NCBI GenBank assembly: GCA_004369045.1
Contig: ML213510.1
Span: 942,736-1,006,735, forward strand
Source: Heliocybe sulcata
Lineage: Eukaryota; Basidiomycota; Agaricomycetes; Gloeophyllales; Gloeophyllaceae
Direction: 5' to 3'
DNA length: 64,000 nucleotides
Shown piece after piece: positions 1 through 64,000 of the stretch; the first letter of the stretch is position 1, and each line of letters begins with the position of its first letter. A program made the position numbers and the translations under genes. Under the pieces are notes generated by a model. The model worked only from the letters and a program-made list of their open reading frames with translations. It did not search any database and was not told the DNA's origin.

Positions 1-3000
1 GTTCGATGTGCATTCTAGCTTGTCCAACTTCAGGAGTTTTCTTGGAACTCGGAATTTGGTGTGACCTCCGGAGCGCGGTAGAGTGGACCACGTCTTGTCT
101 TCAATGAGCTAACGAGCAGCTGGGCATTCATGGAAGGCCCAGGTACTGTCGCACAGAGCAAGAAGACATCATGAGTGTAAGTACGATAATCTGGGAGCAA
201 TTATGACTTACGCTACGTCGCCATAGGAAGCGTGCACTCCTGCAGAGGTCCACTGTCCAGTGAGTTTAACTCTCGATCTTTTATGGTCGAACTATAGGGA
301 AGGCAGCATCAAAACTATCCGTGATCTGTAACAAGTTAACCCCCGATACCCGAATGAGGTAGAAAGGGCTTACGATCGATTCCCCAAGTCCTGTTGTCGC
401 TGGGGGACCTGCCGATAATAGTATTGTTGTCAAACTAAGAAAGTGCAAGCATGGATGCACCTCTTGTAATCAAGAACGACCCACCAGCATGAGGCTTGGG
501 TCACATTGCGCCTACTTCCAAGGGCTGACAGGAGGAGAACTTCACAACTCTTATCCATCGCAATAATCGAACCGGAGCTGCAAGCCCAAAGACACAGTGT
601 GCGGATAAACCAGTGTGGCATTGGACCAGCGCTGAAGGACATGTGGATTTTATGAGACTATAGTCCTATCGGCAGGGTCTCCCGGACTCACCATCGTCTT
701 GAGCCCAGGGAGCATGAGTTGTATTGTGCCTCGCTTGGGTGGATGTGTCCGTCTGACGAAGAGGTGACGTTGCACAGGCTCAGGTAACGGCCACAATGTT
801 TATTCTTACTTGCCGCCGTACCTGTCTCAGCGGCAGTCGTACCCGTCTCTGTGCCTTGGTACTAAAATCCGCGCTGCTGTAACCACGGTGGCAGGCTGCC
901 GGACTACCTGTCCCGAGCTCTCCTCCCCGTGATCCTTCCCCCACCATTGAAGACCGAATCACATGAAGCGCTCTGCTCATCGCGGAACATCCTTCTCATG
1001 AACAAGACCTATTGCCGCTCCAGATGGGAGTTAGGCAACAACTCTTGCGGCACGAGCATCGGACCTGTACCTGGGAGCGAGGAGGCAAATCGATGACCAT
1101 GGCGATTCTCAGAGAGTCGCCCAAGATCGGATTGCGACAACTCTTGACGTGCTTGATAAAGTATGATGGGAGCCTAACCAGCTCAGAGCAATTCGCACCG
1201 CGTACGTCCTCGCGGACTTTGCGAGCAGCTGAGTATCTCAACTCCGACAAACGCAGTTGCAACTTTCTTCCTCGTGTATCCTCGTGCGGGACCTGTATAC
1301 CATTGATGGCTTAATTGTCGTCTGCTGATGCCGGAACGTGGGGTCTCTCAGCGTCGCCAGATTCCTCCGTTGTCGTGCTGTTCTGCCGAGCCATTCCAGG
1401 CTATCAGATAACGCACGAAGACGTCGGTTCTGCCACTAGCATGGGACGTACGATCATTCATTTATTATCGTGCCGCATACGCATCTCGCCACTAAGACCG
1501 GGAGGCATAGAGTGGTAACCTATCAGATTAGATGCATTGTCTTCCGCTCCTGCGAGCTTCGGAGCCGAGATATTCCTAATGGCGATGATTGTTCGTGTCA
1601 AAACGATGGTCCTGACCTGTGCCAGGGGAAAGGCTACAAAGAAATCAAGAGACTTGCTGATTACCAGTATTACACCGGGCCTTGCAGACTCATTATCGAA
1701 GGAGCGCGCCGGGCATCGTCTGGTACCACCGTCCGCCTCTCAGGGAAGACGCTGTAAGTGCAGCTCCATATGTAGACAGCGCACGCACGCTTGGACTCAG
1801 TCCCGCCATAGAGACCTCAGGAATGGTGGCGAGCGCCCAGGCACATGTACCACAGCCGTGGAGAATTAACCATCTTCACCTATATGAAGCTTATACTCGT
1901 GATTGTCCTCGGCATTCCCACTTGCAAGATAACGCCGTCGAACCTGAGATCGAACTCCGTACATCGGCATTGCGACAAATGGTTATTCGAACATCGGACA
2001 ACAGTGCTGGGGCAAGAGTTCCTATTTGGAATGCAGCGCATTGAATACCTAACTTGCGCGCACAGCGCATCAAGAATCTCACCTTCTTGATAGGACTACT
2101 GCACTGCCAGTGGGAGCGAGACGTTCTACAGAAAGCCGTGACACGGACAAACGTCTTCTTGGGTCTTGCGGGGACAGTACGTGATCCCGCATTCTCCCAC
2201 ACACCTCCTAATGACCCTTGAAGGTTATGTCGCGGCCTCTGACTCCAGGGCAAAGGTGGAAGGGCCTGTCATCCGTTGAACGGCGTTGTCTTTGTGCTCT
2301 AGATGGGCGAAGAATTCGGAATTCATGAGGGATAACTGCCCCTGATTTTCGCAGAATTGAAATAAGACTGGACCAACGCAGTCTCCACCATATCATGGCC
2401 GCAGCAACCACACGAGATCCGCACCGGGTTGTGGGACAGACGGGCTGATGTTGAAGTACCGTGTGAGTCCCGGAGGAGAGCAATTGCCTAGCGCGACAAC
2501 TCGGGGAAGGCGAGATGAAAATACCAGGATACCGCAAAATGAAACGCTAGGATGCGAAATGCCAAGGACATGAGCGCATTGATGAGAGCCAGGGACTTCG
2601 CCCAGTGAGAGATATGATTCCACTGTACGTGGCGCCGGGTTTCCTCTCCTCTGAGTGGAGCTGGGGCATTCTCTGAGACGGCGTCGTGCAAAGCTGGTTT
2701 ACTCTGAGCTCGGAGGGTTTGGTATGGCGTGCCTCATGCCTAGCACGGTTGCCGAGGATGCGAAGTCCTTCTGTGGGTATGAACGATCCAAATGCCGGTC
2801 ATCGCACTCTGCAATTTTGCGGTCCTGGGAGACGATACATTTGATACGACGAACGATGTCATTCGCGGACCTTTCAAAAGTGACCGGTGAGACTTCTTGT
2901 CAAAGGTCCTACATGAAAGGCACAGAAGGTCTAACAAAGAATGCGTACTGAGGTGAGAAGTGCGGAGGTGGCGTGACCAGGCCCTGCCTCAGGGAAAGCG

Positions 3001-3633
3001 CCTCGTAGCTTGAGAGCTATTCCTGTCACAATGAAGTGCAGACAGGCATAGTGAAGGCGGCAGGGAGATAGTTGAATGGGCTAAATGGGTTCAATAATGC
3101 TGTCGTTCTCGTTCGAGAATGAATTCAGGTGATATGGCATGAATGGAACGGGAGATACACGGAATGAGGGTGGTGGATTCCATTATTCTGCATCTTTACA
3201 TTGCTTTCCGCTGCAACGTTCGTTTGCCTAAGGAGACCAGATGTCCACGGTCCGCAGGGCAGCTATTGCATGATGACTTCCGTTTCAACGGTGGAGCGTC
3301 CCATCCGGTATTTTTGGTCTCTCGATGGTGGCGTACAACGAAGTGCTTGGCGTGTATACTCGATGGCCTTGAAACCGTATCCAGTCGGATCCAATAGCCC
3401 AGCAAGCACCCAGAGGCCCCCCTCACATTGCTTTGTGCAGTATGAACAGATAGAAGTTCACGACATCGACGAGGCAGGCGGTGGTGAAGAGTCGGTGCAG
3501 TAAGAAACGCGATCACCCCGCATTATTGGCCTGTTATTGGCTTACGTAAGTCCTATACAAGTTGGTTGTTCCATTCCTAGCCTGCATACAGCGACGGCGA
3601 CAGACAGCTCAGCTCTCGGCACTGCAAGCGACG
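1..3633. other. Gene-poor left flank
   Basis: Both strands carry only short open frames (the longest about 120 codons, near 1682-2044 and 1891-2253). None shows a recognisable domain, a signal peptide or a run of exons that can be joined through splice sites. Base composition resembles the genic parts, with no satellite or simple-sequence array visible. It may hold the decayed remains of a gene or repeat, or a lineage-specific untranslated region; nothing here can be named. Confidence 0.5.
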
Positions 3634-6425
3634 ATGACTATTAAGCACTTTGATAGTAAGTCTGGCCCTGCTTAGTCGAGGTTGCTTATCCTGGTGTAAA
3701 CACGCAAAGTCGTTGACCGCTCGAACCGTGAACGTCCGTCGCAGGCTACCTCAATGAGCGCAAGCATTTCCACAATTTCCCGCTCTCTGTGTTGTCGGAT
3801 TCGCGTCTCGGAATCGATGCCTCGAACTACCTGAAAGTCCTCATGGGAAACCCGCCGACGCGGGAGCCGCTGATTGCTGCCACTGGAGGCCTTCCGCTAG
3901 CGCTGACAACACGTGTAGAGGCGGACTTGCGCGTTCTGGAGAAGTACCGTATCAAACCTGTCTTTGTGTTCCCTGGTCTCCTGCCGAACAGACGGGGAAG
4001 GTACCACCAGCTGCATGCCGAGCAGAATGTCGCGTGTCGGGAGCGGCAGGAGGCTTGGGCAAAATACGAGGCTGGCCAGGAAGACGGCGCCACCAAGTTG
4101 TTTGAGGCTAGAACCCCGCTGCACCAATGGGATATATGGAGGATGATTTTGAGGATATTCAAGCACCGAAATGTGGAGTTCATGGTCGCGCCCTATGTAT
4201 CCTGGGCCCAGGTACGCGTGCCCGATGTATCCTGACCTCCGTTCTGAGTTTCAACACTCCCGTAGCTGATCTACCTACAACGCCACGGCAAATCGTACAT
4301 CCACGCGATTTATGGACCTACCGATACACTGCTGTATCCGGGTGTGGACAAACTCATTACCTCCCTCGACCTCACCTCTTCCAACCCCTCGTTCACTTAC
4401 GTTTCGAAACGGAACATCTTGACAGACCTGGGCCTCACGGAGGATCAGTTCCTGGACGTCGGTCTTCTTGTTGGTTGCGAGTACTCTGCCCCCTTCCCTC
4501 CCACGATCCACGAACAGGCCTTGAAGGCAACCGTCGACATGCTGAAGTATTACAAGTCAGGTCACGCTTGCGTCTCTGCATTCGCGGAACAACCTAATGT
4601 AAAGTCATCGCAGTATCAAGACAACTTTGCTCGCACTCGGTCGATGATCAAGTACTCGCTGATCCTCTCGTCCGAAGGAACTGTTATGCCTCTGCCTTTG
4701 GCAATTAGCACCCCCACGCCCCAAAATCATGGAAATCATCACCCACATCACCCGACTGCCGCCGACATCCCATCTGACCTCCACGAGATATTCACCCACA
4801 GACTCCCTGACGAGATCTATTTCTACTTATCTCGTGGGCTCATGGGACCGCAGGCTCTTGTCTGGCTCACGACGGGCCAGATCATCGAGACGCCGCCGCT
4901 TGACACGGGTGAGACGACCGAGTACAAGCGTTTCGTTAAGGAGGTTATTACGGACGGCCAGACCGGGCCTCGAGCGACTTCGCTGGCGCTGATAAGCAGC
5001 GTCGCCCACAACTTCTGGTCCAATCGGCGCGTCACGCCAAACTTTTGGTTTGAACCCAACGTTCCCCAGAACCAACAAAAATATATCCAGCACAACTCGC
5101 AGCAGACTGCGCAGCTGGCGGAGAGAGTTGCGGGATGGAACGTCCCTTACTTGATTGTGGAGGAAGAGCTACGGAGGCAGAACGTGAGTCTGGCCTCCTG
5201 ACAGGAATGCTGCTCTTGGCACTGATATATCGTAAAGTCTTCCACGATTGACTTTGCGCTATGTTTGGGCGCGACAGCCTCTGAGAAACTGGCGACCCGG
5301 ACTCGAGTAAAGAGCGGCACCAATACAGGGCCACTGGACAAGAAAGATGAGATTGTGGCAAATGTCATCTGGCGTTTCCTGGAGTTGCGAGGGTGCGTTC
5401 TGTTTCTCACTCTAGTGCGGCTTGATTGTCTGATTATGATAATCACCTGTTCGTTCGGGACTGAACAGGTTCCTGTTGAATACCCATGCGCACTCGCCTT
5501 TGGCTCGGGCGATGTACACAGCTCTCAGGCCGGCGCGTGTCAACGACAAATTCCAGGATCCCCTCTATCTGTTCCTGGAACTGGTCCGCGCGGGAGTTAT
5601 GCATGGCAACCTCTGGTCTGGCCGGGCGTTCAGTGGAGGTCCTAGTTTCGGCACCGGTGGGTGGCTTTTCTCACGTTTCCAATGGCGATGATGTCGCTCA
5701 TCGCGTGGTAATCCGTGAACCTACAGACGATGAGAAATCATGCATGCTCTTGGTTATGCGGGTGCTCAGCATCGTTCCGTTGAACTTTAAGGTGAGATAG
5801 CTCTATTCAAGCTGTGCGCGGCATCAGGGGCGTGATATCGAACTGACCATCTGTTTGGAGCAGTCCCAGCCATGGTCGGCTCCGCTGTCACGAGAACTGT
5901 TGGTCTTCAACTCGTTTGTTCGTTCCCTCACACGGGCTCTCCGGACCTTGCTGGAAGTTACATCGCTGAACATGCTTCTCCGCCATGATGCCCGGCGCGC
6001 CAGAGATGACCTTTTGGACATTACTCTGTCACTTCCTTTCCAGTCGGAGGTAAACACCGGATTCGGCATCCTCGCCAAGGTATACTTGGACGCGCTCACG
6101 CACATAAACAACCGCACGCGGGTGCGGGATCCCAATGCGGAAGGTGTGAGAGAGGCTAAGCTGATGGCTCTGGAAATCTGTGAGGAAACATTCCCGGGCG
6201 TCAAGGATCCAAAAGGCGAGGTCGAGCGGGGCTTCCGGTTCTGGGACGTGGTAAGGACAGCCTGTTCATCCTGATTTCAACTGAGTTGCGGCTAATAATA
6301 CGCAATTATTCCCTTTGTAGACGCTGACTGCCATGAGGCAGCTTCATTCTGAGGCGGCTGTTATCCGTGACCTGATCGACCAGTTTGAAGCGGCGGAAGC
6401 TTGGTTGGCACCGATGAGGCCGTAG
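3634..6425 (+). CDS. MKT1: MKT1-like post-transcriptional regulator (XPG-fold protein)
   Basis: This is a complete multi-exon gene. The first exon is tiny (3634-3655), and a GTAAG donor joins it at 3745 to give an N-terminus starting MTIKHFDSYL. The XPG-N-like block follows with SRLGIDASNYL, and an XPG-I-like block after the 4212-4265 intron contains IHAIYGPTDTLLYPGVD and FLDVGLLVGCEYS. The second half (about residues 350-770) matches the Mkt1 central and C-terminal regions in style, including LARAMYTALRPARV. The last exon ends in LAPMRP before TAG at 6423. In yeast Mkt1 works with Pbp1 on translation and stability of mRNAs such as HO, and the nuclease fold is thought to be catalytically inactive. 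The estimated length of 750-800 aa fits the family. Seven or so introns of 50-90 nt are needed. The family call is firm; the exact role in a basidiomycete is inferred. Confidence 0.88.
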
Positions 6426-6808
6426 AAGCAGAGAGGAGCTCCATTCAGGTCTGAACCGAAAAGAGCGGTGTTGCGGAGCGTGTTGTTTGAAAATTCCGAG
6501 GGATGTCAGTTTCGCTCTTGCATATGTTCGCAGCGCGTGGGGCGTGGCGGCGGCAGGCGAAGGTTGGGCGGGGGGCGTATGTATGTATTGGGCTTGGTAT
6601 AGGTTGGTGTCGCGTATTTTAGGCGAGTAGTGAAAACGATGAGAACACGAGCGGGACAGAGCTGGGAACGGCTGGATGGACGCTTGCCGCGTTTGGGCGA
6701 GGCCGAATCAGCTGAAAAGCGACCGCCAAATCTCCGATGCGATGAGAGATTTGATCTGGCCACGCTCAGATTCCTGTCGCTGCGGATCTGTGCTACTGCT
6801 ACCACTCC

Positions 6809-6816
6809 TATATAAG
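6809..6816 (+). promoter_or_regulatory. TATA box upstream of zinc-finger gene
   Basis: TATATAAG lies 49 nt before the ATG chosen at 6865. A clear TATA box this close implies transcription starts around 6840, which argues against the in-frame upstream ATG at 6676 and for 6865 (or the next in-frame ATG at 6895). Confidence 0.55.
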
Positions 6817-6864
6817 AATGCATCTGTCCCTCTTAAATTCCAACTCCTCGATACCCTGCCAGTC

Positions 6865-7572
6865 ATGCTGTCCTCGTCCTACCTCGACCCTATCATGATC
6901 CCCAGCGACAACAAAGACCACGACGGCCATGTCTACCTGCGCCGCCAGTACACCGTCGAAATCATCCAGCTCGAGGAGGTCGCACCCCCTTCGCCACAAC
7001 CGAGTTCATCGTCTTCGCCTTCCTCTTCATCCTCATACTACTACGACGAGTCCGACGAAGAGGAGGAGTCGGCCTGCACCTCCTACTGCTCCTCTGACTT
7101 CCCCATGGAAGAGGACAGCCCCGAGACAAAGGAGGCAGCCGCGAGCGGGTACGCAGACGACACCATCTCGACACGGATGAGCCGCATACATGCGTGGCGA
7201 GAAAGCTTTACGAAAGAGGCTCCCGGTACGTCAGCGCCTGCTATTCGGCCCTGGAACAGGAAAATTGAGCCCCGTCTCCCAGGCATGGCGTGTATGGCAC
7301 CGTCCCAGCCCGTTTCATGGCGAGAGGATCCGGACACGCGCGGCGAAGCGACGGTCAGTCCAAATACAGTGCGCGCATCTCCCCGAGACGGCTGCTCACA
7401 CCCGGCCCTGCAGACGCGCCCCGTCAGCGGCGGCCAGCAGACGACGTTCAGCCTGCACGCGTGTCCGGCGTGCGACGCGGCCTTTGAGACGTCGCAGAGC
7501 CTGCGCCGACACGGCCGTGGGCCCCGCGCCGACGAGGCCTGCCGCGTCGCGGTGGAATACGATTTCGAGTGA
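6865..7572 (+). CDS. Small acidic protein with C-terminal C2HC zinc finger
   Basis: The open frame has a Ser/Pro-rich, then Asp/Glu-rich middle (SDEEEESACTSYC), a conserved-looking segment SRIHAWRESFTKEAPG, and a C-terminal zinc finger of the form CPACDAAFETSQSLRRHG followed by a Cys about nine residues later in DEACRVAVEYDFE. The Cys-Cys-His-Cys spacing suggests a C2H2-type fold with the last His replaced by Cys. A 57-nt segment (7226-7282) has a GTACGT donor and CCCAG acceptor, is a multiple of three and has no stop, so the protein exists with or without it (235 or 216 aa). The start is supported by the TATA box just upstream. A nuclear regulatory role is plausible, but the function is not known. 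No specific family name is claimed. Confidence 0.62.
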   Translation: MLSSSYLDPIMIPSDNKDHDGHVYLRRQYTVEIIQLEEVAPPSPQPSSSSSPSSSSSYYYDESDEEEESACTSYCSSDFPMEEDSPETKEAAASGYADDTISTRMSRIHAWRESFTKEAPGTSAPAIRPWNRKIEPRLPGMACMAPSQPVSWREDPDTRGEATVSPNTVRASPRDGCSHPALQTRPVSGGQQTTFSLHACPACDAAFETSQSLRRHGRGPRADEACRVAVEYDFE

Positions 7573-8662
7573 TCCGCTTGCCCTCCACACGCACGACCCG
7601 CACGAGCACCCATCCATTGCATTAACTTTATCCTATCGATATTCTACACCGCATACTTCACGCTGCACGTTCGTACCGTACATAAGCCCCTTCTATAACT
7701 GTCATATTATGTATTAATTATCTTAACGTTCTTCTACTGCCCCCACGCCTCTGTTCATACATGTACAGTAGCTGCACATACTCCATTGGCATAACACGCT
7801 TGTACATTGGCTCGTCTGCTGAGAAGCGTCCGAAGCACGCTGCGTCCTCTGCCTTGTGCCCACACCATCGCGGTCACCGGGCAGAGTCAAGACATCATCG
7901 CAGCAAGTGATGTCTCGGCGCGTTCGCACCAACGTTAACGGAGAAGGACCGCGCTAAACCATATTCACACCACCGTCTGACCCTCCGTCGCAGCAAGGGC
8001 GCCGCTCCGTGAGAGCCTGTCCCCACAAAGTCGGCCTCAATATTGGCGGACATGCTCCGGATGCACCACCTCCGAGTAGCTACAAAGCGGATCGACCTTT
8101 TCGAAGCCGACGCGAGGCATGCGCTCGAGGCAGGCAGCATCAAAGCAGGTTAGGCTAGGAAACAGGTGGGAGACGGTATACCATACACGTCCGCCCACTC
8201 CCATGCCCGCGACGTGGCGGCCGTTTCAGCCTGCACGACGCTGGCGACCGTGGCGTTATCTGATAATCAAACAAATGGATACCCATTGCCAGCTCTCTCG
8301 CTCTCAGGCTAACGAAGCCCCGGAACATTCTTTCCGTATTGTTCGCAAAGGTCAGGCGCGACCCTGCAACACGATCGGGCGCAATAGCGTCAACTTTCGC
8401 TGGTAGGACGCCTACAGCGCTCGGCAGGGGCTACTCAGCCGCCTTCCTCGCCCACGGTCAGGTGCGAATCGGATATCGTCATGGAAGAGTACACCGGCGC
8501 AACGTTGCGAGAGAAGACAATCCACGAAGATCAAGGACATCAGCTAATCATAGGCGCGCGGACAGAAATACCCGACCAAAGACCTCCATTTAGCTATGCA
8601 TACCTGCGACTCCTCGTACACGCTGCAGCGTGAGTGCGCACGTCATGATCGCCGCCCTGGCT
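7573..8662. other. Intergenic, no gene seen
   Basis: This stretch lies between two convergent genes, the zinc-finger gene (plus) and the GH76 gene (minus). Short frames only, none with a domain or spliceable partner. It presumably holds both 3' untranslated regions. Confidence 0.5.
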
Positions 8663-10856
8663 TCAGTTGTTCGCATCGATGGCAGCGGTCAGAGGGTCCA
8701 GCGCCGCGAGCTGGCCCCATGAGGTGAAGGACTGCGAAGGCCCTGCCCAGCTAGACGAGTACGTATTGCCGTTCGCCGCAAGCTCGAGAAGCGCGTTGTA
8801 CTATAATTGCAACGAAAACAAACAACAAAGAAGTCGTTAGCGAAAATAAGACAGCAGAAATACGACTAGCACGGACTTGGACATCGATATAGCTCTTGAC
8901 GAGGGTGCGGAGATCGGTGTTCGATTCGCTTCTGGTGTAAACTTCGTGGAGGCCACGGACGAGGACAGCTGCAGTATCGGCCCGATTCCGATACGCGAAG
9001 GACGAGTGGAGCCCCGATATGCAGGGAGGTCGGTAGATGATCAAGGCGTGCAGGGAGATGATCACGATTATGATCAAAGAGATGCACGTTAATTATGGGA
9101 CTACTTCGGAGTGGAGATGCGAAGGAAAGAAGAAAGGACAAGACGCACCCTTGAACCCGACACTGCCATTGTCAGAGTCTGTGCTCACCCCCTCGGTGAT
9201 GACCCCATTGCTGCCCTGCCACGCGGTAGTGTGCGCCGCAGCTGCGACCACATCCACCATGCTGTGAAAAAACCACGTCTCATGAGTCCGTTTCACACAA
9301 CATGCCACACCAAATCTCACAGCGTCCTCCACGTATCATCACCAGTGACATCAGCGAGAACACTCAGGCCCTCTACATACTTGCCGCTATTATAGGTGAA
9401 CAGCCAGTTGCTCGGCGACGTCCTGCAAAGGGCCATCGTGAGCAAACTCCCGTCCCGCGCACCAATTTCGGCGCAACTCACGAGCAGTCGTGGGCGTTGA
9501 CCGTGTCGAGCACGATATCGTCCGCGTTCAGATTGTGCGCGCGGATCCAGGTCGCCGCGGCCGTGGCGGCGTCCCTGTAGTTTGTGTTGCCCGTGGCTTC
9601 CGCCAGATAGGCGCCCAGCCTATTATCGGGGTGATCTTCATGAACTGCAGCGAGCCCAGTGTGCAGGAGGGCACGTACGTCATGAACAATCTAGAGATAT
9701 TACGCCGACGTCAGTCCATTGCGTATGCCGGTTTAATGAAGAGCGCAGATCCTTACCCGGTAGTGATCGAGTTGATGCCCTGGTCATCGCTTGTCGGACG
9801 CTACGAGCGACGAGGACGGAGACGGTTACAATCCGCCTCGACCTTGGGACATAAAATCTATTCCGGTAACTCACCCAGAATACGCCGCCGGCCATAGTAG
9901 CTGCATAAAGAACAAGACATGAGAACGCCGTCCGTATTCTTGCCACACAGCCCGCCCGGGCGCCCGATATTAATCTACGGACCTCCGTTGCACGTCCCTT
10001 CGATGGAGAAGCCCTTCACGGGTGTACTGCCACCCGAAGCCTGCGCCGCGGTGACCTGGCTATTTTCGCGCCCGATGCTCATCTCAGATGGGAAGGGCGA
10101 AGGAGAGGGTGGGGAGATGCGTACTATCCCGAGACGTGGTTCCACGTATCAATAGCGTGCTGCAGGAGGTTGCTGTCCCCATACGCTCTGTAGCCGTAAT
10201 ACGCGGCGGTCGCCCACCATCTGGACGACGTGAAAAATTCAGGTGTCAGACCGTTCGCATGGGTTTCGTAGGGACAACGTACAAGGCATCGTCGTTGTAC
10301 TTCCAGGCGGAATTTCACTGAGATATTACTGACGGCGTTCTCATGCACGTAAACACACACCCTAACCCACGGTCAGTATATGCGACTTCCTTGATAAATG
10401 AGGGGCCTCGACATACTGGTATTGGTCATAGTTCGCGAACTCGCTCCAGCCTGTATTCAGGCCATTCACAACGGCCGCCTGATTGGTGGTGGTCTGCGTA
10501 AAATGGTCCTGGTTCGCCATCACTGACCAGACGTTCCCGGACTGCCACCAGCCGAGACCTGTCATGTATGCACGGGTGAGAAACGAATAAGAGCGGTACA
10601 CTAGGATGGTGAGCGGCTAACCGTTGAACTGAGCGGTAGCCGAGTTAAGCTGGCCTGTCATCTCGTTGATAGCATTTTGCGCGATTGACACTCGATCCGA
10701 GTAGGAGCGACTATTTGTGGGCTCCTGGAGAGCGTCGTATGAGAAGGGAATGCTGGTCAAGATGAGTGCACGTACTCTCCAGCCCGATGGGACACTGAGG
10801 TCCTGCGCCAATGCCAAACCACAAAGACCTAGGAAAAGGATAGAACGGCGCTGCAT
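8663..10856 (-). CDS. Secreted glycoside hydrolase family 76-like protein
   Basis: Read on the minus strand, the gene begins MQRRSILFLGLCGLALAQ, a signal peptide with a cleavage site after ALA. The mature part joins over about ten introns into the basidiomycete GH76 pattern: NGLGWWQSGNVWSVMANQD, ANYDQY, NDDALWWATAAYYGYRAYGD, NHVSGYIGRENSQ, GTCNGATMAGGVFW, SDDQGINSITTG, AYLAEATGNTNYRDAAT, LNADDIVLDTVNAHDCS, FKAVLVRGLHEVYTR and a C-terminal YNALLELAANGN. The paired acidic residues in NDDALWW and SDDQG are candidates for catalysis, since GH76 mannanases use an Asp-Asp pair. Apparent stops in a straight translation all fall inside introns, one of which is 180 nt long (8969-9148). GH76 enzymes act on alpha-1,6-mannan, and fungal relatives (Dfg5/Dcw1) work at the cell wall. 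Whether this one hydrolyses or transfers is open. The gene looks intact. Confidence 0.85.
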
Positions 10857-11511
10857 AGTGCTTAGAACGACGATCAGCTAGAGAAGGAGACGGCTGCAGG
10901 TCAAAGATCTGCTTGTTTATATGGATTCGACGGGCATCCTTGCGCTGAATGATGGCGGCGTCGGCTGCGATCATGTATGGTTAATTGACAACAGCCGCAC
11001 TGATGGGGCAGAAGACGATTGAACGTGCGACACGAGGGTCACACCAGGATGCAGATGAATTGCGAGGTACCGCAGAGGCCGTGAGCTTGATGAGCACTAC
11101 ACCCACCGCGGCCCCATCGTCAGATGGCGGAAGTATCACGAGGGCTATATCCCGAGACCACTGAGAAACCGCGAGACCACGACCCAGCAACGCACAACAG
11201 CGACACATGTGGGCCCAAGGGCATAATTCCGAGTTCGACCATACGATGCCTTTGCCCTGAGAAGCTTTGCAACGTAACCTCTCGACCTTCCGGGTTCCTG
11301 ATACATGGTAGGCGCACGAGTCCGTCCTTGTAAGCAACAAACATAGTATTCCAGCCAGGACCAGTCGAAAGACGCATACATTCATTCGAATCAAGATCAA
11401 GATGAGGTATGACTGTGACGGTATACATTCGCGTGACAAGTCACTTCCTCCGGCCTGCGCTCATCATCTCGCATACGATCTTATACTTGACTAAGGATCA
11501 GCGAAAAATAG
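10857..11511. other. Divergent intergenic region
   Basis: This is the shared upstream region of the GH76 gene (minus) and thymidylate kinase (plus). Minus-strand frames of 78-152 codons overlap each other here (for example 11120-11428), but none resembles a known protein and none joins well to another exon. I treat the region as promoter and leader sequence. Confidence 0.45.
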
Positions 11512-12352
11512 ATGGATCAGACCGGCCAAAGCTCAAACAGAGGCGCATTCATCGTCGTCGAAGGACTCGACCGCTCAGGCAAGAGCTCGCAGGCCGCCCG
11601 CCTCCTCGAGCGCCTGCAAACCGCAAACATACCCGCCAAACTCATGAAGTTCCCTGGTCAGTCGGCCTGCAGGCTCTCCGAAGAACACTAGAGCAAGGAG
11701 TAACGGCATGTCGCACTAGACCGCACGACTGCAATTGGCAAGACGATCGACTCGTACCTGCGCTCCGAGTCCGACCTCGACGACCGCGCCATCCACCTCC
11801 TCTTTTCCGCCAACCGCTGGGAGCTGGCGTACGTCGCTACCATCTCTCTCTCTCTCGCCCTCATGCAACTCCGCGCTTGTCCAATCCTACCTGAGACCTG
11901 AGCTAGTCTGACCGCCCTCCAGGACTTCCATCTCCTCCGCCCTCCACTCCGGGACGACCCTCCTCTGTGACCGGTACGCCTTCTCCGGCATTGCCTTCTC
12001 CGCCGCCAAAGGCCTCCCTTACGACTGGTGCCGCGCCCCCGACATCTCCCTACCCGCGCCCGACCTTACCCTCTTCCTGGACGTCGCGCCCGAGGTCGCC
12101 CGCGAGCGAGGTGGCTATGGCGAGGAGCGCTACGAGAAGGAGGAGATGCAGCGTCAGGTACGCGTGATGTTCCAGAGGCTCGGGGAGGAGACGAGTGGGA
12201 GTGGCGGTGGACGGCAAAGGTGGGTTACGATCGACGCAGGCCAGAGCATACAAGCTGTCGAGGAGGATATATGGAGAGCTGTAGAGCCGCTCGTGCATGG
12301 GGTTGACAACCCCTTAGAGAGATTATGGGAGACGACCGCTGCTCCTTCGTGA
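11512..12352 (+). CDS. CDC8: Thymidylate kinase (dTMP kinase)
   Basis: The protein phosphorylates dTMP to dTDP in dTTP synthesis. Exon 1 contains the P-loop [20 protein letters not shown] (residues about 16-35). An intron splits KFPD from [13 protein letters not shown], and a second follows NRWELA. The dNMP-binding motif [19 protein letters not shown] sits near residue 100, followed by [20 protein letters not shown]. The lid region [16 protein letters not shown] is also present. With both introns removed the product is about 226 aa, normal for eukaryotic TMPK. The ATG at 11512 begins the only frame reaching the P-loop with a sensible short leader. It is convergent with UBC6, 281 nt away. The identification is secure. 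Confidence 0.95.
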
Positions 12353-12633
12353 ATACTGAACAGGTCGACTCATTCGAATACGATCTAGCATACACATCTG
12401 TGGTATCCGAAAGTCCTTCTAACCAGAAAGAGTGTTGTATACTGGAAGAGGCAAAACGTATGAGCAACAACGCAGACATCAAACGAGTTATTAAAATCAT
12501 CGCAAACAATACCCGTCAGACACAACCATACAAACTATCCCACCAAACAAACCAGAAAAGCCGTGCACAACCGTTCGACCCTCTCTCAGAGGTGCATGTA
12601 CCCATAGCACGCCATCAAGGGGCCTCTCCCGGG

Positions 12634-13910
12634 TCAATTGCTCGACGACACCCTCGAAACAATGACTGCAAGCGCAATGAGCAAACCCCATCGCCACTTC
12701 TCCCAAACAACCTGGCGCCAGGCCTCCGCCCACCCGGTCCCAGTGCCCGTACCTTTCGGTTTCTCCCCGGCTCCGAGTCCTTGCGCAGGGGTCTCCGCCA
12801 CGACCCGATGCGAGAGCTGCTGTTGCGGTTGCGGTTGCGATTGTGGCGGGCGCGCGGGCGGATCGGCCCTCCCGCGCTCTTTCTCGCCCATGTTAGGTAG
12901 ATCCCGGAGCTCCGGCGTGCAGAACTGCATAGTGTGAAGGGCGGTCATCAGCGATCAGTACGGACTGATATCAGCACAGGATAACGAGCGGCGCGCTGAA
13001 ACGTCGATGCGGGAAGATCGGTGTGGTCGTTCCTGATCCTCGCAAATACGAATACGAATGACAAGATGTGGATGTTGAATGGATGGGACTCACATCTGGG
13101 AACGCCTCCTTGAATTTGCGCTGGCCGAGGTTCCACCCGTGGCTCCTTGCTGCGTAGGCACGCTTGTCCGAGTCCGAGGAGGTTACGGACCCGGTGGTGA
13201 GTTCGTCGGAGAGCATGAATGAGAGGAGCCCTGTCAGTCTGGAGTACATCGGTCAGCGTTGATCCTGCGAAATCACGCTAGCCGCCTGGGTTATTGTTCT
13301 GAACTCACATGGTTGCTACGCTCCAAGCAGGATTCCACTGTATGGTCGATCAATGCCTGACTGCACGATGGGTGTAAGGGAGACGTACGCTGCCGGGATG
13401 GAAATCAGACATGGAGAAGCAGATCTTCTTATCCGGCTGAAAGCGTCCTGATGGTGTGTACATCTGCCCTCACATGAGTCCCTTCCCCATACCGCCGCTG
13501 CTCGTGCCACGCACCTTAATCCCAGGCGGCTTGAACGGATACTCTGAAGGAAACATCAGGACGCCATGATACTCTCCGCCTGCGAAAGGAGAATCCGGGG
13601 GTCCGCGCTACAAAGTGGCACATCATGTAAGCATGCATGCTCGAGACGCTGATGGTATTGCAGCAGAGTCGCTTACAATAATGTAGTTCCCTGCACCATA
13701 GACCGTAATCAGCACCCACATCGGTGGCAGTGGCTCGTACAACTCACATGTGAGTATGTTCTTCTCGTCCGGTACGGCCCACACGAACGGCGGAGGCTCC
13801 TTCTGCATGTTCACATACTCTTTCGTCAACTACACTCTCAATACGTCAGTATCAAACTGCAGTAGAAAGAATACGGTGCTTACTCGTTTGTACGCGGCTT
13901 TACTGGCCAT
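12634..13910 (-). CDS. UBC6: ER-anchored ubiquitin-conjugating enzyme E2 (UBC6/UBE2J2 type)
   Basis: The protein starts MASKAAYKR, joins to [21 protein letters not shown], and continues [21 protein letters not shown] and [20 protein letters not shown]. The active-site segment [19 protein letters not shown] puts the catalytic Cys near residue 87. This segment carries the UBC6-type signature rather than the HPN motif of ordinary E2s. After the UBC fold there is a Pro/Gln-rich linker and a C-terminal hydrophobic tail, [14 protein letters not shown], typical of a tail anchor in the ER membrane. Ubc6 acts with Doa10 in ER-associated degradation. About six short introns split the gene; the length of about 253 aa matches yeast Ubc6 (250). 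The identification is very sure; the substrates are not known from the sequence. Confidence 0.95.
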
Positions 13911-14569
13911 GGTGGAGAGGTGCGAAGGAGGTACTGGCGCTTTACGACGGCACCAGTCTGCTGGAAGCTGGGCCGCGTAACGTGATTGGCTGGCCCCGTC
14001 CACGTGATAAAGACGCGCTGCGGTGGGGTGTGGCGTTCCTTGAACTGGCGTTGCCAGGCTGCAATGCAGCTCGCATATGTTCACCTAGATAGAAGAACTG
14101 TAAGGCATATACACTAGGCATTTACAGTAGTTGCCGGGATCATCATACTGACGTACTGCGATCACCGGGTAGGCGTTCAAAAAGTGGCCGGTCGTTTGGT
14201 GTGGCACAGCTCTTGAAGCTGAAGCTTTGAAGGAATGTAACCCACACTCAAAAGGGAGTTGCTTTGGCGAGGTGCATGTATATATTCGCTGAGCTTTCTA
14301 ATGGCCTGCCTCAAATTTACCTGAGGTGCCGCAGACTCTAGGCAAAACCCAAACCTGAAACATCCCATGTCTGTACTGTCTCGGATGTGTTTACATGTCC
14401 ACTGTCCACTCTCTCAGTGCAGTATATGTTTGGAGCTAGCGGATGATCCATAGTCACCGATACATCCAATTACTGCTCCTGCCACATTCACCCGCGTGTC
14501 GCACAGCAATAATACCAGGGCGTCATCGCCGCTCTCCAGGTAGTCCCAAATGTCACGGACAGACACGGA
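13911..14569. other. Intergenic, no gene seen
   Basis: This holds the upstream region of UBC6 and the 3' flank of CWC27, both transcribed leftward. Only short unremarkable frames are present. Confidence 0.5.
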
Positions 14570-16689
14570 CTACCGCCTATGCCCCCTGCCCCCATGCCCA
14601 CCGCCCTTGGTCTTCATTGCTCTCCGCTTTTCCCTTTCCTCCTCCTTCGCACGCGCACCCCGCTGTCTCGGATCAATCACCTCATAGTCCCGCTCTGCCT
14701 TGTTCACCTCCTCCGTATTATCCTTCGGGAAATACAGCTTATGCGAGAGGAAGCCGACGTCGTCGTCCACTTCCATACCTGGGTCCTCTGCAATTGCACC
14801 GGTATCGCCAGTTTCAGCACTTTGCTCCTCCGCATCGGCCGGTTTGTCTTCGGGTTCCTCATCGCCGAACGACCCTTTAAGCTTACTGCGGAAGCTATTC
14901 AGGGCCGCAAGGACGTCTCCCTCGTCCTTCTTCTTTCCGTCCTTCTTGCTATGCAGACCCCGACCTTTAGAGTACTTTGATAGCTCTTCTTCAAGATAGG
15001 ACTTGCTCTTGGCCTTCTTTCTTGCACGCTCCTCGTCGCTGTCGTCCTCGCCGTTACGTCTCCTGGACAGTTTCCGAATCTCTGCCTCCATCTTCTCGAT
15101 TTCGGCCTGCCGGGAATCGCTGCACGTGCCTTAAGGATCAGTGCAACCTCAACCTATATAGTTTGGCGGCGACGTACCCCTTCGCCGTCTTCTCCTTCTC
15201 ATGTCTCTCCCTGATTTTTGTGACGTCATCACCGTCCTTCTTGTCAGTCTTATCAGCGAATCAGCACCACCCAATGCACACAGACAGATTCACCCCTACC
15301 TTGGACTCTTTCCTCGACTTCTCCGTTGACTCCTGACTCTTTGCAGGTGCGGACTTCGTCAGCGGAATCACGTCCGACACTATGTTGGGGAAGTCAGGAG
15401 TTTCCACCACTTGAAATGAAATACTATGAGCGGTCGATTCGTAATTGGGCATAGCACGAATACGACACCTACAGTCAGGCCGCACAATAGGCTTCTTCTT
15501 GATCACTGCAGGCTCTTCTTCTTGATCTTCCTCAGCGCCGAAGCTCAATAGTTTCTTATCCCTAATAAAGACGCAAAACAACTTGAGTAAGGCACCACAG
15601 ACAAGCACAGTGATATGCGGAGCTCCAGTTAAGTACGCACTTCTTTGCTCCCTTGCGGCGTTCTCTTTCTTCGCGCTCGCGCTGGGCTTCTTCTCGTGCT
15701 CGCTGCTGAACGCGCTTCTCTTCCGCAGTAATGCGAGGGACGATGTCGTCGAAGGGGTTGTCAATTATGCGAACGCGCTTGATTTTTGGCGGACTACAGG
15801 TAATGTCAGATTATATAGCGGATAAATCGGAGGGTGTACGAACTATAGCGGTTTTTCGTTGGCGTCCAATTCTGGGTTCGTTCAATATGTTGAAACTACT
15901 TGAAGCAGAAGCGCAAGAACGTACCCAAAGCTCCGATCTTTAGCACGTCTATAAGACAACAGTTATTAAAAATCCAGTGTCAGACCGTGAGGCTAGACAT
16001 TGCATACTGAATATTGTGTCGCCTACACATCGACCCCACAGCGTATGCTTCCCATTTAACTCATCCGCTCGATCTACGCTGCACCATCAGTCCTCGCATA
16101 CCACCATCCCCCATCTTCAAGGCTACTCACCAAGTGTAATAAAGAACTGCGAGTCATTCGAGTTCTTCTGTCCGTTATTCGCGCAGCCCACCAGCCCTCG
16201 ATGCACGAACTTCAGCCGCGGGTGGATCTCGTCCTCAAAGGGCTCTAAACAGAACTGCTTTGTCGTTGGACGTCAATGGAATAGAGGAAGGAAGGGACCG
16301 CACCGCCGAAGAAGGATTCGCCGCCCCCACCGGTGCCTGTTCGGTCGCCAGTTTGGACTAGGAAATCTGGAACCACTCTGAGTGGTGCGAGAGTTATTGC
16401 GCCGTAGTTTGCGAGGCAGAGGAACTGTCCTACCTATGAAATATGACACCGTCATAGTAGCCTGTTACAGTCGTAAACCTCAGTCATACAGGTTGTAGCT
16501 TTCGCGAGCTGCATACCTTCCATAGCTAAGGCGATGAAGCTGCGACATGCTTTTGGTGCTTCCTGCAACAGACTGTTGATCACCCACTTATTCCTGTATA
16601 AAACTTGCACATACCCTTGACCACAGCTCAATATCAATCTCTCCAACAGTAGTTTCGATGATAACACGACCTCTCGTAGGTAAAGCCAT
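14570..16689 (-). CDS. CWC27: Spliceosomal cyclophilin-type peptidyl-prolyl isomerase
   Basis: The N-terminal start at 16689 gives MALPTRGRVIIETTVGEIDI, then EAPKACRSFIALAMEG, GYYDGVIFHRVVPDFLVQTG and DRTGTGGGGESFFGG, followed by PFEDEIHPRLKFVHRGLVGC, NNGQKNSNDSQFFITL and DVLKIGALG. This is a cyclophilin domain of about 170 residues. Next come PPKIKRVRIIDNPFDDIVPR, a long charged coiled coil (EEKRVQQRAREEAQRERE), KKLLSFGAEEDQEEEP and the C-terminal hallmark EVIDPRQRG before a Lys/Arg/Gly tail. This layout and the conserved NPFDDIVPR and DPR motifs are those of CWC27, a component of the activated spliceosome. The Trp of the canonical cyclosporin-binding site is not evident, as in other CWC27 proteins. 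An additional short 5' exon cannot be excluded. About nine introns. Confidence 0.92.
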
Positions 16690-17875
16690 GATGCCGAACC
16701 AGTCTACCGATGAGCGTCAGTGGCAAAGCCAGTCTAAAGCTGTGGCGTTGACGAACGCGTCGCTGGCCCTTGTTTCTGCGCCTATCGTGGCTGCCCCTTC
16801 TTTCGCACTGATCCAGCACTGATACGTTTTTCACTCTCGACCGTAATCCATCTTCTGGACTGGACAAGGCATCATATGTCCACCCTGCAGACGGCTCTCT
16901 GAGAGGAATCTCGCGCGACTTCGGCTGAATGACCAGCTTAGAGCTGCATGCTATCTCGCGCAACTTCAATAAGCGTACAAGCTTCAAACATGTCTTGGGA
17001 GGCATGATGTCCTTGTGCTGCCCTGATATTGCTTTCCGAGCGGAATATAATGCATCGGTGGCTCATCCTTCAGTGAGTTCCCCCCCTGCTCCCCTCTCAT
17101 TCCTGCAGGTTCTCAATAATGACGAAGATAACAAGGTGCTCCTGTTCGACGTTTCTGTAGACGATGCACTACTCAACGAGGATTACTCCTATCGGAAGCT
17201 GTGCGATGGAGTCTTTCTTGAACACAGTTCGCATGCTTGAAGGCCGCTCGGAACAAGGAATCCTAGCTGCATCGTATACCCTTCTCCACTCTCTTGGCTC
17301 GCCATCTTTCGGATATCATGCGATTCGTACGTATCTCCGCGGCGGATTTCCGCTAGTCTGCGTGGTATTTTCTCTGCGTTGACGATTTGGGATCACCATC
17401 GCGAGGCTTGCTTTGATTATCGGGTCAGACATGGTCAGTGCGCTTCCTCACAAATCCTTACCGTCTCCACCGTGCGTATAGGCAGGCAATCTAGAGAAAA
17501 GAGGCTTCCATCAGTGGTTCTCATTACAAGCCCACCATCGACCCAAAAGCATCCGACCTGTGCGCATCCTCTGATCCGCATTCGCTCGAACCAGTTACTC
17601 GGCCCTGTATGCGCCAAGGGTATCTTTGCTATGAGAAGCACCTCCTGGGAACGGTAGCGTACATGCTTCCGTGCACAGAAAGACATTTGACCGCGTTGAC
17701 AACGAGTTCCTGGTGACTACTTCGGACGGCTACACTCTCGGCGAGGTCTATAGCTAGCGCTTCTCATCGTCTATCCGACTCCATCAAGTGGGCTCACATA
17801 ACATGTCCAAAACGCCCTTCTACTACCTCGGAAAGAACCTGCAACCCATGTGACACACTCATCCAGGAGATCACT
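16690..17875. other. Unassigned region between CWC27 and the mycosporine-type cluster
   Basis: Several plus-strand frames of 70-103 codons lie here (16929-17240, 17164-17382, 17379-17657), some flanked by GT-AG pairs, for example around 17072-17109. A single-frame reading through plausible introns gives no product I recognise. It may be a small unknown gene, a decayed gene or only leader sequence. RNA reads would settle this. Confidence 0.35.
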
Positions 17876-18896
17876 CTATTCACCTTTGCGTCTAATTAGG
17901 CTTATCCCGTCTCGAACCGGTAGCATGACGACTTCGACTCTCGGGTCATTCCTATGAAGGTGATCGATCAGCCGAGTATTCATGACATTGCGACCAAACC
18001 GCTTACCTGACGTCTTCGTTGAAGGCGTGAATGGCCGAGCCAAGATGATAGGACGGATCGGGCGCCCAAGGCGTTCCTTTATACGCCGTATTATCGACGA
18101 CAATGGTTCCTCCAAGCGCAAGGAGCTCGTTGTCAAGAATCTTGTGGTAATACGCGGAATAGCCAGCTTTATCCGCGTCTATGAAAATCTAAAACGATGT
18201 TGAGCGAACGGGCGAGCTCGATATCCCGACATCCTACCATGTCGAAAGTCATGCCTTCAGTTGCCAACTGATCAAGAGATTCACGCGCGTCCCCCACCTT
18301 CACGTTAATCTTTTGGGACACCCCAGCCTCCTCGAAATATGGCCTACTGAAGTCCGCTAAGAAGTCTTCCAGCTCAAGGGTCACTACTCTGTCGACCGCA
18401 GGCAGGAGAGCAAACGAAACAGTGCTAGTCCCTGTAAACATGCCTATCTCCAGTATAGTCTTGGCCTGTGGCATGCAGTCTACTGTCAGATCTATGTAGA
18501 AGGAATTGCCGAAGGAAGGTGACTCACCTTCGCTGTCTTGGCCAGTTGCTGGAGAACTACAGCCTCGTAGGAACCGGAAGTCATTTCGGGAATCAGTTCG
18601 AATTTCGTCTTTCCCTGTTCATGCAGCTGCTTCCAGTCCATCTCGTCACCCGCCTTGATCATCTTGTCTAGGATGGGAGGGTGAGGCGAAGTCATGAGGC
18701 TCATGTACGGATCCAGGCCATTGACGAGACGGGTAGCGTCCTCGAGCAGCTGTCGCGCCTCAGGTGAAAGCGGTGAGTCCGCCAAAGTGATATTGGTGCG
18801 TAGGTCATTGATGACATATGCAAGACGACCAAGGGGCGTGTCGTGAGCTTGGACGAAGCCTTTAGGTATGCTCTCAATGGCGAGCATGGCGTACAC
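17876..18896 (-). CDS. SAM-dependent O-methyltransferase, MysB-like (4-deoxygadusol formation)
   Basis: The protein (about 285 aa) begins MYAMLAIESIPKGFVQAHDT. It contains TPLGRLAYVINDLRTNITLA, LDPYMSLMTSPHPP, SAM motif I ILEIGMFTGTSTVSFALLP (about residues 125-145), the acidic loop VVTLELEDF, IFIDADKAGYSAYYHKIL, GGTIVVDNTAYKG and a C-terminal DPRVEVVMLPVRDGISLIRR. This is the caffeoyl-CoA O-methyltransferase-like family that includes cyanobacterial MysB, which methylates desmethyl-4-deoxygadusol. Three introns join cleanly, including FDM|IFIDADK and DVR|NDPRV. It is transcribed away from the cyclase gene across a shared 1.1 kb region, which supports joint action. Alternative: a methyltransferase for another catechol-like substrate. 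The cyclase and ligase next door make the mycosporine role most likely. Confidence 0.88.
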
Positions 18897-20024
18897 TTGA
18901 AGGCCCGAGAGCAGAACAGAGGACTGAAGGAGATAATTAGAGGGTGCTCAGTAGATGCTTGGCAATAGGTGAGGTCCACTGACTACTTCTTGTCTATCAG
19001 ACGCAACCAAATTTGATTTACTGACTTACGATTCAGGGTGCAGTGTCCGCCTGGCGTTCATTAAGAACTCATACGTGACGTTGCGACTACGACTATGGAT
19101 TGCAAGATGCTCCGGCAGAGCTGTTTACAGATTCAGGGGATCGGATATCCATCGCGATACCCACTGCCGCCGGATAGGTTTTTTATCACTGGCTCTCTTT
19201 AATTTGCCCTTAATGTCTGTCAATCCTAAAGCTTGAAAGACAGTTCCGTTGTCGTTCTCCCCGACGGAAGGTCAAAATGGTTTCTGACGAGGTACCTTGA
19301 ACGTCTTTCTCGGCTGTGGGCTGAAATATACCCATGACCGTCTCCACATCGAACCCTCATGTCCGAGCTTCCGTGGTGCTGTGTCGATCCTTTGGGACCA
19401 TCTTGCTACAGCGGTGTAGGTGCTTTGTACGTCGCCATCTCCTTCACAACCAGCCATGCGTGCTTCTGTACATTCAGGGTCAACGATGATCTCTATTGAT
19501 CCCCTCAATTCACTAGTCAGGAGACAAAATGCCCTTTATACGAATTTCAGATGCTGGACTGTCTCCTATACTACGGCGTCTCTTCGATAATCGTTATGTT
19601 CGGTATGTTTACTGCCGCGGGCATTCGGGCTCGTCGTCCCGCATGGAAGGCCGGAGGAAAGAAATACTCCGGATTAGCATGGCAGTCTCTACAGCGCGCT
19701 GATACCAACGGGGTCGTCGAACGTTCCTGACTCATTAGTGCAACCACTCATCGGAAGGGTGTTTCGTCCTCCTGCTGCGACCTCCACCGCTGTCCGATCT
19801 ACAAATGGCGCCAACCATATGCTCGATTTACCTGGTCATGTGTCCTTCGTCTGCGGCTTTCAGTCAATCTGTTGTCTTTATCAATCCTTGCATGACTTTT
19901 CCACGGTGGTACACCGTCGGTTGATAAAGAGCTGCTGTTCGGCGGTGAAGATCAAGCTCCATCCTGTCGCCCCGAACATCCGTTCTGACACAGGCTTCGT
20001 GCAAGTACCTGATACCCTTTCACT
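18897..20024. promoter_or_regulatory. Divergent promoter region of O-methyltransferase and cyclase genes
   Basis: These 1,128 nt separate two genes that should act in sequence and are read outward. No other coding frame is convincing. A shared regulatory region is inferred from the arrangement; I did not find a clear TATA box or a repeated operator-like motif by eye. Confidence 0.45.
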
Positions 20025-21991
20025 ATGAGCGACTTGAAGGCTACTGTCAACACCACGGAGAATGGCTTCGCCGTCACTGGCAATGAGGAGATCAAGTATT
20101 GTAAGCGCAATAATTGTGCATCGTGTCAGTTTACTGATGGAGTACCTTGCAGCCTTTCAGTTCGTGGACAACATTTTTGACGTGGCCCACGACCATTTGG
20201 CGAAGATATACTCTAACTGGAAGAGGGTACTTCTCGTAACGGACGAGAATGTCAACAGACTTTACTCCGAGCAATGGGCGGCTTACTTCGAGCATCACGG
20301 CATCCCGCTTACGACTTTCGTTATGGCGGGTGGGGAGAAGAACAAGACCATGACGACCATGCTCTCGATAGTGGATGCCATGGACGCGTTTGGACTTGTC
20401 CGGAAGGAGCCCGTCCTGGTGGTCGGAGGTGGCCTCTGCACTGACGTCGCCGGGTACGCCTGTGCGTCTTACAGGCGCAACTCGAACTTCATTCGCGTGC
20501 CCACCACTCTCATTGGGCTGATCGACGCCAGTGTCAGCATTAAAGGTGCTCCTTCAAACTCACCAGCATTTCATGCATCCGAAACTGATATACGAGTGTG
20601 ACAGTTGCTGTCAATCACGGTAATCTCAAGAACCGTAGGTTCCTCCTCGATCATCTATGTTGACCATTCTCTGACTGTCAGTGGCGGTGTACCGTCTGCA
20701 GGTCTCGGAGCCTACCACGCCCCGATGATCACTTTCCTGGATTTCAATATGCTCAAGACCCTTCCGGAGGGCCAGGTTCGGAACGGCTTCGCTGGTAAGT
20801 CGATTGCAATTCGCAGATGTTCGCTCGGTACCGACCATGGTCAATTATCTAGAGTTGATGAAGATCTCGTCTTGCGCTGACAAGAGAATCTGGGACCTCC
20901 TGGTTCAGAACGGGCCGGCCTTGATCGAGACAAGGTTTGGTCGCCTTGACGGCGTCGATCCCAACCTCAAGGCAATAGCGGACGAGATCTGCTGGAGAGG
21001 GATCAAGGTTATGCTTGACGTAAGCGTTACTTACTTATAATCAGTTCAGAGTCTGACTGTCGTGCCTGTTGCTTTAGCTGGAGTCTCCTAATTTACATGA
21101 ACTAGGCCTTGACAGGTGAGAATCACGTATCATCATAACCACGCCGTACCGCATTAGTTCTTACCGTTCTCACAAACCACAGGGTCATTGCATTCGGTCA
21201 CAGCCTTTCCCCGACCCTTGAGCTGGCTCCTGTTGTCCCTCTTCGACATGGTCATGCGGTGAGAGGACCAATCCGTTCTTACTTGGTGTGGAAACTGACC
21301 CCCGCTGACCAGATCAACATCGACATGGCTTTCTTCGCGTAAGAACTCGCCGTCCATCCATTAGCCTTCCCCATATGCTGACGGACTGCCTTTGAAGGAC
21401 GTTCGCCTGGACGCGTGGCTTGCTGACCGAGGCGGAGAGAGATGAATACCACAAGCTCTCGCATTCCGTCGGATTGTCCATGGATCACGAGTTGTTCACC
21501 GAGGAGATGATTGTCAAGGGCACGAACGCTATCCTGTACGTGGAAAGCTCGGTATAAAGAAGGCAAAGATTGACTTACCATATGTTTGTAGGAAGACTCG
21601 CGACAATAAGCAAAGGTTTGCTATCCCGCATCCGTACGGCACCTGCATGTTCATCAACGATGCCTCGTACGACGAGCTCTTCGAGGCCCTGAAAGTTCAC
21701 AAAGAGCTCATCCAGCAGAAGTACGGGAGGGGGGTGGGCCTCGACGTGAGTCCATGCCAGACGCTACCTCACGCAAATAACTTAATCCTTGTTTGTCAGG
21801 CGTTCTGTGACTCAGGAGATCTCGGTATGGATCCCGAGGTGCTGAGGAAGCGTGCACGCATATTGCTCGCTGAGACCAATGGGCTGAATGGCGACGCTCC
21901 CGTCCAAATTGATGTGCATCCCATCAATAAAGCGGCGGAGGCGGGTGTAGGGACGACTGCGGTGGTGGACATCATTGCTGTCGAAGCATAA
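20025..21991 (+). CDS. Sedoheptulose 7-phosphate cyclase, desmethyl-4-deoxygadusol synthase (MysA-like)
   Basis: This dehydroquinate-synthase-fold enzyme (about 430 aa) starts [15 protein letters not shown]. It has the NAD-binding region [33 protein letters not shown] and [21 protein letters not shown]. The likely metal ligands sit in NGFAELMKIS (Glu), [16 protein letters not shown] (His) and [15 protein letters not shown] (His). Later segments include [20 protein letters not shown] and the C-terminal [10 protein letters not shown]. The family converts sedoheptulose 7-phosphate to cyclitols. The paired O-methyltransferase and ATP-grasp genes favour desmethyl-4-deoxygadusol as product over 2-epi-5-epi-valiolone, though the motifs read by eye do not by themselves separate the two. 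About eight introns of 50-90 nt are required and all joints keep frame. No shikimate-pathway AROM domains follow, so this is not the AROM protein. Confidence 0.92.
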
Positions 21992-22377
21992 CGCCGAGTA
22001 CCGTATACCATAACTTCTTGCTCGGCTATCCATATCAGGGAAGTACGCGTTGCCAAGGCTGTCTTGTACATAGATCAATAAAGGGACTTTACCTGGGATA
22101 GAGCGTGACGTCAGCGCAAAGCAAATGACTGGCGATTGTAACGTATTCGAACATGCTTACACGCAATGGAGAAGTTAAGACCAGCGTGCCTCTCTTAACT
22201 CTTGCAGCGTGGAGAGGAAGAGGACAGTACTTCTAGTAAACCTAGACAGTTGCAGAAAGTAGTAGGGTATGGCGAAGGCGTCGAAGTCGAGCATTGGTAC
22301 TAAGATTCGGACAAGAAAGACTTTCATCAAAAGGTGACAACGGTTCGTAGTACGCCAGGTGAAGACACCCAACTCCT
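21992..22377. other. Convergent spacer
   Basis: These 386 nt lie between the 3' ends of the cyclase and the ATP-grasp ligase genes. No gene is seen; it presumably holds both 3' ends. Confidence 0.5.
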
Positions 22378-24112
22378 TCAGCATGCATATACCCTGGCGG
22401 TGCTCGTATTGATCCGACTCCAGCCCTTTCGCTGCCATAGCAGCGTCGCAAGAATCCAAGGGATCTGAACATGTGCAAGGATGAAGAACGGCAACGGGTC
22501 AGAATAGTCAAAGGAAACATCTTTCTCCACACCACAAAGGTGTCGCAGAACAACCGTTAAAGGTCCATCTCCATGGAAGGGAGATAGGGTCGCGTTCGCG
22601 GGGTGCGCTCTATCCTGGCTAGCGGGTGGAGACCGCCTCAGGCGTGGATGAAGGATGGGGAATAACTTAGAGGCGATTGAGTCTGGAATGAGGTTCATGA
22701 ACGACAGTGGCAATTCATGTGAGAGCCAAGACCGAGGCGCGGCATCTGTAGGACGCGTCGGTCCACTGTTGAGACTGAGGTCGCCCGTGTACGCCGAAGC
22801 TAGGAGTGGATTCTCCGAAAGCAGGGCAACGGCTGTATGAGCCCGCTGCGATAGTTCGAAAATCAGTGGAAAACGTGACACGTCCGCAACGAACTCTGCT
22901 TACAGGATTACACTCGATGGGATACAGTCGTCCCTCAGATTCTTCTAGCAGAAAGTCGAAGCTAAAGTGCCCTGTCATTTCTGCCCTTTTGCCAGTCTTG
23001 CCTTGCTCGCGCAGTAACTTGGCCCAGCGCTGGAGGAACTGCACTGTCCATTCCTCGGCTTGTCTCCCTATATCACGCTCGTTCCGCATCGCCTCGGTGA
23101 TGCAGTCAGAGGTCTCTTGGGGACCATCCATTTTGTGCCGCGTAGGAAGGACAGTAGCGGACTTGGCATAGGATTCGAGGTCAAGGTATCGCAAGACCAT
23201 ATCGCTACTGCGGGAGGCAACGAACGCGAGCAGCCTGCCATCACGAACAACGCCATGAGTGCAGTACTCCGGGCCGCCGATATAGCGCTGCAGAACGAAA
23301 GGAATCTTCCTGCTGGGCTGCACCGGTATCTTGGCAAAGTGTGCGATCGTCGCTTCCATTGTTTTCAAGGGGAGAAGGGTCAAATCGCTTCGTCCTGCAT
23401 CGTCGAGGCCGACGCATTTGAGGATGTAAGAATAACCCTTTTTTCGAGTGTCGGGAGAGAAGAGGAAGTCAATCGCCTCTCCGCACGATGTCACGAGCTG
23501 GCTTTGGGGTACTTGGAAGCCGAGCTCGGTGCAGAGAGGCATGAAGCGATCCTTCCAATGCAGGCTGTCGATTAAGTCTGGATGTTGAATGAACGTATCG
23601 CAGTTGTAACCTGCGTTGGAGATCTCCAACGCAGTCTCCGCGTCTTCGACAGTGGCAAATATGCTAGAACAGGGCACCCAAATATCGACGCCTTCGCGTC
23701 CCACAATATCCACAATTGCCTTCTTGTACGCCTCCTTTCCGCCTTTCTTCTCGTCACTGGGCTCAGGCAGAGAATAATATCCATCCGCTGCCCGGGAGAA
23801 TCTTGTAAGAGATACGTGACCCCAACAAGCCTCCTCAGCGATGAGGACACGGTATCCCTGGCGCTTGAAAGCTCGTAGAAGTACGAGGCCTTTGTTCGTG
23901 CGACCGCCAGTGATCAAGACGGTCTTGCGGTCTGCGCGAGAGTCCCGAAGATGAAGAGCAGCTCCGTCAAGCCGAGAGCATAGTAGCGCAATGGCAGTGA
24001 TGGACAGAGATATAGGTGCAATGAGAAGAGAGAGGCAAATAAGCAGAATAGAGGTAACCGTGATCTGAGTGCGCGTAGGATTGTCAATCTTGAGGCGGGC
24101 TGCCGATTTCAT
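22378..24112 (-). CDS. Membrane-anchored ATP-grasp ligase, MysC-like (mycosporine-amino acid synthase)
   Basis: The enzyme should activate 4-deoxygadusol with ATP and join it to an amino acid. From the ATG at 24112 the protein opens MKSAARLKIDNPTRTQ, followed by a strong hydrophobic stretch (ILLICLSLLIAPISLSITAI, about residues 20-40) that looks like a membrane anchor. The catalytic part includes VLITGGRTNKGLVLLRAFKR, GYYSLPEPSDEKKGG, VDIWVPCSSIFATVEDAETA, HWKDRFMPLCTELGFQVP, YILKCVGLDDAGRSDLTLLP, FVLQRYIGGPEYCTHGVV and the metal-binding IECNPRAHTAVALLSENP. The Asn-Pro-Arg is split by a 93-nt intron, the only one needed. A long C-terminal region ends near TARVYAC. About 545 aa. An upstream in-frame ATG at 24262 is possible but would bury the anchor. 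The family call is firm; the amino acid partner cannot be read from the sequence. Confidence 0.9.
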
Positions 24113-24539
24113 TGCGACGATATACAGAGGTCGATATGTGCGGTAGTGAGAGGAGGCGGGATGCAGATGCCGTACTAAGGGATGCCTCAGTATAAGGACA
24201 ATACTTCGCGAGACGCCGTACTGGTCGTTTGAGTCGCAGCGAGGGCTACTAGGGCCATCCATGTGATCCGCAGACGTAAAACTGACGTCGCGAGACTCTC
24301 ACTTAGAGTCAGAAGGATACCCATCGTGAAAGTGATCAGTAGAGCGAAGGAAGGTGGAGGGCATACGGCGACATGATTGCCCTCAAAGCTCAAGAAGCTT
24401 GGATTATCAGATGGCCTGAACATCGCATCTTCCAAAGCGAGGCAAGCCATTGCCTGAATCGCAGAAAAGCAAGATAGGCATGACTAGCATACAGGCCCTT
24501 ATAACTGGAAGCTTTCAGTGACATCCAGCATGATGAACG
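24113..24539. promoter_or_regulatory. Bidirectional promoter of ATP-grasp and A-T-R genes
   Basis: These 427 nt lie between two divergent pathway genes. Two ATGs at 24530 and 24533 start a 24-26 codon upstream frame that overlaps the chosen A-T-R start and ends at a TGA near 24600, so translation of the A-T-R gene may be damped or may begin by leaky scanning. The shared spacing is evidence for co-regulation by position only. Confidence 0.45.
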
Positions 24540-27500
24540 ATGCTCCTCGCAGAAGATCTGTCGTACCTGACTTGCACCGGTGGCCAGGCCAAGCTACTGA
24601 ATGATAAGAACCCGCACGGCTTCGTTTCTTTGAACCAAGTCTTGCAAGAGCGAGCTAGAACACATTCAGATGTGTTACTTGCGGGATTTCCAGAGCGCAA
24701 GGCCCGAGAACACGACCCAGCTAGCAATGGGAGCGACTGGGAGGTGGAAGAGTTCAGTACGTTCCAGCAGACCCGGGACTTCGCTGCGAGACATTTCCTC
24801 ACGCTCGCGTCGGACTCTTTACAGCGTTTGCTTCCTTCCTCCAGGCATCAAATGCAGTTGCCGCTGAATTAGTTCGCGCAGGGACCCTACGCGCCAGGCA
24901 AGTGCAAGATGGATTGCAAACCAGAATTGTTGCCTTGTTGTCGCCAAGTTGTGCCGAGTTTCTGGTCTTTACGTTTGCAGCCATAAGACTCGGATATGGT
25001 GTTTTGCTGATAGCGTGAGTTAATAGCTCGTTTCAGTTCCGTCAGATCCGTGCTATCATCATGATGATTCATTCTGGCCAAGCATCCCGGCAAGCATTAT
25101 CCTAACTTATGATTTATTTAGCCCACAGAATAGTGCGGAAGCTATCCGCCATCTTTGTCTGTCCACGAAATGTGCCCATCTCTTCTGCCATTCCGTGTAC
25201 ATGCAGTTGGGAATCAATGCCTTCCCCGACGCACAAGACGATACTATGTCTGGTAATCTTAACGTCCAAGCCATTTGCATACCACCGCGTGCTATATGGG
25301 AGACCTTTTCTCCCGACCTACCCATTCTTGATCCTGTCTTGAGCCCTTCGGAGGAGAAGGACGCTATTGCATTAGTGTTTCATACCAGTGGATCTACTGG
25401 GATGCCGAAGGTACAACAGCAGTCATTTCTGCTCACAATGACTCATTGGCTCACCTCACTTAGCCCATATACCATACGCATAGTGTATGGACGCAGGGCC
25501 TTCCTTGCCTTCCAGGTGATGCAGCTTTTACCACGACTCCCCTCTATCATGTAAGTATATGCGCGTAATAATGTGTTTTTGTACTAATTTGACCTTGTAG
25601 GGCGGGCTTCCCGATTTCCTACGTGGTATGATGTCTCTGACGCCGCTATATCTCTACCCGTCTCTTCATCCCGTCACTGCGTCGAACGTGGTTAGTGCTG
25701 TTGCAGCATGTCCAGATGTTTGTGCCTTCCTGTCAGTCCCGTACATCCTGAAAATGCTCTCGGAGTCGGACGCTGGCATGAGCATGTTGCAGAGCATGCG
25801 TCTCGTCAGTACCGGTGGTGCCCCTCTTCCCGAAGAGACGGGTGACGAGATGGTGAAGAAAGGAATACGCCTCGTCAGCCGTCTGGGATCAAGTGAATGC
25901 GGGTGTGAGCATCTCATTTTTCCATGCAATAATTCACGAAGTACTGATGCAAAGGGCCTGTTAGTCTTGATGAGCTCCGCACGAGACTATGTGACCGATA
26001 AGTCATGGAGCTGGCTCAGAGACTACAGTCATAGTCTAGGTCTACTCAGATTCGTACCCGCTGGAGAAACGGGGAGCTACGAGTTGATTGTTGACAAAAC
26101 ATTTTCTACCTTGGTATGTCGTGCCTCTTTGTCCTAGAGCGACATCTGACAGACATATATGCGTCAGACTACATCGAATCGACCCGATGGGAGCTTCGCT
26201 ACAGGTGATCTGTATGCCAAGCATCCCACTATACCTCACGCCTGGAGGTACGCGGGAAGAGCGGATGATATCATAGTGATGGTGAGTCCTCTACTTTGTG
26301 TCTGACCGACGGGAGGCTGAATATCAGCAGACTAATGGCAAGAAGACCTCGGCGAGCGTTATCGAGAACAGCCTCAGAGCGTCCCCGATCATCTCTGAAG
26401 CCCTCGTATTCGGCACATCACGCCCTGCCCTGGGGGTCCTCATACTGACAGCGGATGCCAACATTACCCGAGAGCATGTGTTAGCAGTAATACATGCTGT
26501 CAACAGTAGGAGCCCATCGTACGCCCACATCGTGGATGAGATGGGAATCATACTACCCTCGGATGCCACCTTCCCGAAAGCGAGCAAAGGGACGCTCCTC
26601 CGACCGCTGGCGTACCAGCAGTATGCTGAGATTATAGAACAAGCGTACCAAGCTCTGGAGTCGGGTGGTGTAGCAGATCCTCATCTGTCGCATCCAAGCG
26701 GCGAGGCTTTGGTCTCGTATGTGAGAAACGTGGTGCAATCGGCGATTCCCGAATGTGTCAGCTTGTGGGCCGACGACGATGATCTGCTGGTTCTGGGAGT
26801 TACATCAGTCACAGCCATCGGAATACGCAGTAAATTACAAAAGGTATTGTAACTTTAGAATTTGCTGTTGCCCGTCGCTTACCGAAGGAACTCCTGCAGC
26901 TTGTGGATCGTCCACTCCCTTCCAACTTCGTGTACGAGAACCCGTCTGTGAAGAGGTAGTGTTGGTCTGCCGTATTGTCCAATATCAGCCTCTGACAGCA
27001 CGACCTCTGCAGATTGGTCCGAACGATAGAGAGCATTAGGCGAGGTGAAGACGCCAAGCCAAGCGACGATGTCTTCGAAGTAATGCGCGATCTTGTGGCC
27101 AAGTATGGTGCCTTCAATGAGGCCCTCCACCCTCAGCAACCTGTGTCATCCGCAGAGCGTGTGATAGTATGTTAAATCGGTCCTTACCACACACTGTAGG
27201 ACACTTACCCCATCTGACAGGTTCTGAGTGGCGCAACTGGTGCGCTGGGCGCACATATCCTTGCCCGCTTCCTCAGCGATGGCCATTCCGAAGTCGTCCT
27301 GTTGGTCAGAGCCAAAGACGACGTAGAAGCTGAACAACGAGTCATGCGCAGCCTGGAAAGGAGGGGGCTGGGTTCTGTCACTAGCAGACCGGAGTGGGCG
27401 AAGGTGAAATGCCTGGCAGTGCGCTTGGGCGATTCAAATTTAGGGTTGGCACCTGACGTATACGACACTCTAACCGGGAGTGTAACGAACATTGTCCATG

Positions 27501-28599
27501 TAAGCTGCGCATTCTTGAGCCGAGCGGACTCGCTTTACCTGAGTATTTTCAACAGGCTGCTTGGGACGTCAATTTTGTTGCAAACTTTGATAGCTTTGCC
27601 CCCGTTCATCTGGCAGGTAATATCCAGCCTCATGATACGACTATCTATGTATCTAATCCGGGGGCTAATTTGCTAGGTCTACGCGGTCTGATCGACTTGG
27701 CCATTGCCAGCCGGCGGAGGGCTTCCCTTGTATTCTGCTCCTCCACCGCTGCGGTAGTAAATGACTACACCGGACAGCAGCCTATCCCAGAGTCTCTTCC
27801 GCAGTCGGAGAACAGCCCGTCATCGCTTGGCTACTCTCGCTCCAAATGGGTCGCTGAGCACATATGTGCTCGCGCTCACTCTGGTCCTCTCAATGGTAGG
27901 ATTAGCCTGGCTCGCATCGGCCAATTGTGCGGTGATACTCAGCATGGCATCTGGAATGAGGCGGAAGCCTGGCCTCTGCTCATTGCGAGCATGAAGTATA
28001 CGGGCTGTCTTCCGTCGCTGGACGAGGTAGGTCTACGTCTTCGAATATTCCTATCCAGACCAGAGATTAATCATTACACGGTAGCATCCGTCTTGGTTTC
28101 CAGTCGACGCTGCTGCCAAGGTTATATGTGACATCGTGCGCGTTCCAAACGAGCTGGGCACTGTCGCGCCTATTCCTGTCTACCATGTTCTTAACTCGAA
28201 TATGGAGACCTCTTGGGCCGACATACTCCAACATCTGGCAGCAAGTGGTCTCAACTTCGCAACCGTCTCGCCTCAGCAGTGGCTGAGCCAGCTGGAAGAT
28301 GCCTTGTTGAAGGAGGACGACGCCCGCACTCGTGCAATGTTGGAACTTTGGCATACTACAGTAAGTCTTATTCATAAAGTCGTGAAGTAGACATGCTAAT
28401 TGATACATGGCAGTACGCCGATGAGACGAAGAAGCCAAAATCCCAGCCCGTGTACGACACGTACGCGGCTGCTAGCGTATCCAAGACAATGAAAGATCCA
28501 TCCCCTATATCCGCCGATCTTGTTGGAAAGTTTTTGGATTCCTGGAGGAAGACGGGTTTCTTACCGCCTGCCCGTGCTGACGGTGTGGCCAGGAAATGA
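24540..28599 (+). CDS. NRPS-like adenylation-thiolation-reductase (A-T-R) carboxylic acid reductase
   Basis: This is a single-module enzyme of about 1,050 aa built from some fifteen exons. The first intron (24757-24824) restores VEEFTFASFLQASNAVAAEL. Adenylation domain: FVFTFAAIRLGYGV, A3 VFHTSGSTGMPKP, TTPLYHGGLPDFLRGM, VSTGGAPLP, SRLGSSECG, A7 ATGDLYAKHP, and A8 GRADDIIVMTNGKKTSASVI. Thiolation domain: DDDLLVLGVTSVTAIGIRSK, with the phosphopantetheine Ser in GVTS. Reductase domain: Rossmann motif LSGATGALGAHILARFL, SSTAAVVNDYTGQQPIPES and the catalytic YSRSK in SSLGYSRSKWVAEH. Such enzymes load an acid, then release it as an aldehyde or alcohol with NADPH. A position where amino-acid-activating domains carry Asp is here the LYHGG segment, which suggests the acid lacks a free alpha-amine. 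LYS2 is unlikely (longer, different start). The substrate is inferred from neighbours. Confidence 0.88.
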
Positions 28600-28652
28600 A
28601 CGGATCCGGATGCTCTGGGTATATGCGCTTGGTATAGAGTGACAATCCCCTC

Positions 28653-29832
<1,180 letters not shown>

Positions 29833-30776
29833 GGAGGTAGTCGGGTGTGGAAGATGGAGGGACGTGAAGCGGCGCGGTGAACAGTTCCCCTTCCCTTTGA
29901 CGCTTATTCTTGAACGCCTCACGCGCATCTCCTATCTCTGCGCAAGACAGTTCATAGCCAATCCCAATTGTCGATGCATGGGGACGACGCCGTGCCCCCA
30001 AAGGGTCAACGGGGTTGTCTTGATCGAACGGTGGACGGTTGTGCACGGGTTTCCGTGGAACATTCGATTTTCTGTTCGGAAGTCTGCAGTCTGATAAGTT
30101 AGGTCAGAGCGGAAGCATCCGATCGAGTTCTGTCTGTGCATTTACTCGTGCTGTCGCTTGTACGGCCACATGTCCGAGGGAAACGAGCCTGCCAGAGCGG
30201 ATATAGGGACAGCGAAACCTGCAAGATAGACAGCCGAAAGAGGAATACAATCATGCAACCCGTGGTGTTGCATGAGGGCTATCTCACAGTGCCACAGCAG
30301 ATCCCTAAGACCCTGATCTAGACGGAGAAATTATGGACCTCACAGCCGGAGACTTCCCAATTGCGCTACCGCAATGCCAGAGAACGGAACCAGAAGTCCG
30401 ATCATCTTCTTACCAAAGGATAGCGATACCCCTTTGATGGACTCAGCTCCCTTTCTCATGTTCTGGTGTCGTAAAATACCGCCAACTACGTCAAAGCACC
30501 CTTTTCTAACCTTCGCTTGACAATAGTAGTGAGCGAGACATTGTGGAATCAATTAGCGACATTAATGCTGCATTATGACTGCCCGCTCGGACAGAGGAAC
30601 GTACAAAACAAGGTACACAATACAAACGTCTGAAAGACTCTACGAAGGCCTAGAAATAAAACAATACAACGGAACGGGCATTACATTGCTAACCGCGTCC
30701 ACTCACAATCAGGAACTTCCCAGCTTACACATACAATCGGTGCCCGACCCACCCGAAAAGGCCGTGCCTGCCTCGC
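29833..30776. other. Intergenic, no gene seen
   Basis: This is upstream sequence of the aldo-keto reductase gene and the 3' flank of the transporter gene, both minus strand. A 132-codon minus frame extends upstream from the reductase start, but it has no recognisable content. Confidence 0.5.
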
Positions 30777-33069
30777 TCAGAACCCTTCATTCTTCAGCTT
30801 CTCAGGCAGAAACAGTGTCACAATCGCAGAGAGCACCGCAGCTCCGCCGGCGAGGTAAAGTACCCCGTCCACACTCGTCGCCAGCAGCCGTGTTGCTATA
30901 AGCGGGGCTATAATAGATGAGAGTCTCCCCCAGGTGCTCGCGATACCGCAAGCGGAGCCTCGGACGGCGGCAGGGAAGGCTTCGGGAGTGTAGCCATACA
31001 GAATGGCGTTGAACCTGGTACGCCGTTAGCGGACATCACGAGAAGATGGTATAGACGAGACTGGTGACGTACATTGACTGGAAGAAATATTCCATTGCAT
31101 TAAACCCGACGTTTGCCGTCGGAGAGTCCTAGTCCACCAGTTCTCGTCAGGCGACTGCCTTGCCGACGCCAAAGGTCACTCACGATATACACGAAAGCGA
31201 ACAGTGACGCCGCCATTAAACTAGCCGAAATGGTCATCGACCACGTCTTGCCTAGCGTCTTGGTCTGAATAACAAACGCACCCAGCACGACAGCCAAGAT
31301 TCCGGGTGCGTAGATAATTATGCTGTACAGCGCTTTAGTTAACTGCCAGAAAGTCTGTTTCGATCGCCGTACTAGTTTCGATAGGTAATATCCACCGACT
31401 GCCCGGCAGCCACGCCCTTCCTCCTCAAAATGTCCGGTAAGAACCCGCCAGCTATACCAACGTCAATACATTGATCGCCGGCGAATGGGGAGCAAGAGCA
31501 CTCACCTATAGAGAAAGCGGCATAATCAAAAATGAAAGTGGCCCAAATCGCAAGCGACAAGCGAGCCATATACGGCGTCTCGAAGAACACCTTGAACTGA
31601 CTCGCCATAGCGGTCAATGTCTTCGGCTCGCCCGACCTGATAGAGGACTCGGAAATATCATCGCCTAGTACATTGTCAGGCTCCTGGCCCTCGCAAAACT
31701 TCGAAGACGGGAAACCGACCATCAAGCGCATATAGGTCTTCAACCGTTAGCGAACAAGGCTGGCGGTTCACCCTGGCAATGTGGTGGATTACGTCGACGG
31801 CTTCCTGCTCGCGACCTTGGAGAAGAAGAAATTTAGGGCTTTCCTAGTACATGCATATAACCGGGTCCAATCAGTGTCTTATCATAATATATGCGCATTA
31901 ATACGCTCACCTGGAAGTTGAAAACCACAAATCTGAGGAAGAAACAAAACAACGTGATGGCGCCAATCGTATTTCTGGCAAACACGTCGGATGAGCTGGA
32001 CATCTGAAACGTCCTCCAGTCACTCACGTAGTAAGTCGCCACCCAAGGTTATCCCTCCTGGCGCAGCACTGTTCGCCTGGAGTAGTGATACTGCAGGACT
32101 TCAATCCAGGTGCGCAACTGTTAGGTGGAATGAATCCCCATGCTACGACGGAGCATATAACAACCCCCAGCGGTTGAAAGAGCGACAAGGCAGCCAGGAG
32201 AAACTTGTGGCCCTGAAGAGATCTATTTCAACAAAGCTAACGGGGAGGACTGAGGATGAACCAACATGCGGGAGGAATTCGTGCACGATGCTCGCATCGG
32301 TTGGTATGTTGCCGCCGATCCCGAAGCCTGTAAAGACGGAGAGGAAACATAGCCATGGCCAACTGGGCGCTGACCCTAAGAGGAGCCCCCAGAAGCCGGT
32401 GAGGAGTACGGTGAGGTTGAAAGCCCACTTGCGGCCGAACTGGTCAGAATAAGCTTTAGCCTAGACACTGGCAAAACCCTCAAAGTCACCCACCATGTCA
32501 CCGATGATACCCCAGCTGAACGCGCCTATGGTGAGACCGACGTTGAACGCCGTAAGAAGCGTGCCAAACTGCGAGTCTGAGAATAGATTCGCGTGAGATC
32601 GCTGGAAGCTCGCTGGACTGGGACTACTGACCTGGAATCCCGAATTCTTGCTGTGCGGAGCTGACGATGAGCCCGAAGGCTTGCGCCCACATTAAATCGA
32701 GTGCGTAGCCGTACCCGCATAACTGCGAAGTCGAGTAAGCGCCGGCCTTCCTCTCCATAGGAGCTGCATCCGAAAGCCTACAAAGAATATATACCACTAA
32801 TGACAAGTGTCAGTACTTTTGCTGCATTGCTGTGATCTCCTGAAGGGACCTCCGGCACTGACAGAATATCTTCCCATCCCCATCGTATCAATAGTGGTTG
32901 TTAATAGAAGAGTCTTCTTGTCTATTGTAGACAGTCTCTTGAACCCAGACTGAGTAACATACGCGTGTCCGCCGTTCTCCTGATCATTCGCGGACGGAGG
33001 TAAAAGCGGTTGGAGGGCAGGGTCGTCGCCGGCGACTTTCTTATCGTCGTCCTCTGATGTACGGCTCAT
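30777..33069 (-). CDS. MFS transporter, SV2/sugar-transporter-like
   Basis: The N-terminus MSRTSEDDDKKVAGDDPALQ is cytosolic and acidic. Over about ten introns the frame gives repeated hydrophobic segments, including LGTLLTAFNVGLTIGAFSWG, GFGIGGNIPTDASIVHEFLP, SLFQPLGVVICSVVAWGFIP with a Cys-rich loop and RRDNLGWR, GAITLFCFFLRFVVFNFQ, and the C-terminal LYGYTPEAFPAAVRGSACGI with STWGRLSSIIAPLI and LAGGAAVLSAIVTLFLPEKL. The PEAFPAAVRG motif and the loop after TM5 fit the SV2-like and sugar-type MFS branch in fungi. Twelve membrane spans are expected. Being next to the pathway genes, it may export or compartmentalise the product, or import a precursor; the direction cannot be told. The family is secure and the substrate unknown. 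Confidence 0.88.
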
Positions 33070-33411
33070 CGTTGGCAAGCACGTCGGGCAAATGCACAAG
33101 ATCCGTGAGGAGCCGTGGTGACTGTAGACTGCAGTCGGGCGAAGCGTGTCACTCTGTGGCTATCGGTACGCGCAAGAAGGGGATCAGGAGAGCTGTAGAA
33201 AGCAGAGCCGATGTCGCCAGCAACGTTACCCATCGCGGTGATACGCATCGGCTTCATTCGTCATCGCACGAGCCATCTGGCATTTGACTGCCTTGGTGTC
33301 AAAAGGGGAAGTGTCATATCCTAAAGCGTTTCCGCGTGTGACGTTCATCTAATCGGTGCCTCAAATTCGGCTTGAATTTGATATTTATATTTATGGTAAA
33401 TTAAGTATTAT

Positions 33412-33495
33412 GGACCGATGGTGTAGTTGGTTATCACGTCTGTCTAACACCTGAAGGTGCACAGACGGTCCTCAGTTCAAGTCTGGGTCGGTTCA
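33412..33495 (+). tRNA. tRNA-Val (anticodon AAC) with a 10-nt intron
   Basis: The acceptor stem GGACCGA (33412-33418) pairs with TCGGTTC (33488-33494), with one G-U pair and discriminator A at 33495. The D arm starts at 33421. The anticodon stem TCTGT (33439-33443) pairs with ACAGA (33461-33465). The anticodon AAC lies at 33446-33448, and the intron CCTGAAGGTG (33450-33459) sits one base 3' of the anticodon in the usual place. The T arm is CTCAG TTCAAGT CTGGG. The anticodon, after deamination to inosine, would read Val codons GTT, GTC and GTA. No 3' CCA is encoded, as expected in eukaryotes. Confidence 0.94.
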
Positions 33496-33500
33496 TTTTT
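33496..33500 (+). terminator. RNA polymerase III terminator of tRNA-Val
   Basis: A run of five T directly follows the discriminator base, the standard Pol III stop signal. Confidence 0.85.
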
Positions 33501-33617
33501 CCGCAACATGGACCTTTTTCTCCCAGCAGCAAGTGGCGAAATCTGCACACGAAATCGTGTAATCGTATGACGAAGGCTCGGGACCGCGAACACTCTGAGA
33601 CAAGCGACCTGAAGACA

Positions 33618-36600
33618 TTAGATCTCTATGATGGTCATCTGATGCGAAACTACAACAAGAGGCCACAGCCCGTCCGTGCTCCTGTCTTCCCCGTCCCAAT
33701 TCTTTCGCCTCAACGCGAAGGTCATGTCTATCGCCACTTCCCCTTCACCGGTGCGTCTTTCCTGTGTCCCACAATAGCTCAGCTTTGTATCGCACGCAAT
33801 GAGCACTATGTCGCCACCATCACTCTCGCCGCCAGATTCCATCCTGATGCAGGTGGTATCATATGACATATCGACAGCGTTATCATCTGCTATGAACTTA
33901 TACGAGTCGTGCAGATATAGCAGGGTGCTGATGATGTCGAGCCGGGACGTATGGAGGTTGGCCAGGGAATTCGGACCTGACAAAGAATTAAGGAGCTGCG
34001 TAATGAAGTGAGGATAGGGTGCTCACCTAATGGATCTCTCGAACCTTCTACAGGAGCAAACGGAGGATATTTGCTGGGAGTGTGCTGCGACGAAGAATGG
34101 ACTCGGTAGGAGAACATCGCGTTACCCGCGTACGCGCTTGCGAGCGCCGACCTGTCCGTATCGAACAAGCGTACATACCTGAGAGAATACGGAAACAGTA
34201 AGTCCGACCAACTCAGTCCAAGAGGAAGGTCGAGGACGTACCGAGTGATGAATTCCTCCGCAAGATGCAATATTTCCAGAGGCAGGTCTCCGACAGTCCC
34301 TTTGGCCCTGGCCGAGTCAGCATCCGACATCGGCGTCTCTGGACTTGTCGAAACCTCCCCTGCACTAGATTCAGACATCATAGAAGTCGAAGCTACCTCG
34401 CGTAGCGCGACCAACAAAGAACATGAGCCCCCTATGTCAGACAAGTCAGTACTGCGGGATGAAGCGACTGCGGATGGAGCATGGGAGGTTGGTTCGTGGA
34501 TGAGAAGATTCGCATCCCCTGGCGACCTCTCTCGATCCGTCTGCTTGCTAGTAGGGCTGCACACTTGTTCAGATGCACCATCATCATGTGCGTTTCTCGA
34601 GCGGACGTCACTCGACTTGGAGCGACTATTCGATCCAGTCAGTTCAGTTACTACTGGTTCCAGACAGGTCATGGCAGGGACAGGATTGTTCTCGATTTCC
34701 AAGATATCTTCCCGAGATGCATTGCCCAAAGGGAGCCCTTGCGGCACCGTAGATGGCAAGTTGTTGGATCCATCCGTCAACTCTGCAACCGTAGAGTCAG
34801 CAGCGGTCTCAGAGGTCGGTGGTGCCGCTTGTGGTCCGAGCATGGATACCGAGTCCTGGACGGTGGGTTCCGATACGAACGGACCTGATTCAGCAGTATC
34901 GTTCAAATCTTGGGCCCCGAGGGTATGCATCGATGCCGAAGCAATTGTGATAACGGATGGATCTTCGGGAGCATGCTCTGCTGGCTGACTGGCCTGGCCT
35001 ATCGGTGGTTCCGTCACATTTTGCACAGACTCCTGAACTTCCGGAGGGCTCTCAGCCTAAGCAACGTGAGCTAAGTCGACTGAGTATCGCATTCTGCTCG
35101 CAACTCACTTTACTCCCCGATCGTGCAACATCTTGCATCTTGGCCGTCTCTACCTGCCGACTCCCCTCCACAGCTTCTTCCTCCGAGTCGTCAATCACAA
35201 TCACCCGCTTCCTCGCTCTTACTACAGCGTGCAACTGTCCCAAAGACATCCGCGATCGTGATCGGCCTTGCGTGTCCGATCCGCCCGGGACAGAAGGTGT
35301 CTGGGACAGCGTGAATGGGCTTGACGAAGTGCCGGACGGTGCAGGCGACGGTAAAGCACCAGAGGAGCGAGGGAGGTGAAGACGATGCGGCGCATGTTGC
35401 GGAGGTGGAGAGAAGGAGGATTCGCGCGGTTGAGGAGGTCGGGAAGATGAGGCGTGAGGTTGCGGATCAGCAGGTGCTGGAGATGTGAGGTCGTGTAGAT
35501 GTGGTTGGGTTGTCAAAGGCATCGGCTCATCCGGGTCGCGTGAAGACTGAGGTTCAGGTGTGGCTGGGAGGAGGGTATCCGAGTATACAGGCATAGAACT
35601 TGTCCTAAAGAATATGATGGGCATCGAAATGTACAACAGCTACAAGATGGACGTCGCCGGCGCAAACGCGTGGTAGCAATGATACAAATACTCACCAGTC
35701 TATAATCAACCCGTCATCCCTTCTCCGTTCAGCATCATCAGCGTCGTGCACACAACACTTATGACATACCTGAAGAGCACCCTTGGGCATTCAATGTGCT
35801 TGCCTTTCTTGACCTTCGAGACCTCGCTTTTAGCCCAGGCTTTCCTATTCTGATTCCAATTCTTCACTCTCTTCGAACACCACTCTGGGATCGGATGCAC
35901 TCGTATTGACCCCGAGGTAACCAGTGGTCTCTCGCACTGTGCAGACATGGGGTCGTCCACAGCGAGATCAGAAGGACCGAACAGAGGGTCAGGGTCGCTT
36001 TTGATGGCCACCGAGGCTTCCTGCGGAGCAGGCGTCGGAGCTGGAGGAGGGGAGGGTACCCGGGAGAGGACGTCGGAATTCCCTGGTTCCAGTTTCACAT
36101 GTGTAGACGCCTGTGGTTGTAGCGGGATTGGAGGTACTACTTGAAGTGCTGGCTCTTCTTTCACTCTTATTGAGTGCGGCGACGGTGGTAGAGACCGCGA
36201 GGCAGGAGGAACTGGGACGAGGTCGGTCGTCTCTTCTTTTACTAGTGTTGAGGATGTTGCCGATGACGGTAAGGCAGATGCTCCATAATTGCCAAAGTTA
36301 GAGGCTAACTTGCGTCTCTTGGCTGCTTCGGCACGAATCAGCTCGAGAGAAGCTTTTCGTTTGGCTGCTTTCTCCTCCTCCGAGAGTCCACTCGGCGAGG
36401 TATAAAGACTCGTGGCTGTTAGGCTCGGGGTTGTCTCAGGCGTAAATGGTGGATACACAAGTTGGGGAGAAATCTCCCTCGCCCCGTTGTCGTCAGCAGA
36501 AGGTGATGCTTCCAAGTTAGAAGTAGATCCCGAGACTGTGACCTGATGAGCGCTTGGGGTGGCAATAGACTGCAGATTCGTTGTCGGCTTAGGAGGGCTT

Positions 36601-37103
36601 CGACTGGGACTATGACTGGACTGAGAAGCCGGAGGCGTAGGAGGCCTACGAGATAGTGTATTTTGCGATAGCCATACCTCTCCTATGGTCATAAGCCGTT
36701 CCCCGTTTTGACTACTTGGCGGACTCATCGGTGCGCTAGGAGTACCCGTCTGTGCACTATACGCAGCCGCAGCCATCGACGGGAGTCTCGTGTTTGCAGT
36801 GGAAGACGGTGCAAAACCTCGCCCTCTCCCTCGTGGACTCGGGCTCGCACCTCTTCCTCTTCCCCTCGGACCCGCGTCTCTCCCTCGCTCACTAGGGCTT
36901 GCGCCCCTGCCTCTTGCTCTCCCCCTCATGGCCCAGCCGTTATCCCGCTGCCTCACTGGTGCATTAGACATTATCTGGGGTACTCCAGCTCGCTTATTGA
37001 GAACTTCACTGGGCTGCGCATCCTCCGAGTGAGATGCAACGCTAGCCGGCCTAGGCTGGGGTTGTCTCCCACCACGGGAAGGATAGAATGGTCGGTGAGA
37101 CAT
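33618..37103 (-). CDS. Long disordered RG/Ser/Pro-rich protein with C-terminal NTF2-like (Mex67-type) domain
   Basis: The start MSHRPFYPSRGGRQPQPRP is followed by an Arg/Gly tract (GRARGRGASPSERGRD, repeated) and about 300 residues rich in Ser and Pro with VKEEP and VKLEPG motifs resembling sumoylation sites. A basic block is next (EWCSKRVKNWNQNRKAWAKS), joined by a small exon to CPRVLFRRDDGLIIDW. More disordered sequence includes KRVIVIDDSEEE, which looks like a SUMO-interacting motif. The end (about the last 200 residues) resembles an NTF2-like domain: LEILHLAEEFITRYVRLFDT then DRSALASAYAGNAMFSYRVH, RLDIISTLLYLHDSYKF and a closing LWPLVVVSHQMTIIEI. In Mex67/NXF1 this domain binds Mtr2/p15. 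No leucine-rich repeats or UBA-like tail are seen, so it is not Mex67 itself. About 1,060 aa, five introns. The function is not known. Confidence 0.78.
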
Positions 37104-39547
37104 GTTGGCTAGCAAATGCAAGCAGAACAGGTGGACGATAGAAGATGGATTTAGCCCGAGTGTTCCACCCGCGATTCCCTGACCCCAGTACTCGTCAACA
37201 GCTGACTGCTTCCACGAAAAGCCTGCTTGCTGGAATACAATCACCCTCGGATGCAACAGAATTTGACGAACAGGTTTGGCCTAATGGCAGGATAGATGCA
37301 TGTCCGTGGTAAGTAAATAGCTTCGCAAGGGCTCGCATGCGCTAAGATGGTATTTACTCTTATTTGGACCTGTGGATTCGTATATATGGGTGCAACGTTC
37401 CCGAGTCCATATAATAACTATGGTACTGTGAACGCGAAACCTTCATACCACCAGGGAGCCTAGAAATGCGTCCAGAAGAAATGGATGGACTAGGTTGACT
37501 TTCTAGAGCAACGCTGCACGAACAAACCTTCGGGAAGTTAGTAGGCAATATTAGATGCAAGGAGATTCAAGGGCGCACCATATGTGCATGCCTGCGCAGC
37601 AGCTACCACAGCGGCTCTCCGAAGGCTGGCCACGGGATGTAATGAGCGAAGCCGCGCGAAAAGGACAAAGCCCTGTCTCGCTACATGTCAATCCTTAGGG
37701 TGCCAAGACGCGAGGGATAGCCCTATCTGAATGCATCCGCCCACATCCGCCGAAGGCTGCAAAAAAACACATCGAATCGAGATACCGCGCGCCAGAAAGG
37801 TACTGAGGCGTCAATACCGTAGTCGTGATATCAACATGTATTCTTTCATGCCCACCGGTACGTCTTGAGTATGAATAGTACTGGCTCAACAACCGCAGGC
37901 GTTTACAGACCAAGCACCTCATAAATAGCTGCAGGATGTGTGTACATCCCGCGACCGTGACTTCGTATTTCGCGTGAATCAGGTCAGGTGCAGAGGTCGC
38001 CACGTCGTCCTACTCAACAGAGCATTAGGTGATATACATTTCATTATCAGCGTTTTGCCCAGTAGGATGGGAGTCACTCGATGCCACGCACCACCTATGT
38101 GTTCATACGATTTGCATCTGAACTATGTATACTGTCCGGTCCACGCCATTCAAGACGCGAGCACGGTTCGGAGCACCCGACTCGTCGGACGAGTGTTTGC
38201 CTCATTCTCGCAGTGCCGAGAGGGCATTAACCATGAATTCACAGACTGAGAATCTGAGGACGTGGTTGCGATCTTCCGGTCTGAAGATATAAACCCCTTG
38301 GACGGCCGTTTTAAGGAAGTCTGGAGCGTACAGCTTGCGTGGAGATACGGACCGCGTGGCATGAAGATGCCATCTTCTCTATAGTATATGAGACTAGACA
38401 ACACACTGCCTATCTGCAGAGAAAGAAGTCCCTCAAACCTCAAGCCTGGCCAGTCATAAAACGAAGTTGCATGAAGACAAACCCGTGGCCACTCAGGTAC
38501 GAAGGTCATATCGCGCATCCTTCAAAGATGATGAGGCACGCGCTGGAGTTGTATGACTTGTCAATGTCATAACCGGAACTAAGGTCATTCATCCCTCACC
38601 TTACACCACCCGCTCACCCGCATCCGATCCTCGTGACGCCCGGGAGCAGTGTCCGGCACGCTCACAATAATAGTAGAAATAGAAACCATTCCGTCCGCAA
38701 AGTCCTATCATTAGTATCATTATGCAGACCATGCCGAGGTGAAGCCTTCTCTTGCAGCATACACGGCTGATCGCGGAAAACACGCACATGTCGTGCAAAT
38801 ACCGGGCGCGCTGGGTCGCCTTATAGCCGTCCACTGAAGCAGGCGGCGAGTAGCATAAAGGACGGAAATAGCATTGCGAGGTTAGGGTCACGGCGGGACT
38901 CCGAAAAGCTCTGGAGGGCTGGGAACTGGGAAATGGGGTCTGGGTCGGAGTTCAAATCACTGCAGACTCCTGCAGCTGGTCCACAACGCAACGTCGCAAT
39001 TGTCAGAGGGTGACACAGGGGCTCTCAAATTTGCGTCATCTGATGTTTGGGAAATGGGGGATCAGAAATGTTAAAGATGTGTACTACAGGAAAGACAGCA
39101 GGAACATCTGCCAGTTATGTAACAGACACATCTGGACGGTATTGGAATCATACGAGGTCAAGTCTTTATAACGGTAGAAAAGTGCTTGCTGGCTGGCGCA
39201 TACAGGCATATGGTGTTCCGGGTCTCCGCTATTTTGAGTCTCCGCTTTCACCATCGAGGGTTGTGGCGGGGCTGACGTCAAGCTGCCAACGAGTGGGGCG
39301 CCGCCGGGGACGGATCCGGGACAGCTGGAGGACGTGATTGGCCAGGGGTCCTCGAGGCAAAAGGAGGGTGATTCGTCGGAACAGTGGCAGTGATAAATTT
39401 CCAGCCGTGTCTCGTTACAAGTAACCCCGTCTCTGCGACGCTCGGCATCCCGCTCGCGCCCCTACTCATCCCTCTCATCCACGCCAGTCAGCGTTCGCCC
39501 ACATTCTGATTCGACCCCGTGCGCGCTTCCGATTCTAGTCAGCCGCC
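37104..39547. other. Gene-poor interval
   Basis: About 2.4 kb between two divergent genes. Frames reach 122 codons (38150-38518, minus) but show no domain or consistent exon chain. It is long for this gene-dense window and could contain a non-coding RNA or a decayed gene; nothing can be assigned. Confidence 0.45.
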
Positions 39548-41368
39548 ATGAAGAGCTGTTTGAAACTATCCCCACCTTCTTCGCCTCCCTCACGCGACGA
39601 CCCCGCCTACGCCCGCTGTCCCCCTCCCGCCTCTCGCCCGCCGTACAAACGCAAGGCTGTATCCTTCTGTAGAGAAGGCGAAGAACAGGTGTTCATCGCG
39701 GACGATTGGGATAGAACACCGGCCGAGGTCACCCAGAAGCTTTCGTATCAGTGAGTCAGCCTTTCCGAGTCTCGTCCCTCTCCATTCGATGTCTCTTCTA
39801 CGGCATTCGCTATCCTTTCGCCGTCCTATGTATAGCTGTTGGCGCTCGGCTAGCGGTTGGAGGGATCGGCATTGGTGGATCGCGGTACATCTCTGTGCCG
39901 GTCATGTCCTTATATGCCTCCAACCTCAGCAGTCGAGTCATACAGACAACTGTTTTATTCGCGTTCTCCTTTGTGTTTTCTTCATCGAACTGCCAAAATG
40001 TCCACTACCCTCCATATGAGACATTCTTCGCCAATACCGATCCCCTCATCGCATTCATACTTCCCCTCCTCATCCTGTTCCTCCACGCACAACCCATTCT
40101 TCCCGTCATACTCTCCCTACTCTTCACCATCATACTCCTCATCTGTGCTCTCTCCTACCTCCAAAACACCACTGACGCTGCAAACCCTCAGGGACGTCCT
40201 TGAGCTTAAGCAGCTACAGTTGTCCTTGCCACGTGCCTCGCAGCCTCCTGATCCCCTCGCGCGACCTCACACGCAGGTCGAGTACCTGCGACGCGTTCCC
40301 ATCGGTCTTATGCCGTTGTTACCCGAGACCACAGGTTCACCTGTGACGACACCGCCCTCCGAGCCGTCACCCGTGACCCCTTCGAGTCCACAACCACGAT
40401 CACCACCTACCAATACGCATTGGTTGCAGCTCACTTCGCCATTGACAGCATCACGCGCCTCTCCCCAGCATTCACCCAACCCTTCTCCTTACTCTTCACC
40501 CAAGCAATCACCTATCCCCTCGCGGACGTCTTCTCCCAACCCGATTCCATCCAATCTTCCACCGCGGGCACCACTAAGGCCTCGCCCTCACTTTGCCTTC
40601 TTGCCTCTGTTGCCGCCTAGTGAGGAGCCAAGTAATAAGGGCCCAGAAGTAGAGCCTGGGGAGATGACGTTCAACTGGAACGACGAGGAGGAGGAGGTAG
40701 AGAAGGAGCAGGAGGAGACGAAGGCTGAGGATGTCGACGATATCGCTCGGACCCCACATACAGAGAGCGTCCTCGAGGGGGAGATGCTCGAGCGCATCTA
40801 CGGCGGTGAGGACGGCGAGGCGAGTGCGAGCGGTTCGGAGGATGTCCAGTCCGCTGACTCGCCTGAAGAGGAGGTCCCGAGTCCATCCGACGGCGAACTG
40901 ACCGCGGACGAGTCGACGCCGTCGCTCACCACTTGCTCGCTCAGCCCCACGCCGTCGCCTAGTCCCTCGCCGCCGATTATTTCGGAGGAGAAGGGGAGTG
41001 GATCGGCGGGGAGTCCGAATGCGGTGGACACGCCGCCTGCTGTGACGAGCTCGAGTGCGTACAGCTACTTCCAGATCCCGACGAATAGGCCGGCTGCGGA
41101 CAGTTTGCCGTATGCGTTGAAGAAGATGCGGTTGCAGGGTCTGCCGAGTCCGGCGTTGACGCCGCCCAGTCCGTTTGATCTTTATGGGCCGGGTTTTAAT
41201 CCGGCCTTGGATGCAGGGGGGGTGGAGGTGGGCGAGGGGCGCTTAGGGGAGGTGCAGGCGTTTGAGAGGAAGGCTGCGGGTGGAAGACGGGGTGCCGGGA
41301 GGAGAGTGGCGAGTATGTTGGGATTGAGTGTGTCTGGGGAGGAAGGGAGCTTTAGTTTGGATGACTAG
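39548..41368 (+). CDS. Acidic Ser/Pro-rich protein of unknown function
   Basis: Exon 1 (39548-39750) codes for MKSCLKLSPPSSPPSRDD, then KRKAVSFCREGEEQVFIADD and WDRTPAEVTQKLSYQ. A 441-nt intron (39751-40191, GTGAGT to TCAG) joins it to DVLELKQLQLSLPRASQPPD. The rest is a Pro/Ser/Thr-rich stretch, an acidic segment (WNDEEEEVEKEQEETKAEDV) and a C-terminus GRRVASMLGLSVSGEEGSFS. The KRKAVSF element resembles an RVxF-type protein phosphatase 1 docking site, though this is weak evidence. The conserved-looking block is confined to the exon 1/exon 2 junction, and the remainder appears disordered. About 460 aa. No enzyme domain is visible and no function is proposed. Confidence 0.72.
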
Positions 41369-41707
41369 ATGATGTGGTGCGGGCGTGGGTGTAGATATAG
41401 ATGTGTGCGAAGTGGAAGGGAGGGGTGTATTGTGTTGTAATATTTGTGTCGTTGCATACGTACCACTAGCATTATATCGTACACGTATATATACTATCGA
41501 TTCGAGTTTGCCAGGAATATCGGAAGTGACAGCTGTGGTGGATGTTAATGAGACTTCTTGTGCGGCTAGTACTGTATCTTTGCGTGTTCCATGACCCGCT
41601 GGGCACGATAGAGACAACACACCGTCCCTTGCGGATCATGCATTACGAATGCTCGAAACAAGATACGACAAACAAGCTACGAAGACGCCTCTATGTTTCG
41701 AGATCCG

Positions 41708-43734
41708 TCAATTCCTCCATCTATGGATTCAGTCAGTAAAGCCACCCACGTCCGCCAAACCTACTCACATTTTGACAGTTTTATCCCGACCTCCGCTGAC
41801 AACCTTGTCCGCCACAAAGTCCACGCAATACACCTCGTCCGTATGGCCGGGAAGATCACTCTTGAGCTTATACGTCTTCAGATCCCAGATCTACCCATGC
41901 CATACCCATTAACGCCATTCCACAGATAACCAAATGCAAGTTGATCGCCCACCTTCAACGTCGTGTCCTTACTCGCACTAACCAGCATCCTCGAATCCGC
42001 ACTCCACGCAAGCCTGTAGACAGCACCTACATGCCCCCTCAACGTCGCGACGTACTTTCCGGTCCTTCCTTCCCATATCCTGATCGCATTGTCCCAGCCC
42101 GCGCTCGCAGCCCACCGCCCGTCCGGAGAGAACGCGACGTGCGAGATTTGCCGCTGGTGCCCGGTGAGCCGGGTGATGGGTTTAGTCGACGGGGGAGCGG
42201 AGTCAGAGGCGGAGGGGAAGAGGGACCACAGGAAGAGGGTGTGGTCGTCTGAGCCCGAGATGAGGAGCTCGGGGCTTGAGGCGAGGAGGGCGGTGTATCG
42301 ATCTAGCGCGAGTTTTTGGGCTGGAGGGAAAGTGTCCGTCAGCGGGAGCACTGGAGTCGTCGAGGGGTATTACCTTCTTCGTCAGACGCGGGTTTTTTGC
42401 CTTTGTGATCATAGGGGCCCGTTCGTAGTACGAAGTCCGTGTTCAGAGTGAGCGTGGTCACCCAGTGCGCGTGGTCCTTCAGGGTGTACAGTGGCTTGCC
42501 CTGTTCAAATTTACATCAGCGTCAGTCTGGTTTCAAGCAATCCCTCTGGGGCTTACCTGGTCCGCATCCCAGACTCTGACAGTCCGATCACTCGAGGCAG
42601 TATACAAGACGCCCTTCCCGCCCATCCCTCCTCCGCCCCAGCGCACGACGTTGACGGAGGCCGAGTGCCCGCCTAGTGTATATTCTAGTCGGCGTGTAGA
42701 TGTGTTCCAGACGCGTACTGTGCCGTCTTTTGAAGAGGACGCTAGGCGTGGTGATGAAGCGTTGCTGAGAGTGTGCTTAGTTGAATCTTCAAGACAACAA
42801 GGACGATGCACGGCGTACATATGGATGGGCTCCCAAGCGAGCGATGTCACCCATTTTGTGTGTCCCTTGAGGGCATCGCCTATAGGTTTACCAGTCTTGG
42901 GATCCCATAAACGGACCTACAGTCAACTTGTTCATTTAGCTCTATGAGCGGAGTCAGTGGAAAATACGCACATGCCCATCATGCCCACCCGTGGCAAGCT
43001 TCCTTTCCATCGCCTCCCATTCAACGCACAAGACCCATCCTTTGTGTCCTGATAAGGTATGCGATGGTGTTTCGGTGAAGAGGTCCCAGAGACGCGCGGT
43101 GCAGTCGCCTGAGCCGGTTGCTAGAAGATTACCAGTTGGGGAGAATGAAGCGCACAGGATTGGGGAGGCATGACCTAGACACGAGATACATTGGTGCTTG
43201 AGTTGAGCTATGGCATGTAGACGAGTCGCGGCATACCTGAAAGCGTGGACGAACAACGGGTAGCGGGTCGCACTTTGAATACGGCTTGGGGCGAGCATCG
43301 TATTACGAAGACGTCTTCTGGAGTGAAGACTTTCGAAGGGTGCGACAGCACATCATCCTCGATAGACTTCGTGATGACCACTCGCGTGGGTGCTCCGGGA
43401 GTAGCGGCGTCTGCAGGGAGCTCGATCGCGAAAGAGAACGGTACGGGGTCCTCATCCTGTGAGAGACAGCTGGCGTCAATAAGATAGGTGTCTCTCAAGG
43501 CATAGATTCTGAACGCACCTTGACCGACAGTTTATTCACCAATCCCTCTAGAGCTTCTCTTGAAACATTTGCAGGCAAGTTCACCGCAGGAGCGAGAGGC
43601 GACCCATCGTCCTCAGAGACGAATTGGACGACCACGTTCGGCGTCGATCTCGGTGATTCTGGTGCAGGTTCTGGTACTCCGTGATAGACTTTCTGGCGTT
43701 TGGGAGGAGGCAGGAGGACAGACATAGTGGTCAA
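41708..43734 (-). CDS. RSA4: Ribosome assembly WD40 protein RSA4/Notchless
   Basis: The start MTTMSVLLPPPKRQKVY leads into an NLE ubiquitin-like domain (NVVVQFVSEDDGSPLAPAVN, VSREALEGLVNKLSVKDEDP, VPFSFAIEL). A seven- or eight-bladed WD40 propeller follows: GHASPILCASFSPTGNLLAT, SGHKGWVLCVEWEAMERKLA, GHTKWVTSLAWEPIH, GGHSASVNVVRWGGGGMG, SSPELLISGSDDHTLFLWSL, LTGHQRQISHVAFSPDGRWA, LRGHVGAVYRLAWSADSRML and DEVYCVDFVADKVVSGGRDK. A last intron joins TVK to IWRN and the stop at 41708, restoring the canonical end. Rsa4 binds Rea1/Mdn1 through its ubiquitin-like domain to drive late 60S assembly in the nucleus. About 530 aa, normal length. The start could also be the Met at 43725. Confidence 0.94.
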
Positions 43735-44438
43735 GGGTACGAGGAGGCTCGCGCGTTTGAAAATGAATTTGTGATTTGCTCTTGTTTGTCAGGCTCTTGA
43801 CGCCACATGCCACACACTTGCCACTGACGAATCCGTAGCAATTCAACGCACACCGAGTGTCTGGCAGAGGTAAAGCTGTTCTACCAGGTTCTGAGTATGT
43901 TTTGTCTGCTGGATAGTACCGCGCTTCCCGATAATCATGTAATTTGGCATATTTCAGGAGAGGCTAGTGACAGACCATAAACTTGATGTCTCTGATGGAC
44001 CTATATGCAGCTCATATGCCGATTGATACTGCTTGAGAAATAATCCGCAAGTACTCAGTGCGACTTGAAAGATGCATGGGCGCTTCACATCTAATGAGGC
44101 AACTCGGCTTTGTAGAGGATTTGGGAAGGGACTCGAGAAGCGATATAACCATATGGTAAAGTCGTGTCCTTGAGTTGTTTGCTGGAACAATATTAATACG
44201 ATAAAACGTGGTTGCAAGTCGACAGCACGATGCTGAGATGGATGACATGAAAACATCTACGTAAGCACAAGCATTGCTTCGCTAAGAGCGTGAGAGCGCG
44301 TGTAGGAAGCATCTCCTTATTTAGAACTCACCGCCAGCAATCGAATGAAATCGTGCTTACGGTTGCCTTAGACAAGTCCACTCGCTGCGTCATCCACAAC
44401 GCCTCTGCATATAAAAGCCGCAATGGATTCACGACAAT
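43735..44438. other. Divergent intergenic region of RSA4 and pirin
   Basis: These 704 nt hold the upstream regions of both genes. A sequence TATAAAAG occurs about 30 nt before the pirin ATG (near 44408-44415) and may be its TATA element. No coding frame is convincing. Confidence 0.5.
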
Positions 44439-45492
44439 ATGCATCCCTTCTTCAAGCTCACTCTTCTAGTCGTCACGGCGTACGCTCTCCTCCGCAGCTC
44501 TCTGAAACCTAGTCGTTTCATCAGTCCTACCTTGTTCTCGAGGTCACTCTCTACTTCCACGAATTCATCGACTATGTCTACCAAGATTATTACCCGTCTC
44601 AGCCAGGAGCGTGGCCATGCAGACCATGGTTGGTTACGCACGTTCCATACATTCTCCTTTGCAAGGTATGTCTCTTCGTTGCTTTTATTGTGCTAGATGC
44701 TTACGGTGATCTTAGCTATTCGGATTGGAGTCATGAGCAATTTGGCTGCCTCCGAGTTATCAACGAAGACCGTGTCGAACCCCGCACTGGCTTCGGCACC
44801 CACCCTCACCGTGAATTCGAGATCTTCTCTTACCTCATACATGGTGAAATCCAGCAGTAAGTATCGCTGGTCATGAAGGAACCCATCCGAGCTTACATCT
44901 TCCATTCAGTGGCGACTCGATGGGCAACAAAGAAGTTCTGAAACGCGGCGATGTCCAAATGACCTCCGCAGGCACTGGTATCCGCCATAGCGAACACGCG
45001 CATGGCGAGGAACAGCTCCACTTCCTTCAAATATGGGCAATGCCCTATCAACGTGGTCTGCAACCAAAGTACTACAACCGCCGCTTTACCGACGAGGAGA
45101 AGACGAACAAGCTCGCTATGATCGTCGCACCCGCCACAGCGCCTGGGGTGACGGACACCCGCGAAGGCTCAGGGCCGACGCCCATACACGCGCACCTTTA
45201 CGTGTATGCCTCGCTACTGTCCCCCGCTACGGCTGTTACGCACACGTTCCCGAAACCTGCGAATGCGTCGTCGCCGGCTACAAAGGCGTATATCCACCTC
45301 ATTCAGAAGTCGGGGTATAATACGGGCCCGGCGAAGGGCGGGAAGATTCTGCTTACCGGGGATGGACAGACGATGGAACTTGGTGAGGGTGATGGGGCGT
45401 ATCTTTCCTCGGAGGCTGGGAAGGAGTTGAAGATCGAGAATGTGGGCGATAGGGTGGTTGAGTTCGTCCTCTTCGACGTGGATGCTGCATAG
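44439..45492 (+). CDS. Pirin-family protein
   Basis: The bicupin starts with a hydrophobic, Ser/Arg-rich leader ([20 protein letters not shown]) before a second in-frame Met ([19 protein letters not shown]) where most pirins begin. Motifs are [80 protein letters not shown] and a C-terminal [12 protein letters not shown]. The likely iron ligands are the His pair in THPHR, the His in IRHSE and the Glu of HSEH. Two introns are present (splitting SFA|SYSDW and IQ|HGDSMG). Some pirins have quercetin 2,3-dioxygenase activity, others act as transcription cofactors, so the role is not fixed. The leader may direct one isoform to mitochondria or membranes, with the internal Met giving a cytosolic form. 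Confidence 0.92.
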
Positions 45493-45779
45493 CGGGCGTC
45501 TAGGGTTCCATTTCCAGCTCCTCCTTGCTTGCAATTATTGTTGGAAGTACCTGTAATAATATGTACGATATATAACTTGCTTCGTTTATCCACCACGAAG
45601 CTCACGAGGACGCGCTCTTGCTAGCTCCTGACTCACCCTGACTCTACTGGAGCACGTCATGAACAGCTTCGTCCACGTAGGATTGGCACCGGATAGTACT
45701 GCTATGGCCATTGACACGCACGTATCTCTCGTATGGCATATATTTATTAGTCGAAGTGTACGTTTGTATTGGCTGTATC

Positions 45780-46804
45780 ATGTACAAGGCGCTATCACTT
45801 CTCCAACCAGTGACGAAAGCCATTGCTAAAGGAACACGACGGATACACACCACCACACCAAAACCGATGGCGCCGCCTCTCTCTCGTCGCCAGGCCATCG
45901 CTCAGGATACCTTAGCACGGACGCCCGAGATCGCTGCCGCCACACCCGGCGCGTCTCTCGACTCCACCTTCATCTCATCGCAGCTGCCACCTCTGAATGC
46001 ATCTGACTGCCCTGGCTTTCCCTCCTCCAAGATCAGCGTTATCAATTCGGACTCGTACGCTGCTGCGAGGGGGATCATAATCGGAGATGGCGAGCAGGCG
46101 AATGGGAAGGTCGCGGTTCTGAACCTTGCGAGCGACGAGGTTCGCGCGGGAGGGTGGTTGGTCAGTCTTTCTACCACGCAGGTGAGGGAAGAAGGGGCAG
46201 GATTGCTATCGTGGTTCGCTCAACCAGCTTAGGAAGAGGCGTTGTGTTACTCATCTACGCTGTACGCGACCCTGAAAGAGGAGTACTATCCGTGGCCGAA
46301 CCTTGGCCCCGGGTCTGTGGCGGGCGTGTTCTCGCCAGCTATAGTGGTTTTCAAGGATGACTTGGATCATGACTGCGCCGATCTGCTCGAGGATCAGCGT
46401 GTTGTTGTCTCTGTGATAACTGTCGCTGCCCCGAGGTACCCCAAGCTGACGCGAGATGGCGAGTCTCTTGCGAAGGAGGAGGACAAGAGAGATTTCGAGG
46501 GGAAGATTAGGCTGGTCTATCGCATGGCAGCGAGGAATAGTCAACACTACATGATTCTGGGTATGCCACTTTGTCTCATCCTCTCATTTGTTGAAGGTTA
46601 GTTAACCTGGTCGCAGCTGCGATGGGATGCGGTGCTTATGCTTGTCCTCCACGGCAAGTCGCCAACATGATGAAATCCATATTGTTGGAACCGGAGTTCA
46701 AAGGATGGTTCCGGCGAGTTATATTCGCGGTGTACAGTTCTCCTCGAAATGGGTCAGGGAATTATGGGATTTTCAGAGAGATATTGGAGGGGGTCGAACT
46801 GTAA
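45780..46804 (+). CDS. TIGR02452/DUF2263 family, microbial-type PARG-like protein
   Basis: The frame from 45780 starts MYKALSLLQPVTKAIAKGTR, and the core begins at the second Met, MAPPLSRRQAIAQDTLARTP. Two introns join VSLSTTQ to EEALCYSSTLYATLKEEYYP and MIL to AAMGCGAYACPPRQVA. Other motifs are KISVINSDSYAAARGIIIGD, VAVLNLASDEVRAGGW and WFRRVIFAVYSSP. The macro-like fold with QEEALC and GCGAYACPP is that of bacterial-type poly(ADP-ribose) glycohydrolases. The usual run of three glycines before QEE reads AGGW here, so activity is uncertain. Length 290-320 aa depending on the start. The leader before MAPP is basic and could be an organelle signal. Confidence 0.88.
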
Positions 46805-47410
46805 ATACGTGCGTAATCCATCTCGGTACTCTATTTTGGATAAGCGGTTCATCTATATGACAGTCTATCTAAGCAGTTCAGAAATACAGCAGATTCGCGG
46901 TGTCGTTCTCTTGTCCGGAGCAAAGCTCCGTTCATTCGCCCATCGTTCTGCCTTGTGAACAGTGCTGGCGCTCTTGAGAGGGAACGTGCTTTACCGACGA
47001 CACTCTACCTGCCCATAGAAGTGGTCCCTCTCTAATCCTTTCACTCTGACCATACATACTCAGAAGTGCGATATCTAGCTTGCTCCTTCGTGCGCCGTTT
47101 GACCTGGAGATTCCTGCATTCAAAGGAGCGGTGCTGCAAGCATAGCTGTAGGCCGTCAGGACGCGCGAAGTCTCGGTCAGTCTTCGATACTGTTCCCTTT
47201 TGTTTCTTATGATGAGCAACTTGTAATACAGTCTGGGCCTCCTGTGCCGCCACAATGTCGTCGATCAATCTAATCTTATCTCCCGCTCGGCTCGGTAAGA
47301 TAACGATTGCGCATATACGATAAGAGCAAGGAAATATGCCGGAGGCATGAAGGGTATTTCATCCTTCCCAGACTCGCACAGCACCATCTCCTTTCTCTGA
47401 CCTGGCAGTC
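46805..47410. other. Intergenic, no gene seen
   Basis: This is the spacer between the PARG-like gene and the hydantoinase fusion gene, both plus strand. Only short frames are present. Confidence 0.5.
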
Positions 47411-50400
47411 ATGGCAGCGAAGCAGCAATACCGCATCGGCGTCGACGTCGGAGGTACCAACACAGACGGTGTCCTGCTCTCGCTGTCGGCTTCATCTGCT
47501 TCCCAGCCCAATCGTGGTGTCCTGGCAAGCTTCAAGTCGCCCACCACGCCCGACGTGACCAGCGGGATTGAGAGCGCAGTGAGGGCTGTGCTTGAGCAAA
47601 GTGGGGTGAACCCCAGTGATGTTGGGAGCTTGATGATCGGAAGTGAGTGGTCATTTGGTCGTGGTCGTGTCTTGCTGCGACTGACGAGTGTCTGAAATGC
47701 CACAGCTACGCATTTTATTAACGCAGTCGTTGAACACGATGTGCGTCGGTTGTCGAAGGTCGCCGTCATAAGGTTGGGTGCGCCCTATACCGAGGTGTGA
47801 CGTGCATTCTCATAGTCCAGGCGTACCTTACCCACATACACATCCCTGCCTTGTAGGAATGTCCGCCGTTTTTAGATTTTCCAGGTCCCCTGCGCGCTAT
47901 CATGGACGGCCACGTTGCGATCCTCAAAGGTGGACTGCATATTGACGGAAAGCTCATTAACGAGGTATGTTTACCTCGCTTTTCTCTCATGAACTTGCTT
48001 CGCGTTGTTTGCCGACCTCCATATTTACAGATAGACGAAGCGGAGATCGTCAAGGAATGTAAAATCATTAAAGAGAAGAATATAAAGGCCGTGGCAATCG
48101 TAGGAATCTTCTCGTCGCTGGACCGGCAGGATGTATGTTTTGTTCTACCCCATCGCCTGAGCCTTAGCGATGCCTAAGCAACGCTCGCTGGATGTGTACT
48201 TTGCTAACTTGCGTACCCCTTTCCAGGGCACGTCGCAAGAAGAACGGGCACGTGCGATTATAGAGCGCGAGCTTGGCACGGACTCACATGTCGTCTGCTC
48301 TCGTGAAGGTCAGCATATATATACACTATTCAACTCCATGTCTGAGATATATTGTTTACATGCTTCTTCAGTTGCTAATCAGGGTTTACTCGAGCGAGAG
48401 AATGCTACCATTCTGAATGCGTCCATCCTCGCCTTCGCCCGACGCACTATCGCGTCCTTCCGTCGAGCCATGGGTCGTGTCGGCCTGACCTGCCCCTTGT
48501 AAGCATCTATTTATGCTCAAGTATATGATTGTCCATCGAACTAAGGCCCGATGAGGTTTCTAACCCAAAATGATGGGACGCTCACGACCGCTCGCGAAGC
48601 GGCGCGGCTGCCAATCCGGACTTTTGCGAGCGGCCAGACGAACAGTATGCGTGGCGCTGTAAGTTTTACAGTGTTCTCCTTACCTTTAAGAAGCTGACCG
48701 CTGCCTTTGGATATCACAGAGCTATCTGGCTGGACTCAGCTCATCCACATCCGAGGTGGCCAAGAAAGGGGGCAGTATAATCGTGGTGGACGTCGGTGGC
48801 ACGACCACCGATGTTGGAGTGGTACGTTTCGTCGCTACCCGGTAGTATATGCGCGTTAAGAGTCGCTGCATAGCTTCTTCCGAGTGGGTTCCCTCGACAA
48901 GCAGCAGCCTTCATCTCCGTCGGCGGAGTACGCACGAATTTTAGCATGCCGGACGTACAGAGTATAGGATTGGGCGGAGGCAGTATCGTAAGTCGTGTTC
49001 GTATTTCAATTCACTAAATCGCGATAGGATGACGCTCTTCCAGGTTCGCACCGTGAAGGACGAGAATGGTGTAAAAGTGACAGTTGGCCCAGAGTAAGTA
49101 TCCCAACTATGTGTTATCCCCCCTTGGATGGCCAAGTTTGTATGGCAGACCGGAGGGCCTTGTCATATCTCCCGATATCGAACCCGACAGACTCTCGAAC
49201 TGACAAATCCATAAGCTCTACTGGTTACAGGCTCCTAACAGAAGGTCTAGTTTTCGGCGGCTCCACCCGTACCGCGACAGATATCGCAGTCGCGGCCGAC
49301 TCATCTCTGAACATTGGAGACGTGGAAAAGGCCAAGGTAGCGTTCAGTGGAGAAGAGTTGAAGGGAGCGCAGGAGTGTGTGAAGAAGCTATTGGAGGATG
49401 TGGTGAGTGTAACTTGTCAACTTCGTCCGCAGTCTTGTTGACACTGGGCTTATAGATTGACAGAATGAAGACTAGCCCGGAACCTGCTACGGTGTTGCTA
49501 GTTGGGGGCGGTAGCGTGATTGCACCTGAGGCTTTGAATGGAGTATCCGGTACGTTGGTATCGGGCTTGCTTGCGTCGTCTATTGACTATCATTATTATT
49601 GTTTCGGGAACGTAGAACTCATTAAGCCCCCCTTGTTCTCGTGCGCAAACGCTGTTGGAGCCTGTGTTGCCAATGTCTCTGGCGAACTTGGTATGGTCCA
49701 AGGTTTCCGTATATGGCATTATCTACATGGTCCTTCTAGATACCATCGAAATCTTGGAAGATAGGAAGTTGGAAGATGTGGTGGAGAAGGCTAAGGCGCT
49801 TGCTGTCGAGAGAGCCGTCAAGAATGGCGCAAAGAAGGAGACGGTGAAAGTGGTAGAAGTGGAGAATCTTCCGGTTCAGGCAGGTACCCTCTTCAAAGCA
49901 AATGGTGTCCTTGCTCTTACTCTTATCACTAGTACGTAACAATCAAGGCTACTCGGCTTATAGTGCGAGCTGTGGGAGAACTGGATGCAGAAGCCATTCC
50001 AGCTGGCTCCACCGTCGTCGAGGAAGCCGAAGAGTCGGAAGAAGGCTACCAGGAGGCAGAGAAGGAAGCAGTCAAAGATGCAGGTTTCGTCGAGGAGAAG
50101 GTTGATATCCCCACGTATCGCCCTACGGTCAATGAGGCAGGCGAGTGGGTAGTGAGCGAAGTAGACCTATCATGGATTCAGGAAGGCTGTGGTATCTTGG
50201 GCACTGGCGGCGGTGGGAGTCCCTATCCGCCCTTCATCATGCGAGTATAGCCGCGTGGAAACATCAACTATGGGCGCTGATGGGATATTCATAGGGCACG
50301 TCAAATCCTACGGGAAGGAGGATGCATCAAGGTCATTTCTTCAGAGTCGCTTCCTGACGATGCTATGGTACGATAGGTTCCAGGTTTCCTCATTTGTCAT

Positions 50401-52319
50401 TCTCATCTAACCAATCACGAAAGATATTCCGAGGCCATTTTGTAAGTTGACCTGGCGCCGCTGACCAGAAGCCCATCGTGTACGGTTCTAGATCTTCCCT
50501 GACTGCCTCTGTAGATGGGAAGCCCGTCGGTATCCAATGAACGACTACAAGGCGGAACGGAAGTCGAAACTGCTTGTCGTAACTTAATGAAATTCATAAA
50601 CGCTGAAAAGCCGGCAGCGGTCATATCGTGAGTGATTTGCTGCTTGGATTTCCATACTAGACCTAATAGGTACATCCAGCGATGAAATTGGTGGAGGGAA
50701 CGGCATACAACCAATGATCTTGGCTTCCGCGAAGCATCTTGAGTGAGTTGAATTGCCTGATGTATGACGAATTGCACTAAATGTACAACCCAATCGGCGT
50801 CTCCCTTGAAGTATACCAGTGTATGTGTATTGGGCACGTTGTTCCCGTCGAGACAATGATTCTGAGATCCAATCAGGTTTGATGGTGATCTCATGGGTCG
50901 TGCCTATCCGCAGATGTGGTGTGTATGGTGATCGTGGCCACGATTGTCTCATTGCTTATTTGATGAGATCAGGCAGAGCCTTCCGGCTGCTTTCTCGGTG
51001 CCGGCTAGTCTCACTCCGTGCGCCATCGCAGATGGTGTCAACAATTCAATAGTGAGCTTTGTTGATTTGAATGAGATGCATCTTGCGGTTCTGAGCTCTA
51101 CTATTTACAGGTCCTGCCTTCCACGTCCGACCAGTTTATGGTAGAAACAATGTGAGAACATCTCGAGGCAGGCTAATTTTGACCCAACTGATGTTCTTCG
51201 CAGACTTCGTGGCGTATGCACCACTTTAGGCAGCAGAGCGGGCGTAAGTATGGTGCCTCTGAGCGCGAAGATCTGTCGTGAATACGGCGTAACCCGAACA
51301 GTATCTCAGGTGAGGAGTCCTCTGGACGGATAGCTTGATGCGATGATTCATACTCCTCCAAAGGCGTGGAGGCTTGGGAGAGCTGTCGCACAATGCCGTG
51401 CGAAGAGGTGAGGTCTTAGGTCCAATGATGGAGATGTTACTGACGCGTACCTGGCATCTTGTATCATGAACGCAGTGATCTGGGAGGCATACCTAAGGCT
51501 ATTTTAAATCTGCAGAACGGCAAATGCCTTTTCATTGGCAAGGTAGTGGGAATTGAGCGGGAAGTGAGAGCAGGCTTTACGGTATGTTCCATATAACCTA
51601 ATCTGTCCATATGATGCCGAACATTCGTCGCCACAGTGGGGCTCTGTTACCAGTGAGATTCCCACTGCACGCTTTAGGAATTATTCACTGAGCAAGTCAA
51701 CGCGTCATGAATGATAGTGGCACCGCTGGCAACCGAAGAGGAAGAAAATAGAGTCTCTGAGCAGTCGCAAGACGAGCTGGTGATGAAAGACGCGACGCTG
51801 CGTATTGAATTCCAGAACGAAAACTTACGCGCCGACCTAACCACCTCGGACGGGAAGAAGGAGGTCAGCGACTCTATCTCAGCTGCCCTAATCTATCCTA
51901 ATTGTCCAACCCTGTATCACGCAGCTCCTCGCAGTCGTCCCGGACTTGATTACAGTGCTCGACTCCCAGTCTGGCTCAGCACTGGGGACGCACGAGTACC
52001 GCTACGGTGTACGTGGTGGTTGCCACCTGTTCGCTATCATGGTGTCTGTGCTGATTGAATGGCTGTGGCACAGCTCCGTGTTACAGTGATCGGACTTGCT
52101 GGGCATCCGCTTTGGTCCACTAAGGAAGGTCTGCAGACAGGGGGCCCGGCAGCCTTCGGGTGAGTGAGGTCGAGGCTCCAGACGAGGGATTTCGGTCTTC
52201 TAACGTACGGACACTGTGGTCCTCGTGTTTTCAGATTGGATCTGCCATACAAGCCTATAGGCCTTTACCGCGAGCCTGTGGGGGTCATCGAGGAGTACGG
52301 ACCTGCGTCCCGAAAGTAG
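47411..52319 (+). CDS. Hydantoinase/oxoprolinase A domain fused to DUF917 (S-Me-THD-like) domain
   Basis: The first half is an actin-fold hydantoinase A unit: QYRIGVDVGGTNTDGVLLSL, GTTHFINAVVEHDVRRLSKV, RLGAPYTEECPPFLDFPGPL, ATILNASILAFARRTIASFR, LTQNDGTLTTAREAARLPIR, VVDVGGTTTDVG, VGGVRTNFSMPDVQSIGLGG and STRTATDIAVAADSSLNIGD. The second half starts DLSWIQEGCGILGTGGGGSP and matches DUF917, with ARQILREGGCIKVISSESLP, GGTEVETACRNLMKFINAEK, NGIQPMILASAKHL, GVNNSIVLPSTSDQFMVE and a C-terminal PAAFGLDLPYKPIGLYREPV. About 950 aa with some twenty introns, one of them GC-AG. Related enzymes use ATP to open cyclic amides (5-oxoproline, hydantoins), but the DUF917 function is not settled. All exon joints found keep frame, so it looks intact. 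The substrate is unknown. Confidence 0.86.
50241..50294 (+). other. GC-AG intron in the hydantoinase/DUF917 gene
   Basis: The donor reads GCGAGT after ATCAT, and the acceptor ends TTCATAG. Removal of these 54 nt joins PPFIM to ARQILREGG, which is the conserved DUF917 sequence. The nearby GTATAG donor, three nt downstream, would throw the frame off. Confidence 0.75.
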
Positions 52320-52731
52320 CTGTGCCATTATCATGTGCAACGTCGCCCGGACCAAGGCAGATACGGGTGTTCCAAGTAGAAAACGGAGGCGACGCGTGAA
52401 GGCTAGGAGAACGATGGTGCATTCGATCTATGTATGCCAGATAGAGATAGATCTACAATTCTACGACATTAGTGTATAGGAAGTAAGGAAGCTGCCTGAT
52501 AAATATGTACGGGTACTGGTTCGATAAATACGTGCGAGATGCGGTAAGAGATACAGAAGCATGCGTGTAGTGTACATGCGAGCGAGCAGGTGCGTATTAG
52601 TATATACGATGCGAGGCGAACGAGGGTGGTACTTTTGAGGCTGTTTGGAATAGCGAAGTTAGGGATAAATAGTGCTTGCGGCGGGTCGGGTCGTTTCAAC
52701 GGGCGTGACGTGGAATTTGCATTAGGCATGA

Positions 52732-53304
52732 TCAGTGTCGCCGGCCTCCTGCGACGCGCTTGTAGTCTTCCTGCTTGCTCTTGAGGCCCTCGAGGAGGTT
52801 ATAGATGATCTGGCGCACAGTGGGCATGTACTGGCCAAGGACCTGCGGGGACGGGTCCTCTGCGAGGCACTGCTCGAGGACATTGCGCAGCTCCTTTGGA
52901 ACAGCGTAGACATCGCTTTGGGAGATGATATTTAGAGGCGAATATCATGACGCGATATGACTGGATTTTCACCTCATGTCAATGTTATAGCGGGCGAACG
53001 CGGTGACCATGATGTTGAACTCGTTGCCTAGTTGGACATACACGTCGCTGACCTGCGTTTCCGAGACTTGCGCGACACTCCATTGGCGGAGGACCTCTTG
53101 CAATCGCTTCGTGGCAAGTAGGAGGTTCTGCACAGCAGTAGGGACGTCGACCACCGGTGTCTGGTTTGCGTTCAGATACACGATCGATGTCGCGATATAA
53201 AGAGTACTGACCGTCTGCTGTCTCCGGCTATCCGTAGATGACCCTCCTGGCGAGCTCGACACGCCGGACGAATAAGCGTACTTCTGGTATCCTGGACCAG
53301 ACAT
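52732..53304 (-). CDS. Short protein resembling the Bud6/AIP3 N-terminal domain
   Basis: The first exon codes for MSGPGYQKYAYSSGVSSSPG, then STLYIATSIVYLNANQTPVV, VQNLLLATKRLQEVLRQWSV and VYVQLGNEFNIMVTAFARYN. A short intron joins YNIDM to SDVYAVPKELRNVLEQCLAE and DPSPQVLGQYMPTVRQIIYN, and the protein ends KRVAGGRRH. The helical pattern with LLxATKxL, VSDVYVQLGNEFN and NIDMSD recalls the N-terminal part of the actin nucleation-promoting polarity factor Bud6/Aip3. At about 170 aa it lacks the long C-terminal coiled coil that binds formin and actin, so it would be a stand-alone N-terminal unit, perhaps for membrane or cortex targeting. The homology is read by eye and is moderate in certainty. 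Confidence 0.66.
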
Positions 53305-55006
53305 TGCGGGAGTTCTGAGTAGGACTTCCAGGGTGGCAGACGGGTATTATATAGCGCGCAGGGGGAGGCAGGGAAGAAGCTGAGGTGCGGACGCAGCAGC
53401 GGGAATAGAGGGAATTATGGTAGATGAATCGAAGCTAGGGGAGCATGAGGGATGTATAGCATTCTGCTGTCGTGTGTACTTGCTATGCGGCGTCATGGCA
53501 AATTCCGACGCAGAACGGCCAGATCTCCTGACGTAACCCGCCGAAACGTGGTGGCGATGCACGCAGGGCTATGCTGCCAATGATCCTGCTCCTGCCAGCG
53601 CACATCATCTCCTCCTGATTACGGTCGCGCTCTATTTGAAACCAAAAATCGGAGGAGGAACCTGCCTACTCCGTAGAACAATATACAGGTGGAAGTCAAG
53701 TGCAAACGTAGGACAGCAGCGCAACGCTGCCGTTGAAAGAGAACGGCAGTCACAGCGTCAGTGGTATCATCTCTGCACGGCATCCGTATCGGATATATCC
53801 CATACTGATTCACATAACTTCTGCGACGCCGGCGAATACTCCTCTAACAATAACATATCCCTTGGATCTCTCATGCAGTCAAAAGTTAGCGATATTAGGT
53901 TGTCTAGATGCCAGCCACGCTCGATGTATCAAGATCCGCTTAGCGTGCGCTCCCGAACGCGTATCATATGCTCGGTGGCTCTGCAGTGCTCTATTGGAAT
54001 ATTCTCCCGAGGCGACATGCTGCGTCCACAACACAATGTCGCATACCGTCTCCATCCATGTGCAGTGAACCTAAATTCCCTCTCGCGCAGGTGCAGCTGA
54101 CGTTTACGTCCTCACAGCTGATAATCCAGCATGACTCGCACACAACGGGATTCGACTTTCTACGTAGTCTGCTACGTCCTTACGGATCACCAGCGCGGCT
54201 GATCTGAGTGATCTACTAGCGCAACGGCGTGACGATCATGATCGTGGGCAAGTACATGTTGCTGTGTCCCTTGCACTGCATTGGCGTACTTGATTAACCA
54301 GGTACAACCATCATCAAGTAGCCGAATTGGATGATTTGAATCCTTTCAATACCCTTGGGAGACCAGTTCTCCCCGACGCACTGTGAACCGCTGGCTTGAG
54401 GCGGAAGTCGTCAGCGCAATGTCGCGATAGTCCTGGATAGGTCACCCCGTAATCTCAGGTCATGTCGTTGCACCGGCTTACGCAGCCTCCCCCTGTCGCA
54501 CCATCGCCACCCTGCCCACGATACGTGAAGCTCGAAGGTTCCGTCGAGGATGGATCCACAACTGCGTCGAACCTATTCCAGGTACAAGACAACGCGGCGG
54601 TGATGTCTCGGAAACGGGGACTGCGGAGCTTCCGGGTAGCCTATTGCACGGACAGAGCGTCCACAGGAACACCTACACCAAAACATGGAACGCGAAACAA
54701 AGCTGACATCACAGGGATGATTGCATTGCGTCCGCTTCAGTGCTTCAGGTATAACAATAACTGGCTCGATCGTTCCGCCCGGAGACCTAGTTATATTCAA
54801 TCATCATGATCCGAATCAGCTCACCTCCGCCGCCTACCTCGCGGGAGAAGTCGGAACCCTAAGCCCTGTACTTTGTGTCTTGTCCGTACACTGTACACTG
54901 TAACACACAGCACGCAGAAGTGTCGCATGCAACGGCATCATTTCATTAACATGTAATGAAATAGCCCCGTCGTCGGTCTTGAGGCGCATATCTCCGTTGT
55001 TGTGAT
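53305..55006. other. Gene-poor interval
   Basis: About 1.7 kb. Plus-strand frames of 111-154 codons overlap near 53636-54100, and one of 115 codons lies at 54462-54809. None has a recognisable domain, codon regularity or spliceable neighbours. It includes the upstream region of the Bud6-like gene. Confidence 0.45.
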
Positions 55007-56036
55007 CTAGGTGCCGGTACCTGTAGTAGTAGTGGACGGCTTCCGCCTCGGATCCCGGACTTCAGTATCTTTCAAGACTTCTTGGACTTCCTCCTTGAAA
55101 TTAGCCTACGATAATAGTCAGCGATGCAATGAAGTAGCGGAAGAGACGAGGGTCAATATACTGATGGTCCACGCACATTGACGACGTATTCCCGGCACAA
55201 AGGCTCGACTTGTCTCCACGCCCACTTGAACTCGTTCATCATCTTCTCGTACTCACTATAAGCCGCAGGATCGAGGCTCCGCTTCTCGTGAAGTGTGAGG
55301 AACTTGGCGATGCGCAGTCTGATGTCCTTGTTGCTGATGCCGTGGAACTCGGCGATGCTCTTGGGAAACTTGCGGTCGAGCCACTGACGGTGCTCGACCT
55401 CAGCCTTCTCGAGCTCTGCCTTCCGCTGCTGCAGTGGGAGGAGGGTCTGGAGATGGCTGTGTTGCAAGGCGGATAGCTCATTTGATAGCGAGGTGGACGC
55501 AGGATCTTGGTGACTGCGTATGTCGTGATAGAGTCGCTAGAGAATCGCCTCGGTAATATGCTCATAACGGTGTCGTGTACTCTCACCTTCACATCTGGGT
55601 CCCACGTCGTAATCTCAGATGCGAAGTAATCGTCCGTCATTCTTCCCCAGTACGACTCAGCCTGATACTGGAACAACGCATCCAGATCTCTCCTATGCTG
55701 CTCCTTCACCTGACGAATTTGTTCCTTGACGCTCGCGATGGTCTCTGGCTTCGCCACTTCCTCCTCCATCTCCGCCAAGCTTGAGGGCGTCAACCGGCTG
55801 GGACCTCAGCATGGTCTGGTAATGTACCTTGGAAAGTAGGTGCCTTTGTTTTCTAGCAGGAACTGTGTGAAGGCGTGCGTTTCGGCTGCATCACGGAGCT
55901 CGCGGTCGTGCTTGCGTTTCTCAGCGTCGTCCCAGCGGGGGTCGGCGTCGCCGTACGGCTTGTCCGGGAGTTCGTCAGTCAGAGAGAACCCATTTTGGCC
56001 CTTGTATTCTGGATCAGGCTCTCTCAGTGTCGACAT
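55007..56036 (-). CDS. Conserved-looking coiled-coil protein of unknown function
   Basis: Four exons read MSTLREPDPEYKGQNGFSLT, DPRWDDAEKRKHDRELRDAA, THAFTQFLLENKGTYFP, then SLAEMEEEVAKPETIASVKE and QHRRDLDALFQYQAESYWGR, MTDDYFASEITTWDPDVK, RLYHDIRSHQDPASTSLSNE, a charged helical stretch (QQRKAELEKAEVEHRQWLDR), and a C-terminal KDTEVRDPRRKPSTTTTGTG. Introns are 48-70 nt; the first (48 nt) uses a GTTGAC branch-like element shortly before its acceptor. About 260 aa, strongly charged and probably helical. No signal peptide or membrane span. I do not recognise the family. It diverges from ADE1 across 172 nt, so the two may share a promoter. Confidence 0.72.
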
Positions 56037-56208
56037 ACTAGCGGTAGCACAACTAGGAGAACGTCGGTCGGTTGCAGGCTCGACGCGACGAGAGCAGATG
56101 TCGTGATTTGTTTGCCAAATGTGGCGTCCCCGTCACGATCGCAGATCTCTCTTTAACCTTGTCTGCTACTTAGCAAGAGTCTATCTCCCGTCTGTACTTG
56201 CCATAGAC

Positions 56209-57356
56209 ATGGCAGAAACTGCACTGATTCACTCTCACCTGCCTGGCCTCACCCTGCTCTCTAAGGGCAAAGTTCGCGACATTTACACCACCTCCTCGCC
56301 GGAACACCTCCTCTTCGTCGCGTCCGACCGCATCTCCGCGTACGATGTCATTCTCCGCAATGTCCGTCATCCAGTTGCATTCAATCCCAAGTGATACTCA
56401 TGAAGGTGCTTTCCCGACTCTCCCACTCTCAATGTATCTCTGGGCGATTCGACAATAGGGCGTGCCGGACAAGGGCAAGCTCCTCACCCAGATCTCGCTG
56501 TTCTGGTTCGACAGATTAAAGGATGTCATCCCGAACCACTTTGTTACTGCCAATGTTGATGAAATACCGGAGGAGGTTAGACAGTATAAGGATCAGTTGG
56601 AGGGACGGGCGATGCTTGTGAAGAAGGCGAAGGTGGTGCCCCTTGAGGCGATTGTGAGGGGGTACCTGACGGGTGCGTGTACCCTTTGACGGAAGTTGTT
56701 ATGTACATGTGAACGCAAGATGTTGTTAGGTTCTGGATGGGCCGAGTATAAGAAGTCAGGTACCGTCCATGGGGTACACCTGCCAGCTGGTCTTTTGGAG
56801 TCGCAACAGCTGCCCGAGCCCCTCTTCACTCCCTCAACGAAGGCTGAGCAGGGTGCTCATGATGAAAATATATCTCCCGAGACCGGTATGTATAAGTATA
56901 TGACCCACTGAACGACTTGTTAACTCTGAATTCCATTGAACAGCTGCGAAGCTGGTCGGGCAGGAATTATACGACAAAATCTCGTCTGTAGCAGTTCAGC
57001 TCTACAAAAAGGCTGCAGAATACGCCGAATCCCGAGGTCTCATCCTCGCCGACACGAAATTCGAGTTCGGCCTCGTCTCGTCTTCTGAATCTCCTGAGAC
57101 TCTGATCCTAGTGGACGAAGTCCTGACACCTGATTCCTCTCGCTACTGGCCGCTAGAAGGCTACGCTCCTGGTCGCAGCCAGCCGAGCTTTGACAAGCAG
57201 TATCTGCGCGATTGGCTTGTACAGACGGGATTCAAGAAGGGATTGGAGGAGGGCCCGAATGGAGAAGGCTGGTCGATGACTCCTGAGGTGGTCGAAGGAA
57301 CGAGGAGGAGGTACGTTGATGTGGTGAAGATGCTAATGGGGGATGAGAGGGAGTAA
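56209..57356 (+). CDS. ADE1: SAICAR synthetase (phosphoribosylaminoimidazole-succinocarboxamide synthase)
   Basis: The enzyme joins aspartate to CAIR with ATP in purine synthesis. Exon 1 reads [20 protein letters not shown], then [20 protein letters not shown] and [11 protein letters not shown]. An intron (from GTCCGT to AATAG) restores [20 protein letters not shown]. Later blocks are [92 protein letters not shown] and the C-terminal [20 protein letters not shown]. Three introns, about 305 aa, the usual length for fungal Ade1. The domain signatures ([35 protein letters not shown]) are all present. The identification is certain. Confidence 0.97.
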
Positions 57357-57907
57357 GCTCTCGAAAAAAATACGAAACTTCGCGCGGGTATTTGTGGTAA
57401 GAAATTGAGAACTCGCTCCCATGTATCCAGTGTCCTCATTCACAAATGAGCTGTGGCGCTTGCATCTCTGCACCTAGCATGAATTGCCTTTGAAGGCCTA
57501 ACCGGTGAAGACGCGTCTCCATTGGCTCGTGGATTGCCGGGCGTATGGTCTGTCTCTTCCTGCCGCTTCACTGCCACGCCATATTGAGAGGAAATCAATA
57601 ATTTTGGGAGTTTTGAAATAAATAAAAAGTGGCAGACCAAAATCAGGGCAGGACGAGTGAATCCTTGGACCTGGAGCCACACAGGCAAAAATAAGCTGTA
57701 TGATCCCTTTTTATTTCTTTATGCTCTCCCATATTCTCCTCAGTCCAGGTACTCGTCTTGCCTACGGTGCTGCAGACAGCATAATTATCTGACGGAATAA
57801 GCTTGGATCGGCGCACCATCGGGCTACGCACGTGGAGATGTGTCAGCGACGCTTTTGGATTCGGCGTCGGTCATCCCAGCAGGCTTACAGCTTGTCCGTC
57901 TACAGTC
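57357..57907. other. Intergenic, no gene seen
   Basis: This is the spacer between ADE1 and GRX5. An AT-rich stretch around 57595-57640 contains AATAAA-like sequences, which may belong to 3' end formation. No gene is visible. Confidence 0.5.
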
Positions 57908-58672
57908 ATGTTCCGCAGTGCATTCCGGGCTTCAGTATGTCGTTTCCTCATGTTCTTGTCTCATTCTCGCTGAAATCACTGGTTTCCTCGACAGACTTCT
58001 ATCTCGCTAGCTGCTAGACGCACAGCAGCGTCTCGCCGGACCGCACTTTCTCCCGGCTTACAGCTCGCCCGACGGTATCTTTCGGACGATGCGAAACAGA
58101 AGATTCAGCAGGCGGTGGAGTCGACACCAGTGGTTGTCTTTATGAAAGGTGTGCGCTGTCGCTTCTCGTGTAAATGTGTCGAGACTCACTGGTTTGTGTA
58201 GGGACGCCGGATCTGCCACAATGCGGATTCTCGCGAGCGGTGGTGCAAGTGCTGGATCTGCATGGTGTGTCCCCGGAGAAGATGAAGACATATAATGTGC
58301 TGGAGGATTCGGAGCTGAGGACTTCGATCAAGGAGTTCTCGTGAGTATATGTATTCTGCCTCCACGCCTCCAGTCCTCGCCACATCCCAAATCTCCCTAT
58401 ACGAATGTCCTTTTACCAAATTACTCACACCTCCTTGCTTCAGCGATTGGCCAACAGTACCCCAAGTTTACATCAACGGCGAGTTTGTTGGCGGTTGCGA
58501 TATCATCCTTGGCAGTACGTTCCTTGTCCCTCCTCGTCTCCAACTGCCTCGTAATAAGATCTGCTTGTTCCTCCCAGTGCACCAGTCAGGCGAACTCGAG
58601 AACATGCTCGAAAAGGCCGAAGTCATTCCCAAAATCGAATCTGATTCGCCACCGCAAAGCTCGAGCTCATAA
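57908..58672 (+). CDS. GRX5: Mitochondrial monothiol glutaredoxin
   Basis: The N-terminus [20 protein letters not shown] is Arg/Ser-rich without acidic residues for about 38 residues, a typical mitochondrial targeting peptide. The glutaredoxin domain follows: [40 protein letters not shown] (the CGFS active site is at residues 68-71), [20 protein letters not shown] and [20 protein letters not shown]. Grx5 carries a 2Fe-2S cluster with glutathione and passes it on in mitochondrial iron-sulfur assembly. Four introns; the first splits the presequence and the last falls inside the codon for the Met of GMHQ. Length 161 aa. The only oddity is a Ser-rich tail. The identification is certain. Confidence 0.96.
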
Positions 58673-59679
58673 GGTGGATGCGGTATTTCTGCGCTAATGG
58701 AAGGGCTACTTTTCATACTGATATAGATACTGTACGATGCATGGAGGATGTAATAATGCACCTGTTATCGCTTGCTCCCACTACGCACTTGCACGGTTGG
58801 CAATGCTGGAGGCGTTCAGCTCTATGTTGAGCGGCTCGACGCGCGACGTCCATCAAATGCAACGTTATATCAAACGCACAAACAGACGCACTACGTTTAC
58901 GGAATGGCAACAGGAACGTATGGGCAGTATGGCCTTAAGCTACAGGGTACCTACTAGACGCGACGTAGAAAATATAGCCGTTAGCTACAGAGTAAGATTC
59001 ATCAGTAATACAACGGTAGAGAGAGGAGTGCAGAGGGGGCATCACAGACGACAGACTAGGATGGTGCGAGAGAGACAGAACAATGATAACTTGTACAACA
59101 GACGTGAAAGCATTGGGACGCAAGATAGATGATCTCCCTTGAGGAGTATAATACAACACGTGGATGCTGACGGGTTCCGGGAAATAAGATGCGACAGAAG
59201 ATGGAAGCAAAACCATGTGAAGCAAGACGGCCTCCGTGGCCCGAAAGGATATCCAGTGATATTGAGTTGACAGAATATGGCGAATCAGAAATGCGGCCAA
59301 ATGCCGGAGACAGGATGAAGGTCGAAATTTAAAAGGGAATGCATATAAGATGAGACACCGAGAAGAACGTGTATTGATGAGACAAGAGAGATCACGGGAA
59401 GTACCCTCTAGACGGAAGGATGTTGCGGTGGGATGTGACGGTAGGCGGAAAGCGCAATGGGCAAACGAAGAGGTTGTCGGAGGCGTGGGCGTGCCACTCA
59501 GGGTCGGGTAAGATCCGGTAGCACTGTGGCATTGCTGTACAACGACACTAGGGACGTCGGGTGCCACAATGCCACTCCTTGCCGAATTGATGCAAGTGCC
59601 GGTGCCACTCTGAAGACATATATCAGCAAGCGCCTAGTGCGGTGGCATGTTAGACTCTTACCTCCTTCGACTCTGTTCT
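58673..59679. other. Intergenic, no gene seen
   Basis: About 1 kb between the convergent GRX5 (plus) and the next minus-strand gene. A 210-codon minus frame (58935-59567) and a 131-codon plus frame (58737-59132) overlap, but neither has the look of a real protein (no domain, erratic composition), and I leave both out. Confidence 0.45.
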
Positions 59680-61377
59680 CTAGTCGCTGACCCATTCGCT
59701 TTCAGTGTCACTGTCGCTATCACTCTCGTCCCGCGGTGGCAAGCTCTGAAGCCGTACAAAGTGCGGCAACTTCCTCTCCTCCTCTTCCTCCTCGTCCTCC
59801 TTCTTCTCCTCATCGGAGTTAGGAACAGGATCGTTCTGGCCGTCCTTGAGAGACTCCGCAGGATCACTGGGCTGCACGGCAGCCTGTACCTCAAAAGAGA
59901 GGTCGAACTCCAGGTCAACGGCCGGCAGCGGCTCAAAGGTGTCGTCTAGCGATACCACCGGCTTCAGCGCCTGAACAAATGGGTTAGGAGTCGCAGGGGC
60001 GCAACGGAGGCGCATATGCTCATCGGTTAGCAGTGCGCCCACCCCAGCGCCATCCGAAACTTGCGACCTCAGGAAGGAAACAGGATATAGCTGCTCCCAT
60101 TCGTCCTCCGCTTCGACATGTTCAGGACTGTCAGGCCAGGTAGAGGGGGCGCCATCATTCTCCGCGAGATAGTGGTGGGATGTGCGATCACAGGCGGAGG
60201 ACACGCTGCTGTGCTCCGACTTCGGCAGACGCGGGAGCTCCGGGCGATAGTCTGGGAGCTCAGCCGCCTCGGTATGATCTGGCGAGTCTTCCCTCTTCTC
60301 GCCAACGGGACCAGATTGTGCGTTGGTCATCTGGTGCGAGGGCGTTGGACTGGTTGACGCTTTACTAGGTGCCATGTCGGAAGCGTGGTCGGAAGAGTCG
60401 CGAGCAGAGTCGCGAGCAGGGTCTCCTTGAATCGCTGGAACGGGCTCGTCTTGGACTTCTGTCCCGTCTTCCTTGCATGATGCAATTTGCCTCGTGCGTG
60501 GTGGATGCGCAATCCTGGAGAGGTTCGACGCGTCTTCGTTCTTCGGCCGAGCGAGCATGCTGGTAGACTTTGTGCTCTTCGAGCGCATGCGAGAAGGCTT
60601 GGAAGACTCGCGTGCTCCAGTTGCAGAAGCGGCCACGTCTTTGGCAAGCTCGTTCCCCGGTTGGGTCGGAGCATATTCCGTGATAGAGGGAAAATACCAA
60701 ATTGGGGATCTCGCAATCCCGCGCCCGAAGATGGGAGGCAAGGGCGCCTCTGGCTCGACAGCTACAGAGTGGGGTATTTGCACACCGTCTTCGCAAACTC
60801 CGCGCTCTGGTTGAGCTTGAACAAACCCCGTGGAGTACGAAGGACCCCAGGGTAGATGTCCCATCCGTTCCGCAATATCGCGGTTGCAGATGGGGGGCAA
60901 CGGTATGTTCTGCTCGCGGACGGGTTGGCGTGCGGCAAGGCGTCTTCGGTCGACATTTGTCGGCCTAGGCAAAGTCGCGCGGGCAGCAGGCCGTTTGTTG
61001 AGGCCTATTGCAGAAGACGAACTGGTGTTGGTGACCGTGGCACCAGACCCTGCGACCATGCTAGCGTAGTGACTGTAGATAGTTCTACCGACAGCAGGTA
61101 GCCTAGAATTTTCTCTGGGACGATCCACCTCATAATGAAAGGACCTGAGGGAGGAAACCACGGAGTCCTCTGACGTGCTTAGGTTAGACCGACAAGTCCG
61201 ATCGTCGCCGGGCCCCGCGTTTGGCCCGCTGGTAGAGACATGAGAATGTGCTGAGACGACAAGGGAAATCATCTTACGCCGGGACGCCTGTGGAAGAGGC
61301 AAGTTGACGGGGTCGTTTAGCTGGAAATTGAGACGCATCACGCCCCCGTTCAGCAACTTCTTCGTGGCCGCCGTCAT
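59680..61377 (-). CDS. Acidic, largely disordered protein of unknown function
   Basis: This is a single long open frame of 565 codons from the ATG at 61377, MTAATKKLLNGGVMRLNFQL; a longer frame starts at 61596, but its extra N-terminus looks like untranslated sequence. The composition is rich in Ser, Pro, Arg and acidic residues. Two related short motifs occur, ICNRDIAERMGHLPWGPSYS and IFGRGIARSPIWYFPSITEY, each after LPP, which suggests an internal duplication. The C-terminus is strongly acidic (PNSDEEKKEDEEEEEERKLP) and ends DTESEWVSD. No transmembrane span, signal or catalytic domain is visible. An uninterrupted frame of this length stands out here, where most genes have many introns. No function is proposed. 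Confidence 0.62.
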   Translation of the reverse strand: MTAATKKLLNGGVMRLNFQLNDPVNLPLPQASRRKMISLVVSAHSHVSTSGPNAGPGDDRTCRSNLSTSEDSVVSSLRSFHYEVDRPRENSRLPAVGRTIYSHYASMVAGSGATVTNTSSSSAIGLNKRPAARATLPRPTNVDRRRLAARQPVREQNIPLPPICNRDIAERMGHLPWGPSYSTGFVQAQPERGVCEDGVQIPHSVAVEPEAPLPPIFGRGIARSPIWYFPSITEYAPTQPGNELAKDVAASATGARESSKPSRMRSKSTKSTSMLARPKNEDASNLSRIAHPPRTRQIASCKEDGTEVQDEPVPAIQGDPARDSARDSSDHASDMAPSKASTSPTPSHQMTNAQSGPVGEKREDSPDHTEAAELPDYRPELPRLPKSEHSSVSSACDRTSHHYLAENDGAPSTWPDSPEHVEAEDEWEQLYPVSFLRSQVSDGAGVGALLTDEHMRLRCAPATPNPFVQALKPVVSLDDTFEPLPAVDLEFDLSFEVQAAVQPSDPAESLKDGQNDPVPNSDEEKKEDEEEEEERKLPHFVRLQSLPPRDESDSDSDTESEWVSD

Positions 61378-63851
61378 GTTCGCGCGAGCGTTTAGCAGAA
61401 TCTTGACGAGACATGTTGAAGATAAGAAAGGCAAGATACAAGATGGTGGAAGTAGTAGGAGAGTGAGGAAGTAAGGGGGGGAAAGCGGGAGTGAAGACGC
61501 GCGTCTCGAATTTATGCGAGATGTGGGTCCGTGCGTCTGTTTGGTGCGTTTTGGCTCCGAATCGATACGCATCAGAGATACGGGGTCCTCAGGCATTCAT
61601 TGTTCGCTGCTTTGGGGTGTAGTTATTTTCGACCGTCGCCGCAATTTTGCTGTCCTTCCAGTGACACAAGCTGGAGAGTCGGTTCGCATGCAGGCTAGCG
61701 AACCTCGATCGCCTTCAGGGTCTGGATCTCCGATCCGTCATTAGCCTCCATTCTCCGGGCATGTGTTGATGGCGGAATACTTTCCATATTCCTACCGTTT
61801 AACCTTATTTTGGACTTATCCTCCGGCTAGCATTGCACTGCTAAGGACAGAAATGTCGAGTTCAGCTAAGCAAGAGGGGTAATGTTATGCATTATTTACA
61901 CACGCACTACCCGGGATAGACTCACCGCTGTGCAGATTTGATTATCCTGGTGCTTCCTCCTTACTTTCTCCTTGATGTCGGCGTGCCTTGCTCTTCCTTA
62001 TTCTGTGTCCTGTGGGTTCAGGGTTACTTCAGTTTCCAGACATGCTCTGCTGGCAGCCTCAGAGCCAGGGATTTCTTTACGTCCCTTGGTCACCTCGTGC
62101 GACGTTCTTCTTCTGGCGCGTATTTTCTCTAGCCAGGATATGCTGTTTGCACGGAAATTTCGCAGTCAGCTGTATCGGAGACAGGCTTTACCATGGTCGG
62201 CATTGGCGTATATCCGAAGGCTCACTGCGGTGAGGGTTTGAATGATTTGGTATGCTATCGTCATGTTTCAACGACGTCCATGATTGCATCAATTGTCTCT
62301 TCTCGAGTGCGGGCAGCTTTAGAAGGACGATTTCAAGCATCATATTTATTCTCTTGAATCAAGTACGATATCCATAACATAATGTGCTCTGGTGGGTAGA
62401 ACCGTCAGAAGGTTGGAGCGTTCGGACCCTGACTCGGTACTCACAACTTCGTCCTACAGATCTGCTCCACTCCGCACACCCCATTCTTCCAGACACGTCA
62501 TATAGAAGCCAGAAGTCTTTCACCAGACGTAGACGTATTCAGCTGCTATCCGGTCCTGAATGACTTCGCTGGTGCGAATGCCTGCAGCATCGAAGGCAGT
62601 GATGCCGCGTCCTCTTGCAGGAGATGTGGCAGGTCCAGCTGGCTCCGGTAGTTGGGTCATAGCTGCATTGAATATATAATATTATTTCTGAGTCCATCCA
62701 GCAGAACGTACTGCTGAGGAACCTGCACTCACTCGTCCGCGAGAACATCATCAGTCTATTAATAGATATTTTGCCAGTTGCTCTTTTCCATCAGCTTCAA
62801 GCCTTCAATGGTAGAGGGGTGCTTTTCTGATGGAACGCAAGAGATTTGGGGTAACAGGAAAGCGCATGAACGGTTTCAGCTGTCTTGACATCGTGGTGAG
62901 GCAGAGATATGGCCAGGAGGCCCTTGTCGAATCGGGTGATGCGACAGTATTTACAGCTATTTGGCACCGTGTACGGTAGCAGGCGCACGTCGACGCGCTG
63001 TCATTATATCGCCTATCATAAGACGAATCTGCTCCTTGACGTTCGCAATTGCCTCAAGCACAATACGCACCCGACAGCCATCCCAAGCTTGTGAGACATA
63101 AGACTTGTAAGAACATATAAATACTCAGAGCTAAGTAGCAGATCGCCTTAGCAGCTAATTAAAAGCCTAGAGACGGGCTAACCTGACTAGAGGACTGGTG
63201 AGACATTGGAGTACAGTAGAAAATTCAATCAACACGAATGCATGTAACCTACAGCTAATGTATATGCTACTAGAAATAGTGCAAGACCACGAGGGCGTAC
63301 AGCTTAGATACATAAAGATGTTACAGTCAGCTACAGGAGCACTTAGTACAGTATACTAGGTCAGCGCGGCTGATTATAATGAGACAAAAGACCTCCTACT
63401 AGGAGGCATGGTGGAGGGAACCCGGTGAACAGAACGTCAGGTGACTTCCATAACTACAATGCCACCGCAAATGAAGACTTAGCCAAGAAAGCAACAACGA
63501 AAGCGATAATTGGAAAGGTGCGATCGAGAAGAAAATCGAACAAAGAAAAGACAGCATACATGAACAATAGATAAAAGAGAACTTTTGGAACAAGGACAGC
63601 AGACGCCTAGAACTCGCTGCAAGGTTCGAGAAACGTGCCACAGAGTGATGCATATGGGCGGGCATGATCCGGTGGTATAAGCTGTACGCGCCGGCGTCCA
63701 GGACATCCCACAGCTTCTTTTCAATTCGTCACTACGCCGCACTGTGCGCCGTATATCAGCTTCTCGTCTCTGATTTGTTCCGGGCGTCCTCTTACCTTCT
63801 CTTATGCTGGGTTCGTCTTCCAGGTCCTTACAGCGGAAGACCTGCAATAAG
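61378..63851. other. Gene-poor interval
   Basis: About 2.5 kb with only short frames. It includes the upstream region of the acidic protein gene. A 46-codon minus-strand frame (62520-62660) is discussed under rejected items. The stretch 63120-63400 is AT-richer and has many TAG/CTAG-like triplets on both strands. No gene is supported. Confidence 0.45.
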
Positions 63852-64000
63852 TTACACGAACTCATCTTCAACGCTGATGCCAGAGGCAGCAGCCCCATCC
63901 TCTATCTCGGGCAGCGGCGTCCATTCATCGGGAGCACCGGAAGATGACGAGTCGCCGCTGTCCGTGGCTCCCGCAACTTCATGGTCTTGGCAGGAGACTT
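63852..64000 (-). CDS. Probable 3' end of a gene running off the window
   Basis: The minus-strand frame entering from the right edge reads VSCQDHEVAGATDSGDSSSS, then GAPDEWTPLPEIEDGAAASG and ISVEDEFV before TAA at 63852-63854. The acidic Ser-rich sequence resembles a disordered C-terminal tail. Only 48 codons are visible and no family can be given. Confidence 0.35.
   Translation of the reverse strand, partial: VSCQDHEVAGATDSGDSSSSGAPDEWTPLPEIEDGAAASGISVEDEFV

What the first reader, a model, noticed from the sequence alone, without database searches (positions are those of the whole stretch)
17876..33069. Mycosporine-type gene cluster with an added carboxyl-reduction module
Six adjacent genes combine the three core enzymes of mycosporine synthesis (cyclase, O-methyltransferase, ATP-grasp ligase) with an A-T-R carboxylic acid reductase, an aldo-keto reductase and an MFS transporter. 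Seen: complete genes with catalytic motifs and shared or very close borders. Known: MysA, MysB and MysC make 4-deoxygadusol and join it to an amino acid; fungi contain mycosporine amino alcohols such as mycosporine-glutaminol. Inference: the A-T-R enzyme reduces the carboxyl of a mycosporine-amino acid to the aldehyde or alcohol and the aldo-keto reductase completes it. This would explain the enzymatic origin of the amino-alcohol side chain.
Basis: partly seen in the sequence, partly recalled or inferred. Interest (0 to 1): 0.92.

Follow-up and report, generated by a model that had tools for sequence, protein, structure and literature searches.

The report
Fungal sunscreen cluster with reductase module
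What looks like a fungal genome carries the three genes that make mycosporine sunscreens directly beside a carboxylic-acid-reductase-like enzyme and a second reductase, which may add the alcohol side chain known from fungal mycosporines, though a yeast makes such a compound without them.

Summary
The first three are relatives of the bacterial mycosporine operon: 44 of 45 bacterial DDGS loci carry both an OMT and an ATP-grasp relative; the 45th is cut off inside DDGS. The reading is only partly supported. The A-T-R lacks the Asp of amino-acid A domains, which fits a mycosporine-amino acid, or any acid without a free alpha-amine, better than a free amino acid. Against it: in Phaffia, DDGS+OMT+ATP-grasp alone give mycosporine-glutaminol in baker's yeast (PMC10057719), so a clustered A-T-R is not the general source of the amino alcohol. 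The A-T-R also has Lys455 where Neurospora CAR needs Glu433. No fungal genome collection was at hand, so conservation of the module could not be tested. Verdict: a six-gene variant of a known cluster kind, with a testable but unproven tailoring step.

The parts
17876..18887 (-). O-methyltransferase (OMT/MysB-like), 4 exons: 18887-18528, 18465-18238, 18188-18007, 17951-17876; 281 aa
   Evidence: PF01596 E 3.3e-46; relative beside DDGS in 44 of 45 bacterial loci
20025..21991 (+). desmethyl-4-deoxygadusol synthase (DDGS/MysA-like sugar phosphate cyclase), 11 exons, 460 aa
   Evidence: PF01761/PF24621; best PDB match 5tpr_A E 6.9e-128, next 4p53_A E 1.1e-69; 52% identity to 5tpr; carries a stretch like the DDGS signature printed for Phaffia in PMC10057719
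22378..24112 (-). ATP-grasp ligase (MysC-like), 2 exons 24112-22904 and 22845-22378, 558 aa, N-terminal helix 14-55
   Evidence: 34-41% to 30 bacterial third genes of the cluster; fold; no Pfam hit of its own
24113..24539 (.). 427-bp divergent intergenic region between the ATP-grasp ligase and A-T-R genes, possible shared promoter
   Evidence: gene borders; promoter function is inference
24540..28599 (+). A-T-R carboxylate-reductase-like enzyme (NRPS-like), 15 exons, 1079 aa; codons counted by hand from the exon table: His261 25548-25550, Lys455 26340-26342, carrier Ser610 26805-26807, Tyr862 27832-27834
   Evidence: PF00501, PF23562, PF00550, PF07993; R domain best PDB match 8aep_A E 3e-34; key residues
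28653..29832 (-). aldo-keto reductase, 7 exons, 278 aa, tetrad Asp49, Tyr54, Lys79, His111 (tetrad pattern recalled)
   Evidence: PF00248 E 5.4e-40; nearest solved YvgN and 2,5-diketogluconate reductases; Asp49, Lys79, His111; Tyr54 read from the sequence, the script marked Tyr53 before it
30777..33069 (-). MFS transporter, 12 exons, 532 aa
   Evidence: PF07690 E 2.4e-26; PDB relatives are phosphate, SLC22 organic ion and SV2 transporters

Best explanation
This is a mycosporine gene cluster with a reductive tailoring module. Most likely route: DDGS cyclises sedoheptulose 7-phosphate, OMT methylates the product to 4-deoxygadusol, and the ATP-grasp ligase joins an amino acid to give a mycosporine-amino acid. 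The A domain of the A-T-R enzyme activates the free carboxyl of that product, loads it on its carrier Ser610, and the R domain releases it with NADPH as the aldehyde. The AKR, or the R domain itself, takes it to the alcohol, and the MFS protein moves the product. Shown: the genes, their open frames, their families and most catalytic residues. From established knowledge: the chemistry of the three core enzymes and of carboxylate reductases. Inferred: the substrate of the A-T-R, the role of the AKR and the cargo of the transporter. The confidence is for the whole route; the core alone (a mycosporine cluster) I put at about 0.93.
For: Core enzymes match the bacterial operon gene for gene. The A-T-R has the P-loop TSGSTGMPK, His261, TGD, GRADD, a KGT at A10, carrier Ser610, R-domain Ser831/832, Tyr862 and Lys866, matching NcCAR His237, Lys522/Thr524, Ser595, Ser815, Tyr844 and Lys848 (PMC5826065, PMC10168641; passages). 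The A4 stretch PLYHGGL has no Asp where amino-acid A domains do: HMMER pairs PLYHG with PLHFD of an L-proline ligase, and all 7 cyanobacterial NRPS-like A domains found in the fetched loci read FDVSVWE. The ring-bound nitrogen of a mycosporine-amino acid is a vinylogous amide (recalled chemistry), so no Asp is expected. The gene sits between the ligase and the AKR with 427- and 53-bp gaps. The R domain of a fungal CAR can carry reduction on to the alcohol (PMC10168641).
Against: The three Phaffia core genes alone give mycosporine-glutaminol in S. cerevisiae (PMC10057719). Lys455 stands where NcCAR needs Glu433, whose Ala variant is inactive; the 3 bacterial CARs in my loci, which are close kin, have Glu. 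The fetched bacterial loci lack the module: AKR 0 of 45, A-T-R-like hits 5 of 45 at 22-24% identity. No fungal relatives could be checked. A missing Asp only says that no free alpha-amine is needed; it does not name the substrate, and an L-proline ligase is still the third-best PDB match of the A domain.
Confidence: 0.4

Rival explanations
1. The A-T-R reduces a free amino acid (serine, glutamine or glutamate) to the amino aldehyde, the AKR makes the amino alcohol, and the ATP-grasp ligase joins that amino alcohol to 4-deoxygadusol.
For: Phaffia authors state that the ATP-grasp enzyme incorporates glutaminol (PMC10057719). Some fungal CARs reduce Ala/Val/Ser, Tyr, Phe or Leu/Ile (clade I in PMC9605436, passages). 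An L-proline ligase is the third-best PDB match of the A domain.
Against: The A domain lacks the Asp of alpha-amino-acid A domains; its two best PDB matches are a 2,3-dihydroxybenzoate-AMP ligase and a benzoate-CoA ligase. The R domain is closest to 8aep_A, which I take to be NcCAR, a reducer of non-amino acids; few fungal R domains are likely to be in the PDB, so this is weak.
Confidence: 0.2
2. The A-T-R, AKR and transporter serve another product or deal with an aromatic or fatty acid, and lie beside the mycosporine genes by chance or only for shared regulation.
For: Phlebia radiata carries nine predicted adenylate-forming reductases, several next to other metabolic genes (PMC6540522, passages). 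The three core genes suffice for a mycosporine in the Phaffia work. AKR and MFS are common families.
Against: The A-T-R lies inside a compact block, head to head with the ligase over 427 bp and tail to tail with the AKR over 53 bp. The 7 of 10 flanking ORFs that matched Pfam show no second pathway; the flanks were only partly scanned.
Confidence: 0.27
3. The A-T-R is catalytically weakened or has a changed A-domain role because of Lys455, and the cluster makes a mycosporine-amino acid with a free carboxyl.
For: Glu433 of NcCAR is essential (PMC5826065); here it is Lys.
Against: A 1079-aa frame over 15 exons with GT-AG at each of its 14 introns and the other NcCAR-essential residues kept is not the picture of a dead gene. 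The position is Tyr, Leu or Phe in the other adenylating enzymes aligned and Gln or Asn in two.
Confidence: 0.1

Closest known systems
Phaffia rhodozyma MYC cluster (DDGS-OMT-ATPG), PMC10057719
   Same: The same three core enzymes, DDGS in opposite orientation to OMT and ATPG, multi-exon genes; a similar DDGS signature stretch
   Different: The described 7873-bp cluster has only the three core genes, yet mycosporine-glutaminol is made; here three further genes are added, and the ATP-grasp gene has 2 exons against 6
Bacterial MAA operons (cyanobacteria, actinomycetes), loci L001-L045
   Same: Related DDGS, OMT and ATP-grasp in 44 of 45 loci
   Different: Seven cyanobacterial loci add an NRPS-like gene with an FDVSVWE A domain (its A-T-TE layout is recalled); L022 adds a D-Ala-D-Ala-ligase-like and a TauD gene; no AKR hit in any of the 45 loci
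Fungal carboxylate reductases / adenylate-forming reductases (NcCAR type)
   Same: A-T-R layout, AMP-binding_C_3, PF07993 R domain, 4 of the 5 residues reported as essential in NcCAR
   Different: Lys455 in place of Glu433; encoded in a mycosporine cluster; substrate unknown
NRPS-like 'mycosporine-like' clusters of Hypoxylaceae, PMC8403587
   Same: An ascomycete survey already groups NRPS-like clusters with mycosporine-like biosynthesis
   Different: The passages read do not give the domain layout of that NRPS-like gene or an AKR; the compounds are called yet unidentified

Membership tests
Mycosporine/MAA core cluster (MysA-MysB-MysC) | DDGS-type sugar phosphate cyclase rather than DHQS or EEVS | tested here: met
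   5tpr_A 430 bits against 238 for 4p53_A and 119 or less for the chains named DHQS or AROM apart from 5tpr. PDB names 5tpr '3-dehydroquinate synthase' and 4p53 'Cyclase'; that they are the Anabaena DDGS and an EEVS is recalled. HGHA as in 5tpr, not HGEA as in 4p53
Mycosporine/MAA core cluster (MysA-MysB-MysC) | adjacent OMT and ATP-grasp relatives | tested here: met
   both hit genes beside bacterial DDGS in 44 of 45 loci; fold
Mycosporine/MAA core cluster (MysA-MysB-MysC) | makes a UV-absorbing mycosporine | not testable with these tools
   needs LC-MS or heterologous expression
Fungal carboxylate reductase (A-T-R) | A, T and reductase domains in one protein | tested here: met
   PF00501, PF23562, PF00550, PF07993
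Fungal carboxylate reductase (A-T-R) | residues essential in NcCAR: His237, Ser595, Tyr844, Lys848 | tested here: met
   His261, Ser610, Tyr862, Lys866 (literature); matched by motif, Tyr and Lys also by the alignment
Fungal carboxylate reductase (A-T-R) | residue essential in NcCAR: Glu433 | tested here: not met
   Lys455
Fungal carboxylate reductase (A-T-R) | reduces a carboxylic acid to an aldehyde | not testable with these tools
   needs enzyme assay; with Glu433 absent I call it CAR-like, not a proven CAR
L-aminoadipate reductase (Lys2) | full-length match to TIGR03443 | tested here: not met
   116.6 bits against cut-off 1030.1; best stretch covers residues 581-1072, T and R part
Alpha-amino-acid-activating A domain | Asp at the PheA 235 position (rule recalled) | tested here: not met
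   Gly262 by HMMER pairing with an L-proline ligase; the MAFFT alignment places gaps differently, so one residue of ambiguity
Mycosporine amino-alcohol pathway module | A-T-R and AKR stay with DDGS across fungi | not tested
   no fungal genome collection at hand

The most novel reading that the evidence does not exclude
Some fungi make amino-alcohol mycosporines by reducing the finished mycosporine-amino acid with a dedicated carboxylate reductase, in parallel to a Phaffia-type route in which the ligase takes the amino alcohol. Lys455 would be part of an A-domain pocket adapted to a polar, highly hydroxylated carboxylate.
Probability: 0.3. Interest if true: 0.72.

Novelty: new variant of a known kind. 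Interest (0 to 1): 0.5.

Why it matters
Mycosporines with amino-alcohol side chains are known from fungi and lichens (mycosporine-glutaminol and -glutamicol in Dermatocarpon, mycosporine serinol in Lichina; PMC6471344 passages). The parts of PMC10057719 that I read say the ligase adds glutaminol but not where glutaminol comes from. A cluster with its own carboxylate-reductase-like enzyme makes that question testable with six genes in one host, and could supply an enzyme for polar, sugar-like acids. If the module is unrelated, the case warns against reading clusters by adjacency.

Tried and rejected
Lys2 identity of the A-T-R: rejected. DHQS identity of the cyclase: rejected by score. My first idea that His261 sits at the PheA Asp235 position (note): corrected, since HMMER places Gly262 there and His261 matches the CAR histidine. 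A bacterial parallel: a CAR lies about 3 kb from the MAA genes in three Rhodococcoides loci (L018, L022, L024), but in L022, the one examined, an OYE-type gene and a TetR gene on the other strand and a HAD gene lie between, so I take it as coincidence; the hits in L032 and L033 cover the R part only and were not followed. Viral contigs: one single-protein scan gave no relative. Rfam over 15000-36000 reached no gathering score. The bacterial scan used two short patterns and is not exhaustive. The automatic models were re-spliced by hand with homology in mind, so they are not independent of it; the pattern TGATGALG failed because the sequence reads SGATGALG. Papers: PMC10057719 abstract, passages and sections 2.1 and 2.3; PMC8403587, PMC9713403, PMC6540522, PMC5103461, PMC11888242, PMC6471344, PMC9605436, PMC10168641, PMC5826065, PMC8709101, PMC10422843, PMC9394291, PMC11433233 and PMC5201246 in passages only; PMC7036892 in a search listing only.
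Full report
What is there. The stretch 17876..33069 holds six genes in the order OMT(-), DDGS(+), ATP-grasp(-), A-T-R(+), AKR(-), MFS(-). Automatic models were re-spliced by hand into six uninterrupted proteins with 45 introns, all GT-AG, 44 to 140 nt long; the two other frames of each spliced coding sequence hold 4 to 46 stops. Gaps between genes are 1137, 386, 427, 53 and 944 bp. No genome is held for the window; I take it as fungal from its many short introns and its gene content. Of ten flanking ORFs scanned, seven matched Pfam: XPG_N, MKT1_N, thymidylate kinase, a below-cut-off NTF2-type match, WD40, pirin and a below-cut-off PARG-type match; none of these looks like part of this pathway. 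The flanking DNA was only partly scanned.

The core. DDGS matches 5tpr_A far better than the DHQS chains or 4p53_A and is 52% identical to it over the stretch aligned; that 5tpr is the Anabaena mycosporine cyclase and 4p53 an EEVS is recalled, as the PDB names are '3-dehydroquinate synthase' and 'Cyclase'. A genome scan found 45 bacterial DDGS loci at 51-56% identity. In 44 of the 45 both the OMT and the ATP-grasp proteins of the window hit genes beside DDGS; the one miss, L043, is a 5-kb contig that ends inside DDGS. The ATP-grasp protein has no Pfam match, but 2 of 3 bacterial relatives scanned do above cut-off, and a model of its first exon, built on 31 rows, resembles ATP-grasp enzymes, the best match being an L-amino acid ligase, at TM about 0.46. 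So this is a mycosporine core; Phaffia has the same three genes with proven function (PMC10057719).

The added module. The A-T-R protein is 1079 aa with A, T and R domains. Its R domain is closest in the PDB to 8aep_A, which I take to be the Neurospora CAR reductase domain of PMC10168641; no call links the two. Key residues reported for NcCAR in PMC5826065 and PMC10168641 were looked up: His261, Ser610, Ser831/832, Tyr862 and Lys866 are present; Glu433 is replaced by Lys455. It is not Lys2. The A4 stretch lacks the Asp typical of alpha-amino-acid A domains: all seven cyanobacterial NRPS-like A domains found in my loci have FDVSVWE there, and an L-proline ligase of the PDB aligns PLHFD with PLYHG. 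The meaning of that Asp (Stachelhaus position 235) and the identity of the cyanobacterial genes as the serine-adding enzyme are recalled. The AKR keeps its tetrad and resembles YvgN and 2,5-diketogluconate reductases. The MFS protein resembles phosphate, SLC22 and SV2 transporters, so its cargo is open.

What it most likely does. With the amine bound into the ring, a mycosporine-amino acid has a free carboxyl and no free alpha-amine, which suits this A domain. Reduction to aldehyde by the A-T-R and to alcohol by the AKR would yield a mycosporine amino alcohol. I give this whole route 0.4. A free-amino-acid route gets 0.2, a separate function 0.27, and a weakened enzyme 0.1.

What speaks against. 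The strongest contrary result is published: three Phaffia genes without an A-T-R gave mycosporine-glutaminol in S. cerevisiae, judged in that section by HPLC co-migration; host reductases could have helped. Second, Lys455 (above). Third, adjacency in one genome is weak evidence: Phlebia radiata has nine such reductases (PMC6540522). The fetched bacterial loci lack the module: AKR 0 of 45, MFS 1 of 45, A-T-R-like 5 of 45 at 22-24% identity, of which three are CAR-like genes in related Rhodococcoides and two cover the R part only.

Novelty. In searches of the open-access library for mycosporine with carboxylic acid reductase, NRPS-like, ATP-grasp, amino alcohol, antiSMASH and adenylate-forming, no listing or passage that I saw describes an A-T-R plus AKR in a fungal mycosporine cluster. 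One search listed only 40 of 72 papers. PMC8403587 already mentions NRPS-like 'mycosporine-like' clusters in Hypoxylaceae. PMC7036892, the one paper with both mycosporine and adenylate-forming, was seen only as a listing. Kalb 2014 on fungal adenylate-forming reductases is not held, and Brandenburger 2018 was not looked up under its right identifier (one search used a wrong one). I therefore rate it a new variant of a known kind, interest 0.5.

Noticed in passing
window 26340-26342 (A-T-R codon 455): Lys codon AAG at the position of the essential Glu433 of Neurospora CAR; the motif reads NGKK where fungal CARs have Gly-Glu-Lys (PMC5826065).
   Followed up: partly
window 24112-22904 (ATP-grasp residues 14-55): A long N-terminal helix rich in hydrophobic residues precedes the ATP-grasp core, which may anchor the ligase to a membrane.
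   Followed up: partly
window 33411-33496: A tRNA-like gene with an unreadable anticodon by ARAGORN, perhaps an intron-bearing tRNA, lies about 340 bp beyond the start of the MFS gene.
   Followed up: no
L018, L022, L024 about 3500-7150: A bacterial carboxylic acid reductase gene lies about 3 kb upstream of the MAA operon in three Rhodococcoides genomes; in L022 an OYE-type gene, a TetR gene and a HAD gene lie between.
   Followed up: partly
window 3732-12349 and 41881-46229: MKT1 and thymidylate kinase ORFs to the left and WD40, pirin and a weak PARG-type ORF to the right frame the cluster, apparently ordinary genes.
   Followed up: partly
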